64,000 bases of DNA from Spinacia oleracea (taxonomy: Eukaryota > Streptophyta > Magnoliopsida > Caryophyllales > Amaranthaceae), in contig NC_079492.1 of NCBI RefSeq assembly GCF_020520425.1, forward strand, positions 106,613,157 through 106,677,156, written 5' to 3'. The translations under genes and the position numbers were made by a program. The stretch's first letter is position 1, and each line of letters opens with the position of its first letter. Of the stretch, positions 1 to 64,000 are shown piece after piece. The notes under the pieces were generated by a model. The model was not told the origin of the DNA and made no database searches. It worked only from the letters and a program-made list of their open reading frames with translations.

Positions 1-560
1 GAGTCTGGATATGAGTCTAGTAATGCGTCTAAGAGTCTAGGGCTAGAGTCTTGCATCAATCAAGAGCCTCTAAAGGCCGAACTTCAAGTTAAAGATGTCG
101 ATGTAATGATTGCTAATTTCAATAATACTTCAATTTCCTCCTACTCTTCAAGTCCAAATTCAAAACACACTCCTAATCCAAACAACTTTGCTTCACAAGA
201 AACTGACCTTGAAATCTTAAAAGCTATCGAAAATCATGAAATCAGGACACCCATAATTGAGGAAACAGAAAAAGTTAATCTTTCTAACATGAGTTATCCA
301 AAACTAGTTCAGATTGGTTTGACTATATCTCAAGCAGAGCGGGATAATCTTATCAAGCTACTTTCAGAGTACATAGACGTCTTCGCATGGTCCTATCATG
401 ATATGCCAGGGGTTGATCCAAGCATCGGCCAGCATACAATTCCCCTCATTCCAGGTTCAAAGCCCATCAAGCAGAAACTTCGTCGCATGAAATCGGATGT
501 TTTCCTCAAAATTCAAGAAGAAGTCTCTAAGCAGCTAGAGGCCGGGTTTATTCGAAAGCA
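1..560 (+). pseudogene. Gypsy A pol: protease-RT linker and RT N-terminus (truncated)
   Basis: The frame is open from base 1 to a stop near 597. The first ~85 residues are Ser/Asn-rich linker. Then comes the start of a gypsy reverse transcriptase, with FAWSYHDMPGVDP, then a proline/lysine stretch (KPIKQKLRRM) and EEVSKQLEAGFIR, which in this family directly precedes the RT catalytic core. The core itself, with its YxDD motif, is absent: after about base 558 the sequence switches to integrase C-terminal coding in another frame. This is a fragment of a large polyprotein that would be over 1500 aa and it cannot produce RT activity. Confidence 0.85.
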
Positions 561-828
561 AAATCCCAGAAGCTGCATGGGTACAAGAAAGATATGAAGA
601 GCTAGTCATGCTCGATGAGCGTCGGCTTCAAGCCGCTCACCATGTACAAGTCTATCAGCGCCGAGTGGCCAGACATTTCAACAAGAGGGTCAGAACCCGA
701 AACATCAAGGAAGGCGAGCTTGTCCTGAACGCCCTTCGCAGGAGCGTCATGGACCCAAGGGGAAAATTCAAACCCAACTGGGCCGGGCCATACATTGTCA
801 AGAAAATCCTCTCCGGGGGAGCAGTCGA

Positions 829-833
829 GTTAA
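829..833. repeat. Target-site duplication GTTAA, left copy
   Basis: The five bases before the left LTR of C1 read GTTAA and recur exactly at 11268-11272 after the right LTR. A 5-bp direct duplication is what copia integrase leaves, and removing one copy restores the integrase frame of gypsy A. Confidence 0.95.
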
Positions 834-2220
834 TGTCAGGTTATGATACATATGACATTACATAGATCATGCGGAAACAACCATTAACCCAGGACAACAT
901 ATTATTTACACATAATCATATAGCATAATTTAGATGCATACTCTTTGTTGCGTGCCCTCCCTAGCTGCGCCCGAACCGAACAAGAACAAGTCTTTAGGAC
1001 TCCAAGTGTCGTCCCTCCGTAGATAGTCCACAGCACGTCCGGATCCGCCTTAAGATTGACCAACTAGAATCGCCCTTAAGGTACTAGAAAATTTCGGCAC
1101 TTTATGAGCAAGATGTGTGTTTTAATTTTCTCTCAAAAAACTCACTTTTGAATACTTTGAAACTTATGTATAAATTATGACCCCTAGGCCTTTATTTATA
1201 GAGTTATGGAAAAGGAATCGTAATCCTAGTAGGATGCGAATTAATTGGAATTAGAATCCTACATGAATTCTATTTAATTAATTTATCCAATTAGGAATAG
1301 AAATTTAATCATACACTGACTCTTGTAGATTCAGGAATCACGCATGAGCACAAACTCACACACACACGGCAGCCACAAGGGCTGCCCATGCGCGTGCGAG
1401 CAGCAGCCCGCGTAGCACGGCCCACGCAGCCGCGGCCTCTTGGCGCGCGCTGGGCCTGCCTTGCGGTAGGCCTGGCCGCTGCCTTGGCTGGGCTTTGTGG
1501 CGCGCATGCTTGCTGGGCGATGGCCCCGGCTTCGTGCTGGGCCTTCGTCCGGCAAGCCTCGTCCGATGCTAATTCGTACGATACGCTTCCGATTAAATTT
1601 CCATTTCCGGAATCTATTTCCGATACGAACAATATTTAACATTTCCGATTCCGGAATTAATTTCCGTTTCGAACAAATATTTAATATTTCCGTTTCCGGA
1701 ATTATTTTCCGATTCCGGCAATATTTCCGATTCTGAAAATATTTCCGTTTCCGGTAATATTTCCGATTCTGGTAATATTTCCATTTCCAATAATATTTTC
1801 CGATACGTACCATGTTTCCGTTTCCGGCAACATCTACGACTTGGATAATATTCATATTTCCGATACGATCCATATTTCCGTTTCCGGCAATATCATCGTT
1901 TCCGGAGTATTCATTTCTTGCCTGTGACGATCTTAGCTCCCACTGAAACCAAGATCCGTCGGTTCCGAATATTCATAGATGGAGTATTTAATGCCATTAA
2001 ATACTTGATCCGTTTACGTACTATTTGTGTGACCCTACGGGTTCAGTCAAGAGTAAGCTGTGGATTAATATCATTAATTCCACTTGAACTGAAGCGGCCT
2101 CTAGCTAGACATTCAGCTCACTTGATCTCACTGAATTATTAACTTGTTAATTAATACTGAACCGCATTTATTAGACTTAACATAGAATGCATACTTGGAC
2201 CAAGGGCATTATTTCCTTCA
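834..2220 (-). repeat. C1 3' LTR (left on the + strand)
   Basis: A 1387-bp terminal repeat, TGTCAGG at the left and CCTTCA at the right as read on +. Features inside: a TATA box on the - strand at 1193-1200, a GC-rich block at about 1380-1565, and a minisatellite of ATTTCCG(A/T)TTCCGG-like units at about 1590-1900. A long - strand open frame (1331-1873) crosses the minisatellite and GC block; I do not call it a gene. Confidence 0.95.
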
Positions 2221-2236
2221 GTCTCCCACTTATCCT
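2221..2236 (-). other. C1 polypurine tract
   Basis: On the - strand the bases just before the 3' LTR read AAGTGGGAGAC, a typical copia polypurine primer for plus-strand synthesis. C2 has the same motif beside its left LTR at 17908-17923. Confidence 0.8.
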
Positions 2237-4439
2237 TAGGGACAAGTGTGCATTTCCTAATTCCTTTGTCGCTCGATGCTTGCTCTTGAACATAAGGTAA
2301 GAGTTGTCATCCTTATTATGTCCAGAGGTGTTCCTCGGTTTCAGAGTTCAACTGATCAAATAAACAGATAATCATAGCCTATGATTCATCCGAGCACGGC
2401 CATGCATTTCACAGTTTCTAGCTCTCCGAGTGGCCTTGTACAACTTTTAAGCATCTCATCCCGATTTATGGGAGGACAATCCCAATCTTGCGATCTTGAG
2501 ATTAGACTTCGTTTGATAGGTGATTACCTGAGCGTTGCCTTTATAGCCTCCTTTTACGGTGCGACGGTTGGTCAACGTCAAAGCAACCAGTTCTCAAACA
2601 AGTAATCTCAAATCACTCAGGTATTGAGGATTTAGTGTCTAATAATTTAATGAAATTTACTTATGACAGACTTTCATCTCTTACAGTAAAGTTTCATAGG
2701 TCTTGTCCGATACTAGTCTTCCCAAAGTAAGTATCTATGCAAATGATTATGACATTGCCATGTCCACATAGTTCAAGAAACAGAACTACTAGTCATCTTG
2801 CATTCTAATCGTCTAACGTTTTCTGTGCGTCCAATTTTATAGAAAACTCCGATTAGGGACCATTTTCAACCTTTGACATTCAAGTTCACTTGATAGACAT
2901 TTCTTAGTCACAGGACTGGTCCTGACAGTCTATCTTGAATATATCGTCAAATTTGAAGGGACTCATCATTTAATACTAAACCAAGATTAAATGGAATATG
3001 AAAATACATTTCATATATGATAAATGTTCAACCCCAATGTTTTATAACCATGGGCCTCAAACCCATCTTCTAAAACAATTCATGGAATTCAAAGCTATGC
3101 TTGATTTCCAGTGCTACAATGTGAGTGTTGCTTCTCACTTGTTGCATAGGTTTAGTTATCATGCTTTGCCAATCTTAATATCCTTTTCATCGAATGTTCT
3201 TCGAGATATGATGATAAGATCTTTTCGAGTTTGTTTATTATGTGATCTAGTCTTTCTTACTTCGATGGTGGTTTTACTCACTTTGCAATGAAGAACCATC
3301 AAGTTAGCAGACGTTTTTCTTGCTTCAAGAGTGGTTCTACGCATTTTTCAATGAAGAACCATCAAGCCAGCAGATAGGTGATCTACCCAAGTTCAGTGAA
3401 GAACTTTAAACAACCCTGTTTTATTGTTCTTTAGGCAATAATTACTTTTACTTCAACTGTATAGGTTGCTAGTGATGCTTTGTTTGGATTTACCTATCCA
3501 AGCAGTTCATAGATATGTGGAAGACTCTCCAACTATATCTTAGAACATAGAAATTATTATTTTAATTTCCCACGCAACAACTCATGGTCTCCAATCCATG
3601 TTGCCATTTCAAAACACGATGCTTTATAGCTCGTCCTTATCAATGGTTAACTCCAAAGGGTCTTGCTTGATCCTTTGCCAGTGTTTATGCGTGTAGCATC
3701 AATATTTAGCGTATCTTTATTTCCTTGAATCAAGAACTATTCCTATGTACCTTTTCAAGTACCATAAGTATTCTTGGTCTCAATCTAGTTGATCTTCACT
3801 TAGATCAATAGAGATTGGTATATGTTCGTCATGCCTAAAGTCATACGATACGTTTTTGGCGATCCTCATATTATATCATACATGATAAATTCTTTTGCAG
3901 AATAATTCCCAATTGAATTCTATTCATGTAACTTTAGCTCATTCAATTTTTAGTAGATACTGAATCCAGCTAAATTCTTTGACATATAATATAGGTTAAG
4001 AATCTCATTTAGACTCTTTGATGTTTAACTTAGTAAATGCTTATACATAGTTCAAACATTCTTTACTTAGATTTATTCATATGGGTCGAATATCTCCAAT
4101 GGAGTCTTTCGTGTTTGATTTAGTAAATGCCATTACTTAATCCAAAACAATATCATAAGATCTTTGTAAATAGATCTTAATACCCAGTATGTACTAAGTT
4201 TCGCCATGGTCCATCATTGATGAATTATTTCAAATCTAAGTCATTAGCATTTGAATGTTATTTCACAATAGAGAGATATGTGTGTAATACACATAGGACC
4301 AATTAAGTTTTATGTACTCCCACTAAACTTCTTATATATCTATAAGAATCATGTATATTTTATGAAACTAAAATACTTATTAGCTTCACTAAAATACAGT
4401 TCTAATTCCCAATTGCTTGCTTAAATCTGGACTTAGATT
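2237..4439 (-). other. C1 interior, 3' part, no intact coding
   Basis: AT-rich sequence between the RT relic and the 3' LTR. The equivalent part of C2 (from 17924) is closely similar, so it is a conserved part of this family, but I can read no gene in either. RNase H should lie here in a full copia element; only short, heavily broken frames occur. Confidence 0.6.
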
Positions 4440-4766
4440 TCATAAGCTAGCTTTCCTTTTCAAGCATTTATTTGGATCCACAAATCCTATGACATACCAT
4501 GTACATAGTTTATTCCAACATTTGATTGAGGAATACGTTTTGTCATCCAATTGCCATATGTACCAATATGCAATCATTGCTTGAATTATAGATTTAAGCA
4601 TTATGATTTTGCATGAGGTTTCAACACAATCCATGCCATGAATTTGCTTGTAACCTTTAGCAACTAATCTAGCTTTGTGTGTGAACACAATTCCATGTTT
4701 GATGGTTTTTATCCTTAAAACAAACTTGCAACCAATAGGTGTGAAACTATTCTTGCAAATCAACAA
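4440..4766 (-). pseudogene. Copia RT relic in C1
   Basis: A 108-codon frame matching the start of the Ty1/copia reverse transcriptase domain (RVT_2). Visible landmarks are PIGCKFVLRIK, then the hallmark HKARLVAKGYKQIHGMDCVET, then IWQLDDKT where active copies have WQMDVKTAFL. The FSPV and AFL motifs are altered and everything after about residue 80 is compressed, so the catalytic YVDD region is gone. C2 carries the same relic with the same lesions (20113-20391), so it was already dead in their common ancestor. Confidence 0.85.
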
Positions 4767-7700
4767 AATTTTAATTTTGTCATCAAAACATTGAGTATGT
4801 TTTATGGCCTCTAACCATTTAAAACATTTGAGTCTATATATGGCCTCTAACCATTTTAGGGAATCTAGGTTTCGTCATTGCTTTCTTACAAGTCACAAAC
4901 TCATTAATCTACATGATAATAGTTTGACTGCAAGTTGTAGGTTTCTTCACTATTTAATAGAAGAATCTCATAGTTTCATTGACCTGATCTCTATGTTTCT
5001 TTACTATCTAATAGAAGAATCTCATAGTTTCAGTGACTTGAATTCTATGCCTACTTGGGTATAGAACATCAAACATTAGAATATCAATAGCCACTTAAAG
5101 TCCTTTGAATATTCTGTTCTCCTTGAAGCACTTGTAAAGTCTTCTAAGAGATGTCTATTCTTTAAAGCCACTTCTAAAGTCTTAAAGAATAAGTTCGGAT
5201 TTTCTGAAGCACTTCGAAAAGCCTCCGGAATGTCCGTTTATGTTTGTTGTTCGCCTCGAAGACTTTCGAGGTCTATTTTCTCCCACTTGTCATTTTGGAA
5301 ACGAATCTCCAAAAGGACATCATTTCGAGCAAACAAACATTATGTTCTCAAAAATTCGTGGTAGAAACAATACCCTTGTGTCTCATTTGAATAAATCACA
5401 ATGAAACATATATCTATGCTTGGGCCTTAGTTTGTTGAATAACAAACACTAAGCTCCCACTGAGTTTAGGAACTCTTTAGATATATTATGAAAAGATATT
5501 CTGAAATTACTTTTCAATAGCTTTGACGAATTTGGTTTAGTTTGGTGGTAGTTGAGCATTTTGTTTTAGAAATTATAGGAAAAGTCTTTATGATTCATCA
5601 TTGATCGAATCAAGTACTAATTGACTTCGATCATTCCAACGTAGATATGCCATATCTTATGGAGCTAGATTGTGAAATTACAACACACAATCATTGATGA
5701 TCATATTTGGTCTCAAGTAATCATCAACATGATCTAACCTAGATCTTTATGATTTCTTGCCGAGTGGATTTTATACTTCTGAATCTTTGAACTAGCCAAA
5801 CAGATTCAACTTATATCACATTTGAGTAAATAAACCTATATTCACTCAAATCCATGTGAAATAATAAAGTCATAAAACCTTTCTTTAGCTTTGAACTCTA
5901 TCGTCTAGGCGTTCTAACAATAGTTCGTATTCTTTGTTACTTTCAACAAGTAAGACTAGCTTGTCTTAAGTTGATCTAGAAATCAACCAACTTTCAAAAG
6001 TTCATCAAAATAGAACTTATGAATGTTAACTTGTTGATATGGTCTAAGCAACAATGCCAAAGATTAGTGGAACTCAAATCAAGGGGTTGATTTGAACCTT
6101 AGTAAAGTTCTTTAAAGAGTTGTTTGTTTTAATCAAGCATATTGACTAAACCTGTAATTGACCATTTCATTCAAATAAACAAACAAACATTGTTTTTGTT
6201 CTTCTGAATGTGAGTCTTTCTGTGTTTGAAGCAGAAATTTAGGTATGCTGATTATGGAATAAAATAGCCATTTAGTTCCAGCCTTTGAAAGGACTTAAAA
6301 CAAACTAGATGACCCTACAACTAATGTAGCATTTCCATGCTTCATTTCCCTCTTGTAGGTCATTAGTGTATCCTAGCTTCATTTGTTTGAGTTATTACCG
6401 AAGTAAGAACCTCAAGCGGTATATGATACCAAGGAAGTTTGATTGCTAGGTCACTTCTCTTTAAACTTATAGGTAGAACCGGAATCGTAAATTCCTTTCA
6501 TTTGTTCCTTTGTTTTCCTATTTCTTGTACCCTTTCTTATAGTCTTAAGAATTGAATTCTTTAGTGTTGACTTTTATACTTTGTTAGACATGTCCAATGT
6601 CACCCCAACAAGGTTCTTTACCATTTATGTTGAATATTTTGTTTCAACTAGATGATCTTACCAGAAGCTTCTAAAGTTCTCTAAGCATCGATCTATTCGA
6701 ATGTCTAGGGACTAGACTCATTCGAGAATTAAATGGAAAAAGATATTAGGTTGTTAACCATTGGTAAAGCTGAGTGTGTTAAACTCAATGCTTCATGATC
6801 TCAAAACTACAGTGTATTTTGAATTCACAAGCACCAATTGGTTTGCCATTCGATTTTGATATTCGAAAACAACCATAAAAGTCGCTATAAGAAACGTACA
6901 TTTTAAATTGCTCACTTTCTCTCTTTTCCGTGAATCGTTCTTGGATTCACTACCAATCGAGGAAATTTACTGTTACCTTTCTAAAAGGATTTATTGCAGT
7001 GCAAGATATTTAATTATAAACAATAATTAAAACATACATTGAAGCATGCAAAGTCTAAACATTTATCATGAATAATAACTTGAAATTAAAGCAACCATGC
7101 AATTCAAACAAGTTATTAGCATTTTATTCGATTTTATTGTTCCGGCAGGTGTGAATAAAATGATTCCAAGATCCTAAAATCATTGAAGAACTAAGCACAG
7201 TTTGTCGACTTAATCCTAGAACATCTTAGGTAAGCAAAAGCCTTTTGCTAATAGTCTAGAAACTATTCTTGGTTGATAGGTACGTCTAAGAACTTATTAG
7301 GTAAACCTATCGAATTTGCCACGACATAAAAGGACTCCTTACTTATATCGTTGAGTTTCACCAAAACTAACATGTACTCACAATTATTTGTGTACCTTGC
7401 CCCTTTAGGACCAATAAGTAACACCTCGCTGAGCGAAAACTATTACTAGATTGATGTAAAGGATATCCAAGCAAGTGTATATTTTGGCATGGCACCTTTT
7501 AACTCAATTTTTAAGTTTGGAACTTAAGCTCTTACTATGTTGGTTAGATTTTAAGTGAACTAAAATCCTTAATCATGCAACATAATCAAGCTTTTGATCT
7601 CATGCATTTTAAGACATATTTAAAGCAATAAATAACTTAAAACATGCATAAGATATTTGTGATCTAGTATGGCCCGACTTCATCTTGAAGCTTTGACTTC

Positions 7701-8460
7701 AAAGTCCGTCTTGAAAATCTCCGTGGGAGGCACCATTTTCTTCAAATAGGATAAGCTATAACTAATTACAACTATTTGATGGTTCGTAGACCATATTTGA
7801 ATTGAAAAATAACTTTGGTACTTTAGACCAATTACATTCAAATTAATGGTACGCAGACCATATTTTCTATCCTATTTGGGCCATACTAGTCACTTCATAA
7901 CCTGCAAAACAGTACATATACAATATATACCATTCACCCATTCATTATCATGAATGGCCCACATAGCTGGTTAGTAAAACACATTATGCATCACGTAAAC
8001 ATTTGCAGCAATTAATCAAGGGCACCAATAATCTACCAATTATTCAGTCCTTATTAATTCTAATCAAGTTGTTTTAACCTTAAGGATTTGTAGACCTAAT
8101 CAAGAGTTTATGACTAAAAAGCGCTCCCACTTAAACCAATAAATTCATATGCTTTACTAATTTTAAACATAAAAATGTATTTCTAATCCAACCGGAAACA
8201 TACAAATTTAATTAAAATTTAAAGCTCATATCAATTTATAATTGAATCCAAAAATTTAATTTAATTTCAGTCGTATTTAAATTAATTCATGATTTTAATT
8301 TTAGTGAAATAATTAGAATAAATAACATTTATTATAATTATAATATTCAAAATTAAAATCCAAGAAAATAATTCAAATTATTAATTTTAAAATTAATTAA
8401 AATTACGTGAACTGAAATTTTCAAATTAAACATTCAAAACGATCTAATCGTAACGCAAAC
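4767..8460 (-). other. C1 interior, central part, no recognisable gene
   Basis: AT-rich and full of stops in all frames. This is where integrase, protease and gag of a copia polyprotein would be expected. Closely similar sequence is present in C2 on both sides of CACTA-1. I recognise no domain. Confidence 0.6.
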
Positions 8461-8461
8461 A

Positions 8462-9110
8462 CCCTACGCGTTGCACGCCCATGGACCGTACGCACACAGC
8501 CATTGCTGGCCATGTGCGCGCAGCCCATGCGCTCGTCGCATAGCTGCTGCTTCCCTATCGCAAGCCTCCGCACACATCGTGCTCGCTGCGCGCGCCAGCG
8601 CTCATCGCACGCGAGCTATCGCTCGCAGTGCGCGCGCGCGACATCGCTCGCTGGGCGCGCGAGCCATCGCTCGCTGGGCGCGCGACATCGCTCGCTGGGC
8701 GCGCGACATCGCTCGCTGTGCGCGCGAGCCATCGCTCGCTGGCGCGAGCCATCGCTCGCTGGCGCGAGCCATCGCTCGCTGGCGCGCGACATCGCGCGCT
8801 GTGCGCGCGAGTGATGCTGGGCGCAGCGCTCGTGGCACGCGAGCTTGCGCTCGCTGCGCGCGAGGCTGCGCGCTCTTGTGCGAGGCAGCGCGCGCTGTGG
8901 CGCAGCTCGCTTGCTGCCCACACGCGACTGCCTTGGCTCGCTCTTCGCCCATGCCCATTCGTTCATTGCTCGTGGCACACGACACAAGGCAGGGCTGCTG
9001 CCTTGTGCTCGTGCACTACGCCCTTGCTCATTGCATTCGTGCCGCACGGGCGACGAGCTCCCTTGCTCGTCGTCGCATGCCCGCATTATACAACACCCCT
9101 TAAGGGTAAC
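8462..9110. repeat. CpG-rich block with ~20-bp tandem repeats in the C1 leader
   Basis: A sharply GC-rich island in AT-rich surroundings. Between about 8600 and 8815 it is an array of about eight units resembling CATCGCTCGCTGGGCGCGCGA, with variants lacking two bases. In element orientation it lies about 0.8-1.4 kb after the 5' LTR. C2 has a GC-rich block at the same place (43628-44075) but without the regular array. Open frames seen in several phases are a by-product of composition. Confidence 0.8.
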
Positions 9111-9865
9111 ACGAAGCGTCCATTGCTTCGTGCGTGCAAGTTATATGAACGAATCGCATAAAAATTTAAAATTTATATTTAAAATTAATGACAAATTAAT
9201 AAATATTATTAATTTCATAATTTTAGGGCGAAAAATCGAAAATTTATTATCCAATTGATTTCCGATTGTTATGGATTCAAGTCTAGGTCATAAAAATTTA
9301 AAATTTATCGTAAATTTACAATTTTTATGGTGGTTTTTAATCATAGGTTTCTAATTAAATTACAATTAATTATGAAAATCAAATTAATTCTAAATTATTC
9401 TAATTTTCAACAAATTAATCATAATTACAAATTAGATTGCATAATTAACAAGACTAGGCATTCAAACTTGTTAAACATATGCAGTAGGTCAATCAAAAAT
9501 TCAAGATTTATCAACAAGAATCGCAAATATTTAATTTAACATCTTAAATTTACGAAATTTTGCATTCGAAAAACTAAAACCTTCGAAAAGTCATAGTTAG
9601 GCTTCGAATTTGAGAATTCTGGGTTCGGCAGAAAAAGACTATTTTTGTCAAAATTTTAGAATGCCTTTTACATGCGGAATTGACACAAAAATCACTCAAT
9701 TCGGATGAGTAACGAAGAAACTGCCGAAAAAACTGCGTACGTATAATTAAATAAACGCAATTTGCAATTAATTAACAATTACGAAAATTAATCACCCCTT
9801 TTAATTCTTGCAAATTTGTAATATTTAACCATGTTCATGCAATTTAGATTATGAAAATAATAAGG
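9111..9865. other. C1 leader, AT-rich, no gene seen
   Basis: Sequence between the CpG block and the primer site. It is AT-rich with no supported coding. The counterpart in C2 is 44076-44784. Confidence 0.6.
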
Positions 9866-9879
9866 GGCTCGTGATACCA
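9866..9879 (-). other. C1 primer-binding site (Met-tRNA type)
   Basis: On the - strand, one base after the 5' LTR, the sequence reads TGGTATCACGAGCC. This matches the common plant copia site for initiator Met-tRNA (TGGTATCAGAGC) apart from one extra base. It fixes the element on the - strand. Confidence 0.85.
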
Positions 9880-9880
9880 C

Positions 9881-11267
9881 TGTCAGGTTATGATACATAT
9901 GACATTACATAGATCATGCGGAAACAACCATTAACCCAGGACAACATATTATTTACACATAATCATATAGCATAATTTAGATGCATACTCTTTGTTGCGT
10001 GCCCTCCCTAGCTGCGCCCGAACCGAACAAGAACAAGTCTTTAGGACTCCAAGTGTCGTCCCTCCGTAGATAGTCCACAGCACGTCCGGATCCGCCTTAA
10101 GATTGACCAACTAGAATCGCCCTTAAGGTACTAGAAAATTTCGGCACTTTATGAGCAAGATGTGTGTTTTAATTTTCTCTCAAAAAACTCACTTTTGAAT
10201 ACTTTGAAACTTATGTATAAATTATGACCCCTAGGCCTTTATTTATAGAGTTATGGAAAAGGAATCGTAATCCTAGTAGGATGCGAATTAATTGGAATTA
10301 GAATCCTACATGAATTCTATTTAATTAATTTATCCAATTAGGAATAGAAATTTAATCATACACTGACTCTTGTAGATTCAGGAATCACGCATGAGCACAA
10401 ACTCACACACACACGGCAGCCACAAGGGCTGCCCATGCGCGTGCGAGCAGCAGCCCGCGTAGCACGGCCCACGCAGCCGCGGCCTCTTGGCGCGCGCTGG
10501 GCCTGCCTTGCGGTAGGCCTGGCCGCTGCCTTGGCTGGGCTTTGTGGCGCGCATGCTTGCTGGGCGATGGCCCCGGCTTCGTGCTGGGCCTTCGTCCGGC
10601 AAGCCTCGTCCGATGCTAATTCGTACGATACGCTTCCGATTAAATTTCCATTTCCGGAATCTATTTCCGATACGAACAATATTTAACATTTCCGATTCCG
10701 GAATTAATTTCCGTTTCGAACAAATATTTAATATTTCCGTTTCCGAAATTATTTTCCGATTCCGGCAATATTTCCGATTCTGACAATATTTCCGTTTCCG
10801 GTAATATTTCCGATTCTGGTAATATTTCCATTTCCAATAATATTTTCCGATACGTACCATGTTTCCGTTTCCGGCAACATCTACGACTTGGATAATATTC
10901 ATATTTCCGATACGATCCATATTTCCGTTTCCGGCAATATCATCGTTTCCGGAGTATTCATTTCTTGCCTGTGACGATCTTAGCTCCCACTGAAACCAAG
11001 ATCCGTCGGTTCCGAATATTCATAGATGGAGTATTTAATGCCATTAAATACTTGATCCGTTTACGTACTATTTGTGTGACCCTACGGGTTCAGTCAAGAG
11101 TAAGCTGTGGATTAATATCATTAATTCCACTTGAACTGAAGCGGCCTCTAGCTAGGCATTCAGCTCACTTGATCTCACTGAATTATTAACTTGTTAATTA
11201 ATACTGAACCGCATTTATTAGACTTAACATAGAATGCATACTTGGACCAAGGGCATTATTTCCTTCA
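9881..11267 (-). repeat. C1 5' LTR (right on the + strand)
   Basis: A 1387-bp copy matching 834-2220. The differences I saw are a G/A near 10746, an A/C near 10782 and an A/G near 11154. As the 5' LTR it would drive transcription leftward. Confidence 0.95.
10240..10247 (-). promoter_or_regulatory. LTR promoter TATA box of C1
   Basis: TATAAATA on the - strand, about 1020 bp into the 5' LTR. The same motif is kept in all four copia LTRs of the window (1193-1200, 16907-16914, 45156-45163), so it is the likely core promoter. Transcription would start near 10210. Confidence 0.65.
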
Positions 11268-11272
11268 GTTAA
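11268..11272. repeat. Target-site duplication GTTAA, right copy
   Basis: Exact match to 829-833; closes the C1 insertion. Confidence 0.95.
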
Positions 11273-11340
11273 CAGATGTCGATGGGATCGAGTTCTGTTC
11301 TTTGACAAACCTCGATCAGCTCAAGAAGTTCTATGTCTAA

Positions 11341-11760
11341 GTTCTAAATTCAAAATTCAAAGTCAAATTCAAAAACTTCTGTATGTTAGAACTACGTTCG
11401 GCCTGATTCCTTAACGGGACACGTAGGCAACCTCAATCCAATTATTGTATTGTTCTTATTCCAAATGTGCAAACGAAATATAAAGCATGTTCAAGTGGAA
11501 TTTAGCACAATAACTTTTATTTGGCTTTAAAGCCTCCATGAAAGCTAATTCGAGTACAAGGTTAAAATCAAGTGAAGCAAAGTTCAAAGCCTTTTCACTT
11601 CCACTAAACACAATTTCTAAACACATCTTCTAAACACACTCTAAAACATACTTTCTACTAATACAACTTCAAACACATTTAGCCCACAAAGATCTGGAGT
11701 CGGGCGACTATGCCCTTGAGTCTTGACACCTTGAGTACAATCCCCTGGGTCTTCCCGCAA
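11341..11760 (+). other. Gypsy A spacer between pol stop and antisense gene
   Basis: Non-coding stretch after the pol stop. It includes ACACGTAGGCAACCT near 11421, a motif I associate with this position in Tat-type elements. It separates two convergent reading units (pol rightward, antisense gene leftward). Confidence 0.6.
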
Positions 11761-13116
11761 TCATTCATCAATCTTCCCCTTGCCAAAGAGGGTGGAGAAG
11801 GAACTTGCTAATCTTCCAAGACAGGAGAATGACGAACCTCCTTTGGACCCAGAACGGTCAAGTACCAGACGGGCCACACTCCCGTCACCTTCTTCATAAT
11901 CAGTTGTTGTAGGGCGTCTAGCTCTAGAACCTCGGGCTCCCGCTGGGCCGGAGAGAGAAATGTCCCTTTGGCTTGGACCTTTCATCCATACAATATACCC
12001 CGCAGACAGAGTAACATGCTCATGTGGGAATTGAATATTCAAGAATGGTTTGGCGACCCAATACCGCCTCCAAACTTCAAGACGATTAGCATTCAGTACA
12101 ACAGGTTTCGGATTCTCCTCAGCATAATCCGGGATTTCTTGCTTCAAGCCATATTGTCTCATCACTCTAGCAGGAGAGTAGAAGACTAACATGGTAAGGC
12201 TAGGCAACCTCAAAACAATAGAGCCAGGAGCATATCTCATAGCAGCAATTCCCCACCAAGGAACTACCCACCTGATACAAGATTCAACCCTCGAGAGTGC
12301 GCAGAGCCACTCATCCAATGAAAGCCGGCCATACATCATGGGCCGCACAGTGAATCCCTTCCTATTATAGCTTTCCATGTTCTCCGGTGGTGCCACCAAC
12401 ACAAGTCTCTCCATAAGCCAAACCTTGGAGAAAATACAAGAAAAGCATTTAAAAATTCAACATTCAAATAATACGAGAAATCTCTAGATCCTTACTTGGA
12501 GTAATACCGGACTTCCCGACGACAAGGAAGAGGGGTCTGGCTTCAGCATATCAAGGCTCGTCAATGTCTCGCCAATCACGAGCGGAATTGGGTCCCTACC
12601 ACCAACAAACTGCTCCACAATCTCTATTAGGGAGGCATCACCATTTCCAAGCCCCTGCTTCGAAAAGAGGAAGCGAGCAAAAATACAAAAACTCAAGGCC
12701 CTCAAGCGGAAAATCTTGGGGACGTCAAGCCCAACAAAGTGAGTGACAAGGAGGGACAAATCCACACCTCGGCCATATACAACAACACTCAAAAGTGGGG
12801 GCTTCAAGCCCAAATACCTCTCAATAGCCATGAAAAAGTGTTATTCAACACTAGGCATGCAAGGCTCTATCATAAGGGGCCACCCCAATATAGCACTGAT
12901 CTCTTCAGGGAGGGGACATACCTTGTTGTTTCCAAAGCAGAAAACGTGGTGGATCGTATCCCAGGCCTCCATAGCAGCAAGAATGAAATGCATGTCAAGT
13001 TTTAAAAACCGGAAAGAGGCAAGCACCCCTAGATGCATGCCATCCAGCTCCCTTTTCTCCAGTTTTCCTAACGAACCAAGCCAAGTGTTCAAGGCATTTT
13101 CAAATGATATAGCCAT
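11761..13116 (-). pseudogene. Antisense plant-mobile-domain-like gene of gypsy A, two exons
   Basis: It reads opposite to gypsy A pol. Exon 1 runs 13116-12496 and exon 2 runs 12423-11761. The 72-nt gap has GTAAGG at its start and CCAAG at its end, and removing it joins VLLQ to VWLMERLVL in frame. One in-frame TAA at 12841-12843 breaks exon 1. Near the N-terminus WDTIHHVFCFGNNKVCPLPEEI is the kind of segment (Trp, F-G, then P-x-x-E-E) seen in plant mobile domain proteins. The C-terminal ~70 residues are Ser/Gly/Arg-rich. Function is unknown; such antisense genes are a known trait of Tat-type gypsy elements. Apart from the one stop the frame is clean over about 425 codons. Confidence 0.7.
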
Positions 13117-13197
13117 TTTCTTTCTTTTTGTGAAGAAGTAGAAGGTGAAGAAGAGATAAGAAGGATTGGTGCAAGAAATATGATCCGAAAAGCTCCC

Positions 13198-13205
13198 TTT
13201 TTATA
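13198..13205 (-). promoter_or_regulatory. TATA box for the gypsy A antisense gene
   Basis: TATAAAAA on the - strand, about 82 bases upstream of the ATG at 13116. This is a suitable distance for an independent promoter with a ~50-nt leader. Confidence 0.5.
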
Positions 13206-13250
13206 CAAAACTAGCATTCATGGTGGTACTCGAAATGACCACCTGCGCTG

Positions 13251-13255
13251 GGCGC
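13251..13255. repeat. Target-site duplication GGCGC, left copy
   Basis: The five bases before the gypsy B left LTR; they recur at 61301-61305. Gypsy A sequence reads continuously across once gypsy B is removed. Confidence 0.92.
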
Positions 13256-13643
13256 TGTTTTGGGCAAATTCTACTTAGAGATGAACTTGCCTTGATGATG
13301 GTGCTAACAATCGATTGAGCAAGATAATTTAGAGTATCGAGAGCAAGTTGTAAGAGCATGGAATTAGAGTATTGTTATTGCTTAGCATTCGTATATACAA
13401 ACTGATATAAGTAAGCCATTTAATAGGCTTTTGTAAGAAGAATGTAACGTTCGTACTTAATTACACATAATTGAGAAATGAATGCGTAATGATGGTCTGC
13501 TCATCAACGTTTGTAACCGTTGTATTGATCTCAGCCGTTGGGGGCGAGTCTGAAAGATGCTACCACACGCCTTGCTGGCAGCCACATAGGCTTCTCTTTC
13601 CACGTCTATCCACGTCAGTAAGAGGGTATTTTCCCCCCTAACA
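13256..13643 (-). repeat. Gypsy B 3' LTR (left)
   Basis: A 388-bp repeat beginning TGTTTTGGGC and ending CCCCTAACA as read on +. Its partner is 60911-61300, with about 6% differences by eye plus small indels. Confidence 0.93.
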
Positions 13644-13664
13644 ATTGTCCCCAAAACCCATTTC
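13644..13664 (-). other. Gypsy B polypurine tract
   Basis: On the - strand, AAATGGGTTTTGGGGACAAT lies directly before the 3' LTR; purine/T-rich tracts with GGGG are usual here. Confidence 0.7.
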
Positions 13665-13802
13665 GAATATATTCCGGGAAGTTCAAAAGGAGAAATGGGT
13701 TTTTACGAGAAAAAGGGTGGAAACTGCCCCTTGATCCTCCCAACACTGACGGCGTTAATGCAATGATGATTTTTCGTGGAGAGATCAACCGCTCAACTGC
13801 TC

Positions 13803-13811
13803 CCATAAATA
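13803..13811 (+). promoter_or_regulatory. TATA-like box for the gypsy B antisense gene
   Basis: CATAAATAG lies about 155 bases before the ATG at 13961, followed by a long CT-rich leader (13835-13955), as is common for plant 5' UTRs. Confidence 0.5.
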
Positions 13812-13960
13812 GGCTTGTCCGCCTAACCACTCCCACACACTTCTGCATTCTCTCTATTCTCTTTCCCAGAAAAACAATCGGCGTCTTTCTCTCTCCTTTC
13901 CTCAGGTAACCGCTTCCCTTCCATCTTCTTTCCTTCTCTTTTCTTTCTTCAATTTCTTCT

Positions 13961-15940
13961 ATGTCGCAACGAATGGGAACAAAATCCACCCGCGCGAAGA
14001 ACAAAAAGGTGATTATGGAGTGCGATCTGGATCAAGGGCCGGTTTTCAGCCCTACTCACATATTGGACAACAAGAATGCTCGGTCGGCCACTTGGGGGAA
14101 ACAAGATGTGGAGGCGCTCAGGGAAGAGTGTGGCTTCCCTCCGTCGGCGGTAATTTGGTTGCCGCAGCCCGATGAACGGGCCGATTGGACATCGGACGGT
14201 TGGGTGTGCTTTTATGAGTACCCCTTCAGAATTGGGTACACTTACCCCTTCTCGCCACTGGTGCGGGGAGTTTTGAAGGCCCTGGCGGTGCCGCCGGCGT
14301 AGTTAATGCCGCAAGTCTGGAGAGTAATATATGCATCTGGTCGACCATTTGGTTGGCCAACTGGACATGGAGTTCCGGGTTGAAGACCTGGTTTATACTT
14401 ACAAAGTCCAGAACTATGGGGCTGGAAGGTACTTGCTGCATGTCAAAGATGACAGGGAGGCTCTTCTTGGTGCGGACAAGTCGAACGATCGTGGGTGGAT
14501 GGGTCGGTTCTTTTTTTTGGAGGTTGCTAGTTTAGGGCCCGACTCCGACTTCCAGACGGGGGAATGGATGGCTAGAGGTATTTTTGTTTGCTTTTTGTGT
14601 TTTTGGGCTTGCTGATTTGACTTTGTCTCACTCGCTTGTTTTTGTAGGTGCATCATTCGACACAGTTGGAGTCAGTGCTGAGGCTGTAGAAAAAAACTGC
14701 CTTGCTGTTGGAGTCCCTCTAAAGGACAGAGCTTTCATTGGCATCAAGTTCGAACGTGAAGAACCTTCTCAAGAAGAAGAGATCTCTGAGCCTGCAAATA
14801 TGCCGACATCAACAGGTAAACATGTGTTAGGGTTAGTTTACAACTTTGGGTTCGTAGCCCTCTTCAAAACAAATATAAATTACAACTGTTGTGACGAGAT
14901 TGTGTTGTCAAAAATGCTTTGCACAGGAACTGGCCCGTCGACACGCTCTGGTAAGGATCCCTCTGCGGACACGTTGCTGAGGAAAAGGTTGGAGACACTG
15001 GGAAGTGTGTCTCGACCTAAACCCATCACTGTGTTATCACCTCCGAGGCCGCCAAAGGCTTCCATTGATTCCACGGTGACTAGGGAGACCGGTCCGTCCA
15101 TGCCTGCTGAGAAAAAGCTGCCGCCTCCTTCTCGGAAGAGGAAGCTTAAAGTGGAGTTTCCTAACGACTATGGGTCGGCAGATGCGCTACGAGTCCAGCT
15201 TTGGCCTGAGGTCGATCGCCTGTGGATGCCAGCCAGCCGAGAGCGTCAGGAGTCCCTGTCCCCAGTTGCTGCAACTGTTGAAAGCGTCTCGGATGCATGG
15301 AAGGTATGACCTGCTTTGCTTACTCTTTGTTTCTTTATTTTGTTGCATGCCATCATCGTCTCGTCATTCAATGACTTAGAATTTTCTTTCCCTGTTTAAA
15401 TAGGCCCTGCAATCTGCTTTGGCTACACGCCATCATGTCATAATGTTAGAGGATCAAATAGTAAAAATGAAAAACGACATGAAGAAAGCAAAGCAGGAGG
15501 TTGGTCGTCTTGGCGGCGTGGCCAAGGAGGCGACGGCCAGAGCTGAGGCGCTGCAGGTGGCGCAAGAAAATGGGGCTGCTGAGATTGCAACGTTGAATGC
15601 CGAGAAGGAGACGCTGGTTGCTGAGGTCGACGAGCTGAAGACGTCTCTCTCCAAAGTCAAGGCGAGGATTTTCGAGTGTGCTGGTTACTACACTTGGAAG
15701 ATGAAAGCTGAGATGATGGAGGACTTCAAGGCGGGCAAACATGTGAGCTGGACTCCTGATGAAGATATTGCTCAGTTCAACGCTGCATTCCCCGAGGACT
15801 ATATCCCCCCTGGTGCCGTGAGCGATGAGGAAGACGTTGAGGAGGGTGGAACAACAACCAGCCCCAATGCCGAGACGGTGGCGGCACCAGGCGATGGCGA
15901 ACAAGGGGAGAATGCAGGTCCAGCAGATCCTCAGGAGTAG
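13961..15940 (+). pseudogene. Antisense gene of gypsy B, Transposase_28-like with coiled coil, four exons
   Basis: It reads opposite to gypsy B gag-pol. Exons by eye: 13961-14577, 14648-14815, 14927-15303 and 15404-15940; each intron (70, 111 and 100 nt) starts GT, ends AG and keeps frame. The N-terminal part, with DGWVCFYEYPFRIGYTYPFS then VRGVLKAL, fits the plant 'putative gypsy type transposon' family (PF04195). The middle is Ser/Pro/Lys-rich with a basic patch (SRKRKLK). The last exon begins with about 85 residues of heptad-rich coiled coil and ends acidic. Breaks: TAG at 14300-14302 where Gln is expected, and a frameshift near 14345. Its function in the element is unknown. Confidence 0.75.
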
Positions 15941-16428
15941 ATATGTCCCCCCTCCTTAAAAATTTAAAAATTTCAATGGTGTTTTTTTTCAACAATGGTT
16001 CGTTTAAACAATGTTTTTTGTGTTTGGCCTTTGGAGAGGTCGAAAAATAGTGGCTGTGTTTCGCCTTAATGGCGGCAGTCTTTTGTGTGTGTTTTGGGCT
16101 TGTACAAGGGGGCAAGTCGTGTAAATATTTGTGGACTTTTAATTTCCAGGTTTGGTGTGTGTGAATGGCTTGTGTTTGGAAAAAATGTGTTTGGTTTTGT
16201 GTTTTGTTTTGCAAGTTGGGCACATACCTCGAGTTTGACTTTGGCGACGCCTCCAGCCTGTCGGCAAGATGCTGCGAAATGTATACTGTAAACAAAAAGT
16301 CTGGATCTGTATTCCATTTATGTATGTAATGTACATTGTAGTGTACCAGGCGTTTTTGTCATGGCCTAAATTGTGTTTTGTAGTTTGTAAAATTGTAATA
16401 TGTAATGTATACGAGTATGTTTGAATGA

Positions 16429-16434
16429 AATAAA
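16429..16434 (+). terminator. Poly(A) signal AATAAA of the antisense gene
   Basis: A canonical AATAAA about 490 nt after the stop at 15940, preceded by TGTA-rich sequence (about 16320-16420) like plant far-upstream elements. Confidence 0.5.
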
Positions 16435-16546
16435 GTTGACAATGTTTCTTTGCATTTGTTTCCTTGAACATGTGTGTATGATTTCGAGTTTTTGCTCTTC
16501 TGTAATCTGTGTTGTATACTTCAATTCATCCATCTTCTCCTTGTCG

Positions 16547-16551
16547 AACTC
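16547..16551. repeat. Target-site duplication AACTC, left copy
   Basis: Recurs at 46135-46139 after the right C2 LTR; gypsy B sequence is continuous when C2 is removed. Confidence 0.93.
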
Positions 16552-17907
16552 TGTCAGGTTATGATACATATGAATAAACATAAATCATGCGGAAAAACCA
16601 TAAAGCCAGGAAACATATTATTTACACATAATCATTTAGCATAATTCAGATGCATACACTTTGTAGCGTGCCCTCCCTAGCTGCGCCCAAACCGAACAAG
16701 AACAAGTCTTTAGGACTCCAAGTGTCGTCCCTCCGTAGATAGTCCACAGCACGTCCGGATCCGCCTTAAGCTTGCCCAACTAGAATCGCCCTTAAGGTTA
16801 CTAGGAATTTCGGCTATTTGGGTTGCAAGTATTGGCTGATTTTTGCTTGAAAATCTTACCTTTTGAATACTTCAAATCTTGATGTAAATATGTGACCCTG
16901 GGCACCTATTTATAGAGTTTATGGAAAGGAATTATAATCCTACTAGGATATGGATTTATTAATTAGAATCCTATTAGAACTCTAAATAATAAATTTAATC
17001 TTTTAGGATTAGGATTTAATCAATGCACGAATTCCGATAGGATTAGGATTCGTTACGAACACGAGCGTCGCACGACCACGAGGGAAGCACGCACCGCGCA
17101 GGCCTTGCGGCCCACACGCATGAGCGCTGCCTCGCGGCCCACGAGCACGCTTTGCGCTGGGCCTGGCGAGGCTTGTGGCCTTCGTGTTGGGCGCTCAGCT
17201 TGCTGGGCCTGGGCCTGGCTTCGTGCTGGGCCTTCGTCTAGCAAGCCTCGTCCGATGCTAATTCGTACGATGCGCTTCCGATTAAATTCCGGGTTCCAGA
17301 ATTCATTTCCGTTACAAACAATATTTATATTTCCGATTTCGGAATTAATTTCCGTTTCGAACAAATATTTAATATTTCCGTTTCCGGAATTATTTTCCGA
17401 TTCCGATAATATTTCCGATTCTGACAATATTTCCGTTTCCGGCAATATTTCCGATTCCGCCAATATTTCCATTTTCGATAATATTTTCCGATACGTACCA
17501 TGTTTCCGTTTCCGGCAACATCTACAACTTGGATAATATTTATATTTCCGATACGATCCATATTTCCGTTTCCGGCAATATCATCGTTTCCGGAGTATTC
17601 ATTCTTGGTTGTGATGATCTCATCTCCCACTGAAACCAAGATCCGTCGATTCCGAATATCCATAGATGGAGTATTTAATTCCATTAAATACTTGATCCGT
17701 TTACGTACTATTTGTGTGACCCTACGGGTTCAATCAAGAGTAAGTTGTGGATTAATATAATTAATTCCACTTGAACTTAAGCGGACTCTAGCTAGGCATT
17801 CAGCTCACTTGATCTCACTGAATTATTAACTTGTTAATTAATACTGAACCGCATTTATTAGACTTAATATTATATGCATACTTGGACCAAGGGCACTATT
17901 TCCTTCA
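16552..17907 (-). repeat. C2 3' LTR (left)
   Basis: A 1356-bp LTR, TGTCAGG to CCTTCA as read on +. It carries the same TATA box (16907-16914), GC-rich block (about 17060-17240) and TTCCG minisatellite (about 17330-17590) as C1. Confidence 0.93.
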
Positions 17908-20112
17908 GTCTCCCACTTGTCCTTAGGGACAAGTGTGCATTTCCTAATTCCTTTGTCGCTCGATGCTTGCTCTTGAACATAAGGTAAGAGTTGTCATCCT
18001 TATTATGTCCAGAGGTGTTTCTCGGTTTCAGAGTTCAACTGATCAAATAAACAGATAATCATAGCCTATGATTCATCCGAGCACGGCCATACATTTTACA
18101 GTTTCTAGCTCTCCGAGTGGCCTTGTACAAATTTTAAGCATCTCATTCCGATTTATGGGAGGACAATCCCAATCTGGTGATCTTGAGATTAGACTTTGTT
18201 TGATAGGTGATTACCTAAGCGTTGCCTTTATAGCCTCCTTTTACGGTGCGACGGTTGGTCAACGTCAAAGTAACCAGTTCTCAAACAAGTAATCTCAAAT
18301 CACTCAGGTATTGAGGATTTAGTGTCTAATAATTTTAATGAAATTTACTTTTTACAGATTTTCATCTCTTACAGTAAAGTTTCATAGGTCTGTCCGATAC
18401 TAGTCTTCCCAAATTAAGTATCTATGGAAATGATTATGACATTGCCATGTCCACATAGTTCAAGAAACAGAACTACTAGTCATCTTGCATTCTAGTCGTC
18501 TAACGTTTTCTATGCGTCCAACTTTATAGAAAACTCCAACCAGGGACCATTTTCAACTTTTGACATTCAGGTTCACTTGATAGACATTTCTTAGTCACAG
18601 GACTGGTCCTGACAGTCTATCTTGAATATATTGTCAAATTGAAGGGACTCATCATTTAATACTAAACCAAGATTAAATGGAATATGAAAATACATTTCAT
18701 ATATGATAAATGTTCAACCCCAATGTTTTACAACCATGGGCCTCAAACCCATTTTTAAAACAGTTCATGGAATTCAAAGCTATGCTTGATTTCCAGTGCT
18801 ACAACGTGAGTGTTGCTTCTCACTTATTGCATAGGTTTAGTTATCATGCTTTGCCAATCTTAATATCCTTTTCATCGAATGTTCTTCGAGATATGATGAT
18901 AAGATCTTTTGAGTATGTTTATTTTGTGATCTAGTCTTTCTTGTTACCATAGTGGTTCTACGCATTTTGCAATGAAGAACCATTAATCCAACAGACATGT
19001 GATCTACCCAAGTTCAGTGAAGAACTCTTTAAACAACCCTGTTTTATTGCTTCTTAGGCAATAATTACTTTTACTTCAACTGTTTAGGTTTCTAGTGATG
19101 CTTTGTTTGGATTTGCTTATCCAAGCAGTTCACAGATATGCGGAAGACTTTCCAACTATATTTTGAACATAGAAATTATTATTTTTAATTTCCCACGCAA
19201 CAACTCATGGTCTCCAATCCATGTTGCCATTTCAAAACACGATGCTCTTTAGCTCGTCCTTGTCAATGGTTAACTCCAAAGGAATCTTTCTCGATCCTTT
19301 GCCAGTGTTTATGCGTGTAGCATCAATATTTAGCATATCTTTATTTCTTTGAATCAAGAATTACTCTTATGTACCTTTTCAAGCACCATAAGTTTTTCTT
19401 GATCTCAATCTAGTTGATCTTCACTTAGATCAATAGAGATTGGTATATGTTCGTCATGCCTAAAGTCATACGATACGTTTTTGGCGATCCTCATATTATA
19501 TCATACATGATAAATTCTTTTGCAGAATAATTCCCAATTGAATTCTATTCATGTAACTTTAGCTCATCTAGTTTCAGTAGATACTAAATCCAGCTAAATT
19601 CTTTGACATATAATATAGGTTAAGAATCTTACTTAGATCCTTTGATGTTTAACTTAGTAAACGCTTATACATAGTTCAAACATCTTTTACTTAGATTTAT
19701 TCATATGGGTCGAATATCTCCAATGGAGTCTTTCGTGTTTGATTTAGTAAATGCCATTACTTAATCCAGAACAATATTATAAGATCTTTGTGAATGGATC
19801 TTAATACCCAGTATGCACTAAGTTTCGCCTTGGTCCATCATTGATGAATAATTTCAAACCTAAGTTATTAGCATTTGAATGTTATTTAACAATAGAGAGA
19901 TATGTGTGTGATACACATAGGACCAATTAAGTTTTTATATACTCCAACTAAACTTCTTATATATCTATAAGAATCATGTACATTTTATGAAACTAAAATA
20001 CTTATTAGCTTCACTAAAATACAGTTTTAATTCCCAATTTGCTTGCTTAAATCTGTACTTAGATTTCATAAGCTAGCTTTCCTTTTCAAATATTTATTTG
20101 GATCCACAAATC

Positions 20113-20391
20113 CTATGACATACCATGTACATAGTTATTCCAACATTTGATTGAGGAATAAGTTTTGTTATCCAATTGCCATATGTACCAATATGCAATC
20201 ATTGCTTGAATTATAGACTTAAGCATTACGATTTTGCATGAGGTTTCAACACAATCCACACCGTGAATTTGCTTGTAACCTTTAGCAACTAATCTAGCTT
20301 TGTGTGTGAACACAATTTCATGTTTGATGGTTTTTATCCTTAAAACAAACTTGCAACCAATAGTTGTAAAACTATTCTTGCAAATCAACAA
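20113..20391 (-). pseudogene. Copia RT relic in C2
   Basis: A 92-codon frame nearly the same as the C1 relic at 4440-4766, including HKARLVAKGYKQIHGVDCVET and the altered SCK and KTYSS segments. It ends earlier through a further frameshift. Shared lesions show descent from one defective master. Confidence 0.85.
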
Positions 20392-21093
20392 AATTTCAAT
20401 TTTGTCATCAAAACATTGAGTATGTTTTATGGCCTCTAACCATTTAAAACATTTGAGTCTATATATGGCCTCTAACCATTTTAGGGAATCTGGGTTTCGT
20501 CATAGCTTTCTTACAGGTCACAAACTCATTAATCTACATGATAATAGTTTGACTGCAAGTTGTAGGTTTCTTTACTATCTAATAGAAGAATCGCATAGCT
20601 TCAGTGACATGAACTCCATGTTTCTTCACTATCTAATAGAAGAATCTCATAGTTTTAGTGACTTGAATTCTATGCCTACTTGGGTATAGAACATCAAACA
20701 ATAGAATATCAATAGCCACTTGAAAGTCCTTTGAATATTCTGCTCTCCTTGAACCACTTGTAAAGTCTTCTAAGAGATGTCTATTCTTTAAAGCCACTTC
20801 TAAAGTCCTTAAGAATAAGTGTTCGGATTTTCCGAAGAACTTCGAAAAGCCTCCGGAATGTCCGTTTATGTTTTTTGTTCGCCTCGAAGACTTTCGAGGT
20901 CTATTTTCTCCCACTTATCATTTTGGAAACGAATCTCCAAAAGGACATCATTTCGAGCAAACAAACATTATGTTATGAAAAATTCGTGGTAGAAACAATA
21001 CCCTTGTGTCTCATTTGAACAAATCACAATCAAACATACATCTATACTTGGGCCTTAGTTTGTTGAATAACAAACACGAAGCTCCCACTGAGT

Positions 21094-21096
21094 TTA
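21094..21096. repeat. Target-site duplication TTA of CACTA-1, left copy
   Basis: TTA precedes the CACTA terminus and recurs at 40593-40595. CACTA elements make 3-bp duplications, and C1 shows the uninterrupted site near 5467. Confidence 0.9.
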
Positions 21097-21250
21097 CACT
21101 ACAAAAAAGAGGTACATATTGAGACGGAATTATTGTGACGGTCTAACAAAGAGTCGCAAGGAAATTGGGGCGCGAATATTAATTTGTAAATTGCGACGCT
21201 TTAGAGAGCCGCAAAATATTTCGACGTTCTAAAGCGTCGCTATTTACAAA
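21097..21250. repeat. CACTA-1 left terminal and sub-terminal repeats
   Basis: The 12-bp terminal repeat (21097-21108) is followed by several copies of variants such as GTGACGG, TGCGACGCTTTAGAG and CTAAAGCGTCGC. In En/Spm such sub-terminal motifs bind the element's second protein. Confidence 0.85.
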
Positions 21251-23600
21251 AAAAAAGACACGTGTGTTGCACGTGTTTGTGAGGCAGCAATGCAACTGAA
21301 TTTTTGGGCAAAAAATCCCGCCTAACTCTCTGTTTTTTTCGCAGAATCCCGCCTAACTCTCAACCCACCTCCCACGTTTCTCTCAACCTCCTCCCACCGA
21401 CATACCTTGCTGAAACTAACCACCCTCGTCAGATTTCCGATGAATTCGTATCTCTCCTCCTCACCTTCAGCACCGGCCATTAACGAATTCCATGAATTCC
21501 GTCTTCAACCTTTACGTTAGCAAAGTCAAATCTCCCAGTATAAGCTATCTCACTCCTCATCCTATAAATTCATGAAAAATCCCAATTATTGAATTCACAA
21601 TTCGCTCAACAAATTCAAGATAAATTCGTTGCTCTCTCTGGTTTTTAATTGGAGAAATTCAAGCATACTCTGGTTTCTTAATTGCTGCTTCATCCTCGGT
21701 GTTGCCGGATATATTCGCCAGGTATTTTTGGTCTGCTTCACGCCTTCACTATTTGATTTTTATCATATAACAATGTTTAGGTTTGATTCACTATTTTAAT
21801 TTCCGTCATATATTGTTAATTCACGTTTTTTCATGTCAATTTCTAATGTCAATCATATGCCTTTAAGTTTTCCATGTTATATTGCATCCTTAATTCAAGA
21901 AAAAAAACTAGAATGGGTCTTCTTAGTTTCTGTGATTTTCTATATACCGCTTACAGAGTGTTTGCTATTTCATTTATTTTAGTTTTCAATTGCAGATAGT
22001 TGGTAATTTGGACGATAGTTGGAAAGTGGTGAACGTCTGACTTCTTCTTCCGTGTTGTTACTACTGTAGGTATTGTCTATCTATTTCTAATTTTCATAGT
22101 TTTAAATTTGCAACTTTTAGTTGGCCTAGAATCTTTGAAATTTGGATACATGGCAATGCTTTGTATAAAGACACACAGACATTTAGTGAGATTTAGGTGA
22201 TAATCTCTGACCAAGATATCTGGTACTTAGTATGAAAAATCTGTTGTCAATCTTTAAGACACCTAGCTGTACTTGGTTAGTTTAGGTTGTCTTTAGTGAG
22301 AAACTTGGTGCATCAAATGAGCATGTTGGATGAGTTTGCAAAATTATTTGTCGCTATAAAACTTATACTAATTATTTGAACCCTTTCACTTAGCATTTTC
22401 TACTGTTATCTATAACTTCTTTTGAGGCTACACTGTTTTCTGTGACTGATTATGTGAAATGTGTGACCGATGGACTGACTGTAAGTAGAAAAGAACTGAA
22501 CAAACTTTGCACAAAACAGAACTGAGCTTTACAAAGCAGAACTTAGTATTAGGCGACTGATAAGCTCATTGTCTGTCTGTCATCGTTATGTTAAGCTACT
22601 GCATGCTTTCTATATGTCATAACTGTAGTATTAGGTAGTGGCAGTGTATCGCAGTGTTAAATATCTTATCTTATCAGCACTTTGCTTGTCTTTATTATAA
22701 ATTTCTTTGCCTTTCCCTGCTTTAGTTGGCACCAAATATAGGTTTGACTACCAGTTGTATGGAGTAAGGAATAAACCTATGCAGTAAGCACCCTAATCTG
22801 AATATATGCAGTTCAAAACACAGAGAAGTGAGAGTAGCTTTGAACTATAGCTTAACCGAGTTAAGGGATAGAACATCCGGTTTTGATTTTTGAACTGTCA
22901 TAGCTGGGATGATAAACTCAGATAACCATTTCTGAGTTTCTATCATCCGGTTTTGAACTGTCATAGCTAACCAAATATTATCTTATCAGCACTAGCTTAT
23001 TGTTTATCTGGGTTTATCATGCCAAGTTGAGAGTAGCTTTGAACTATAGCTTATCATCCGGTATTATTTATCTGAGTTTGCAAAATTATTTGTCACTCTA
23101 GAAAGATCAAGCGCCAACTGGTGGACAACCTTAAAAGCTAGCTTCTTCCTTCGATTATCAATGAGGTATTTCTTTAGGGCACCTCTAGGAAGATATTTCA
23201 CAACAACACATCAGATATTACTAGGGATGCTAATTAGGCCACTTTCTGTTTGTATTTGTAGTCCTGAGGCCCCCATCTTTGCCCCAATAAACTGCAGCAT
23301 GCATAAATGGTTTTTATGACTACGAGCTTTGATAATAACATATCAGTTAGTTTCAACATGTATCGAGTTAAAAGTAACAGTAGCAAATTTTTGAGATGGA
23401 TGGTTTGGCTACACTTTAGGTTCTATTGTTAGAAAGAACGACATTGTATTCTTCTGTTGAATTATTTTGAACTTGCGAGTAAGGGTTTATGGAATTATGG
23501 TAAAGAGTCGTTACCTAGCTTTTTTTAGTGCTTCTCTATAGAGCTGTTTAGAATATTTTTTATTACATACCTGAACTTTTTATCTCTATTGATTTTAGAA
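21251..23600 (+). other. CACTA-1 5' region, no gene; probable promoter and leader
   Basis: No supported coding. Short scrambled duplications occur, e.g. GAGAGTAGCTTTGAACTATA at about 22829 and 23027, and TATCTTATCAGCACT at about 22667 and 22977. It lies upstream of the transposase. Confidence 0.5.
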
Positions 23601-23603
23601 AAT

Positions 23604-23822
23604 AGATCATGCATTACATGACAATAGATCATGCATTACATGACAATAGATCAGTCCTAGGCTATTTACGACATAGAAAATAGATCAGTCCTGCTCTGAT
23701 CAATCCTGATCAGATCAGTCCTGATCGGATCATTCCTGATCAAATCAGTCCTAATCAATCCTTACTGATCCATCCTGATCAGTTCTGATCAGTTCACTTC
23801 TGATCAGTTCACTTCTTCTCCT
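23604..23822. repeat. TGATCAG-rich repeat cluster 1
   Basis: It begins with a doubled ATAGATCATGCATTACATGAC, then a run of GATCAGTCCT-type units, and ends with two copies of TGATCAGTTCACTTC followed by TTCTCCTG. The part from 23668 to 23822 is a shorter version of 24473-24757. Confidence 0.85.
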
Positions 23823-24472
23823 GATTTGTGTTGGTGTTGTTTAGGTTTAATTACTTTATCCCACACATAAATAATGTAATTGGAATTGGAAAACATCCCA
23901 ATTTATGTTGGTTTGCTAATATAACTATCGAACCTTAACTATATACATCATGTGTTGCGCATAACCGGGAAAAAATGGGAAACATTAACAGAAAACATTT
24001 TAGAGGCTATGCAATTGCACCGGATAGGAGTGTTTCACTAAATCAGTTCAAGCTCAATCATAAGATTATCGTTCTATTTGAATAACTCTATTCTTAACAA
24101 ATTAATAGAATCTAATCCAAAATTGTGATTACTATTCTTATTTCATTATTCAAACAAACACTATCTAAGAGCTTAAGAAGTGGAGTAATACATACTGATT
24201 GCTACGGTGTACAAGTTATAAATAATTGATCGTGGAATTGATGAGTCGTAATAGAAGAGTAATCTATAATGACTAATATTTAGATTAGACATAACAAGGT
24301 AGGATTAATATTATTATAAAACTTTTGGGAGTCTTTTTAATTATGTGTTGTGTTCTGTCAACTTCCTTAAATATGAGATAATATGGCTGCTTAATACGGA
24401 GTATGGTGATCACTTTTGAGTAATAAATGGAATAGCTAGCTTTCTATGGACTGTGACACTTGCACTCTCAGA
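23823..24472. other. CACTA-1 spacer between repeat clusters
   Basis: AT-rich, no gene or clear repeat seen. Confidence 0.5.
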
Positions 24473-24757
24473 CGACATAGAAAATAGATCAGTCCTGATC
24501 AGATCAGTCCTGATCAGATCAGTCCAGATCAGTCCTGATCAGATCAGTTCTGAAAAGTCCTTACTGATCAATCCTGATCAGTCCTGATCAGTTCACTTCT
24601 GATCAGTTCACTTCTGATCAGTTCACTTCTGATCAGTTCATTTCTGATCAGTTCACTTCTGATCAGTTCACTTCTGATCAGTTCACTTCTGATCAGTTCA
24701 CTTCTGATCAGTTCACTTCTGATCAGTTCACTTCTGATCAGTTCACTTCTTCTCCTG
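24473..24757. repeat. TGATCAG-rich repeat cluster 2 with 11-copy 15-bp minisatellite
   Basis: Opens with the same GACATAGAAAATAGATCAG as cluster 1. From 24585 to 24749 there are 11 head-to-tail copies of TGATCAGTTCACTTC, one of them with a C-to-T change, then the same TTCTCCTG end. Cluster 1 has only two copies. It ends about 1.4 kb upstream of the TNP2 start codon. Confidence 0.9.
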
Positions 24758-25116
24758 TCCCTCTACGTTCACCACTATCTCCTTTCTCTCTCCTCTGGTA
24801 TTTTTGTCGCCCCACAATAACGACTTTCGTAAACTCAATTGCTTGATCCCCTTATCGCGGAGTAGATTGCAGATAATATTTGCTTTTACTTTCCATGTAG
24901 AAAAAATACCCTTCTTTGACCTGCGCTTAGCACATTGCTTCCCTACATTTGTTCATTTTCATGGAGCATTCATGGTCATGAATTGATATGTTTGTAGTGT
25001 TTTCTGTTTAAGTTGATAACTTCATCTACTATATTTTTTAGATTTTAAATTCCTGATAATGTTGTTGTCCTTATATTTTGACCATAATTTATCAACATTA
25101 TCAGGTTTCGCCGACC

Positions 25117-25255
25117 ACACCGGTTCAAGGTTTCCTGTGATTCTTTAGCGTTGTTCGTAGGTTCGTGCATCAGTTCGTACGTTGCTACACCGGTTCAAGG
25201 TTTCCTGCAAGTCTTTAGCGTTGTTCGTAGGTTCTGCATCGGTTCGTACGTTGCA
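25117..25255. repeat. 70-bp tandem duplication
   Basis: Two adjacent copies (25117-25186 and 25187-25255) starting ACACCGGTTCAAGGTTTCCTG and sharing TTTAGCGTTGTTCGTAGGTT, with a few substitutions and a 1-bp gap. Confidence 0.85.
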
Positions 25256-26131
25256 TATGCTCTTTGATACTAGAGGTATGTATACTATAAAGTCCCTTTT
25301 AGGTTTTTTATTGGACAATTGTTATTTCCCTAATTTTGTATGGACAAGGGTGGGCTACAACTCTGCAAGTTAGGTTTGTTAAGTGTTAGAATATAATTTC
25401 CGTGGCTTTACATTTCCTCGATGTCCAATATATATACAATGAGCATATACCGACGTTTATTGTGCTATCATAACTTACGTCAATCATGCAAAAGTTGGAT
25501 CTTTCTATTGTATTCTTGTTGATTTAATTTCAAATGTTTTGATATAATAGCTTTCAATTTGTAAGTACGTATTTTTGTTAGCTTTGGCATTTTGTGTTGG
25601 TATTGTTTGTCTAATTACATTATCCCCACTACATAATTTTGCTTAGCTTAATTACATTTAATCCAAGAAATTTTACCATAAATTCTGATTATGTGATGCC
25701 ACGTTACTTAAGGTACTCTTACTCTTTTTAAAAAATGGATTTATATTGTTGTCTTCGTGTGAAGTTGAAAATATCACCTTGTGCGCTAAAATCACATGCT
25801 TTATTTTCCTTGCAAATTCATGTGAAGTTGAAAGTATGATCTTGTACGCAAAAAGAAAATATAATATGGAAGTGATATAGGGTAATAACTTTTAGAAGAT
25901 GAAGATAGATCACAAATATTAGTCACTAAGGAAGAAAGATTAAACAAAAAACCATAAGTTATGGTATGAATTAAGAAGAGTTGTGTACGGAGGTGTTATG
26001 TGACTTAAATTAATCTCGTGTGATATATCAAGGTTCTAAGAATGATTATAATATTTTAATAAGTACATATAAAAATTTCCTATTCTGCGACCGACGTATA
26101 TTACTAATTACTCAACTAATTTCGTATAGAT
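25256..26131 (+). other. Leader region upstream of TNP2
   Basis: AT-rich; no separate gene seen. Probably holds the TNP2 promoter or a 5' UTR intron. Confidence 0.45.
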
Positions 26132-29100
26132 ATGGATAAAAGTTGGATCGATCTACCCACTGGTCATCATGAATATATCGACGGTTGTATGGAATTTATT
26201 GAGTTTGCCAAGCAAGATCTATTCGAAGGAAAAATTAGATGTCCATGTAAGAACTGTAAGGTAGAGAAATGGTTCTCCGTAAATGAAGTGGAGAGGCATA
26301 TTTTGTTTAAGGGATTTTATAAGCCATATAAGGATTGGATTTTTCATGGTAAAGGGGATACGTTTCAGCGTATGTTTGAGAGTGATGGAGGGATTACTAG
26401 TGAAGGATCCCTTGATAACCAAAGTGGGTTTGTAGGTCGAGATAATATGGGAGGGCTATTAAGATCAGCATTTAGTGTTAATATGCCTCCCAATTGCCCA
26501 AATTTAGAAGCACGAGAGGATGATGAATGGATTGAGGAGCCCTTGGCCTATGACACAGATGTAGAATATGATTATTCTACAATAGAAGAAGATGTGACAT
26601 ATAAGAAGTTGCTTGAAGCTTCTGAGGAGAAATTGTACGAGGGGTGTATCAATTTTTCAAAGTTATCTTTTCTGTTACACTTGTTTCACTTGAAGTGTAT
26701 GAATCACTGGTCCATAGAATCTTTCAATATGTTGTTGAAGCTAATTCTAGATGCATTTCCTCAAATACTTGATTTTCCCTCTTCTTATTATTACAGTAAG
26801 AAAATGATAAAAGACTTGGGCCTTGGGTATGAAAAGATTGATGCTTGTCCGAATAATTGCATGTTGTATTGGGGTGAATTTTTAAAGAAAGACAAGTGTC
26901 ATGTTTGTGGTACATCGAGGTGGAAGAAAACTAAGGATAGGGGCAACGTTGTAAGTGATCAAGGTACGGATACTTGTAAGAAAGGTGTGCCAGCTAAGGT
27001 AATGCGATATTTCCCTCTTATACCGAGACTAAAAAGAATCTACATGTCATCATCAACAGCAGAAGATATGAGATGGCATGATACAGAGCGATTGGGTGAA
27101 GATGATAAGAAGATTTTAAGGCATCCTTCAGATGGCTTAGCATGGAAGGCATTTGATGAGCGTCACAGTGATTTTGCATTAGACCCTCGTAGTGTTCGAT
27201 TAGGTCTTGCGAGTGATGGTTTTAATCCTTACCGTTTAATGAACACCACTTATAGTACGTGGCCAGTGATGTTGATTCCTTATAATCTTCCACCATGGTT
27301 ATGTATGAAACCGTCTTCTTTCATTCTGTCCACGCTTATTCCTGGAAAATCAGGTCCCGGAAATGATATTGACGTGTATCTGCAGCCATTAGTGCATGAA
27401 TTGAAATTGCTGTGGACAGGGGTTGAAGCTTTTGATGCTTTTGCCGGAGAGAAATTTAATTTGCGTGCGGCTTTGCTTTGGACTATTAATGACTTTCCCG
27501 GCTATGCAATGCTCTCTGGTTTGAGCACAAAAGGTTACAATGCATGTCCTATATGCTTAGATTCCACGCCTTCTGATAGATTTGGGAGCAAGATTTGCTA
27601 TTGTAGCTATAGAAAATGGTTACCTGCAGATCACCCATATCGATGTCAAGGTGACAAGTTTTGTGAGAAGTTTGGAACTAATGAGTGGGGTAAAGCCCCA
27701 TCTCGTCCTAGCGGCACTGATATATTGAGGCAGCAAGAAAAGGTGAAGCATGTTTACGGAAAGTCGAAGGCACCACCGAAAAAGAGGCAAAGAGGACACG
27801 ATGATGACGATGATGTCCAAGATGAAAGTGACTTTGGTACCAAGAGAAGCATATTCTTTGATTTGGTGTATTGGGAGCATAATCTTCTAAGGCATAATTT
27901 AGATGTGATGCACATTGAGAAAAACGTGTCTGAGAATATTTTGGGAACTCTTCTTAGCATGGATAAGAGTAGAGATAGTAGGAATGATCGAGAAGCCCTT
28001 GAAGCATGGAGAATAAAGTCTCACCTTTGGCTGAGTACTAATCCTAACGGAGGTGAATGCATGCCTCCGGCTTCCTATTCTATGTCTACGGAGGAGAAGG
28101 AGAGGTTCCTAAATGTTTTGCAGAAAATTAAAGTTCCTGATGGATATGGATCCAACCTTTCTAGTTGTGTGAATATGAAGCAAAGGAAGTTGATTAACCT
28201 CAAAAGTCATGACAACCATGTTCTAATGCAGGATATCCTTCCCGTTGCCTTAAGGGCCTCGAAAGCTACAAAAGTAATTGACTTGTTGGCTAGATTGTCT
28301 TCCTTTTTCAAGAAGTTGTGCTCTACAACTATTGATCCAGATGATTTAGATGGTCTTCAAAATGAAATTATTTTAACTCTTTGTGAGTTGGAAAAGGAGT
28401 TTCTGCCTTCATTTTTCACAATCATGGTCCATTTGTTGATTCACTTAGTGGAGGAGGTTAAACTTGGTGGACCAGTGCAATACAGATGGATGTATCCCAT
28501 TGAAAGGTTAATATCTTACACGTCTAAATTATATTCTTTTTATTTAATATTTCACATTTATCATATATTAAGTACAAATGTTTTATTTGAAAGGTACTTG
28601 TCCCATTTGAAATCACATGTAACCAATAAAGCCCAACCTGAAGGATCTATTGCAGAAGGCTTCCTTTTAGAGGAGACAATTAGGTTTTGTTCGAGATATC
28701 TTCAAGGTGTTAAGACCATTTTCAACATACCTAAAAGGATGGATGATGACATTCCAAATCCCAATGATTACTTGTTTAATTCTGGTGGTCGAGTTATTGG
28801 GAAGGAGGTCAGCATTCGCCTTGATGACAAAAGCTTAAAACAAGCTCATCGCTACATTTTGCTTCACTCTGATGAGATAAAAGGGGATCTGGAGTAAGTA
28901 TTATGTTGGTTTTCTTTTGAATTATCAATTGTTATAATAGATGATTTTTAATTTTGTTCTTCTTCCATGAAGTGAATTTTTAACCGAGAAACGTCAAATG
29001 AACTTACAAAATCCTGTCACGGAGAGTGATGAAAGTAACTGGATCATCAATGAGTTTGGAGGGTGGCTGCAAAATAAGGTTACTTAAGTTCTTTTAATGT

Positions 29101-29666
29101 GAATACATACTTCTTTTAAAAAAAAATGTATTTGATTTAATGATGTATCATCGTAGGTACATTACATAGATGCAACCACCGAAGATGGGAAACTAAGAAA
29201 AGCTTTGGCGGGTGGTTTGCATTCTTATGGTAGAAAATTAAAAGGATACATAATCAATGGATACAAATTCCTTTCCACGGATCGCGATTCTCGTCTTTTG
29301 ACACAAAATTCTGGAATTATGGTCGAAGCGGATGGAGATGCCTACTATGGAAAAGTGAAAGATATCTATGAATTTGATTATTACGGAGATTACAAAGTTG
29401 TATTGTTTCGTTGTGATTGGGTAGACATTCATAGGGGTGTAAAAGCATATCCAAATGGCGGAGTATGTGTCAATTTCTCTAAATTGATGCATTCTGGACG
29501 ATTGTTGCAAGATGATCCATTTGTATTCTCATCTCAAGCAAAACAAGTTTTTTACATAGAAGATGAGATACAAAAGGGATGGTTGCATGTTGTTAAGAAC
29601 AAGCCTAGAGATGTGTTTGATTTAGGGGATTCTTTACCAGTAGAGGAAGAGGGTGGGACCAATTGA
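26132..29666 (+). CDS. TNP2: TNP2-type CACTA transposase, four exons, intact
   Basis: Exons by eye: 26132-28506, 28594-28893, 28973-29078 and 29157-29666, all GT-AG and in frame, giving about 1096 aa. The 87-nt first intron has no stop, so it can also be read through; splicing restores PIERYLSHLK, the family form. Residues 1-75 are the transposase-associated domain (MDKSWIDLPTG, CPCKNC at 37-42, HG end). The TNP2 core follows with FPSSYYYSKKMIKDLGL, SDGFNP, WTINDFPGYAML and HNLDVMHIEKNV; the Asp residues in SDGFNP and INDFPG are plausible catalytic acids. A DUF4218-like segment (PSFFTIMVHLLIHLVEE, RWMYP) and a C-terminal DUF4216-like domain (YYGKVKDIYEFDY, LFRCDWVD) complete the usual order. 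It cuts and pastes the element in the nucleus. No frameshift or stop was seen. Confidence 0.93.
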
Positions 29667-30722
29667 TCATGCTTATTATTTATTGTTTTGCTTTGGATTT
29701 GTATTTGTTCATGACGTTGTGAGTCATATTGTTTAATCTGGTTGAATAATGAGTTATATACTTAATCTATACTCACTTATTTTATTGTCTACTAATGTCC
29801 AAGTACCCTACTACTAGTTTCTTTGATGGTGATACAGATATTTTTATACCGTTATTCCGTGAAAAGGGGGCAATTTATCTTTATTTTTTGTGATTTCCCC
29901 CTTTTGTATTTGATTTGATTCATGTTAACAATTAACAATGTGCATCCACCTCTTCAAAGCTGCCATTTACTACTATACTAAGCTGCTGGATCACCCATTG
30001 GATCCTCTTTCTATGTCTTTTGACTTTGAGAATCATATGTGACCACCGACTTTATATAATTATAGCTAGCTTTTTTCAAGCTTCTCTAAGCTCATTTGTA
30101 TTGTAATATTGATCCTTTTATCGCCTGTTTTCTCTCCTATGGAATGTATAACTCTCTTGATAATCATTTTCTTAAAACTACAGGCTCAGGATATTACTGA
30201 TTTAGGCTCTCTGAATCAAGCAGCAAAGATCTTTATTCTAGGTATGGTTCCCCTCCTTTCTTTTCAAAACAGAATGGGGAATAACTAATAAGGTAGCCAA
30301 ATCATTTTGTTAATACAAGTCAGACATGCAACTGTTGCTTGATGTTGTTTTGCTGGTTCACAGCTTCCTGATTTGTTTGATGACTTGTTTTAGATTGTTC
30401 TTTAGCTTCTTCCTGGTGCCATGATAATATAAAAATTGAGAGTTTTCACTGTAGTCTGAATCTCAGAAAAGGAGGGTGTAGCAGGTTCATCTTGCCCTTT
30501 CCCTCATAACTGTAGAGCAAAAGTGTAGTAAATGAGTGTAGGCCAACTAAAATATTGCTTATAACTTCAGTCTAAACTACACCCAAAAAAAAGGAAGTGT
30601 GCCAGCTATGAGATCATCTCTTTGATCCATCGGAACTGAAAAAATTGTTTTTTGGCAACTGACAATAAGCTAGCTAGCAGATTTCTCAACCAAAACAGTT
30701 AAAATCAGAAATTGAGAAAGTA
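29667..30722 (+). other. CACTA-1 spacer after TNP2
   Basis: TNP2 3' UTR and intergenic sequence; no gene recognised. Confidence 0.5.
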
Positions 30723-30858
30723 CCTTGAGCTTCTTTTCTATATAGCGTGCATAGTCAGTCCACAAATCACTAGATATAGGAAACTCAGTGATAGCACGTT
30801 CATATAGAATCTGAACACGCGCAGGGTCACCTGCAGATTCTTCAAATTTCAAGTATCT
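30723..30858 (-). pseudogene. SART3: Captured exon of an HAT-repeat (SART3-like) RNA-processing gene
   Basis: A 45-codon stretch on the - strand beginning RYLKFEESAGDPARVQILYE and continuing through a second helix ending YIEKKLK. This is a half-a-TPR repeat of the kind in plant SART3/Prp24-type U4/U6 snRNP recycling factors. It is bounded by a 3' splice site (TTTCTGCAG) on one side and GTACTTTC on the other, so it was taken from genomic DNA with its introns, not from mRNA. It is antisense to both transposase genes. The rest of that gene is absent. Confidence 0.65.
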
Positions 30859-30879
30859 CTGCAGAAACAAAATACATGT

Positions 30880-31145
30880 TAAAACCAATAAAGGGATAAT
30901 TTGAGTTCAAGGGAGATAAACAAAATTCTTGCTACCCTCATTATCTTGATAGCTTCCTGTTCGTGCACCCAAAGATGTGAGATCAATCCCTCCAAATGCC
31001 ATCCATCACCCTCCTCATTCCACCAAGCTGCTACACACTCATTCGCATCCACATTCGTAGGGGCCATAGTGCTAATTCGACCTCCAGGGAGATTTGGTAG
31101 CCACCTGGAGGTTGGTTGTTTCCATAGTGCTAATATCTTCACTTT
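30880..31145 (-). other. Unidentified open stretch beside the SART3-like exon
   Basis: An 87-codon - strand frame. Its middle (MAPTNVDANECVAAWW, then WHLEGLISHLWVHEQEAIK) looks protein-like but I do not recognise it. It may be another piece captured together with the HAT exon. Confidence 0.35.
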
Positions 31146-31626
31146 CTGATAATATCTTCAGTGCATTTCCGTTAGTTGTTTCCTTTCTGGTTTGCCTTCT
31201 CTATCTTGTTTCGTGCTTATGCTTGTAATGTGACAGGTTATAATGAAACTTAATAAAGGGATGAACGGAGCAAAAGGCCTTCCAATATAAAGTTTTCAAG
31301 TTCCTTGAAGGTTTCAGACTTTTGAGTCTATGACTTGTATATTCTAGACTCTAGATCACTCAGTGAGCTAACGACCAATTAGAGCCAGGATGAATTTCTT
31401 TTTCTCAATCAGATTTGTACTTTGCTTCTATATTTACGGAGTTTTCTGCTCATTGTAATTCTTGTTTATGTGAAAATGTTAAACTGATTTAACGTGTATG
31501 ATTGTCACTTTGAGTGAATACCTATTATCCTATTTAGTGATTCATTCTTGTAGCAATTGAGTTGGTTTAATGACCTTTTTATTCATGGCTGATTGTGTTT
31601 CTTACTTTCTGAACAGGAACTAAAAT

Positions 31627-34600
31627 ATGAGTTACAGGACTAAAAGAACATTGGTAGCTATTGACGAAGGGTCGAGCATTGCTGCATCCAAGTCCCCAAA
31701 ATCTTCTGATCCATCCACCCAAAACTGGGGACCGTTCAGTCCTCCAACACTTGGAGTGTCACAGACATTTGGGACGGTATCACAACCCATTAAGCAACCA
31801 GTAGCTGCTAAAAAAACCATGGTTGCACCACAATCATCCTTGCCTCGGCCTACTTCCATGGTTTCAAAGCCACAACTGAAGGCATTATCAAAACCATCCT
31901 TTACCCAGACAAAACCATCCTCTAACCGATTACAACAACCAATTCCGCCCACTCTTACAGGAACAACACAAAGTAGATGGTATAAAGGACCTACGTTTCC
32001 CAATCTGACTGAAATTGCAACACAAAAAGCGTCAACACCGAATCCACACCAGCCTACTATGCAGCCTGTGTTGCAGCCTTTCAAAGCTACCTTGCAGCCT
32101 TCTTTGCAGCCTTTCAAAGCTTCCCAACAGCCTCAAACAGCTACCAATCAGCCTCAAAAAACTACCCATCAGCTTCACAAAGCTACACAACAGCCTCAAA
32201 AAGCTACACAACAGCCGGTATCTTCTTTTACAAGTGTCAAACCACATTTAGAGAAAAGAGCATTTGTTGCACCTTTGGGAGCAACAAAACATGTGATGTC
32301 ACAATCTCCTACACCACCAGACACCATGGCTATGAAAAAGAGAACCGGGAAGCAAGAAGGTCAGTTGCCTCCAACATACATGCATGTGAGTGAGAATGCA
32401 TTTCAACCTCTGCGATCTCCTCCATCCAATCAGGTTGAGAGTGAAGTTATGCCAAACTACAACTGGGACGAATTTGAAGAATCGGCTTCTGAGAGTGAAA
32501 ATGAATTTGATCAAGGAGAAGGAAGTGATACTGCTGTGAAGAAAGCAACACTTCGACATCGAATCATTATTCCAAATTGGCCAGAATCGAGGGAGTTTGA
32601 TGAGAAGGTGGAGGCTATAGCTATAGGTAAACATGTCTCTATATCAAATATGCAAACTGTAAATTATCGATCTTGGTGATTTTTTAGTCTGATTTAGCTC
32701 CTGTGACAGATGCTGATGGAATACGACATCTGGTAAAGGGACCAGTTCTGCCTCGAGACGTTTGGCATGATGCAAAGGGGTTCAGATACATTGTCAAGCT
32801 CAATGAATTCAACCAACCTATTCGAAAAGGTGGGAAGATCCTTGTGAGCTTCCTTGGAGATATTGCAAAAAATGATTCACTTTGTCCAGTGGGAGTCCCA
32901 AGTTGGCGTGCTGTGAACAATCAGTTAAAAACTAATGTTGTTACAATGATTCGGGTATGTGGATTTATTGTTCTTAACACTTATGTTAATTGTAGTTTTA
33001 TTTTAGCTTGGTTAACTGTGTAATTAGCTTTAAATTTATTCTGTTTCCATCTATGTTCATCAATCAGTTGCCCGTTTTTCAGGTTTTTATTTGGTCATGG
33101 GGGTTCCGACCCCGGGTTAAGTTTCTGCAGAATCACTAAGTTCACCTAGCTAGTTCTGATCAGATCAGTGCTGATCAGATCAGACAGATCAGTCTGATCT
33201 GATCTGATCAGAACTAGCTAGGCAAATTATTTTGTTAACATTGTAACTTAATTTTTCCTTTTTTTTTTTGAAGAAACATTTTGTGTTACCTGATGGACCT
33301 CTAGTTAACAAGGCACTAGTGATGCGTATTGACAAACCATGGAACAATCATCGATACAAATTGAAGAGGGATTTTTTCGCTCCAGTGAATAAATCTCGAG
33401 AAGAGAACTATGCCAACGTGCCTGATGGAGTGTCCACTAGGAGTTGGACGGAATTGGTAGATTATTGGCTTTTACCAGAGGCCATGGTTTGTGACCCCAA
33501 AATATCCTAAATTTAGTAAGTTTTATTTGTTTCACCTATATATGCTAACATTGGTTTCATGAAACTAGGAAAAATCTGAAATGGGAAAAAATGCTCGAGC
33601 TTTACAAGGAAATAAGCACAACAGTGGTGCTACAAGCTTTGCTAATCGAAGAGTTGATATGGTATGCTTTTCAACCTAGCTATTTGGTTTGTAGCATTTC
33701 AATTGCTATAGGTGCTAAGTCTAAAATTCATAAACAAATAAGAGTGATATAAAAGTCTAAAATTCATAAACAAATAAGAGTAATATTTACTCGTATATGC
33801 ATATCTAATCTCACACATAAGGACATTCTTTAGTTTTCTAATGTTAAAGTAGAGAAATGTAGAAAAGTTGGCTATGCGGGCAAATGGAATTGAAAGCAGC
33901 AGCTGGGAAAATCTTCCTACTTTCCGTTTCTGTTATAAACCATGTTGCAGAAGTATACATTATGTGACTCTTCAAACGTTTTGGAGATAGTTGTCCTAGA
34001 TTCTCATGAACTTAGAGCTTTTAGGATCAGGAAACGGGGTTACCTGACACTATTACTGTCAAATAGAGTCAACTTTTTAACAGGAACTAAGAAGTATGAT
34101 TCTGGAGGGTGGTCTGGGGATGGGAGCGGGTGTGCGTGGCTACTCCAAGTTTAAAGTAGAAAAAATCATAAAGCAGAGGCAATGAAGTCCATCTGCAGTG
34201 CATGAAGCTGCAAAAACTATTCAATTTAAACAACAAAGGCAGTATTTCATTCTATTACATTATCCCCATAAACTTAAGGCGATAAAAAATTGTTCACAAA
34301 GTTCTAACTAAAACTCAATAACAAAGAATAAAAATTATGCATAATTAAGCATAACTAATCATTATTCGATCTGCATTTTTACAACAAAAACCCTGCAATG
34401 ATAATCAATTAATTGTGAACGAAACATGTTTAGCTGTTAGTCTGTAGGTGTAGCCTGTAAATTACATTGTTGGTCTTAGTGAGAACAGATCAAGTAAGTA
34501 GCTGTTAACAGATAAATTGTTATGGAGATCTATGTTTGAGATAGGCCAGCAATTAATGGTTCTTGCATTTGCTCTGAACACACTAAAATGCAAATTCACA

Positions 34601-37316
34601 ATGAAATAACAAAGAGTTGATTCTGCTACGTATCCAATAACATATTCTGGTATTACACAAATGGAAGAAAAGTCATATACAGAGTAGTCATATATTCTGG
34701 GATTAGTTATCTTTATCTACTTTCTTGAAATCCAGGAAGCAACAATGGAGTTAGGGCAACTGTAGGCAGAAACTTTATCGGAGATGCGGCCTTGTGAGCT
34801 GCATATGCAAGTGAAAATGTCCCAACTTTCTCACTTGTTTCAGTTGATGATATTCCCAGCTATTGAAGTAAGGCTGAGACATCAAAACCAGCATTAATAA
34901 GAGCATAGCATAATGTAAATAAAATTAGAGATGATGTGAAGTGCGGCCTTGTGAGCTGCAAATGTTGCAAATCAACACCATTATTATTTCTAATTTGAGA
35001 TTAATCAAGCACAACAGCCTAAACATGACTAATTCAAGAGTAAATCAATTACACAAATTCAAACCTATCCAATCAACAAACAACCAACAACATTCCTTTC
35101 TCTATTAACATTTCAACCAAAATAACAAAGCTTCACCTCACCACCACCAGTCCACCATATAATTTATTCCCGAAATAATGTCTTTGATCCTTTAAAATGA
35201 GTTTTTGATAATTGGTCAAGCCATTCAGCACTAAAACTCACTAATTTAGCTAAATTCTAGCTGACATCAGAAGTTAACAACCAACTAACTAATATGGTTC
35301 TTTCCTAAACATCTCACTCGAAACCAATTAAGTATTCATTCAGCAAACCATATATGTTCCAGGAAATTCTAATCCCCTTCATGATGACATACATTGTTCT
35401 AGAACTTTTGATAATTGATCAAGCCATTCAGCACTAAAACTCACTAATTTAGCTAAATTCTAGCTGACATAAAAAGTTAACAACCAACTAATCCGGTTCT
35501 TTCCCAAACATCTGACTCGAAACCAATAAAGTATTCATTCAGGAAACCATATATGTTCCAGGAAATTCTAATCCCCTTCATGATGACAATACATTGTTCT
35601 AGAACTGAAAACCAACAGGAAATCCAAGCTCGCTAAAGGATATACAGAAGCCAAAATCAATAAACACAACAATAACAGAATAAAACGTATGTAAACGGCT
35701 GCAAGAACAACATACCATACAGAGAACATCCATGACACTCTTGGCCACCACTTTCAGGCAACAGCTTGACCCTAAACTTCTGAACTCCACTCTTAGCATC
35801 GGTATTCGACTCTGCCTTCGGCGCTGCCCTCACAACCTTCAAAGAGTTAGGCTTTTCCTTCTCCTTCTCCTTCTTATGAGGGGAAATCGGAACCCTATGG
35901 TGCCCGTGGGACAGCGTCGAAGTCGTCCAATTGGTCTGGGTTTTCATTTTATTTACTCACTTAGTAGTCAAATTATCTGTCAATGTTTACATTATCAGAT
36001 TATAAGAATCGACAGATTATCTGTTAGTCCTCTGTCAAAAGCATAGAGGCCAGCTGAGATCATGGGATTCATCAATGTCCATATTGATTTTAATTATTGG
36101 ATCATGTAAGATAAACTAAAAACAATGCAAAGAAAATGTACCTGCAAACAAGTTTGCAAAAACTTATTTACCTAATATCTTAATAACTAGAACTAATATT
36201 TGCCACTTGTTACAGAAACAAAACAAACTGAATACAGGTATAAAGCAACTATTGGCTGATATTTCTTCTGTTTATTATCTTCCCTGCATCTACAAGGAAA
36301 CGTACTCCTGAATTCCCCTTAGCCTGACACAATTAGCAGAGAGCTTGCTGATGTCACTGCCTCTGTTGCCGACTCTGTCACCCCTTGCAAAGTGGCAATG
36401 CACCCAGCAACCCTACTACGGGGATAACAACTCAAAGTGTTAAACAAATATAGTGATAGTCGGTTTAAGAACTTCAAAATTTTAGTTTTCAATTTATTTT
36501 TTTCCTGAAATTGCAGAAAGAGAAGAAAGGAGTGTTTAGCGAATTGGCATTTTTCAAATCAGTTTACGCCAAAGAAGATGGAAGCTTTAAAGAGGGCACA
36601 CTTCCTCATCAATTTGTGGTATCATTGCATTGAGCTAATTCTATAAATCAATCTTGTCTCTTGAAGTCTATTTATTTTTTTCTTTGCTTGTACATAGTAT
36701 TCTTGGTTAATAGATTTTGAGTGATCTTTTCATATTATATAACAGGAGGATGCCAACAAAAAGGTCCAAGAAAATCTTGCGAGTTCCTCTTCTTCAAAGC
36801 CCGTAATTGAAATTGAGAATGCAGTCTTTAATGAGCTCATGTATAAAGGTGAAGTACCTAAACGTCCTCTGAATTATGGATTTGGAGTGAAGCAAAGCGA
36901 CATCTTTGGAGTGGAAGGTTTGCTGAGGAAAGAAGGGTCAAGCTATGTTAACAACAATGCTATGGAAGTGGAGAACATGAAAGGTGAAATATCAGTTGTC
37001 AAGAAGCAAAATGAGGACCTTGCGCAACAAAATCAAGTTCTAAACACCAAGTTTGAAGAAACAACACAATCATTTAAAATGATTGCTTCTTTTTTGGGAC
37101 AAGTTTTGAAGGAAGTACGCAAAGGGAATGTTTCATCGAACCTTTTAGATGGTGCGGAATCAGCAATAAATATGGTTAGTTATTTCTGGAAAATATTCTG
37201 ATTGAGCATCATGTATCATTACCTGAAATGTGGCATATCTAATTTACATATTAAAATGCTTTTTGTAGATTACTGATGATTCTGGTGGCAATGGTGACAA
37301 CCAGGCCGAGAAATGA
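31627..37316 (+). CDS. CACTA-1 second gene, Transposase_24/Ptta-like, seven exons, intact
   Basis: Exons by eye: 31627-32626, 32710-32954, 33274-33486, 33569-33661, 36517-36618, 36746-37174 and 37269-37316; all GT-AG, phases match, giving about 709 aa. The first ~230 residues are Pro/Gln/Ser-rich with imperfect QPxKAT repeats. An acidic patch precedes a core with LPRDVWHDAKG, KLNEFNQPIRKGG, LGDIA, KHFVLPD and GNKHNSGATSFANR, which fits plant En/Spm-family proteins of PF03004. The C-terminal ~140 residues include a predicted coiled coil (EVENMKGEISVVKKQNEDLA). In En/Spm the equivalent protein binds sub-terminal repeats and aids excision. Intron 4 is 2.9 kb and holds foreign-looking sequence. 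Confidence 0.85.
33145..33222. repeat. Hairpin of TGATCAG-type sequence in intron 2 of the second CACTA gene
   Basis: Perfect 24-bp inverted arms (33145-33168 and 33199-33222) that begin CCTAGCTAGTTCTGATCAG, with a 30-bp loop also made of GATCAG units. It is related in sequence to the clusters near 23.7 and 24.6 kb. Confidence 0.9.
33662..35200. other. Large intron of the second CACTA gene, left part
   Basis: No gene recognised; AT-rich, with a small local duplication near 33717-33785 (GTCTAAAATTCATAAACAAA twice). Confidence 0.5.
35202..35606. repeat. About 203-bp tandem duplication in the large intron
   Basis: Two adjacent copies from TTTTGATAATTG to ATTGTTCTAGAAC, differing by about a dozen substitutions and short gaps. 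Confidence 0.85.
35657..35947 (-). pseudogene. Possible captured gene fragment, unidentified
   Basis: A 96-codon - strand frame with ATG at 35947. About 80 residues look protein-like, with VPISPHKKEKEKEKPNS and KFRVKLLPESGGQECHG, and a possible 5' splice site (GTATGTTG) after CSLYG. I do not recognise the family. It is antisense to the CACTA genes and lies in their large intron, like the other captured pieces. Confidence 0.4.
35948..36516. other. Large intron, right part
   Basis: A short - strand open stretch near 36320-36415 (VAGCIATLQGVTESATEAV) could be another captured exon but is unrecognised. Nothing else seen. Confidence 0.35.
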
Positions 37317-37812
37317 GACTTTGACACTATTGCCAAATGCAAGGTAATTTCATATGGAATTAATTAACTGCATTTCATGCTTTATAGATAAACTTATAGC
37401 TGAAACAAGCTTTATAGTTGTCGATTATTTATGGATGATGGTGAGATTAGAAGGTAGATGTTTAGATTTAGTATTATCATAATAAGGTATTATGTTGATA
37501 TTAGCTGAAACACGAGTTTGGTGTTAGGTCTGGGTTGTTAACAAACTATGGTTTCTGTTAGTTAATTTATGATGCTCCTTCTGTAACGCGTAAAGAAAAC
37601 ACAGTGTTAAATGTCAATCCAAGACAGCAGCGACTCCGACTTACTCTCCTGATAAAACCTCATTCGAACTCTGACCATGAGTGAGAGATAAGTCTGAAAT
37701 CAACTACTATAAAAAGTTTTAGTTGCCATAGAAATTGCTCATAGTATAAGCTTGTTTTCTGTTTGATTGACTTCTATAGTCTGTTTCATTTTTGGTCTGT
37801 TCACTCATAGTA

Positions 37813-38243
37813 CTATCTTAGAAAAATCGTATCAATCTGTTTTTCCTTATCCGTTTCTGGTTGTAACTGTTGCTTCGCCCTCTCAAAGTTGTCCACCATT
37901 GGAAGAAGACTCTCAATTACTTCTCCCTGTGCATCGCTTCGAACTGATAGTCTCTCTTTACCTGATCTCCTTCTAAAGTTATCAAAGTCAGCTTGCAGGC
38001 GGATAAATCTATCCTTTCCAGAAGTTATCTCTTCTGTCAAAGTTGATAATTTCTCAACCAACTCGTTCTTTTCTGTTTCTAGTCGGTAAACAGCGATCTC
38101 TATTCTGTAATGGTCTGATAATCCTCAGTTAAACAGCCTCCTTATAATATTTAGTGAGAGTTTCCACACTTTCCCACATATTCTTGGTACTTGTCTCTTC
38201 TTCTGTTTCCCCAACTTCCTCCTCTAGCATTTCCTCATCCATC
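37813..38243 (-). pseudogene. Captured GrpE co-chaperone fragment
   Basis: The - strand reads an acidic start (MDEEMLEEEVGETEEE), then after two small frame breaks near 38110-38130 the GrpE core: NELVEKLSTLTEEI, RLQADFDNFRRR, RLSVRSDAQGEVIESLLPMVDNFERAK. This is the hallmark of organellar/bacterial-type GrpE, the nucleotide exchange factor of Hsp70; plant plastid forms look most similar. The fragment stops at about 37813, before the C-terminal beta domain. Broken and antisense to the CACTA genes, it is a captured host piece, not a working gene. Confidence 0.8.
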
Positions 38244-38479
38244 TAATATCACCAGTAAAAAGAAAATCATAAGAAATGAATACCAATTACCAATAAATGA
38301 ATACCAAGTACAAATTCTTTAGCTATTGTACTTGTAAGCATCACTTGCTTTGCTTCTCATCACGCCTGAATATTATATCAAAGGAAAAAAGAAAGTTCTT
38401 GGGGTCTTAATCTAAATCTATAACTGACAAGAGGAACTAAACTCGAAAGATTAAGAATCTACAGCTTTGATAACATGAG

Positions 38480-38770
38480 AAAACTGAATCTGCTGCTACT
38501 GCTACTGTTGTTGGGGTCCTGATGTTGAGGTCCTGCTACTGCTACTGAATCTGAAAACTGAAAGTTCTTGAGGTCCTGCTGTTGTAGCTGCTGCTACTGC
38601 TCAGTCTTGGTGTTGCGTAGTTTTGCAGGTTTGCAGTCAGTCAGGCATACTGTTCTGCTCAGGCTGGCTTGCTGTTGTGCAGTTCTTTTGTGCAAACCTT
38701 GTGTTGTTCAGTCTGGTTCTGCTGTGTAGCTTGTTGGGCTGGTGTCTTGTTTTTTTTTTTTTTGGTTTTC
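38480..38770. repeat. CTG/CTA-rich low-complexity stretch
   Basis: Irregular repeats of CTGCTACTG and GGTCCTG, ending in a T run. No coding supported. Confidence 0.5.
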
Positions 38771-38818
38771 AAATGGGCAAGCCTGATAATTAAAGAAAGT
38801 CACAGTTTAAGCAGCAAG

Positions 38819-39157
38819 TTAATGAACATCAGAGGCTAAGGATAAGAAAGCCATTATGACTAAGGTAAGACTATATACCTTTTTCCTTCCTAACTTGTCA
38901 CCTAACCACCCAAAGATGAGTTGCCCAGCAAAGGTACCACACAAGGCCACATTCATGGGTATAAACCCTGGGCTAGTTGGATTTGGCTCAGTGTAATAGA
39001 GACGGCCTAAGATTTTGGTCACCACAGATATGGAGAAAAGCTCATAGACATTAGTAAAGAAGCCCATACCAAGAATCATGAAAACTTTCAAGTGGTACCA
39101 TTGTGTCTTTGCTACGTCAAGTACACTTAGCACTTTTAACTTTTGTCTCTTCGCCAT
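38819..39157 (-). pseudogene. PHT1: Captured N-terminus of a PHT1 phosphate transporter
   Basis: A 112-codon - strand frame with its own ATG. It matches the start of plant PHT1 proton/phosphate symporters: [29 protein letters not shown], then [23 protein letters not shown], the major-facilitator motif between helices 2 and 3. The family normally has about 530 aa and 12 helices; here only the first two helices remain and the frame ends after SLASDVH. Family-invariant positions are altered (for instance Asn for Asp in FFTDAYD). It is a captured and decayed exon, antisense to the transposase genes. Confidence 0.88.
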
Positions 39158-39441
39158 TGATTAGGAAGTAGGAACTAACCTTTAATTCATACAGGGAAAA
39201 AACAAGGCAAAAATCAAATATTAATGTTTAAAGTGTTATTATACAAGCATTGCAAATTTGTAAAAAATGACCTTTTATAAATCAAATTTTGCGAGTTTGG
39301 CTGGTGTCGTTGTAGAATGTTTTAGTGTTTTTTGTTTTTGCTTGGGTGCGGGCTGTGCTCCCTTAGCTTTTGTTTCCCTTGTTGTTTTCTGTTGGTTGTT
39401 GTTTGGGTTTCTTCCTTTGGTAATTAAGTTAGCTAATTTAC

Positions 39442-39446
<5 letters not shown>

Positions 39447-39510
<64 letters not shown>
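39447..39510. repeat. (AT)32 microsatellite
   Basis: Uninterrupted AT dinucleotide run. Confidence 0.95.
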
Positions 39511-39513
<3 letters not shown>

Positions 39514-39683
39514 TTGTTCATGTCTATATTTCTAATAGTCATGCATTTTTCCCTTGATTAATAGTTGATATTATTTTGAGAAGACGACTAGTAGTTAGGA
39601 TCAAGCTGGTTAGAATTACTGTTAATTTTCCCTTGATTTTATGGAATGTTCATCATACTATATTTGACATTAAATTTTCTTTG

Positions 39684-39758
39684 CAGATTATTGATGATTC
39701 AAGTGGTAATAGTAAATGTAGATCAAGAGATGAACAAGTTATCTTGAAGCTAAGCTAG
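39684..39758 (+). other. Second copy of the last exon of the CACTA second gene
   Basis: After TTTGCAG the sequence reads IIDDSSGNSK, closely like ITDDSGGNGD of exon 7 at 37269, and runs to a stop at 39756-39758. It could be an alternative terminal exon or the original one, with the GrpE and PHT1 pieces lying in the intron before it. Confidence 0.5.
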
Positions 39759-40055
39759 CATAACGATATGTTTACTTGTTCGTAGTCAGGAAGTTGTTTT
39801 TATTTAGTTTTGGACTATCTTGTAGAAAAAATGATAATGCTAGTTAGAAAGTTATTTTTGTTTTAAAATATCGCTTTTATTTCAGTTTGACTAGACTCTG
39901 CGAATTAATTTAATGTATAGATGATTTTTATCACTTTTCCTAAATTAACTACTTAAGTATATATGAATCATAGCAAGTTAATATGTTGCTTTAAGATATA
40001 TAGTGTACGTACGTAGTAAGTTAATGTATTTGATTATGATTAATTATCTATGGTC

Positions 40056-40058
<3 letters not shown>

Positions 40059-40118
<60 letters not shown>
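40059..40118. repeat. (AT)30 microsatellite
   Basis: Uninterrupted AT run just inside the right sub-terminal repeats of CACTA-1. Confidence 0.95.
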
Positions 40119-40122
<4 letters not shown>

Positions 40123-40129
40123 AAAATAT

Positions 40130-40592
40130 GATGCAAATTGTGACGCTCCAAAACGTCTAAATTATTATGTATATATGAAAAATAATATGATGCAAATTGT
40201 GACGCTCCAAAGGGTCTAAATTATTTTGGAGGGAATGGGGGGACCTCGCACGAAAGTGAACATATAGTGACTCTAATAAGAGTCTATATATTTCGGGTGT
40301 CTAAAGCGTCTCTATGTGGTTTATAGTGGCGGAAAAATGTGTCTATAAACGTGCAAATAGTGACGCTTTATACAGTCTAAATATTGCGACTCTCTATAGA
40401 GTCACTATATCCCAAATAGCGACGGAGAAATATGTCGATATTTTGCAAATTGTGACGCTCTAAAGCGTCGGTAAATAGCGGCAATGAAAATAGCGACCCT
40501 CTCCCAAAGCGTCGCTATGTGAAATAGCGACACTGTAGAGCGTCACAATTTGTCCCAAAAAGCGTCACAATGTGCCGCGTTTTTTTGTAGTG
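40130..40592. repeat. CACTA-1 right sub-terminal repeats and terminal repeat
   Basis: Many copies of GTGACGCTCCAAA, GTGACGCTCTAAAGCGTC and TAGCGAC variants in both orientations, ending in the inverted 12-bp repeat (40581-40592). Two adjacent copies of a ~60-bp unit (ATGATGCAAATTGTGACGCT) start at about 40128. Confidence 0.88.
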
Positions 40593-40595
40593 TTA
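40593..40595. repeat. Target-site duplication TTA of CACTA-1, right copy
   Basis: Matches 21094-21096; C2 sequence resumes after it. Confidence 0.9.
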
Positions 40596-43500
40596 GCAAC
40601 TCTTTAGATATATAATTATGAAAAGATATTCTGAAATTTCTTTTCAATAGCTTTGACGAATTTGGTTTAGTTTGGTGGTAGTTGAGCATTTTGTTTAGAA
40701 ATTATAGTAAAAGTCTTTATGATTCATCATTGATCGAATCAAGTACTAATTGACTTCGATCATTCCACTTAGATATGCCATATCTCATGGAGCTAGATTG
40801 TGAAATTACAACACACAATCATTGAAGATCATTTTTGGTCTCAAGCAATCATTAACATGATCTATCCTAGATCTTTATGATTTCTTACCAAGTGGGATTT
40901 ATACTTTTGAATCTTTGAACTAGCCAAACAGATTCAAACTTATATCACATTTGAGTAAATAAACCTATATTCACTCAAATCTGTGTGAAATAATAAAGTC
41001 ATAAAACCTTTCTTTAGCTTTGAACTCTATTGTCTAGGCGTTCTAACAATAGTTCATATCTTTTGTTACTTTCAACAAGTAAGACTAGCTTGTCTTGAAT
41101 TGATCTAGAAATCAATCAACTTTCAAAAGTCCATCAAAATAGAGCTTTTGAATGTTAACTTGTTGATATGGTCTAAGCAATAATGCCAAAGATTAGTAGA
41201 ACTCAAATCAAGGGGTTGATTTGAACCTAGTAAAGTTTTTATTGTTAAAGAGTTGTTTGTTTTAATCAAGCATATTGACTCAAACCGTAAATGACCATTT
41301 CATTCAAATAAACAAACAAACAAACATTGTTTTCGTTCTTCTGAATGTGAGTCTTTCTGTGTTTGAAGCAGAAATTTAGGTATGCTGATTATGGAACAAA
41401 ATAGCCATTAAGTTCCAGCCTTTGAAAGGACTTAAAACAAACTAGATGACCCTACAACTAATGTAGCATTGCCATGCTTTATTTCCCACTTGTAGGTCAT
41501 TAGTGTATTCTAGCTTCCATTGTTTGAGTTATTACCGAAGTAAGAACCTCAAGCGGTATATGATACCAAGGAAGTTTGATCGCTAGGTCACTTCTCTTTA
41601 AACATAAACATATAGGTAGAAACGGAATTGTAAATTCCTTTCATTTGTTCCTTTGTTTTCCTATTTCTTGTACCCTTTCCAATAGCCTTAAGAATTAAAT
41701 TCTCTAGTGTTAACTTTTATACCTTGTTTAGACAAGTCCAATGTCACTTCAACAAAGTTCTTACCATTTTATGTTGAATATTAAGTTTCATCTAGATGAT
41801 CTTACCAGAAGCTTCTAAAGTTCTCTAAGCATCAATCTATTCGAATGTCTAGGGACTAGACTCATTCGAGAATTAAATGGACAAAGATATTAGGCTGTTA
41901 ACCATTGGTAAAGCTGAGCTTTTAAACTCAATGCTTTATGATCTCAAAACTACAGTGTATTTTGAATTCACAAGCACCAATCGGTTCGCCGTTCGACTTT
42001 GATACTCGAAAACAACCATAAAAGTCGCTAAAAGAAACATATATTTTAAATTGCTCATTTTCTCTCATTTCCGTGAATCGTTCTTGGATTCACTACCAAT
42101 CGAGGAAATTTACTATTACCTTTCTAAAAGGATTTATTGCAGTGCAAGATATTTAATTATAAACAATAATTAAAATATACATTGAAGCATGCAAAGTCTA
42201 AACATTTATCATGAATAATAACTTGAAAATTAAAGCAATCATGCAATTCAAACAAGTTATTAGCATTTTATTCGAATTTATTGTTCCGGCAGGTGTGAAT
42301 AAAATTATTCCAAGATCCTAAAAACCATTGAAGAATTAAGCACATTATTTATTTAGACTCAATTCTAAAATCTTTTAGGTAAGCAAAAGCCTTTTGCTAA
42401 TAGTCTAGAAACTACTCTTGGTTGATAGGTACGTCTAAGAACTTATTAGGTAAACCTATCGATTTTGCCACGACATAAAAGGACTCCTTACTTATATCGT
42501 TGAGTTTCACCAAAACTAACATGTACTCACAATTATTTGTGTACCTTACCCCTTTAGTATCGATAAGTAACACCTCGCTATGGCGGAAAACTATTACTAA
42601 GATCGATGTAAAGGATATCCAAGTAAGTGTTATTTTGGCATGGCACCTTTTAACTCAATTTTTAAGTTTGGAACTTAAGGCTCTTACTATGTTGGTTAGA
42701 TTTTAAGTGAACTAAAATCCTTAATCATGCAACATAATCAAGCTTTGATCTCATGCATATTTAAGACATATTTAAAAGCAATAAATAACCTAAAACATGC
42801 ATAAGATAAATGTGATCTAGTATGGCCCGACTTCATCTTGAAGCTTCAACTTCAAAGTCTGTCTTGAAAATGGATTGGAAACTTCGTCTTGAATTTCACC
42901 GTGGGAGGCGCCATTTTCTTCAAATAGGATAAGCTATAATTAAACTAATTACAACTATTTGATGGTACGCAGACCATATTTGAATTGAAAAAATAAATTT
43001 GGTGCTTTAGACCAATTACATTCAAATTAATGGTACGCAGACCATATTTTCTATCCTATTTGGGCCATACTAGTCACTTCATAACCTGCAAAACAGTACA
43101 TATACAATATATACCATTCATCCATTCATTATCATGAATGGCCCACATAATTGGTTAGTGAAAACACATTGTATGCATCACATAAATATTTGCAGCAATT
43201 AATTAAGGGCACCAATAATCTACCAATTATTCAGTCCTTATTAATTCAAATCAAGTTGTTTTAACCTTAAAGGATTTGTAGACCTAATCAAGAGTTTATG
43301 AATAAAATTGCTCCCACTTAAACCAATAAATTCATATGCTTTGCTAATTTTAAACATAAAAATGTATTTCTAGTCTAACCGGAAACATACAAATTTAATT
43401 AAAATTTAAATCTCATATAAATTTATAATTGAATCCACTTATTTAATTTATTTTTCAGTTGGATTTAAATTAAATCAAGGTTTTTAATTTTAGTAAAATA

Positions 43501-43627
43501 ATTAGAATAAATTAAAATTTATAATAATTAAAATATTCAAAATTAAAATCCAAGAAAATAATTTAAATTATTAATTTTAAAATTAATTAAAATTACATGA
43601 ACTTAAAATCTCAAATTAAAATTTAAA
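40596..43627 (-). other. C2 interior, right of CACTA-1
   Basis: Continues the C2 interior and matches C1 from about 5470 to 8460. No gene recognised. Confidence 0.7.
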
Positions 43628-44075
43628 ACGCGACAATCGTAACACGACGAGCACTTGGGCTTGCGCCCAAGCCTCGTCGAGTGCACGACCAATCGCTGGC
43701 CCATGGCAAATCGCAGCAGCAGCCACGCGCAAACGCAGCAAGCCAAGCCACGCTTGCGCGCAGCCTTCTTGCCCGCATGCATCGCAGCAGCTACGGAAGG
43801 AGTGCTCCCTCGCTCGCGCGCAAGCAAGCCCTCGAGGCATCGCGTGTTGGTGCGCGGAGCAGCGATCGCTGGGCGACCCAGCTCTCACCCTCGCGCGCGC
43901 GCCTCTCCATGTGCCACGCCATCGCCCTTCGCCCATCGCCCATAGCACACAGCACACACGCACAGGCTCCCTTGCCTCGTGCGCGCGCCATGCGCTAGGT
44001 TACTCGCTGCATTCGTACCGCACGGGCGACGAGCTCCCTTTCTCGTCGTCGCGTGCCCGCACTATACAACACCCC
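43628..44075. repeat. GC-rich leader block of C2
   Basis: Same place as the CpG block of C1 but with less regular repeats. The end (GTACCGCACGGGCGACGAGC, about 44013-44032) matches C1 near 9045. Confidence 0.7.
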
Positions 44076-44784
44076 TTAAGGATAACACGTAGCTTCCATT
44101 GCTTTGTGCGTGCTACATTCATGAGCGTTTTCATAAAATTTAAAATTTTTTAATTCAAAATTAATGAAAAATTAATAAAACATATTAATTTCATAATTTT
44201 GGGGTGAAAAATCGAAAATTTATTAATCAATTAATTTCCGATTAACATGGATTCAAATCTAGGTCATAAAAATTAAAAATTTAACATAAATTAACAATTT
44301 TTATGGTGGATTTTAATCATGGATACCTAATTAAATTATTAATTAATTATGAAAATCAAATCAATTCTAAATTATTCGAATTTCAACAAATTAATCATAA
44401 TTACAAATTAGGTTGTATATTTAACAAGTCTAGGCATTCATAATTGTTAAACATATACAGTAGGTCAATCAAAAACTCAAGATTTATCAACAAGAATCGC
44501 AAATACTTAATTTAACATCTTAAATTTACAAACTTTTGCGTTCGAAAAACTAAAACCTCCGAAAAGTCATAGTTAGGCTTCGAATTTGGGAATTCTGGGT
44601 TCGGAATTGACACAAAAATCACTTGATTTGGATGAGTAACGAAGAAACTGCCAAAAAACTGCATACATATAATTAAATAAACGCAATTTGCAATTAATTA
44701 CGAAAATTAATCACCCCTTTAATTCTTTGCAAATTTGTAAAATTTAACCATGTTCATGCAATTTAAATTATGTAAATAATAAGA
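44076..44784. other. C2 leader, AT-rich
   Basis: Counterpart of 9111-9865 in C1; no gene seen. Confidence 0.6.
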
Positions 44785-44798
44785 GGCTCGTGATACCA
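44785..44798 (-). other. C2 primer-binding site (Met-tRNA type)
   Basis: TGGTATCACGAGCC on the - strand, the same as in C1 including the extra base. Confidence 0.85.
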
Positions 44799-44799
44799 C

Positions 44800-46134
44800 T
44801 GTCAGGTTATGATACATATGAATAAACATAAATCATGCGGAAAAACCATAAAGCCAGGAAACATATTATTTACACATAATCATTTAGCATAATTCAGATG
44901 CATACACTTTGTAGCGTGCCCTCCCTAGCTGCGCCCGAACCGAACAAGAACAAGTCTTTAGGACTCCAAGTGTCGTCCCTCCGTAGATAGTCCACAGCAC
45001 GTCCGGATCCGCCTTAAGCTTGACCAACTAGAATCGCCCTTAAGGTTACTAGGAATTTCGGCTATTTGGGTTGCAAGTGTTTGGCTGATTTTTGCTTGAA
45101 AATCATACCTTTTGAATACTTCAAATCTTGATGTAAATATGTGACCCTAGGCACCTATTTATAGAGTTTATGGAAAGGAATTATAATCCTACTAGGATAT
45201 GGATTTATTAATTAGAATCCTATTAGAACTCTAAATTTAATCTTTTAGGATTAGGATTTAATCAATGCACGAATTCCGATAGGATTAGGATTCGTTACGA
45301 ACACGAGCGTCGCACGACCACGAGGGAAGCACACACCGCGCAGGCCTTGCGGCCCACACGCATGAGCGCTGCCTCGCAGCCCACGAGCACGCTCACCGCG
45401 CGCGCCAGCAACCTTGTTGGGCCTGGCCAGGCTTGTGGCCTTCGTGTTGGGCGCTCGGCTTGCTGGGCGTGGGCCTGGCTTCGTGCTGAGCCTTCGTCTA
45501 GCAAGCCTCGTCCGATGCTAATTCGTACGATGCGCTTCCGATTAAATTCCCGGTTCCGGAATTCATTTCTGATACGAACAATATTTAATATTTCTGATTC
45601 CGGAATTAATTTCCGTTTCGAACAAATATTTAATATTTCCGTTTCCGGAATTATTTTCCGATTCCGATAATATTTCCGATTCTGACAATATTTCCGTTTC
45701 CGGCAATATTTCCGATTCCGGCAATATTTCCATTTCCGATAATATTTTCCGATACGTACCATGTTTCCGTTTCCGGCAACATCTACAACTTGGATAATAT
45801 TTATATTTCCGATACGATCCATATTTCCGTTTCCGGCAATATTATCGTTTCCGGAGTATTCATTTCTTGCTTGTGACGATCTCAGCTCCCACTGAAACCA
45901 AGCTCCGTCGATTCCGAATATCCATAGATGGAGTATTTAATTCCATTAAATACTTGATCCGTTTACGTACTATTTGTGTGACCCTACGGGTTCAGTCAAG
46001 AGTAAGTTGTGGATTAATATAATTAATTCCACTTGAACTGAAGCGACCTCTAGCTAGGCATTCAGCTCACTAGCTAGGCATTTATTAGACTTAATATTAT
46101 ATGCATACTTGGACCAAGGGCACTATTTCCTTCA
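44800..46134 (-). repeat. C2 5' LTR (right)
   Basis: A 1335-bp partner of 16552-17907. A deletion of about 50 bp near 46070-46082 removes the segment with TGATCTCACTGAATTATTAAC; the short word GCTAGGCATT(T) flanks the join. The GC block also differs between the two LTRs. Confidence 0.92.
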
Positions 46135-46139
46135 AACTC
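46135..46139. repeat. Target-site duplication AACTC, right copy
   Basis: Matches 16547-16551. Confidence 0.93.
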
Positions 46140-46171
46140 GTCATCATGTGAACATCATACTGTCAAGATAG

Positions 46172-46440
46172 CAGAGCGTGAGGGTTGGCCGTTGGTGGAG
46201 CCAACGGCCCTCCGATGCTTAAGTCAGTGTAGAGTAACATGAAATGAAACGAAATTGCGACAAGGAGGAGAAAGGAAAACAGGTTCAGAAGGAGTACTAG
46301 ACGACGTCGAGACGTATACATGTGTTCGCCATTCCTTCTAGATGCGTGTTCATGCTGGCATAGTGTCGTTACCTGCAAAACGAGATGATGACGTGAAGGT
46401 TGGCCGTTGGTGGAGCCAACGGCCCTCTGATGCCTAAGTT
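46172..46440. repeat. Duplicated hairpin region between gypsy B pol and antisense gene
   Basis: Two copies, about 215 bp apart, of a segment with a perfect 9-bp stem GGCCGTTGG/CCAACGGCC and 5-base loop (46187-46209 and 46402-46424). On the - strand each copy lies in a short frame ending in the shared peptide GPLAPPTAN. It sits between convergent transcription units. Confidence 0.8.
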
Positions 46441-46669
46441 AGTAATGATAATAATACGATTCGAAAAAGGAAGAAGTAAAAAAGACAGAGATGAGGGACT
46501 GAACTTCTTTTGTTTTTCGTAATTGCATTTTACCATGGTAACATCTGAGATGCTCTCAGGTTCGTAATACGTCATTCCCACACCGTTTATAGGGGTGTCG
46601 ACATAATAGCGATGGGTGCTAGAGTTCCTGTGTGTTAGGAAAAACTAGAAAAAGAAAAGATTCAAGTGT

Positions 46670-47738
46670 TCAGAAATGGTACAGTTTCAAGTGCGTCGCG
46701 TTACAGCTCCTTGGGATAGATGTACCGTCTTTATCAACCAGCTCGTATGCGCCATGACCTGTTCGTCTTATGATCTGGTAAGGACCTTCCCATGTCGGAG
46801 CCAACTTGCCGTGTCGAGGATCCTTCTTATTTGGAAAGACTTTGCGCAGAACCCAATCTCCTTGCTGAAATACTCGAACTCTCACATTCTTGTTGTAACT
46901 ATTCGCGACTGCTTGTTGGTAGGAAGTCATTCTGACCAATGCCGCTTCTCTGAGTTCGTCGACGGTATCGATGTCGTAGGCCAAGACTGAATCGTTCATT
47001 CCTGGTGCCATGAAACTGCTTCTTGTTGTGGGGAACTCGACTTCGGGAGGGATGACTGCCTCACAACCAAAGACTAAGGAGAAAGGAGTATGATTAGTCG
47101 CCGTCTTGGGTGTTGTCCTGTCAGCCCAAAGGATCATAGGTAATTCGTCTGCCCATCTTCCTTTGGCGTCGTCAAGGCGCTTCTTGAGGTTGTTGATGAT
47201 GATTTTTGCTAGACTCGTCTTGGCCATTTTCTTGAGGGTACCTTGGTGTTGAGGTGTGCAAGGTGATGTTGTACCTCCTGCAAAATTCTTTGGTTTTGTT
47301 GCTGATGAACTGAGAACCGTTGTCGTAGACGATCTCGGAAGGGATACCGAACCGACTAAGGACATTTCGCTTTATGAATGAGATGACCTCAGTATCTCGA
47401 ACTCGTTTGAATGCTTCCGCTTCGATCCACTTGGAGAAGTAATCAGTCATTGCCAACATGAAGACGCGCTACCCTGATGCTTGTGGTAAGGGTCCCACTA
47501 TGTCCATCCCCCACTTCATGAAGGGCCAAGGGGACAAGATGTCACAAGGTTGGTGAGAGATGGATGCGAACCGCTGGTAAGAGTCGCATTTCCTGGCAAA
47601 GGCAATTGCGTCTTTCTTCATGGTGGGCCAATAATATCCCATGGTAAGAGTTTTGTGGGCTAAGCTTCTTCCTCCGGCGTGGTTTCCACATTCGCCATCA
47701 TGTATGTTGCACAATGTCGACTCGATCTCGTATCCCAT
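46670..47738 (-). pseudogene. Gypsy B integrase
   Basis: Last part of pol. The zinc-binding module reads HDGECGNHAGG then KCDSYQRF, where the second Cys expected in CxxC is Tyr. The catalytic core has KWGMDIVGPLP (first Asp), YDNGSQF (second Asp) and YPQENGQDE (Glu). The C-terminal module (GDWVLRKVFPNKK, GKLAPTWEGPYQIIRR) ends at the stop 46670-46672. Breaks: TAG at 47469-47471 in a Gln position, and a frameshift near 47215; another frameshift near 47740 separates it from RNase H. The three acidic residues remain, but no functional protein could be made. Confidence 0.9.
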
Positions 47739-47739
47739 G

Positions 47740-48933
47740 GATTAAGATGAATCTAGAAGCTTTCATGCAGAAGGATTTTTCGTGGGTGACTCCAGGTGGG
47801 ATGGTATGGTGTTTGAGCCAGTGTATGTAGGGGTCGCGCCATGAAGGCACTTGAGTTAGTGGAGCTTGTTCGGTGATGGGTAGGTTATCTTTGGTGATGG
47901 TTGGGTACATTAAATGGACTACGGGGATGGTGGTGAACTTGGGTTTGATATTTGAGCCAAGGTTGGCTAAGGCGTCAGCCTGGGTGTTCTGATCTCTTGG
48001 TATTTGTTGTAGGGTGCATGAGTCGAACTTGTTGACGAGCCTTTTCGCTATTTCCAAGTAAGCTTGCATCTTTGAGTCCTTTGCTGCATACGAACCGTTA
48101 ATCTGACTGATAATCAATAATGAATCACAACGTACCTCGAGTCGGCGGATACTCATGTCGAGTGCTAGTGATAATCCCAGGATCAAGGCTTCGTATTCCG
48201 CCTCGTTGTTGGTAGCTTTGAACTCGCAACAGACAGACTGTACTATGGTGTCCCCTTGTGGCGACTTTAGCACAATGCCTAGGCCTGTCCCCCGTATGTT
48301 GGAGGAGCCATCAGTATGCAGAGTCCATGTCGATGAGAGTCCACCATCGGTTAGTATGTTGATTTCTTGGCCGACTTCGTGTTGGAGGCTTGGGTTGAAG
48401 TTAACCACAAAATCTGCTAGAGCTTGTGACTTGATGGCTGTGTGAGGTTCGTACTTGTTATCGTAACAACCTAATTGTATTGTCCATTTGGACATCCTGC
48501 CAGATAACTAGGGTTTCCTCATGATTGACTTCATGGGATAGTTAGTTCTAACAGTTATAGGAAGACATTCAAAATAAGGGCGCAATTTAACGGAAGCAAC
48601 AAGTAATGCAAGGAGAAGTTTTTCAAGATGGGAGTACCTCATTTCGGCGCTAAGTAGAGACTTACTGATGTAGTAAACAGGTACCTGTCTGTCGTCTTCT
48701 TCTAGTACTAGTACTGCGCTGATGGTCGACTCTGTGACTGCAAGGTATATCTGTAGTTCTTCATTGTCTTTTGGCTTGGACAGTAGCGGAGGGTTCGACA
48801 GGTACTGCTTGAGTTGTTGTAATGCAGCTTTATGTCGATCGGTCCAACTGAACTTCTCGTTCTTCCTGAGGATGTCGTAGAATAATTTGCACTTGTCGGA
48901 CGACCAGGAGATGAAGCGGTTGAGAGCAGCCAC
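47740..48933 (-). pseudogene. Gypsy B RNase H and second (archaeal-type) RNase H
   Basis: First unit (48933-48508): RNase H after RT, with ELQIYLAVTESTISAVLV, VPVYYISKSL and EMRYSHLEKLLLAL. Second unit (48495-47740): a separate RNase H fold with LHTDGSSNIRGTGLGIVL, NNEAEYEALI and LEVRCDSLL, keeping the D-E-D acids. This double arrangement is known from the Tat lineage. A TAG at 48508-48510 stands where Gln is expected between the two; the frame is otherwise continuous. Confidence 0.88.
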
Positions 48934-49786
48934 TCTGCCTGCTAACCTTTGTACATTCTTTTGATTTCGAGGTGATTATAGGTTGATGATGGCACAGATC
49001 TGGTCAAGACTTGCTTCGATGCCTCTTTGAGTAACCATGTAACCTAAGAACTTCCCAGAGGAGACTCCGAACGAGCACTTGGTGGGGTTGAGCTTCATGT
49101 TGTATTCTCGTAGTACGTCGAAGGCTTGTTGGAGATGTGAGATGTGATCTGAGGATTTCTTAGACTTTACCAACATGTCGTCAATGTAGACTTCCATCGT
49201 GTCGCCTAGCTGTTTTCTGAACATTTTGTTAACTAGGCGTTGGTAGGTGACACCAGCGTTTCTTAATCCGAACGGCATGACTTTGTAACAATAGGTTCCT
49301 CGCTCCGTGATGAAGGCATTTTTCTCCTGATCTTCCGGGTGCATCAGAATCTGGTTGTACCCATTGAACGCATCCATAAATGTGAGCATTTCATGCCCTG
49401 CGGTAGCATCAACCATGGCGTCGATATGGGGTAAGGGAAAGGAATCCTTGGGGAATGCTTTGTTGATGTCGGTGAAATCTATGCAGACACGCCATTTCCC
49501 GTTCTTCTTTCTGACTACGACGACATTGGCCAACCAATCGGTATATTTGACTTCTCTGATTTTTTCCGGTATCCAATAGTTGCTGAACTTCGTCGTTGAT
49601 GATTTGGTTGCGTTCTGGAGCGAACTTCCGCCGTTTCTGTTTAACGGGCTTGTGATGTGGGTCAACACTTAGTTTGTGAATGATGACGTCTGGACTGATG
49701 CCTGGCATATCATCGTGGGACCATGCGAAGCAATCTGCGTTGGCTTTGAGAAATGTGATGAGTTCCGACCTGATGTCGTCGGGCAC
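48934..49786 (-). pseudogene. Gypsy B reverse transcriptase
   Basis: The frame from 49786 has ADCFAWSHDDMPGISPDV and KPVKQKRRKF; after a frameshift near 49565 the core follows with KKNGKWRVCIDFTDINKAFP, FMDAFNGYNQI, VMPFGLRNAGVTYQR and the catalytic YIDDMLVKSK. A TAA at 48976-48978, again in a likely Gln codon, separates it from RNase H. All RT motifs are present; only the frameshift and stops inactivate it. Confidence 0.92.
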
Positions 49787-50422
49787 GTCGCATCCAATAA
49801 AAACGACTTCTTCTGGTTTCGCAGGATCTAAGATGACTTCGTCAAGCTGCTCGGACTTGGGCTCTTTGTAGCCTGCTGGGTCAGAACTGGACTGTAGTTT
49901 CTATAATGAGGATTTATTGGTGGCTGAGGGCTTTAAAGCTGCCTTGTCACATTCTTTGGACTCTTGCTGATCTCCTTTGATTTCCTGAACCCCCCATCGA
50001 GTTGGGAATTTGATGGTTTGATGGTATGTCGAGGGGATGGCTTTCATGTCGTGGATCCAGGGCCTGCCCAAGATAATGTTGTAAGACGAAGGGCAATCAA
50101 TAAGACAAAACTTTACCTGTTGGTTGATTCCTTGAGCGTAAACAGGTAAGGTGACTTCTCCGAAGGTGGTCTTTGCCTCGCCGCTAAATCCTATCAGCAC
50201 GGTGAATTTTTTGACGACATCTGTATCTGGGTTGAGCCCCATCTCTTTGAGGGCGTCGAGCATCATCACATTGGTTGAGCTGCCATTGTCGACTAGGACT
50301 CGCTTGATCATGCAGTTTCCAATAGGAATGGATATCACCAAGCCATCGTGATGTTTGTCCGAGATGTCCCCTGCATCAGATTCATCAAAAGATATAGGGG
50401 TTAGATACTTCGCGGCTATGGC
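49787..50422 (-). pseudogene. Gypsy B protease
   Basis: A retropepsin-like domain with the active-site stretch RVLVDNGSSTNVMML (DNGS in place of the common DTGA/DSGA) and the second landmark NIILGRPWIHDM. It is in the same frame as gag upstream and RT downstream, interrupted only by TGA at 50423-50425 and TAG at 49901-49903. Confidence 0.88.
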
Positions 50423-50964
50423 TCAGGCCGGTCTGTCTATCTCATTCTCTTGAGCATGCCTCTTCGCTGCAGAATAAGTCAAACCACAAATGTCAGAACC
50501 TCCAGCAATGAAATTTACAGTTTTAGTATGAGGAGGAGGTGGAGGAGGTCGAGATGGAGAGTTAGAGTTGTCTTTGTTGACGATACCACGGGCTTTGTCT
50601 GACATGAAGTCTTTGAGGTATCCGTTCTTCAATAAGTAGGCTACTTCTCTCCTTAATACAACGCAGTCGTTGGTGGTGTGACCGATGTTGGCATGGAAAC
50701 CACACCATTTTGAGGGATCCTTCTTTGATTCGGGTTTGCTGGACTTTGGTGGCAACTGCACCGCTTTCTCCATCTTCGAGAGGTGGTTCATCAGCCCTAC
50801 AGTGTCAACAAAAAAAAAAATCGTTAATCCTTGGAGGCAAGTCTGGGCTTTCTTCCAGTCGGAGTCGTCGTCTTCTTCCACCACTCCTAAATGTTGAGGT
50901 CGAGAATAAGGGGCAGCACGATCACTGTTTCTCTTGGGGTAGGGCAATCGCCTGTCCGTCTTGG
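50423..50964 (-). pseudogene. Gypsy B gag, C-terminal part with zinc knuckle
   Basis: This part of gag lies left of CACTA-2. It includes KWCGFHANIGHTTNDC, a Tat-type knuckle (C-x2-H ... H-x4-C), followed by LRREVAYLLKNGYLKDF, typical of this lineage. The frame runs from the CACTA-2 insertion at 50967 down to the stop at 50423. Confidence 0.85.
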
Positions 50965-50967
50965 TGT
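50965..50967. repeat. Target-site duplication TGT of CACTA-2, left copy
   Basis: TGT recurs at 59246-59248. Confidence 0.88.
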
Positions 50968-51460
50968 CACTACTACAAAATCACCTTTATAAGTCGCCCT
51001 TTTAGAGTCGCCTCAAATTAATGTGCGACACCAAAACATTTAGAGTCCCATTTTATATAACAGGCGACACATAAAGTTGCTAGCAGATATTCCAAAGGGA
51101 CTAGCGTGTCGCGCGTGTTTTAAAATGGGACTCTAAATGATTTGGTGTCGCACATTAGTAACAGGCGACACCTATTTCTTAAAAATTCTCTTTTCCACAT
51201 TTTTTCTAAAATAAAATTAAATACTTCCAGTGTCGCCTGTGTTCAAAAATTAGACTCTAAAAGTTTTGGTGTCGCACATTGATAACAGGCGACACCTATT
51301 TAATTTTTAATAATGAAATGAAATACTTCTAGTGTCGCTTGTGATATAAAATGGGACTCTAAAAGTGTTGCTGTCTCACTTTAAAACAAGCGACAACTAT
51401 CCCTCCTTAATTTAATTTTTTTTTCTTCTTAAAAATTCATACGAAATAGTTTTAGTGCCG
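50968..51460. repeat. CACTA-2 left terminal and sub-terminal repeats
   Basis: About a dozen GTGTCGC(C/A), GGCGACAC or related motifs in both orientations, spaced about 20-60 bp. Confidence 0.85.
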
Positions 51461-52746
51461 CCTGTTAATTATTCTAAGAAATAATAAACAATAATATATT
51501 AGAATTTCTAGCATACATTACATTAAAAAAAAACAATTAAAAAATAAAATTGGGGGATTAAAACCCGAGAAACTAATTAAAAAATTAATTTTTTGCGGAG
51601 CGAATATTTACTAAACATTTTCCCATCAACAAAACTAAAGATTTCCTAAAATTTTATAAGGAATTGAACTCGGGCTTAACCTACTCTCAATCCTCTCCTA
51701 ATAATCCCGTCGTTCTCACACAAACCCCAGTCATCATCTTCCTTCCCCAAATAATCTTTCTCTCGTAATTCATCATCTCACAACAATTTTTCTCTCCTAA
51801 AACCTCTCGTAATCCCGCAGTTCTCACAAGGTCACAACCGGTCATCCTCCCTCAAGATCAATTCGAGCAGTATGTTCATCATCTCACAAGCGCGCAATAA
51901 CTTCTGGTTTTCTACGGAAAGCAAACACAACAAAAAAGGTAAGGGACTTCTTTAATTCGTAAAACTTCTATAAAATTGAAGTATTCATCTTTATTGTCTG
52001 TGTTTATTATCTAAAAATTATGAATTTATATGATTAAATTGGGTATTTTTTTCATCAACTGTTTTTTTATCTAAAAATTATTGAATTGATATGATTAAAT
52101 TAAGTTTTAGATTAGAATAGACTTGTATACGATGGGTGTATAGGTGTTGATGGGTCGATGGTGGATGAGCTAATTGAGACCCTTAAGAGGTGAAGAATCT
52201 GCCTTCTTTTCGATTTTGTTTGGTGTTCAAAAGGTGTTTGATGAAATTCTTGTGAGAGGTTTCGTGTTTCTTTTTGTTGTTGATACATTTGATCCTGTGG
52301 AAGTTTGTATAACATTGATTTGTTCTATAATTAATGCCCAAAGTTTGTGTCTTGGACACCTTGAAAAAGCGTTGGTGACAACTAATTCTGGATGGAAAGA
52401 GTAATAATATTTCCATCAAAACTTCCAGATGTTGTAGTAATAGGATTGGTATCTGGAGATTAGATTTTGGTTAATAAATGCTCATTTTTAGGGGAAGATT
52501 TGTGTAAGTGCTAGTTGTGCATTGCTTTAGAATGTAGACCTATTGACATGAGTAGAAGAGTTATGGTAGTGCCTGGTAGGATACTTGCTTTTACGGAGTA
52601 CAATGACATTTTGTCTGGGTGGCTGATAGTGGAGCACAAGTAATTTAGTGACTGCAATGACATGAAGAGTATTACAACGGAATTTCAGCACTATTTCTTT
52701 TTGTGTTAACTATAACTAATGTTTATATCTAATAGAGGTGACAGAT
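51461..52746 (+). other. CACTA-2 interior, left; no gene recognised
   Basis: A CT-rich stretch (51690-51850) could be a leader; short frames only. Confidence 0.45.
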
Positions 52747-53216
52747 GTAATATCCCGAATATTTTATGTAGTAAAGTTTGGTATATATTTTCGGTCTTGG
52801 ATTTACACAGGGATCTTCATATCCCAGTGTCTGGTTTGAGTTTTAGGATTAAAATGACTAATCAAGAGTTAAGCTTAAAAGATGTAGGACAAGCCGTTTT
52901 AAGAGAGTCTCTCTTTCTATGTGTTAGTTATGTGCTACTTGTGATGTGATTATGTGACTAGTTTAGAGTTCGGGGACGAACTCCTTTTTAAGGGGGATAG
53001 AATGTAATATCCCGAATATTTTATGTAGTAAAGTTTAGTATATATTTTCGTTTTTTTAAAAAAAAAAAAAGTCTTTAATTAGCGTTTGAAATTAAAGTCA
53101 CAAAGTTTTTCTAACTTAAGTTCCGGGAAAAACTTCTTTTAAAGAGGGTATATTTAATAATCTATATCTTTCTAATTTTAAGTTTCGGGACGAAACTTCT
53201 TTTAAGGGGGATAGAT
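52747..53216 (+). repeat. Fragmented gypsy LTR starts and polypurine tracts
   Basis: TGTAATATCCCGAATATTTT occurs at about 52747 and again at about 53004. The second copy is preceded by GGGGACGAACTCC...AAGGGGGATAG, a gypsy polypurine tract. Two more tract-like copies follow (about 53121-53152 and 53184-53216), the last directly before the LTR at 53217. Confidence 0.75.
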
Positions 53217-54747
53217 TGTAATACCCCAATATTTTATAATTTTGTAAAATATATTTTATAGTCAAACTATAATTATATCCGTTTTTAGCTAGTCTCTTTT
53301 AATATTTTCAGAAGTTTAAAAACGCTATTTTAAAATTAGTAGGACTCTTATTACGAGTACCTATATATAACCCATTAACCCTAAATATCTGGCCGTCCTA
53401 TTCTATCTTTGCTTCTTCCGCCTTCTCGTTTCTATGGTTCTACGTGTAGACTTTTAGATCAAATCAAGTTTTGATCTTTTCTCCAATATCACTGTACATA
53501 TGATATTCATGTAAGACCCACTAATCTTCTTTATCAAATCCATTTTTGTTTTCGATTGTTAATCTCCATAAGCCTTTTATAAAAATATTCCATCATGTTC
53601 CATGGGATGATCTCATCATCTCAAATTTGTTAATGCTTTTGTCAAACCCATATACTTCATTACTTCTTGTCAACATTGCGTATCCACCACCGCCGTTCGT
53701 ATCTAATCAGCTCTTCCAACTATCGTGTGTCGTGGGTGGCGATGTATTGTGAATTTGTGATATTAGTATTATCACGTCGGATGGTAATCACGCTTAGTCC
53801 CTCTTAATTGTTTGTGTATATTATTAGTTGTAATCACGTGCACTAAGACCTACTAATTATTCGTTATATTACTCCGTAGACCGTAGTTATCATGTGTAGT
53901 CAAACGTCATTGATTTCTTGGAGTTGTTTGTTGCATCTTGTATGGATTCTAAGTTTTATATTGTATTACTATGTGACGATATTGCGTTGCGTATTAACCA
54001 TTGCTCACATTGTTGATTTGGTTTCTTTAAATCATATTGTATTATATATTAATCATAGATGTTATCTTATTAGAATAGATAGTAAAACTTATAATTTGTT
54101 TGTTAATTGTTTTCCTAATTAGCTTTCCATGTTATTTGATTTCATATAGTTATTTGACCGAGCCTTGAGTTTTACTGATGATAAATTTTGTCAATTGATT
54201 TCATGCAGTAAGCAATTTATGTAGCTTGAGCATCATTCATTCGAATACTATTTTTGACTTGTCGGGTTCAATTTGGTAGAGGGTCATAAGATTCGATTGT
54301 GGCGTGTACATGGTTAAACAGGTGATCATTATAAAACTATTAAAATTATTGGTTGGTAAATCGTCTTAGGAAGGATCCTCTAAGGTGTTGATATTCGGTG
54401 GAATAGCACAATGTGCTTATTATTTTAGTCGGAGCTAACTAGCACGACCTAGGCTTATTCTACTCCTTTGAGTTAAAAACACTCACTGGGAGGGTGTGCA
54501 CACTTAAGGACTAAGACCTATTTGGTGGTTACATCCAATAGTCCAATATTATTGGGTGGTGGACTAGATCCACATTTTTCTGGTGGTTACATCCAATAGT
54601 TCAATATATACTATTGGGTGGTGGACTCGATCCACATCTCTATAATGGTAAACTTATAAGAAATTAACAATAAACCCTTGTTACTTATGGTTATAGGTAC
54701 TAGTTTTATAAGAATTGTTCATCAATTTGTACTTATGTGTTTGTTAA

Positions 54748-54826
<79 letters not shown>

Positions 54827-55246
54827 GTCTGGTTATTCAATAAGCGATGATTACTCAGCTTTTGCTGACGTGTGTGTTTATTTGTTATGTGTGTTTGCGG
54901 CCATGTCTTTTTCTTATGGTGGCCCTGCGATGATCCTTTTGGAATTTGTCCTCTATGGTGAGCAGTCAAGATTGACTGGAGCAGATTGATCGTGAAGGAT
55001 GCAGTTACAAGTTAAAGGAGTTCCAGTATTATCGTTTATTCTTGTATGACAGTTTAGTGTTTTTCAGTTGTAAATAGACCACCTAGTAACCGAGTTGTAA
55101 TAGTTTAAGTTTTGTAAGCCTTAGCACTTGACAATGTGGTCAAGTGTGGCGGTGATACCTCCGATTTAGGTGTAAGCTTCCGCAATGTTATTATAAAGTC
55201 TTTTATATTCTTATTTATTTATAGTTAGTAAATCGGGGGTGTTACA
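53217..55246 (+). repeat. Gypsy (chromovirus-like) LTR inside CACTA-2
   Basis: About 2030 bp from TGTAATACCCC to GGGGGTGTTACA, an inverted-end pair usual for chromovirus LTRs such as Tekay/Del. A CTATATATAACC box near 53360 may be its promoter. It is preceded by a polypurine tract and followed by ACAGAGCTTTAG, part of the Met-tRNA site. Inside: a ~58-bp tandem duplication (54522-54640) and an ATT microsatellite. Confidence 0.75.
54748..54823. repeat. (ATT)25 microsatellite
   Basis: Uninterrupted trinucleotide run inside the LTR. Confidence 0.95.
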
Positions 55247-57989
55247 ACAGAGCTTTAGTAATTGATGTCTAAAAGTTGTTGAAGGCTCGAAGGAGCAGGT
55301 TAATCATTTCTTCTGGTTATGCATTCTGGAGCTTGTATCAGGGAAAGAGTTATGACTTAGGAATTAATCAATGAATTAGTATGGTCTATTACTAAAGCTA
55401 TGGTTATTCAAATAACTGATTCTAATCAGAAGAAACAAGACTACAAGATTATTGTCATAACAAAAATCTATATAGTGTCATTTGATTGGGTTTGCGACTT
55501 TATGGATCAGTTTTTATTTAGAAGTTGTTGCCTCTGGTTCAGAACTTTCTTCTTTCTAGCTCTAGTTTGTACCGTCTGACATTTTGTGTTGCCGTAATCA
55601 TGTAGATACCGGTTGAGGTCTAAGTTTGACATTGAGCACATGGGAGATAGATTCTTGCCTGAGGTGAAATATATTTAGAAGCAACTTAGCTATCATAAAA
55701 TGCTTGTTGTGTTCTTTATTGTCCAATGCCCGAGTCTCCTACTTATCCACAATCACTGAAATGGTTTATGCTAGGGAAATGCATGGATTTACTGTGTTGT
55801 TTTTCAGCTACTAAAAAGGTAGATTGTAAAGCTACTTTTGATATGAACATATACCGTTAAAGAGATGAGTCTGATAATACAATTTTTTCATGGATTAAGT
55901 TTTAAGGAGACAAAGGTAGAGTTGTATTTCAGAAATCATGTTGTCTGAGTAATCTAACCTTAATCTTGACACTGTTCGAAATCATGTTACCTGAGTAATC
56001 TAACCTTAATCTTGACAATGTCCAGGCTTTCTGGTGTGAATTAACGGAATACATTTGTTGTTAGATCCCATTCTCCCTCGTCAACTACTTTGGGATACAT
56101 ATATTGCTGAAGGTGATGCACTGCCTGATTTTCTCGTGTACATAGCAGCCAGTTTAATTTTCACTGTAAGTTGACTTTCTTAGATTATCTTCCTAACACA
56201 CAAGTCCAAATATTTTATAGAGTGGAGACTGAAACTGAAATGTTTGTGGCTGGTATCAGTACTACTTTTCCCTGCATCGAAATCTAGTATGCTCATAGAG
56301 TCATATATAGAGCCCCTGTTTCATACTGAATAAAATAAATTGATTTTGCTTGTCAGTTGTCAATCTTCTGACTTCATTTTCTGGTATATGAACTGCTAAA
56401 CTCGTGATAATTGGCTAAACATCAGGCACTCCAGTGATCGTGAAATTGTTGTTATTTTTCTGGTGGCTTACCTTCCCTACATGATGGCTATAGTAAGTAT
56501 TTCTCATACATGATAGCTAAGAGAGTAGACTAAGTCTCTAGTTTAGATAGGCTTCTGCAACTATATATATTCCCCCGCTGCTATGTGTTGCTTCTGTTTC
56601 GATTCTATGTATTCTGGCAACCAAAAAGAAGCGGAGAAAGCCTTAGTGGATGACCCACCTTTAGGGCGAGAGATCACCAGTTCAATCTTTTATGTCCTCA
56701 CTCGAGGATTTCCATCTTTCTCAATTCTTGACTTATCGTCCATCCACTATTCTAGCACTATCCTTAAGTGCAGTGTTACTGCTTTCCTTATCAAGACAAT
56801 TCTACTGAATATGTGAATTCTACTCCTCTCCGCTCAAAAAGCTATAATTTTAATAGGATTGCTCTGATATAAGAAGGGTGTTCTTGTACAGTTCAATAGT
56901 GTGCCTGTTTGCCTTTAAGTATTTGAAGGCTGTGATGATATGCTACTAAGCGTACTATCATGTAATTAGCATCTCTGACTATCTCATTTATTGCATTTGG
57001 AGGATTGTTTTAATTGCTGTCAAACTTTACGAGTATCCAGTTATCTACAAATTCACTGACTGAACTTAGAATGTTGCTTAGTTTAAACCTTCTGAGGCGC
57101 AATTGTGAAATAATATGACCTCACTTCATTTATACAAGAGTTGAATTGCTGTCAAATTATGTACTACTGTAGGAAGTATCGAATTTCACACTGACCAAAT
57201 TTAGCGCTTCATTAGTAAAAACTTGAAATTAAGTTGATATTATGTTACCCTATGGCTTTAAGGTAAAGGAAACACTAAGAAAAAACTCACAGGCCCTTTG
57301 TAACGGTAAGATTACCATTCGATTGTGTCAACTTCTACAAAAGAGAATAGATGGATATCAGTTCCCGCAGGTATTTACACAAGGTCGTGTTGAATTGTAC
57401 AAGAGTTGCATGAAAATGGTAAAACATGATTTAAAACCACAAAACTAGAGAAATCTGGGCACATAATTGTTTAGTGACAAGAATACCAGACATGCAAAAT
57501 TTCTATAAAATTGCTAGAAGAAATTGACATTCATCAACAGTAAATTATATGCTAGAGATAGTTACTTTGAGCTGAGTTTGCAGTTGTATAGCTCTCAAAA
57601 TGAATTTTAGGTTAAAAACCAGTGTCCTGCAATGTCAAAGTTGATAAGCATATGTACACAAAACTTGATTCTCAAATTATATACAACCAGAAGAAACTAT
57701 AAATTCTAGACTTTTAGAAATAGTATTTGTACCTGTTAGCATATCGGTACCTGTTGGCATACCGGCCTGTTGCTACTCTTAAACACAAGTAGTACCTGTT
57801 GACAGACTTATTCTTTCTTTCTTCAAGCATAAGCTTTCTTTCTTTCTTATTACACAAGTAGTACATGTTGGCAGACCTGTTGCCCTGTTGGCAGATGTGT
57901 TGCTACTCTGTTTTTCCTCAAAATTTGATTTCTGTAACTGTACCATGTACCTGCTACTTGCTATTGTTAGTGACAAATTAATTGTGCTC
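55247..57989 (+). other. CACTA-2 interior, centre; no gene recognised
   Basis: Short frames only; local repeats of CCTGTTGGCA and ACACAAGTAGTAC near 57730-57910. Confidence 0.45.
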
Positions 57990-58446
57990 ATGTTTAGGAG
58001 TTATCGGACTTGGCAAGCCAACAACAAAGGATCTCGAAAGTCTCTAAGATGGAAAGAAATTATAGTAAGATTTAATTAGTTTGATTATTATTTTTACCGT
58101 AATTTATTCATATACATGTTATTCTTTAATTTAATGTGGTATTATATTTGTATCTTAGTGTTCTCGCGAACCGGAAATGCTTGAATGTGGCTATTTCGTC
58201 ATGAAGTACATGTATCAAATAGTTTTACTTGGATTACAAAGTATTAGTAATGTGGAAGAGATATGTGTACATGTATTATTATTTTATCTCAGTTGTTACT
58301 ATGTATGCGCTAGCTTTTATCTAAACATTACTAATTAATACATTATTTTGTTGAAGTGCAGATATTTTCTCCAAACCCGTACACTCAAGAGGAGATCGAT
58401 GATGTTCGAGAAAAAAGGAGTAGATATTTTATTAGTAGTTGTTTGT
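57990..58446 (+). pseudogene. Ulp1/C48 peptidase C-terminal remnant in CACTA-2
   Basis: Three short coding pieces separated by GT-AG introns. The first (57990-58070) ends RKSLRWKEII. The second (from about 58159) reads CSREPEMLECGYFVMKYMYQIV. The last (from about 58362) reads IFSPNPYTQEEIDDVREKR and stops by 58446. The middle piece is the C-terminal core of plant TE-encoded Ulp1-type SUMO peptidases, with the likely catalytic Cys in ECGYFVM. The upstream half with His and Asp is not visible, so it is at best a fragment. Confidence 0.7.
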
Positions 58447-58679
58447 AGTCATTTTCTAGTTTTCAAAGATAGAAATTAAACTATAAAAAATTGTAGGTTA
58501 TTTTTTGGAATACCATTATTTACAATTGTTAAACCAACTTTCTTGTTTGAATTAATACAAAAATATTTTCGGAATTATGCGATTCTCAGCTCTAATTATT
58601 TTTGTGAATTTATAACGTACGTAGAAATAATTTAAATTAGCGAGAATAAAATAAAAATAAACAAAAAACATAATACACA

Positions 58680-59245
58680 CTTTAGGTGTCGCCTCCTATA
58701 ATTACTTTTCGTGTCGCCTGTAACATTAAGAGGCGACTCTAAAGGTAATTAGCTTAATAAAAATAATTGTGCAGAACATCTTTCGTGTCGCCTCTTAGTA
58801 TATTAGGCGACTCGATTATTAACAAATTTAATAAAAATGTCCGAAAAATATGTTTTCGTGTCGCCTACAAACTTTAGAGGCGACTCGTATACTTAAAAAA
58901 TTTAAAAAATTATTCCGGAAATTATTTTCCGTGTCGCCTATAGAGATTAGAGGCGACATTAAAGGTTAATTAATTCTTTCAAAATAATTAAAAAGTACCT
59001 TTCGTGTCGCCTCTTATTATAATAGGCGACTCTGAATGATTAATTAATAAATTAAATTTTTTGAAAAATATATCTTCAGTGTCGCCTCTTCCATAACAGG
59101 CGACACGTATAATAACATTCGTGTCGCCTCAAAGGGGCGACTCCAAAACACCAAAAAGTTTTAGAGTCCCTAGCTTCAGAGTCGCGCCATAGGCGACACT
59201 AAAGGCAATTTAGAGGCGACATGAAAAGGTGTTTTTGTAGTAGTG
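58680..59245. repeat. CACTA-2 right sub-terminal and terminal repeats
   Basis: Alternating GTGTCGCCT and AGGCGAC(A/T)C motifs, over a dozen, ending in the inverted terminal repeat. Confidence 0.88.
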
Positions 59246-59248
59246 TGT
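59246..59248. repeat. Target-site duplication TGT of CACTA-2, right copy
   Basis: Matches 50965-50967; gag coding continues after it. Confidence 0.88.
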
Positions 59249-60849
59249 AGTCATTAGCTCCTTTCCGGGAATAGAGAGTTTCTTCCAACCTGACTTGGGC
59301 CATTGCTTTGGCTTGAGCGTCCTCAAACGTCTTGCAGGGGTATTTGATCAAATCCCTCCAAAGATCGTTTCACCATACAATCCTTGTCTGAACGCTTCGA
59401 TTGCTGTTGGGACGTCGCACTCAGGTACAGTTACCTTCTCTCTGATGAATCGAGCTATATAATCCTTCAGAGGTTCATCTGGTCGTTGAACCACACGATA
59501 CAGGTCGCTTGTATGCTTCTCCAAACACCTGCTGCTGGCGAACTGCTGATTAAAAATGTTGTCGAGATGAGCAAAGGAGGTGATGCATCCATTCGGCAGG
59601 CTAGTTAACCACTTCAAAGCGGGTCCAACCAGTGTCAACCGAACCCTTTACAGAGATTAGCTTCCCTCATGTGCTTGGGAACTGGAATTGTCATCATCCG
59701 CTTCTTGTAGGTCAAGATATGTTCCCTTGGGTCGGTCGTTCCGTCATACATGGGCATATTAGGTAGGCAAAATCGCTTCGGGATGTTGATTACATCGATG
59801 GGGTCGGCATACGGTGAGTCGGCATAGCTATCTAGGCTGGCTTCTTTGATTGGTGTTGCTACTCCTGGGATTTTGTTTATCATGGTCATAATTTGTTAAA
59901 GTTGATAATTAGTGTTTTCACAGATGCTGTTGAGCACTGGGACGAGGGGACTGAATGTTTCGGGGAGGCTGGCTTGGAGGTGTTAGTAGTAGGTGTTTTG
60001 TGGGTATATGCTGTGAGGTTGGTGAGGAGTGAACTGCGGCACCACTTGTTGTATGTAAGGGGGAGTTCCTTGGGTAGCATGGGTACCTGCAACGTAAGGG
60101 AAAGGAGTTACGAAGCCATGACTAACTGGAACGACTGACCTGTTAAGAAGAGTGCATGGAGAATAGTTTCGAGAAGAGTCTGGGCGCATTAGGGTGCTCG
60201 GGAACACTGCTTGCGGCGCCTGGCTGGCTAAAGGGACCGTCATCATCTGGGGTGGCGCTCATGGTGCCGAAGTGACTAGGTTGACAACATGCTGAACGAC
60301 TTGCTGAGAGAAGAGTTGATCCCATGGTATTTAAGTCGTCGGTGTCGGTCCTTGCGCCGGGTAGGGGCATCGACATGGTTACCATTGGGGGCTGTAACGC
60401 ACAAGATACCGGATTGGAGGCGGGAGCCGACATCATGGTAGATCTCGTCATGCCGACTTGAGATGGGGCGACCCGGACAACCGTTGTAGCGACGGCGGCC
60501 ACCGATGTACCTGTAGAAGATGATTGAGTTGGAGGCGGGGGAAGCCAACTCGGGTTAGAGCGGGCTGATTTGGCAGTGGGTCGAACTCGCGGATCTGTTC
60601 GAGGATTGGGCCTTTTGGCCCGCCAAAGGGTACATGAAGGGGATGGTCCGGAGCAGCGTCGAGATCTAAGCGGCTGTTTAGACCAGAGGTGTCTCGCCGA
60701 TACTGTAACCTTGACCCGGTGGCGATGGAGGCGGTGGATCTGACCTTGGAGTGCAACGCTTCGTTTTCCTTTTGGAGGATGTTGATGCGCTGCTCTATGG
60801 CCTCAAAGCGACGAGTGATATCGTCGGATGAGCTAGCATTTTCGGCCAT
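59249..60849 (-). pseudogene. Gypsy B gag, N-terminal and capsid part
   Basis: Start codon at 60849-60847 (MAENASSSDDITRRFEAIEQR), about 45 bases after the primer site, opening with a short coiled coil. After several frame changes between about 60520 and 59890 the gag domain is readable: PKRFCLPNMPMYDGTTDPREH, then MTLVGPALKWLTSLPNGCI, FAHLDNIFNQQFASSR and the RPDEPLKDYIARF segment, all landmarks of the plant retrotransposon gag family. It continues to 59249, where CACTA-2 interrupts it. Confidence 0.88.
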
Positions 60850-60890
60850 GGTGATTGGAATGGTATTATCAAGTTGCTTTTGATTGTCAG

Positions 60891-60908
60891 CCCCACGGTG
60901 GGCGCCAA
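60891..60908 (-). other. Gypsy B primer-binding site
   Basis: TTGGCGCCCACCGTGGGG on the - strand, two bases after the 5' LTR. This is the usual TGGCGCC-type primer site of plant gypsy elements. Confidence 0.85.
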
Positions 60909-60910
60909 AT

Positions 60911-61300
60911 TGTTTTGGGCAAATTCTACTTAGAGACGAATTTGCCTTGATGATGGTGCTGACAATCAGTTTGAGCAAGATAATTTAGAGTAACGAGAGC
61001 AAGTTGTAAGAGCATGGAATGAGAGTATTGTTATTGCTTAGCATTCGTATATACAAACTGACATAATTAAGCCATTTTATAGGCTTTCGTAAGAAGAATG
61101 TAAAGTTCGTACTTAATTACACATAATTGAGCAATGAATGCGTAATGATGATCTGCTCATCAACGGTTTGTAACCGCTGTATTGATCCCATCTGTTGGGG
61201 GCGAGTCTGAAAGATGCTACCACACGCCTTGCTGGCAGCCACATAGGCTTCTCTTGCCATGTCTATCCACGTCACCAAGAGGGTATTTTCCCCCCTAACA
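60911..61300 (-). repeat. Gypsy B 5' LTR (right)
   Basis: A 390-bp partner of 13256-13643. Confidence 0.93.
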
Positions 61301-61305
61301 GGCGC
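61301..61305. repeat. Target-site duplication GGCGC, right copy
   Basis: Matches 13251-13255. Confidence 0.92.
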
Positions 61306-61814
61306 CATGGCCTGCACCAGGCGCATGGCCTACAACAAGGACGAGCTCAACGTCCCCTTTATGATTCCAAGTACGCGCTCTTTATAGCTTAGGACAGCTA
61401 AGTGCTGCCCCAATAATTCATTTAGAAGATTCCAAAAAGCCGCAAGCCGCGCAAATTCCAGCAGTCCGAATCAGCTCCCGGGTCATCTCGGGTCATCTCA
61501 GGTCATTTCGGGTCAATTTTGGGTCAATTTGTTCAAAATTTAAAGCATTCTAGTCCTTGATCGGCGTCCTAAGTTGAGTCAGCATATGCATAAGCAAAAG
61601 TTGAATATACTTTGACTTGCGCTTTTTCTTACCACAAAACCTCAGTCAAAGTGGGGGCTTATAGTGGGTATGTACACCCGAAAAAATAGGCAAATTTTTG
61701 CTAGATTCAGCATGTGTATAAGCAAGAGTTGAATATACTTTGACTTACGCTTTTTCTAACCAAAAAACCTCAGTCAAAGTGGGGGCTTATAGTGGGTATG
61801 TACACCCGAAAAAA
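61306..61814 (+). mobile_element. Gypsy A, right part with duplicated polypurine/LTR-start motif
   Basis: Continues gypsy A after the gypsy B insertion. At 61482-61535 there are about five GGGTCAT-type 10-bp units. Two ~120-bp tandem copies (about 61570-61690 and 61700-61815) each contain AAAGTGGGGGCTTATAG followed by TGGGTATGTACACCC; the first part looks like a polypurine tract and the second like an LTR start. Confidence 0.6.
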
Positions 61815-61849
61815 TGGGAATTTTTTTTTCATTTTGCATGCGTACATAT

Positions 61850-62060
61850 AGCCACAAATTTCAAAAGCACACACAACGCGTACGAAATTCAATTCAAACC
61901 ATACAAATACAAACCCACACAAATACAAACCATACCAATTCAAATTATACCAGTTCAAATCATGCAAAATCCAAATTCGAATCATACAAAATCCAACCAT
62001 ACAAATCCAAATACAAATACAAGCTACAAATATCCATACAAACATCCTCATACAAAAATC
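61850..62060. repeat. A-rich irregular repeat (ATACAAATCCAAA units)
   Basis: Degenerate tandem words such as CATACAAATC and CCAATTCAAAT on +. Similar ATACAAGA/TTCAAATTC words fill the introns of the - strand gene to the right. Confidence 0.6.
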
Positions 62061-62214
62061 CAATCAAGGAAAAGCTGGAACTCGCTGCCATGCTGGATCA
62101 GTCCTGGTCATCATCAGCAACATTGTCAATCACATGCTCCTTGTTCCTGCTCCGGCTCATATAGCCCTCCAGATCCTGGTCTAGCTCTGTCCTTGGGGTA
62201 GCTGGCTCCTGCTC

Positions 62215-63998
62215 TTAAATGCGAAGGGTACCGGAAGGCCGCTGAGTTCCCTGCTGATAGGGAGGATACTGATAAGGCTGTGGAATCGCCATAAACCGGC
62301 GCTGCATCTCGAAATCATAGGCCTGGCGCATCCGTTCCATCCCATGCCAGTAAGCCCAAGATTCTGCACTCCATGGCTGGGAGATACTCGCTCCAAAATA
62401 AGAACCAGGGGGAGGTGTGAAAGGCACCTGGATGCCCATACCTCCAGCAGAGTACGAATGCCTAGTAGGCTCAGCATATGTAAAGGGAATAGCTCCCCTA
62501 TCAACATCCGAATGCCTCTGGTGGGCACCAGCACTAGTACACGGGCCCTGACCTAAGCTCCGCCCGAACTGCTCTCTCGGAGTATCCACCGGGGGACCTC
62601 TATCCACGGAATTCCTGCGACCTCGACGACGCTCCTATACAAGATTCAAAATTCAAGCATCAGATATCCATGTACAAGTTTCAAGAATACAAAACCCTCA
62701 CGGTCAATGAATGCACCTCTCTATCCCGGGCAGTAAGCTTCTTGGTCAGATTATCGCAATGCCTCTTCAGGGAATGAATCACAAGCATCCAGCGACGCAC
62801 TCTCACCCGAGGCGCCTACATACAAAATTCAAAATCAATTTCCAGATACAAGACTACAATCAATTTCAAGAAAAAACAAAGGTACTTACAGCTGCATAAT
62901 ACTCCGATACAGCATCGTACGCCATCCGATATGGAGGAGAAGCTACCGGAATAGTAACCTCCACCTGCTCTCCATCCGAGTCAACATAATGCATAACCCT
63001 GTCAGCATAGGGAACATCCTCTGGGTCGATCTCCTCCTCCTACAAGCACTCATACAATGATCCGATTATACAAGAATACAAGAATACAAGAATACAAGAT
63101 TCAAATTCAAAGCTCACCGGCGGTACGAAGCGTACGGGTGGAGCGAGTCTCGTCAAAAGGTCATCATAACGGCCCCTCCTATCTACAAAACTCTCCCAAG
63201 GGAGACAAATAGACTCGCCTCCAGTCTCCTTAGCATCCGAATAGAGCTTGGCAACATCCTCAACCTTCGCCAGCATGGTCTCCGGAGGATCTGTAGGGAC
63301 GAGCCTGTCTCTCGCACTATGCTGAAGAGACACCCGCTCCCCAAATACCACATATGGCGATATACCCCCAGGAGCAAGACTCGCCGTCCAGACAAGTAAT
63401 ATGCCCGCATGGCCGAAGCGGGTGTAGGCGCATCATCAAAAGGACGCCAAATCACCTACAAGACATACAGCTCAGGCAAGTATACAAATACAACAAATAC
63501 AAAGATCCGGAACAGTACAAAAGCATACCTGTCCAATAGGCAAGACCCGCAAAGCTCTGCGGAAGGTCACCAAAGACACATCTCTACGCACCGCTCCTTC
63601 CTAAGAGGTAGCAAACAGCTAAGCCGCACCCCTAGGGCGAGCCGACGCCAAGCTTGGAAAATGCTCGTACGCCCAAATCTTCAAAAACAAGCAAAGGCAT
63701 AAGTCAAGTCCTATGCTTACAAAATTTAAGATACAAACATACAAGTACCTAATACAAAATACAAGGAGTTCCAAATACCTCTAGCACGCTCCACAAAGCA
63801 GCTACACTCGCCTTGCTCTCCGATGCAGTCCGCAAGGCGTTCTTCATTTCATACAAAAGGTGGCTATATGCCAGACCACCCCAGTTGAGGCCTTGAAACA
63901 GCCCTCCATTCGCTCAAAGGCCCCAGGAAGCCAACCAGCACACGACTATTCCTGCAAGGAGCCATCACTCTACTCACAAGGGCCAGGAGGAAGAGACG
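62215..63998 (-). pseudogene. Second plant-mobile-domain gene, multi-exon, runs past the window
   Basis: On the - strand, exons by eye: from beyond 64000 to about 63780 (GGLAYSHLLYEMKNALR), about 63680-63530 (IWAYEHFPSLASARP), about 63456-63119 (WRPFDDAPTPASAMRAYYLSG, RVLLLGVYRHMWYLG), about 63043-62891, about 62816-62718, and about 62632-62215 (Pro/Tyr-rich end). The domain order and the AYEHFP, YYLSGRRVLL and YRHMWYLG motifs fit plant mobile domain proteins carried by TEs. Breaks: two in-frame stops in the 63.6-kb exon and a 1-bp frameshift near 63346. It is a different gene from the one at 11761-13116. Confidence 0.7.
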
Positions 63999-64000
63999 AA

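Follow-up and report, generated by a model that had tools for sequence, protein, structure and literature searches.

The window, a 64,000-nt stretch of the spinach (Spinacia oleracea) genome, contains a complete CACTA transposon of 19,496 bp on the plus strand (21097–40592). The left terminus, CACTACAAAAAA, lies at 21097 and the right terminus, TTTTTTTGTAGTG, ends at 40592, with the target-site duplication TTA flanking both. Terminal inverted repeats starting with CACTA, a 3-bp target-site duplication and a TNP2-type transposase, all traits of the CACTA (En/Spm) superfamily, are present. The TNP2-type gene (26126–29666, plus strand) was recognized from the domains Transpos_assoc, Transposase_21 (E 8.7e-84) and DUF4218, with DUF4216 in an additional exon. 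A TNP1-like second gene (31624–37319, plus strand) was delimited from open reading frames with exon borders read by eye, and one of its exons matched Transposase_24 in Pfam at E 0.00036, below the curated cut-off. The last exon of this gene is found twice on the plus strand, as a first copy at 37272–37319 and as a diverged second copy with its acceptor site at 39689–39735. Local alignment of the two copies gave a score of 45, reached by none of 1000 shuffles. The two ends, the duplication and the two genes agree with the description in the earlier note of an otherwise complete element. Captured coding DNA between CACTA ends is shared with Pack-CACTA elements, but these are non-autonomous and lack a transposase; since TNP2 domains are present, the element was not classed with them. 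Its long open frames suggest an autonomous-type CACTA.

At least five host genes are represented in the element: SART3/PRP39-like, FAM210, FREE1-like (FYVE), GrpE and PHT1. The five pieces all lie on the minus strand, antisense to the TNP2 and TNP1-like genes, and are located 3′ of the TNP2 gene. The FAM210/FREE1 cargo is within an intron of the TNP1-like gene, and the GrpE/PHT1 cargo is between the two copies of its last exon. At least three host fragments, all antisense, had been claimed previously; the orientation and the three named fragments were confirmed, but the count was too low.

The SART3/PRP39-like piece (30436–30922, minus strand) consists of an exon with intron on both sides. The exon at 30723–30858 (query 30673–30906) matched HAT_PRP39_C in Pfam at E 3.3e-10, bearing out its original assignment. 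At two other loci, L051 and L058, the piece is longer than in the window and holds exon–intron–exon; the closest locus seen outside the element family is C3:54544.2–54545.2 kb (L058). A match at C6:66505178–66506640, from a DNA search in which the best 40 of 49 candidates were scored, was rejected as the host SART3 gene, as it is another CACTA copy. The adjoining sequence (30926–31145, minus strand) is a probable LINE remnant. The earlier note had listed 30880–31145 as a further host gene candidate, but it is probably LINE-derived, because the same open frame extends in L051 into a stretch resembling zf-RVT (PF13966, E 7.3e-5, below cut-off) that is absent from the window copy. The same continuation led to rejection of a reading as an upstream SART3 exon, based on a loose resemblance.

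The FAM210A/B-like fragment (34400–35020, minus strand), previously overlooked, matched PF06916 in two pieces (Pfam E 5e-8 and 0.0012). The host gene is located at C5:29542 kb (L049, E 7e-27), and a broken paralogue at C2:59015 kb (L048) is nearer to the fragment. The second piece in this intron (35203–35942, minus strand) comprises exon 1 and intron of a FREE1-like gene for a FYVE protein, identified by comparison with the donor region at C6:72.24–72.25 Mb (L047, L054, L056, L057). It contains a tandem duplication of ~200 bp, and the 70 nt at 35873–35942 are inverted relative to the gene, with a 9-nt overlap. The candidate at 35657–35947, for which no gene had been named, matches exon 1 in L047 and includes the inverted end; it is thus a host gene piece. 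A FYVE finger was found in L057 (E 1.1e-10), ~8 kb downstream of exon 1 in L047, the linkage of these exons into a single gene being read by eye. A reading of the same candidate as the first exon of FAM210 was rejected, as the donor is another gene, with a FYVE finger. In the DNA search for FAM210 and FREE1, the best 40 of 64 candidates were scored.

The GrpE piece (37821–38298, minus strand) contains 5′ intron sequence from the donor gene, which is located at C2:114152.8–114153.3 kb (L044). Matches to GrpE in Pfam (37816–38124, E 1.2e-13) and PDB (37813–38121, E 7.7e-9) substantiate the fragment reported before. The match at C2:114152900 was considered as a transposon copy and rejected, being the host GrpE gene. 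Reading by eye gave 14 nt of filler at the left junction and, for copy L046, a short overlap of ATTT type at the right one. An intact 143-aa frame with ATG is present in L038 and L046, two of the 31 sequences. Relatives bearing PHT1 without GrpE were found at three loci (L040, L041, L045), and in L040 ~695 bp of other sequence occupies the position of GrpE, a state that we infer to be older than the GrpE capture. The sequence standing at this position in place of GrpE looks like a mosaic of other genomic pieces.

The PHT1 piece (38833–39293, minus strand), delimited by a PDB match and an empty-site alignment, comprises the 5′ region and start exon. The stretch 38819–39157 matched Inorganic phosphate transporter 1-11 in PDB (E 7.7e-32), in accordance with the start exon predicted there. 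Bordered by AG on either side, the insertion measures 461 bp, and the filled site is 463 bp longer than the empty site, in which GAACATC is followed directly by AGTTTGG. This empty site is present at two loci (L042, L043) and is without transposon ends. At the insertion borders, no terminal repeats were seen, just the 2-nt repeat AG; CAG is common to donor locus and filled site at one junction, and the insertion aligns well to the donor locus as far as 39239 and weakly further on. The nearest locus by DNA, among the best 40 of 766 candidates scored, is C5:98964.9–98965.3 kb (L039), a pseudogene read in three frames, which has 21 nt missing from the window piece. The PHT1 frame is kept in 28 of the 31 sequences.

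A further stretch with one stop (23067–23342, minus strand) was read by eye as a possible Raf-like protein kinase fragment. This identity is unproven, as Pfam gave a kinase match at E 0.13 only and no kinase was among the PDB matches. In the DNA search, solely matches of at least 99% were obtained among the best 40 of 67 candidates.

The presence of the same cargo in other copies, proposed earlier as a check, was determined from 63 linked groups of matches. All five tested blocks, of which the kinase-like stretch formed one and FAM210 and FREE1 jointly another, were found in at least 24 groups, the window counted. Of these 24, the groups at C6:49.67 and C6:98.20 Mb have just a partial FAM210/FREE1 match; in the whole table, the group at C6:75.85–75.89 Mb merges three copies and another group is the donor gene of GrpE. 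Because the best 40 of longer candidate lists were scored, the copy numbers are minimum values and the table may lack some blocks. Thirty aligned sequences had a mean pairwise difference of 0.41% (435 pairs); in this set and that of 31 sequences, L028 is the window element itself. Ten further copies all had both terminal inverted repeats intact, seven with a perfect 3-bp target-site duplication, and lay in different flanks, so the loaded element has been mobile. The transposase region has been lost at two other loci. Shortened related forms include L042 and copies at C5:97.05 and C6:135.60 Mb. The 6.4-kb relative L042/L053 shares 37475–37579, 38588–38832 and 39294–40592 with the 3′ end of the window element, and nothing in it was found to match the transposase genes of the window. 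A SpoU methylase fragment lies in sense in this relative (L042), whose cargo region looks like a mosaic of other genomic pieces.

Substitution divergence from the nearest locus seen was 7.1 or 10.2% for FAM210, 5.7% for FREE1, 5.5% for PHT1, 3.3% for GrpE and 1.4% for SART3. For PHT1 and GrpE, this order is the same as that given by the empty sites. For FAM210, SART3 and PHT1, the loci compared are the nearest ones seen and unproven as parents, and an order based on divergence may therefore mislead. SART3 is also present in groups lacking GrpE (8 S, 2 KS at C2:39.66 and C3:65.80 Mb, 2 KSF and 1 SF in the block codes of the group table), so its low divergence is no proof of late capture.

The most probable explanation, in which we have considerable confidence, is repeated uptake of host DNA by the CACTA element through break repair, followed by a burst of cut-and-paste transposition with the cargo passive. 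Breaks or gaps inside the element would most likely have been mended by switching of the template to unrelated loci in the genome, each repair patching ~0.2–1 kb of host DNA, introns included, into introns and the intergenic spacer. Capture from DNA, as the earlier note had argued, is demonstrated for GrpE and SART3 by the introns in the GrpE piece and the longer SART3 copies. Stepwise capture is evident from relatives whose PHT1 site is empty and from others that have PHT1 without GrpE, and neither piece is an ancestral part of all related elements. By divergence, FAM210, FREE1 and PHT1 would be older captures and SART3 and GrpE younger ones, after which the loaded element would have multiplied in a recent burst by ordinary transposition. 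The filler, the inversion and the microhomology agree with break repair by template switching, although the stretches of microhomology are short and two junctions were judged by eye. The orientation is most simply explained if host exons or poly(A) signals in sense would interfere with TNP transcripts; selection for antisense pieces may thus have acted, but five of five is weak evidence (two-sided p ~0.06), and the sense SpoU fragment of L042 counts against it.

A rather unlikely alternative is that a pair of adjacent elements with complementary deletions of their ends moved as a single unit and trapped the chromosomal DNA between them, the Pack-CACTA model of Catoni et al. 2019 as recounted in a review (PMC13317346). 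The TNP1 last exon and acceptor flanking the GrpE/PHT1 region on both sides would fit such an event, as would the 3′-end parts shared with the 6.4-kb relative, and the doubled exon suggests that the 3′ part owes some of its structure to hybrid excision or to recombination between elements. However, PHT1 sits within otherwise continuous element sequence whose empty site lacks transposon ends, GrpE stands in place of the other sequence seen in L040, and the closest loci outside the element, found for all five pieces as had been proposed, are spread over C2, C3, C5 and C6. Delivery by other transposons (Helitron, Pack-MULE or retrotransposon) nested in the CACTA is highly improbable: the probable LINE remnant beside SART3 suggests entry of other mobile DNA into the element, but the PHT1 insertion matches its donor locus between AG repeats with no terminal repeats seen, and GrpE and SART3, with their introns, cannot have arrived by retroposition.

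Roles for the cargo were also considered. Silencing or buffering of the parent genes by small RNAs or antisense RNA is quite unlikely overall. All five pieces are antisense, in or beside transposase transcription units, and present in many near-identical copies; GrpE shares 257 of 458 exact 21-mers with the host gene (intron included, longest run 129 nt), which would make GrpE silencing possible in principle, and FREE1 shares 150 of 720 (longest 77). Against this, FAM210 shares 78 or 82 of 601 21-mers and the GrpE frame is intact in just two of 31 sequences. Small RNAs against the parent phosphate transporter, as suggested in the earlier note, are implausible because the nearest PHT1 locus is a pseudogene and the six compared out of 11 other PHT1 loci share 0, 0, 0, 0, 2 and 0 exact 21-mers with the fragment. 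Use of encoded proteins by the element is extremely improbable; the intact GrpE frames of L038 and L046 and the widely kept PHT1 frame would allow it, but the GrpE frame from ATG is not intact in 29 of 31 sequences, the PHT1 piece is a stub of a membrane protein without the 21 nt present in L039, and the copies are of too recent origin for open frames to indicate selection. Some of the genes GrpE, FREE1, SART3 and FAM210 are essential. It is conceivable, though very unlikely, that antisense fragments of these housekeeping genes (GrpE encoding a co-chaperone) serve as camouflage: silencing RNAs directed at the element would strike genes needed by the host as well, and the host would be restrained from silencing it; if true, this could be one reason for the recent burst of near-identical copies.

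The capture event is of a known kind but unusually well resolved. Among the closest systems described is the CACTA-like element Jozin of Chenopodium species, in the same plant family as spinach, with coding CACTA elements carrying captured host fragments (Neprosin, AP2) and reference to the mechanism of Rubin and Levy (PMC8978399). In that account, the fragments lie 5′ of ORF1 with one gene family per element, whereas the spinach element carries at least five genes 3′ of TNP2, and its nearest parent loci, an empty site and part of the order of capture could be determined. Soybean Tgm-Express1, a 5.7 kb CACTA, likewise carries exons and introns of five host genes; it is described as composed of five fragments and spliced into a host gene transcript (PMC1947982), in contrast to the full-length spinach element with transposase and antisense cargo. 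In Pack-CACTA and other Pack-TYPE elements, CACTA termini also mobilize captured coding DNA, but as portrayed in PMC8903248 and PMC13317346 these are non-autonomous by definition, whereas the window element has transposase genes and shortened relatives exist. Gap-filling and FoSTeST models were presented for animal Pack-TIRs, which similarly show short microhomology, de novo breakpoint insertion, internal breakpoints and later transposition-driven amplification; the paper leaves open their validity for plant Pack-MULEs (PMC8277862).

Capture by plant TIR transposons is still debated between hybrid excision and gap repair. The spinach family offers evidence that is usually missing. Its nearest parent loci are located, a site without cargo and an intermediate stage are represented, some copies hold longer cargo, and the burst is young; mechanism and tempo of capture can therefore be tested directly in one family. 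The reading of the cargo as a regulator of phosphate transporters is not upheld. The carrier of pieces of five host genes is a full-length, transposase-bearing element.

A complete CACTA transposon of 19,496 bp was found on contig C6 (window 21097-40592), with the TIR CACTACAAAAAA and TTA flanking both ends. The element encodes a TNP2-type protein (Transposase_21, E 8.7e-84, plus DUF4218 and Transpos_assoc, with DUF4216 in a separate exon) and a second gene, TNP1-like, whose match to Transposase_24 is weak. The assembly searched comprised 894 Mb in 242 contigs. Both termini were present in 10 of 10 further copies, hand-chosen from the 24 groups in which all five tested blocks occur; their flanks differed, and seven had a perfect 3-bp duplication. 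GATCAG-like units form arrays and a palindrome inside the element (23681-24765 and 33133-33222). A plus-strand exon-like stretch at 30184-30240 (AQDITDLGSLNQAAKIFIL; AG/GT borders judged by eye), shared with L051, a copy with a longer SART3 piece, had no match in a Pfam search. At 46670-48507 on the minus strand, open frames resembled, by eye only, a Ty3-type retrotransposon polyprotein.

The antisense SART3-like, GrpE and PHT1 fragments described in the earlier note were all matched, and five host pieces were found, all (5/5) on the minus strand. Domain matches were obtained for the SART3/PRP39-like exon (E 3.3e-10), for FAM210 on two pieces (E 5e-8 and 0.0012) and for GrpE (E 1.2e-13; PDB GrpE, E 7.7e-9), and PHT1 matched transporter 1-11 in PDB (E 7.7e-32). 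Two candidates previously left without identity had different outcomes. Among matches scored, 35657-35947 had an 87% DNA match to a host gene at C6:72.25 Mb, whose downstream exons, assembled by eye, contain a FYVE finger (E 1.1e-10) and whose sequence is FREE1-like. This piece had appeared unidentifiable because its final 70 nt (35873-35942), a perfect match with a 9 nt overlap, are inverted relative to the gene. Piece 30880-31145 is probably LINE-derived; in L051 the same open frame continues into a stretch resembling zf-RVT (E 7.3e-5, with 23.8 bits against a cut-off of 27.5) that is absent from the window. A kinase-like sixth piece at 23067-23342 is a candidate only.

A SpoU rRNA methylase fragment (E 2.3e-19) lies in sense orientation in a relative at C3:22.391-22.397 Mb (L042:94-474, L053:1192 onward), and antisense orientation is therefore no rule of the wider family. 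This 6.4-kb relative has CACTA ends, each flanked by AAC, and its cargo region resembles a mosaic of several loci.

Nearest loci were found for all five host pieces, at 1.4-10.2% substitutions. The GrpE donor, at C2:114.15 Mb, is a host gene with a 175-aa frame and its C-terminal exon close by; it differs from the window piece by 3.3% substitutions. The captured piece takes in intron sequence upstream of the exon, bearing out the proposed capture from DNA. Among matches scored, the nearest PHT1 locus (C5:98.96 Mb; 86% with gaps, 5.5% substitutions) is a pseudogene, read in three frames. FREE1 differed from its host locus by 5.7%, and FAM210 by 7.1% from a broken paralogue and 10.2% from the intact gene. 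The SART3 locus at C3:54.54 Mb, seen in part and so not assignable as an intact gene, was 1.4% from the window piece and 2.8% from the longer L051 piece. Nine PHT1-like phosphate transporter matches cluster at C3:10.09-10.22 Mb.

PHT1 was most likely captured before GrpE, given the empty PHT1 site, the relatives with PHT1 but no GrpE, and the junctions, and the divergences (5.5% versus 3.3%) agree; among the five host pieces, the empty-site comparison covers these two only. L042 and L043 (98.8% alike across 1,682 bp compared) have related 3' sequence without PHT1 at an uninterrupted site, where the window is longer by 463 bp, starting at a CAG in common with the donor. PHT1 is present and GrpE absent in L040, L041 and L045, and hence neither piece is ancestral to all relatives. 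In L040, about 695 bp of other sequence, apparently a mosaic with one part 92% matched to C5:1.40 Mb, occupies the position of GrpE in other copies. By eye, donor sequence gives way to L040-type sequence over a short overlap at the right junction of GrpE copy L046, and the left GrpE junction holds 14 nt of filler. Internal breakpoints, microhomology and filler also occur in animal Pack-TIRs, where they are described under gap filling or template switching, with the plant case left open by the authors (PMC8277862). The TNP1 last exon is duplicated around the GrpE/PHT1 cargo, suggesting a further contribution from recombination between two elements. The hybrid-excision model for Pack-CACTA, as outlined in a review (PMC13317346), may explain this duplicating step but does not explain the PHT1 insertion.

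The loaded element has spread. The GrpE piece had 37 matches in the assembly, two of which are the donor gene and the window copy itself. When nearby matches were linked for five blocks, namely the kinase-like region, SART3, FAM210+FREE1 as one, GrpE and PHT1, at least 63 groups resulted; at least 24, window included, had all five, confirming the same cargo in other copies, and the remaining 39 held one to four (lower-bound counts). Across 37.3-39.4 kb, the mean difference was 0.41% among 30 aligned sequences (435 pairs, one of them zero as the window is counted both as itself and as L028); L038, outside this set, was 2.0% away. At two loci (L005/L016, C5:97.05 Mb; L027, C6:135.60 Mb), a deletion joining 25.0-25.1 kb to 36.7-36.9 kb has removed the transposase region, with GrpE and PHT1 kept. 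Three FAM210/FREE1 copies spaced about 17.2 kb at C6:75.854-75.890 Mb are perhaps a tandem duplication; the one fetched had no likeness to the window element past 36138.

A protein role for the GrpE cargo is unlikely, since its frame from the ATG is intact in just 2 of 31 sequences. In 28 of 31 sequences PHT1 retains its frame, although the youth of the copies weakens this as evidence. Small RNAs against the parent phosphate transporter had been proposed; the nearest locus, however, is the pseudogene (151/441 exact 21-mers in common), and silencing of phosphate transport appears implausible because six further PHT1 loci share 0, 0, 0, 0, 2 and 0 with the piece. These six, of 11 other PHT1 loci found, each have an open frame in the fetched stretch. 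Shared 21-mers numbered 150/720 for FREE1 and its host locus, 78 or 82/601 for FAM210 and its host loci, and 257/458 for GrpE and its host gene; judged from sequence, silencing of the GrpE gene would be possible.

Among the papers listed, none was recognised as describing this spinach element family. In Chenopodium, a member of the same plant family, coding CACTA elements that contain pieces of captured genes have been reported (PMC8978399), and for soybean a CACTA holding five fragments is described (PMC1947982). The spinach element thus belongs to a known class of event, here unusually well resolved.
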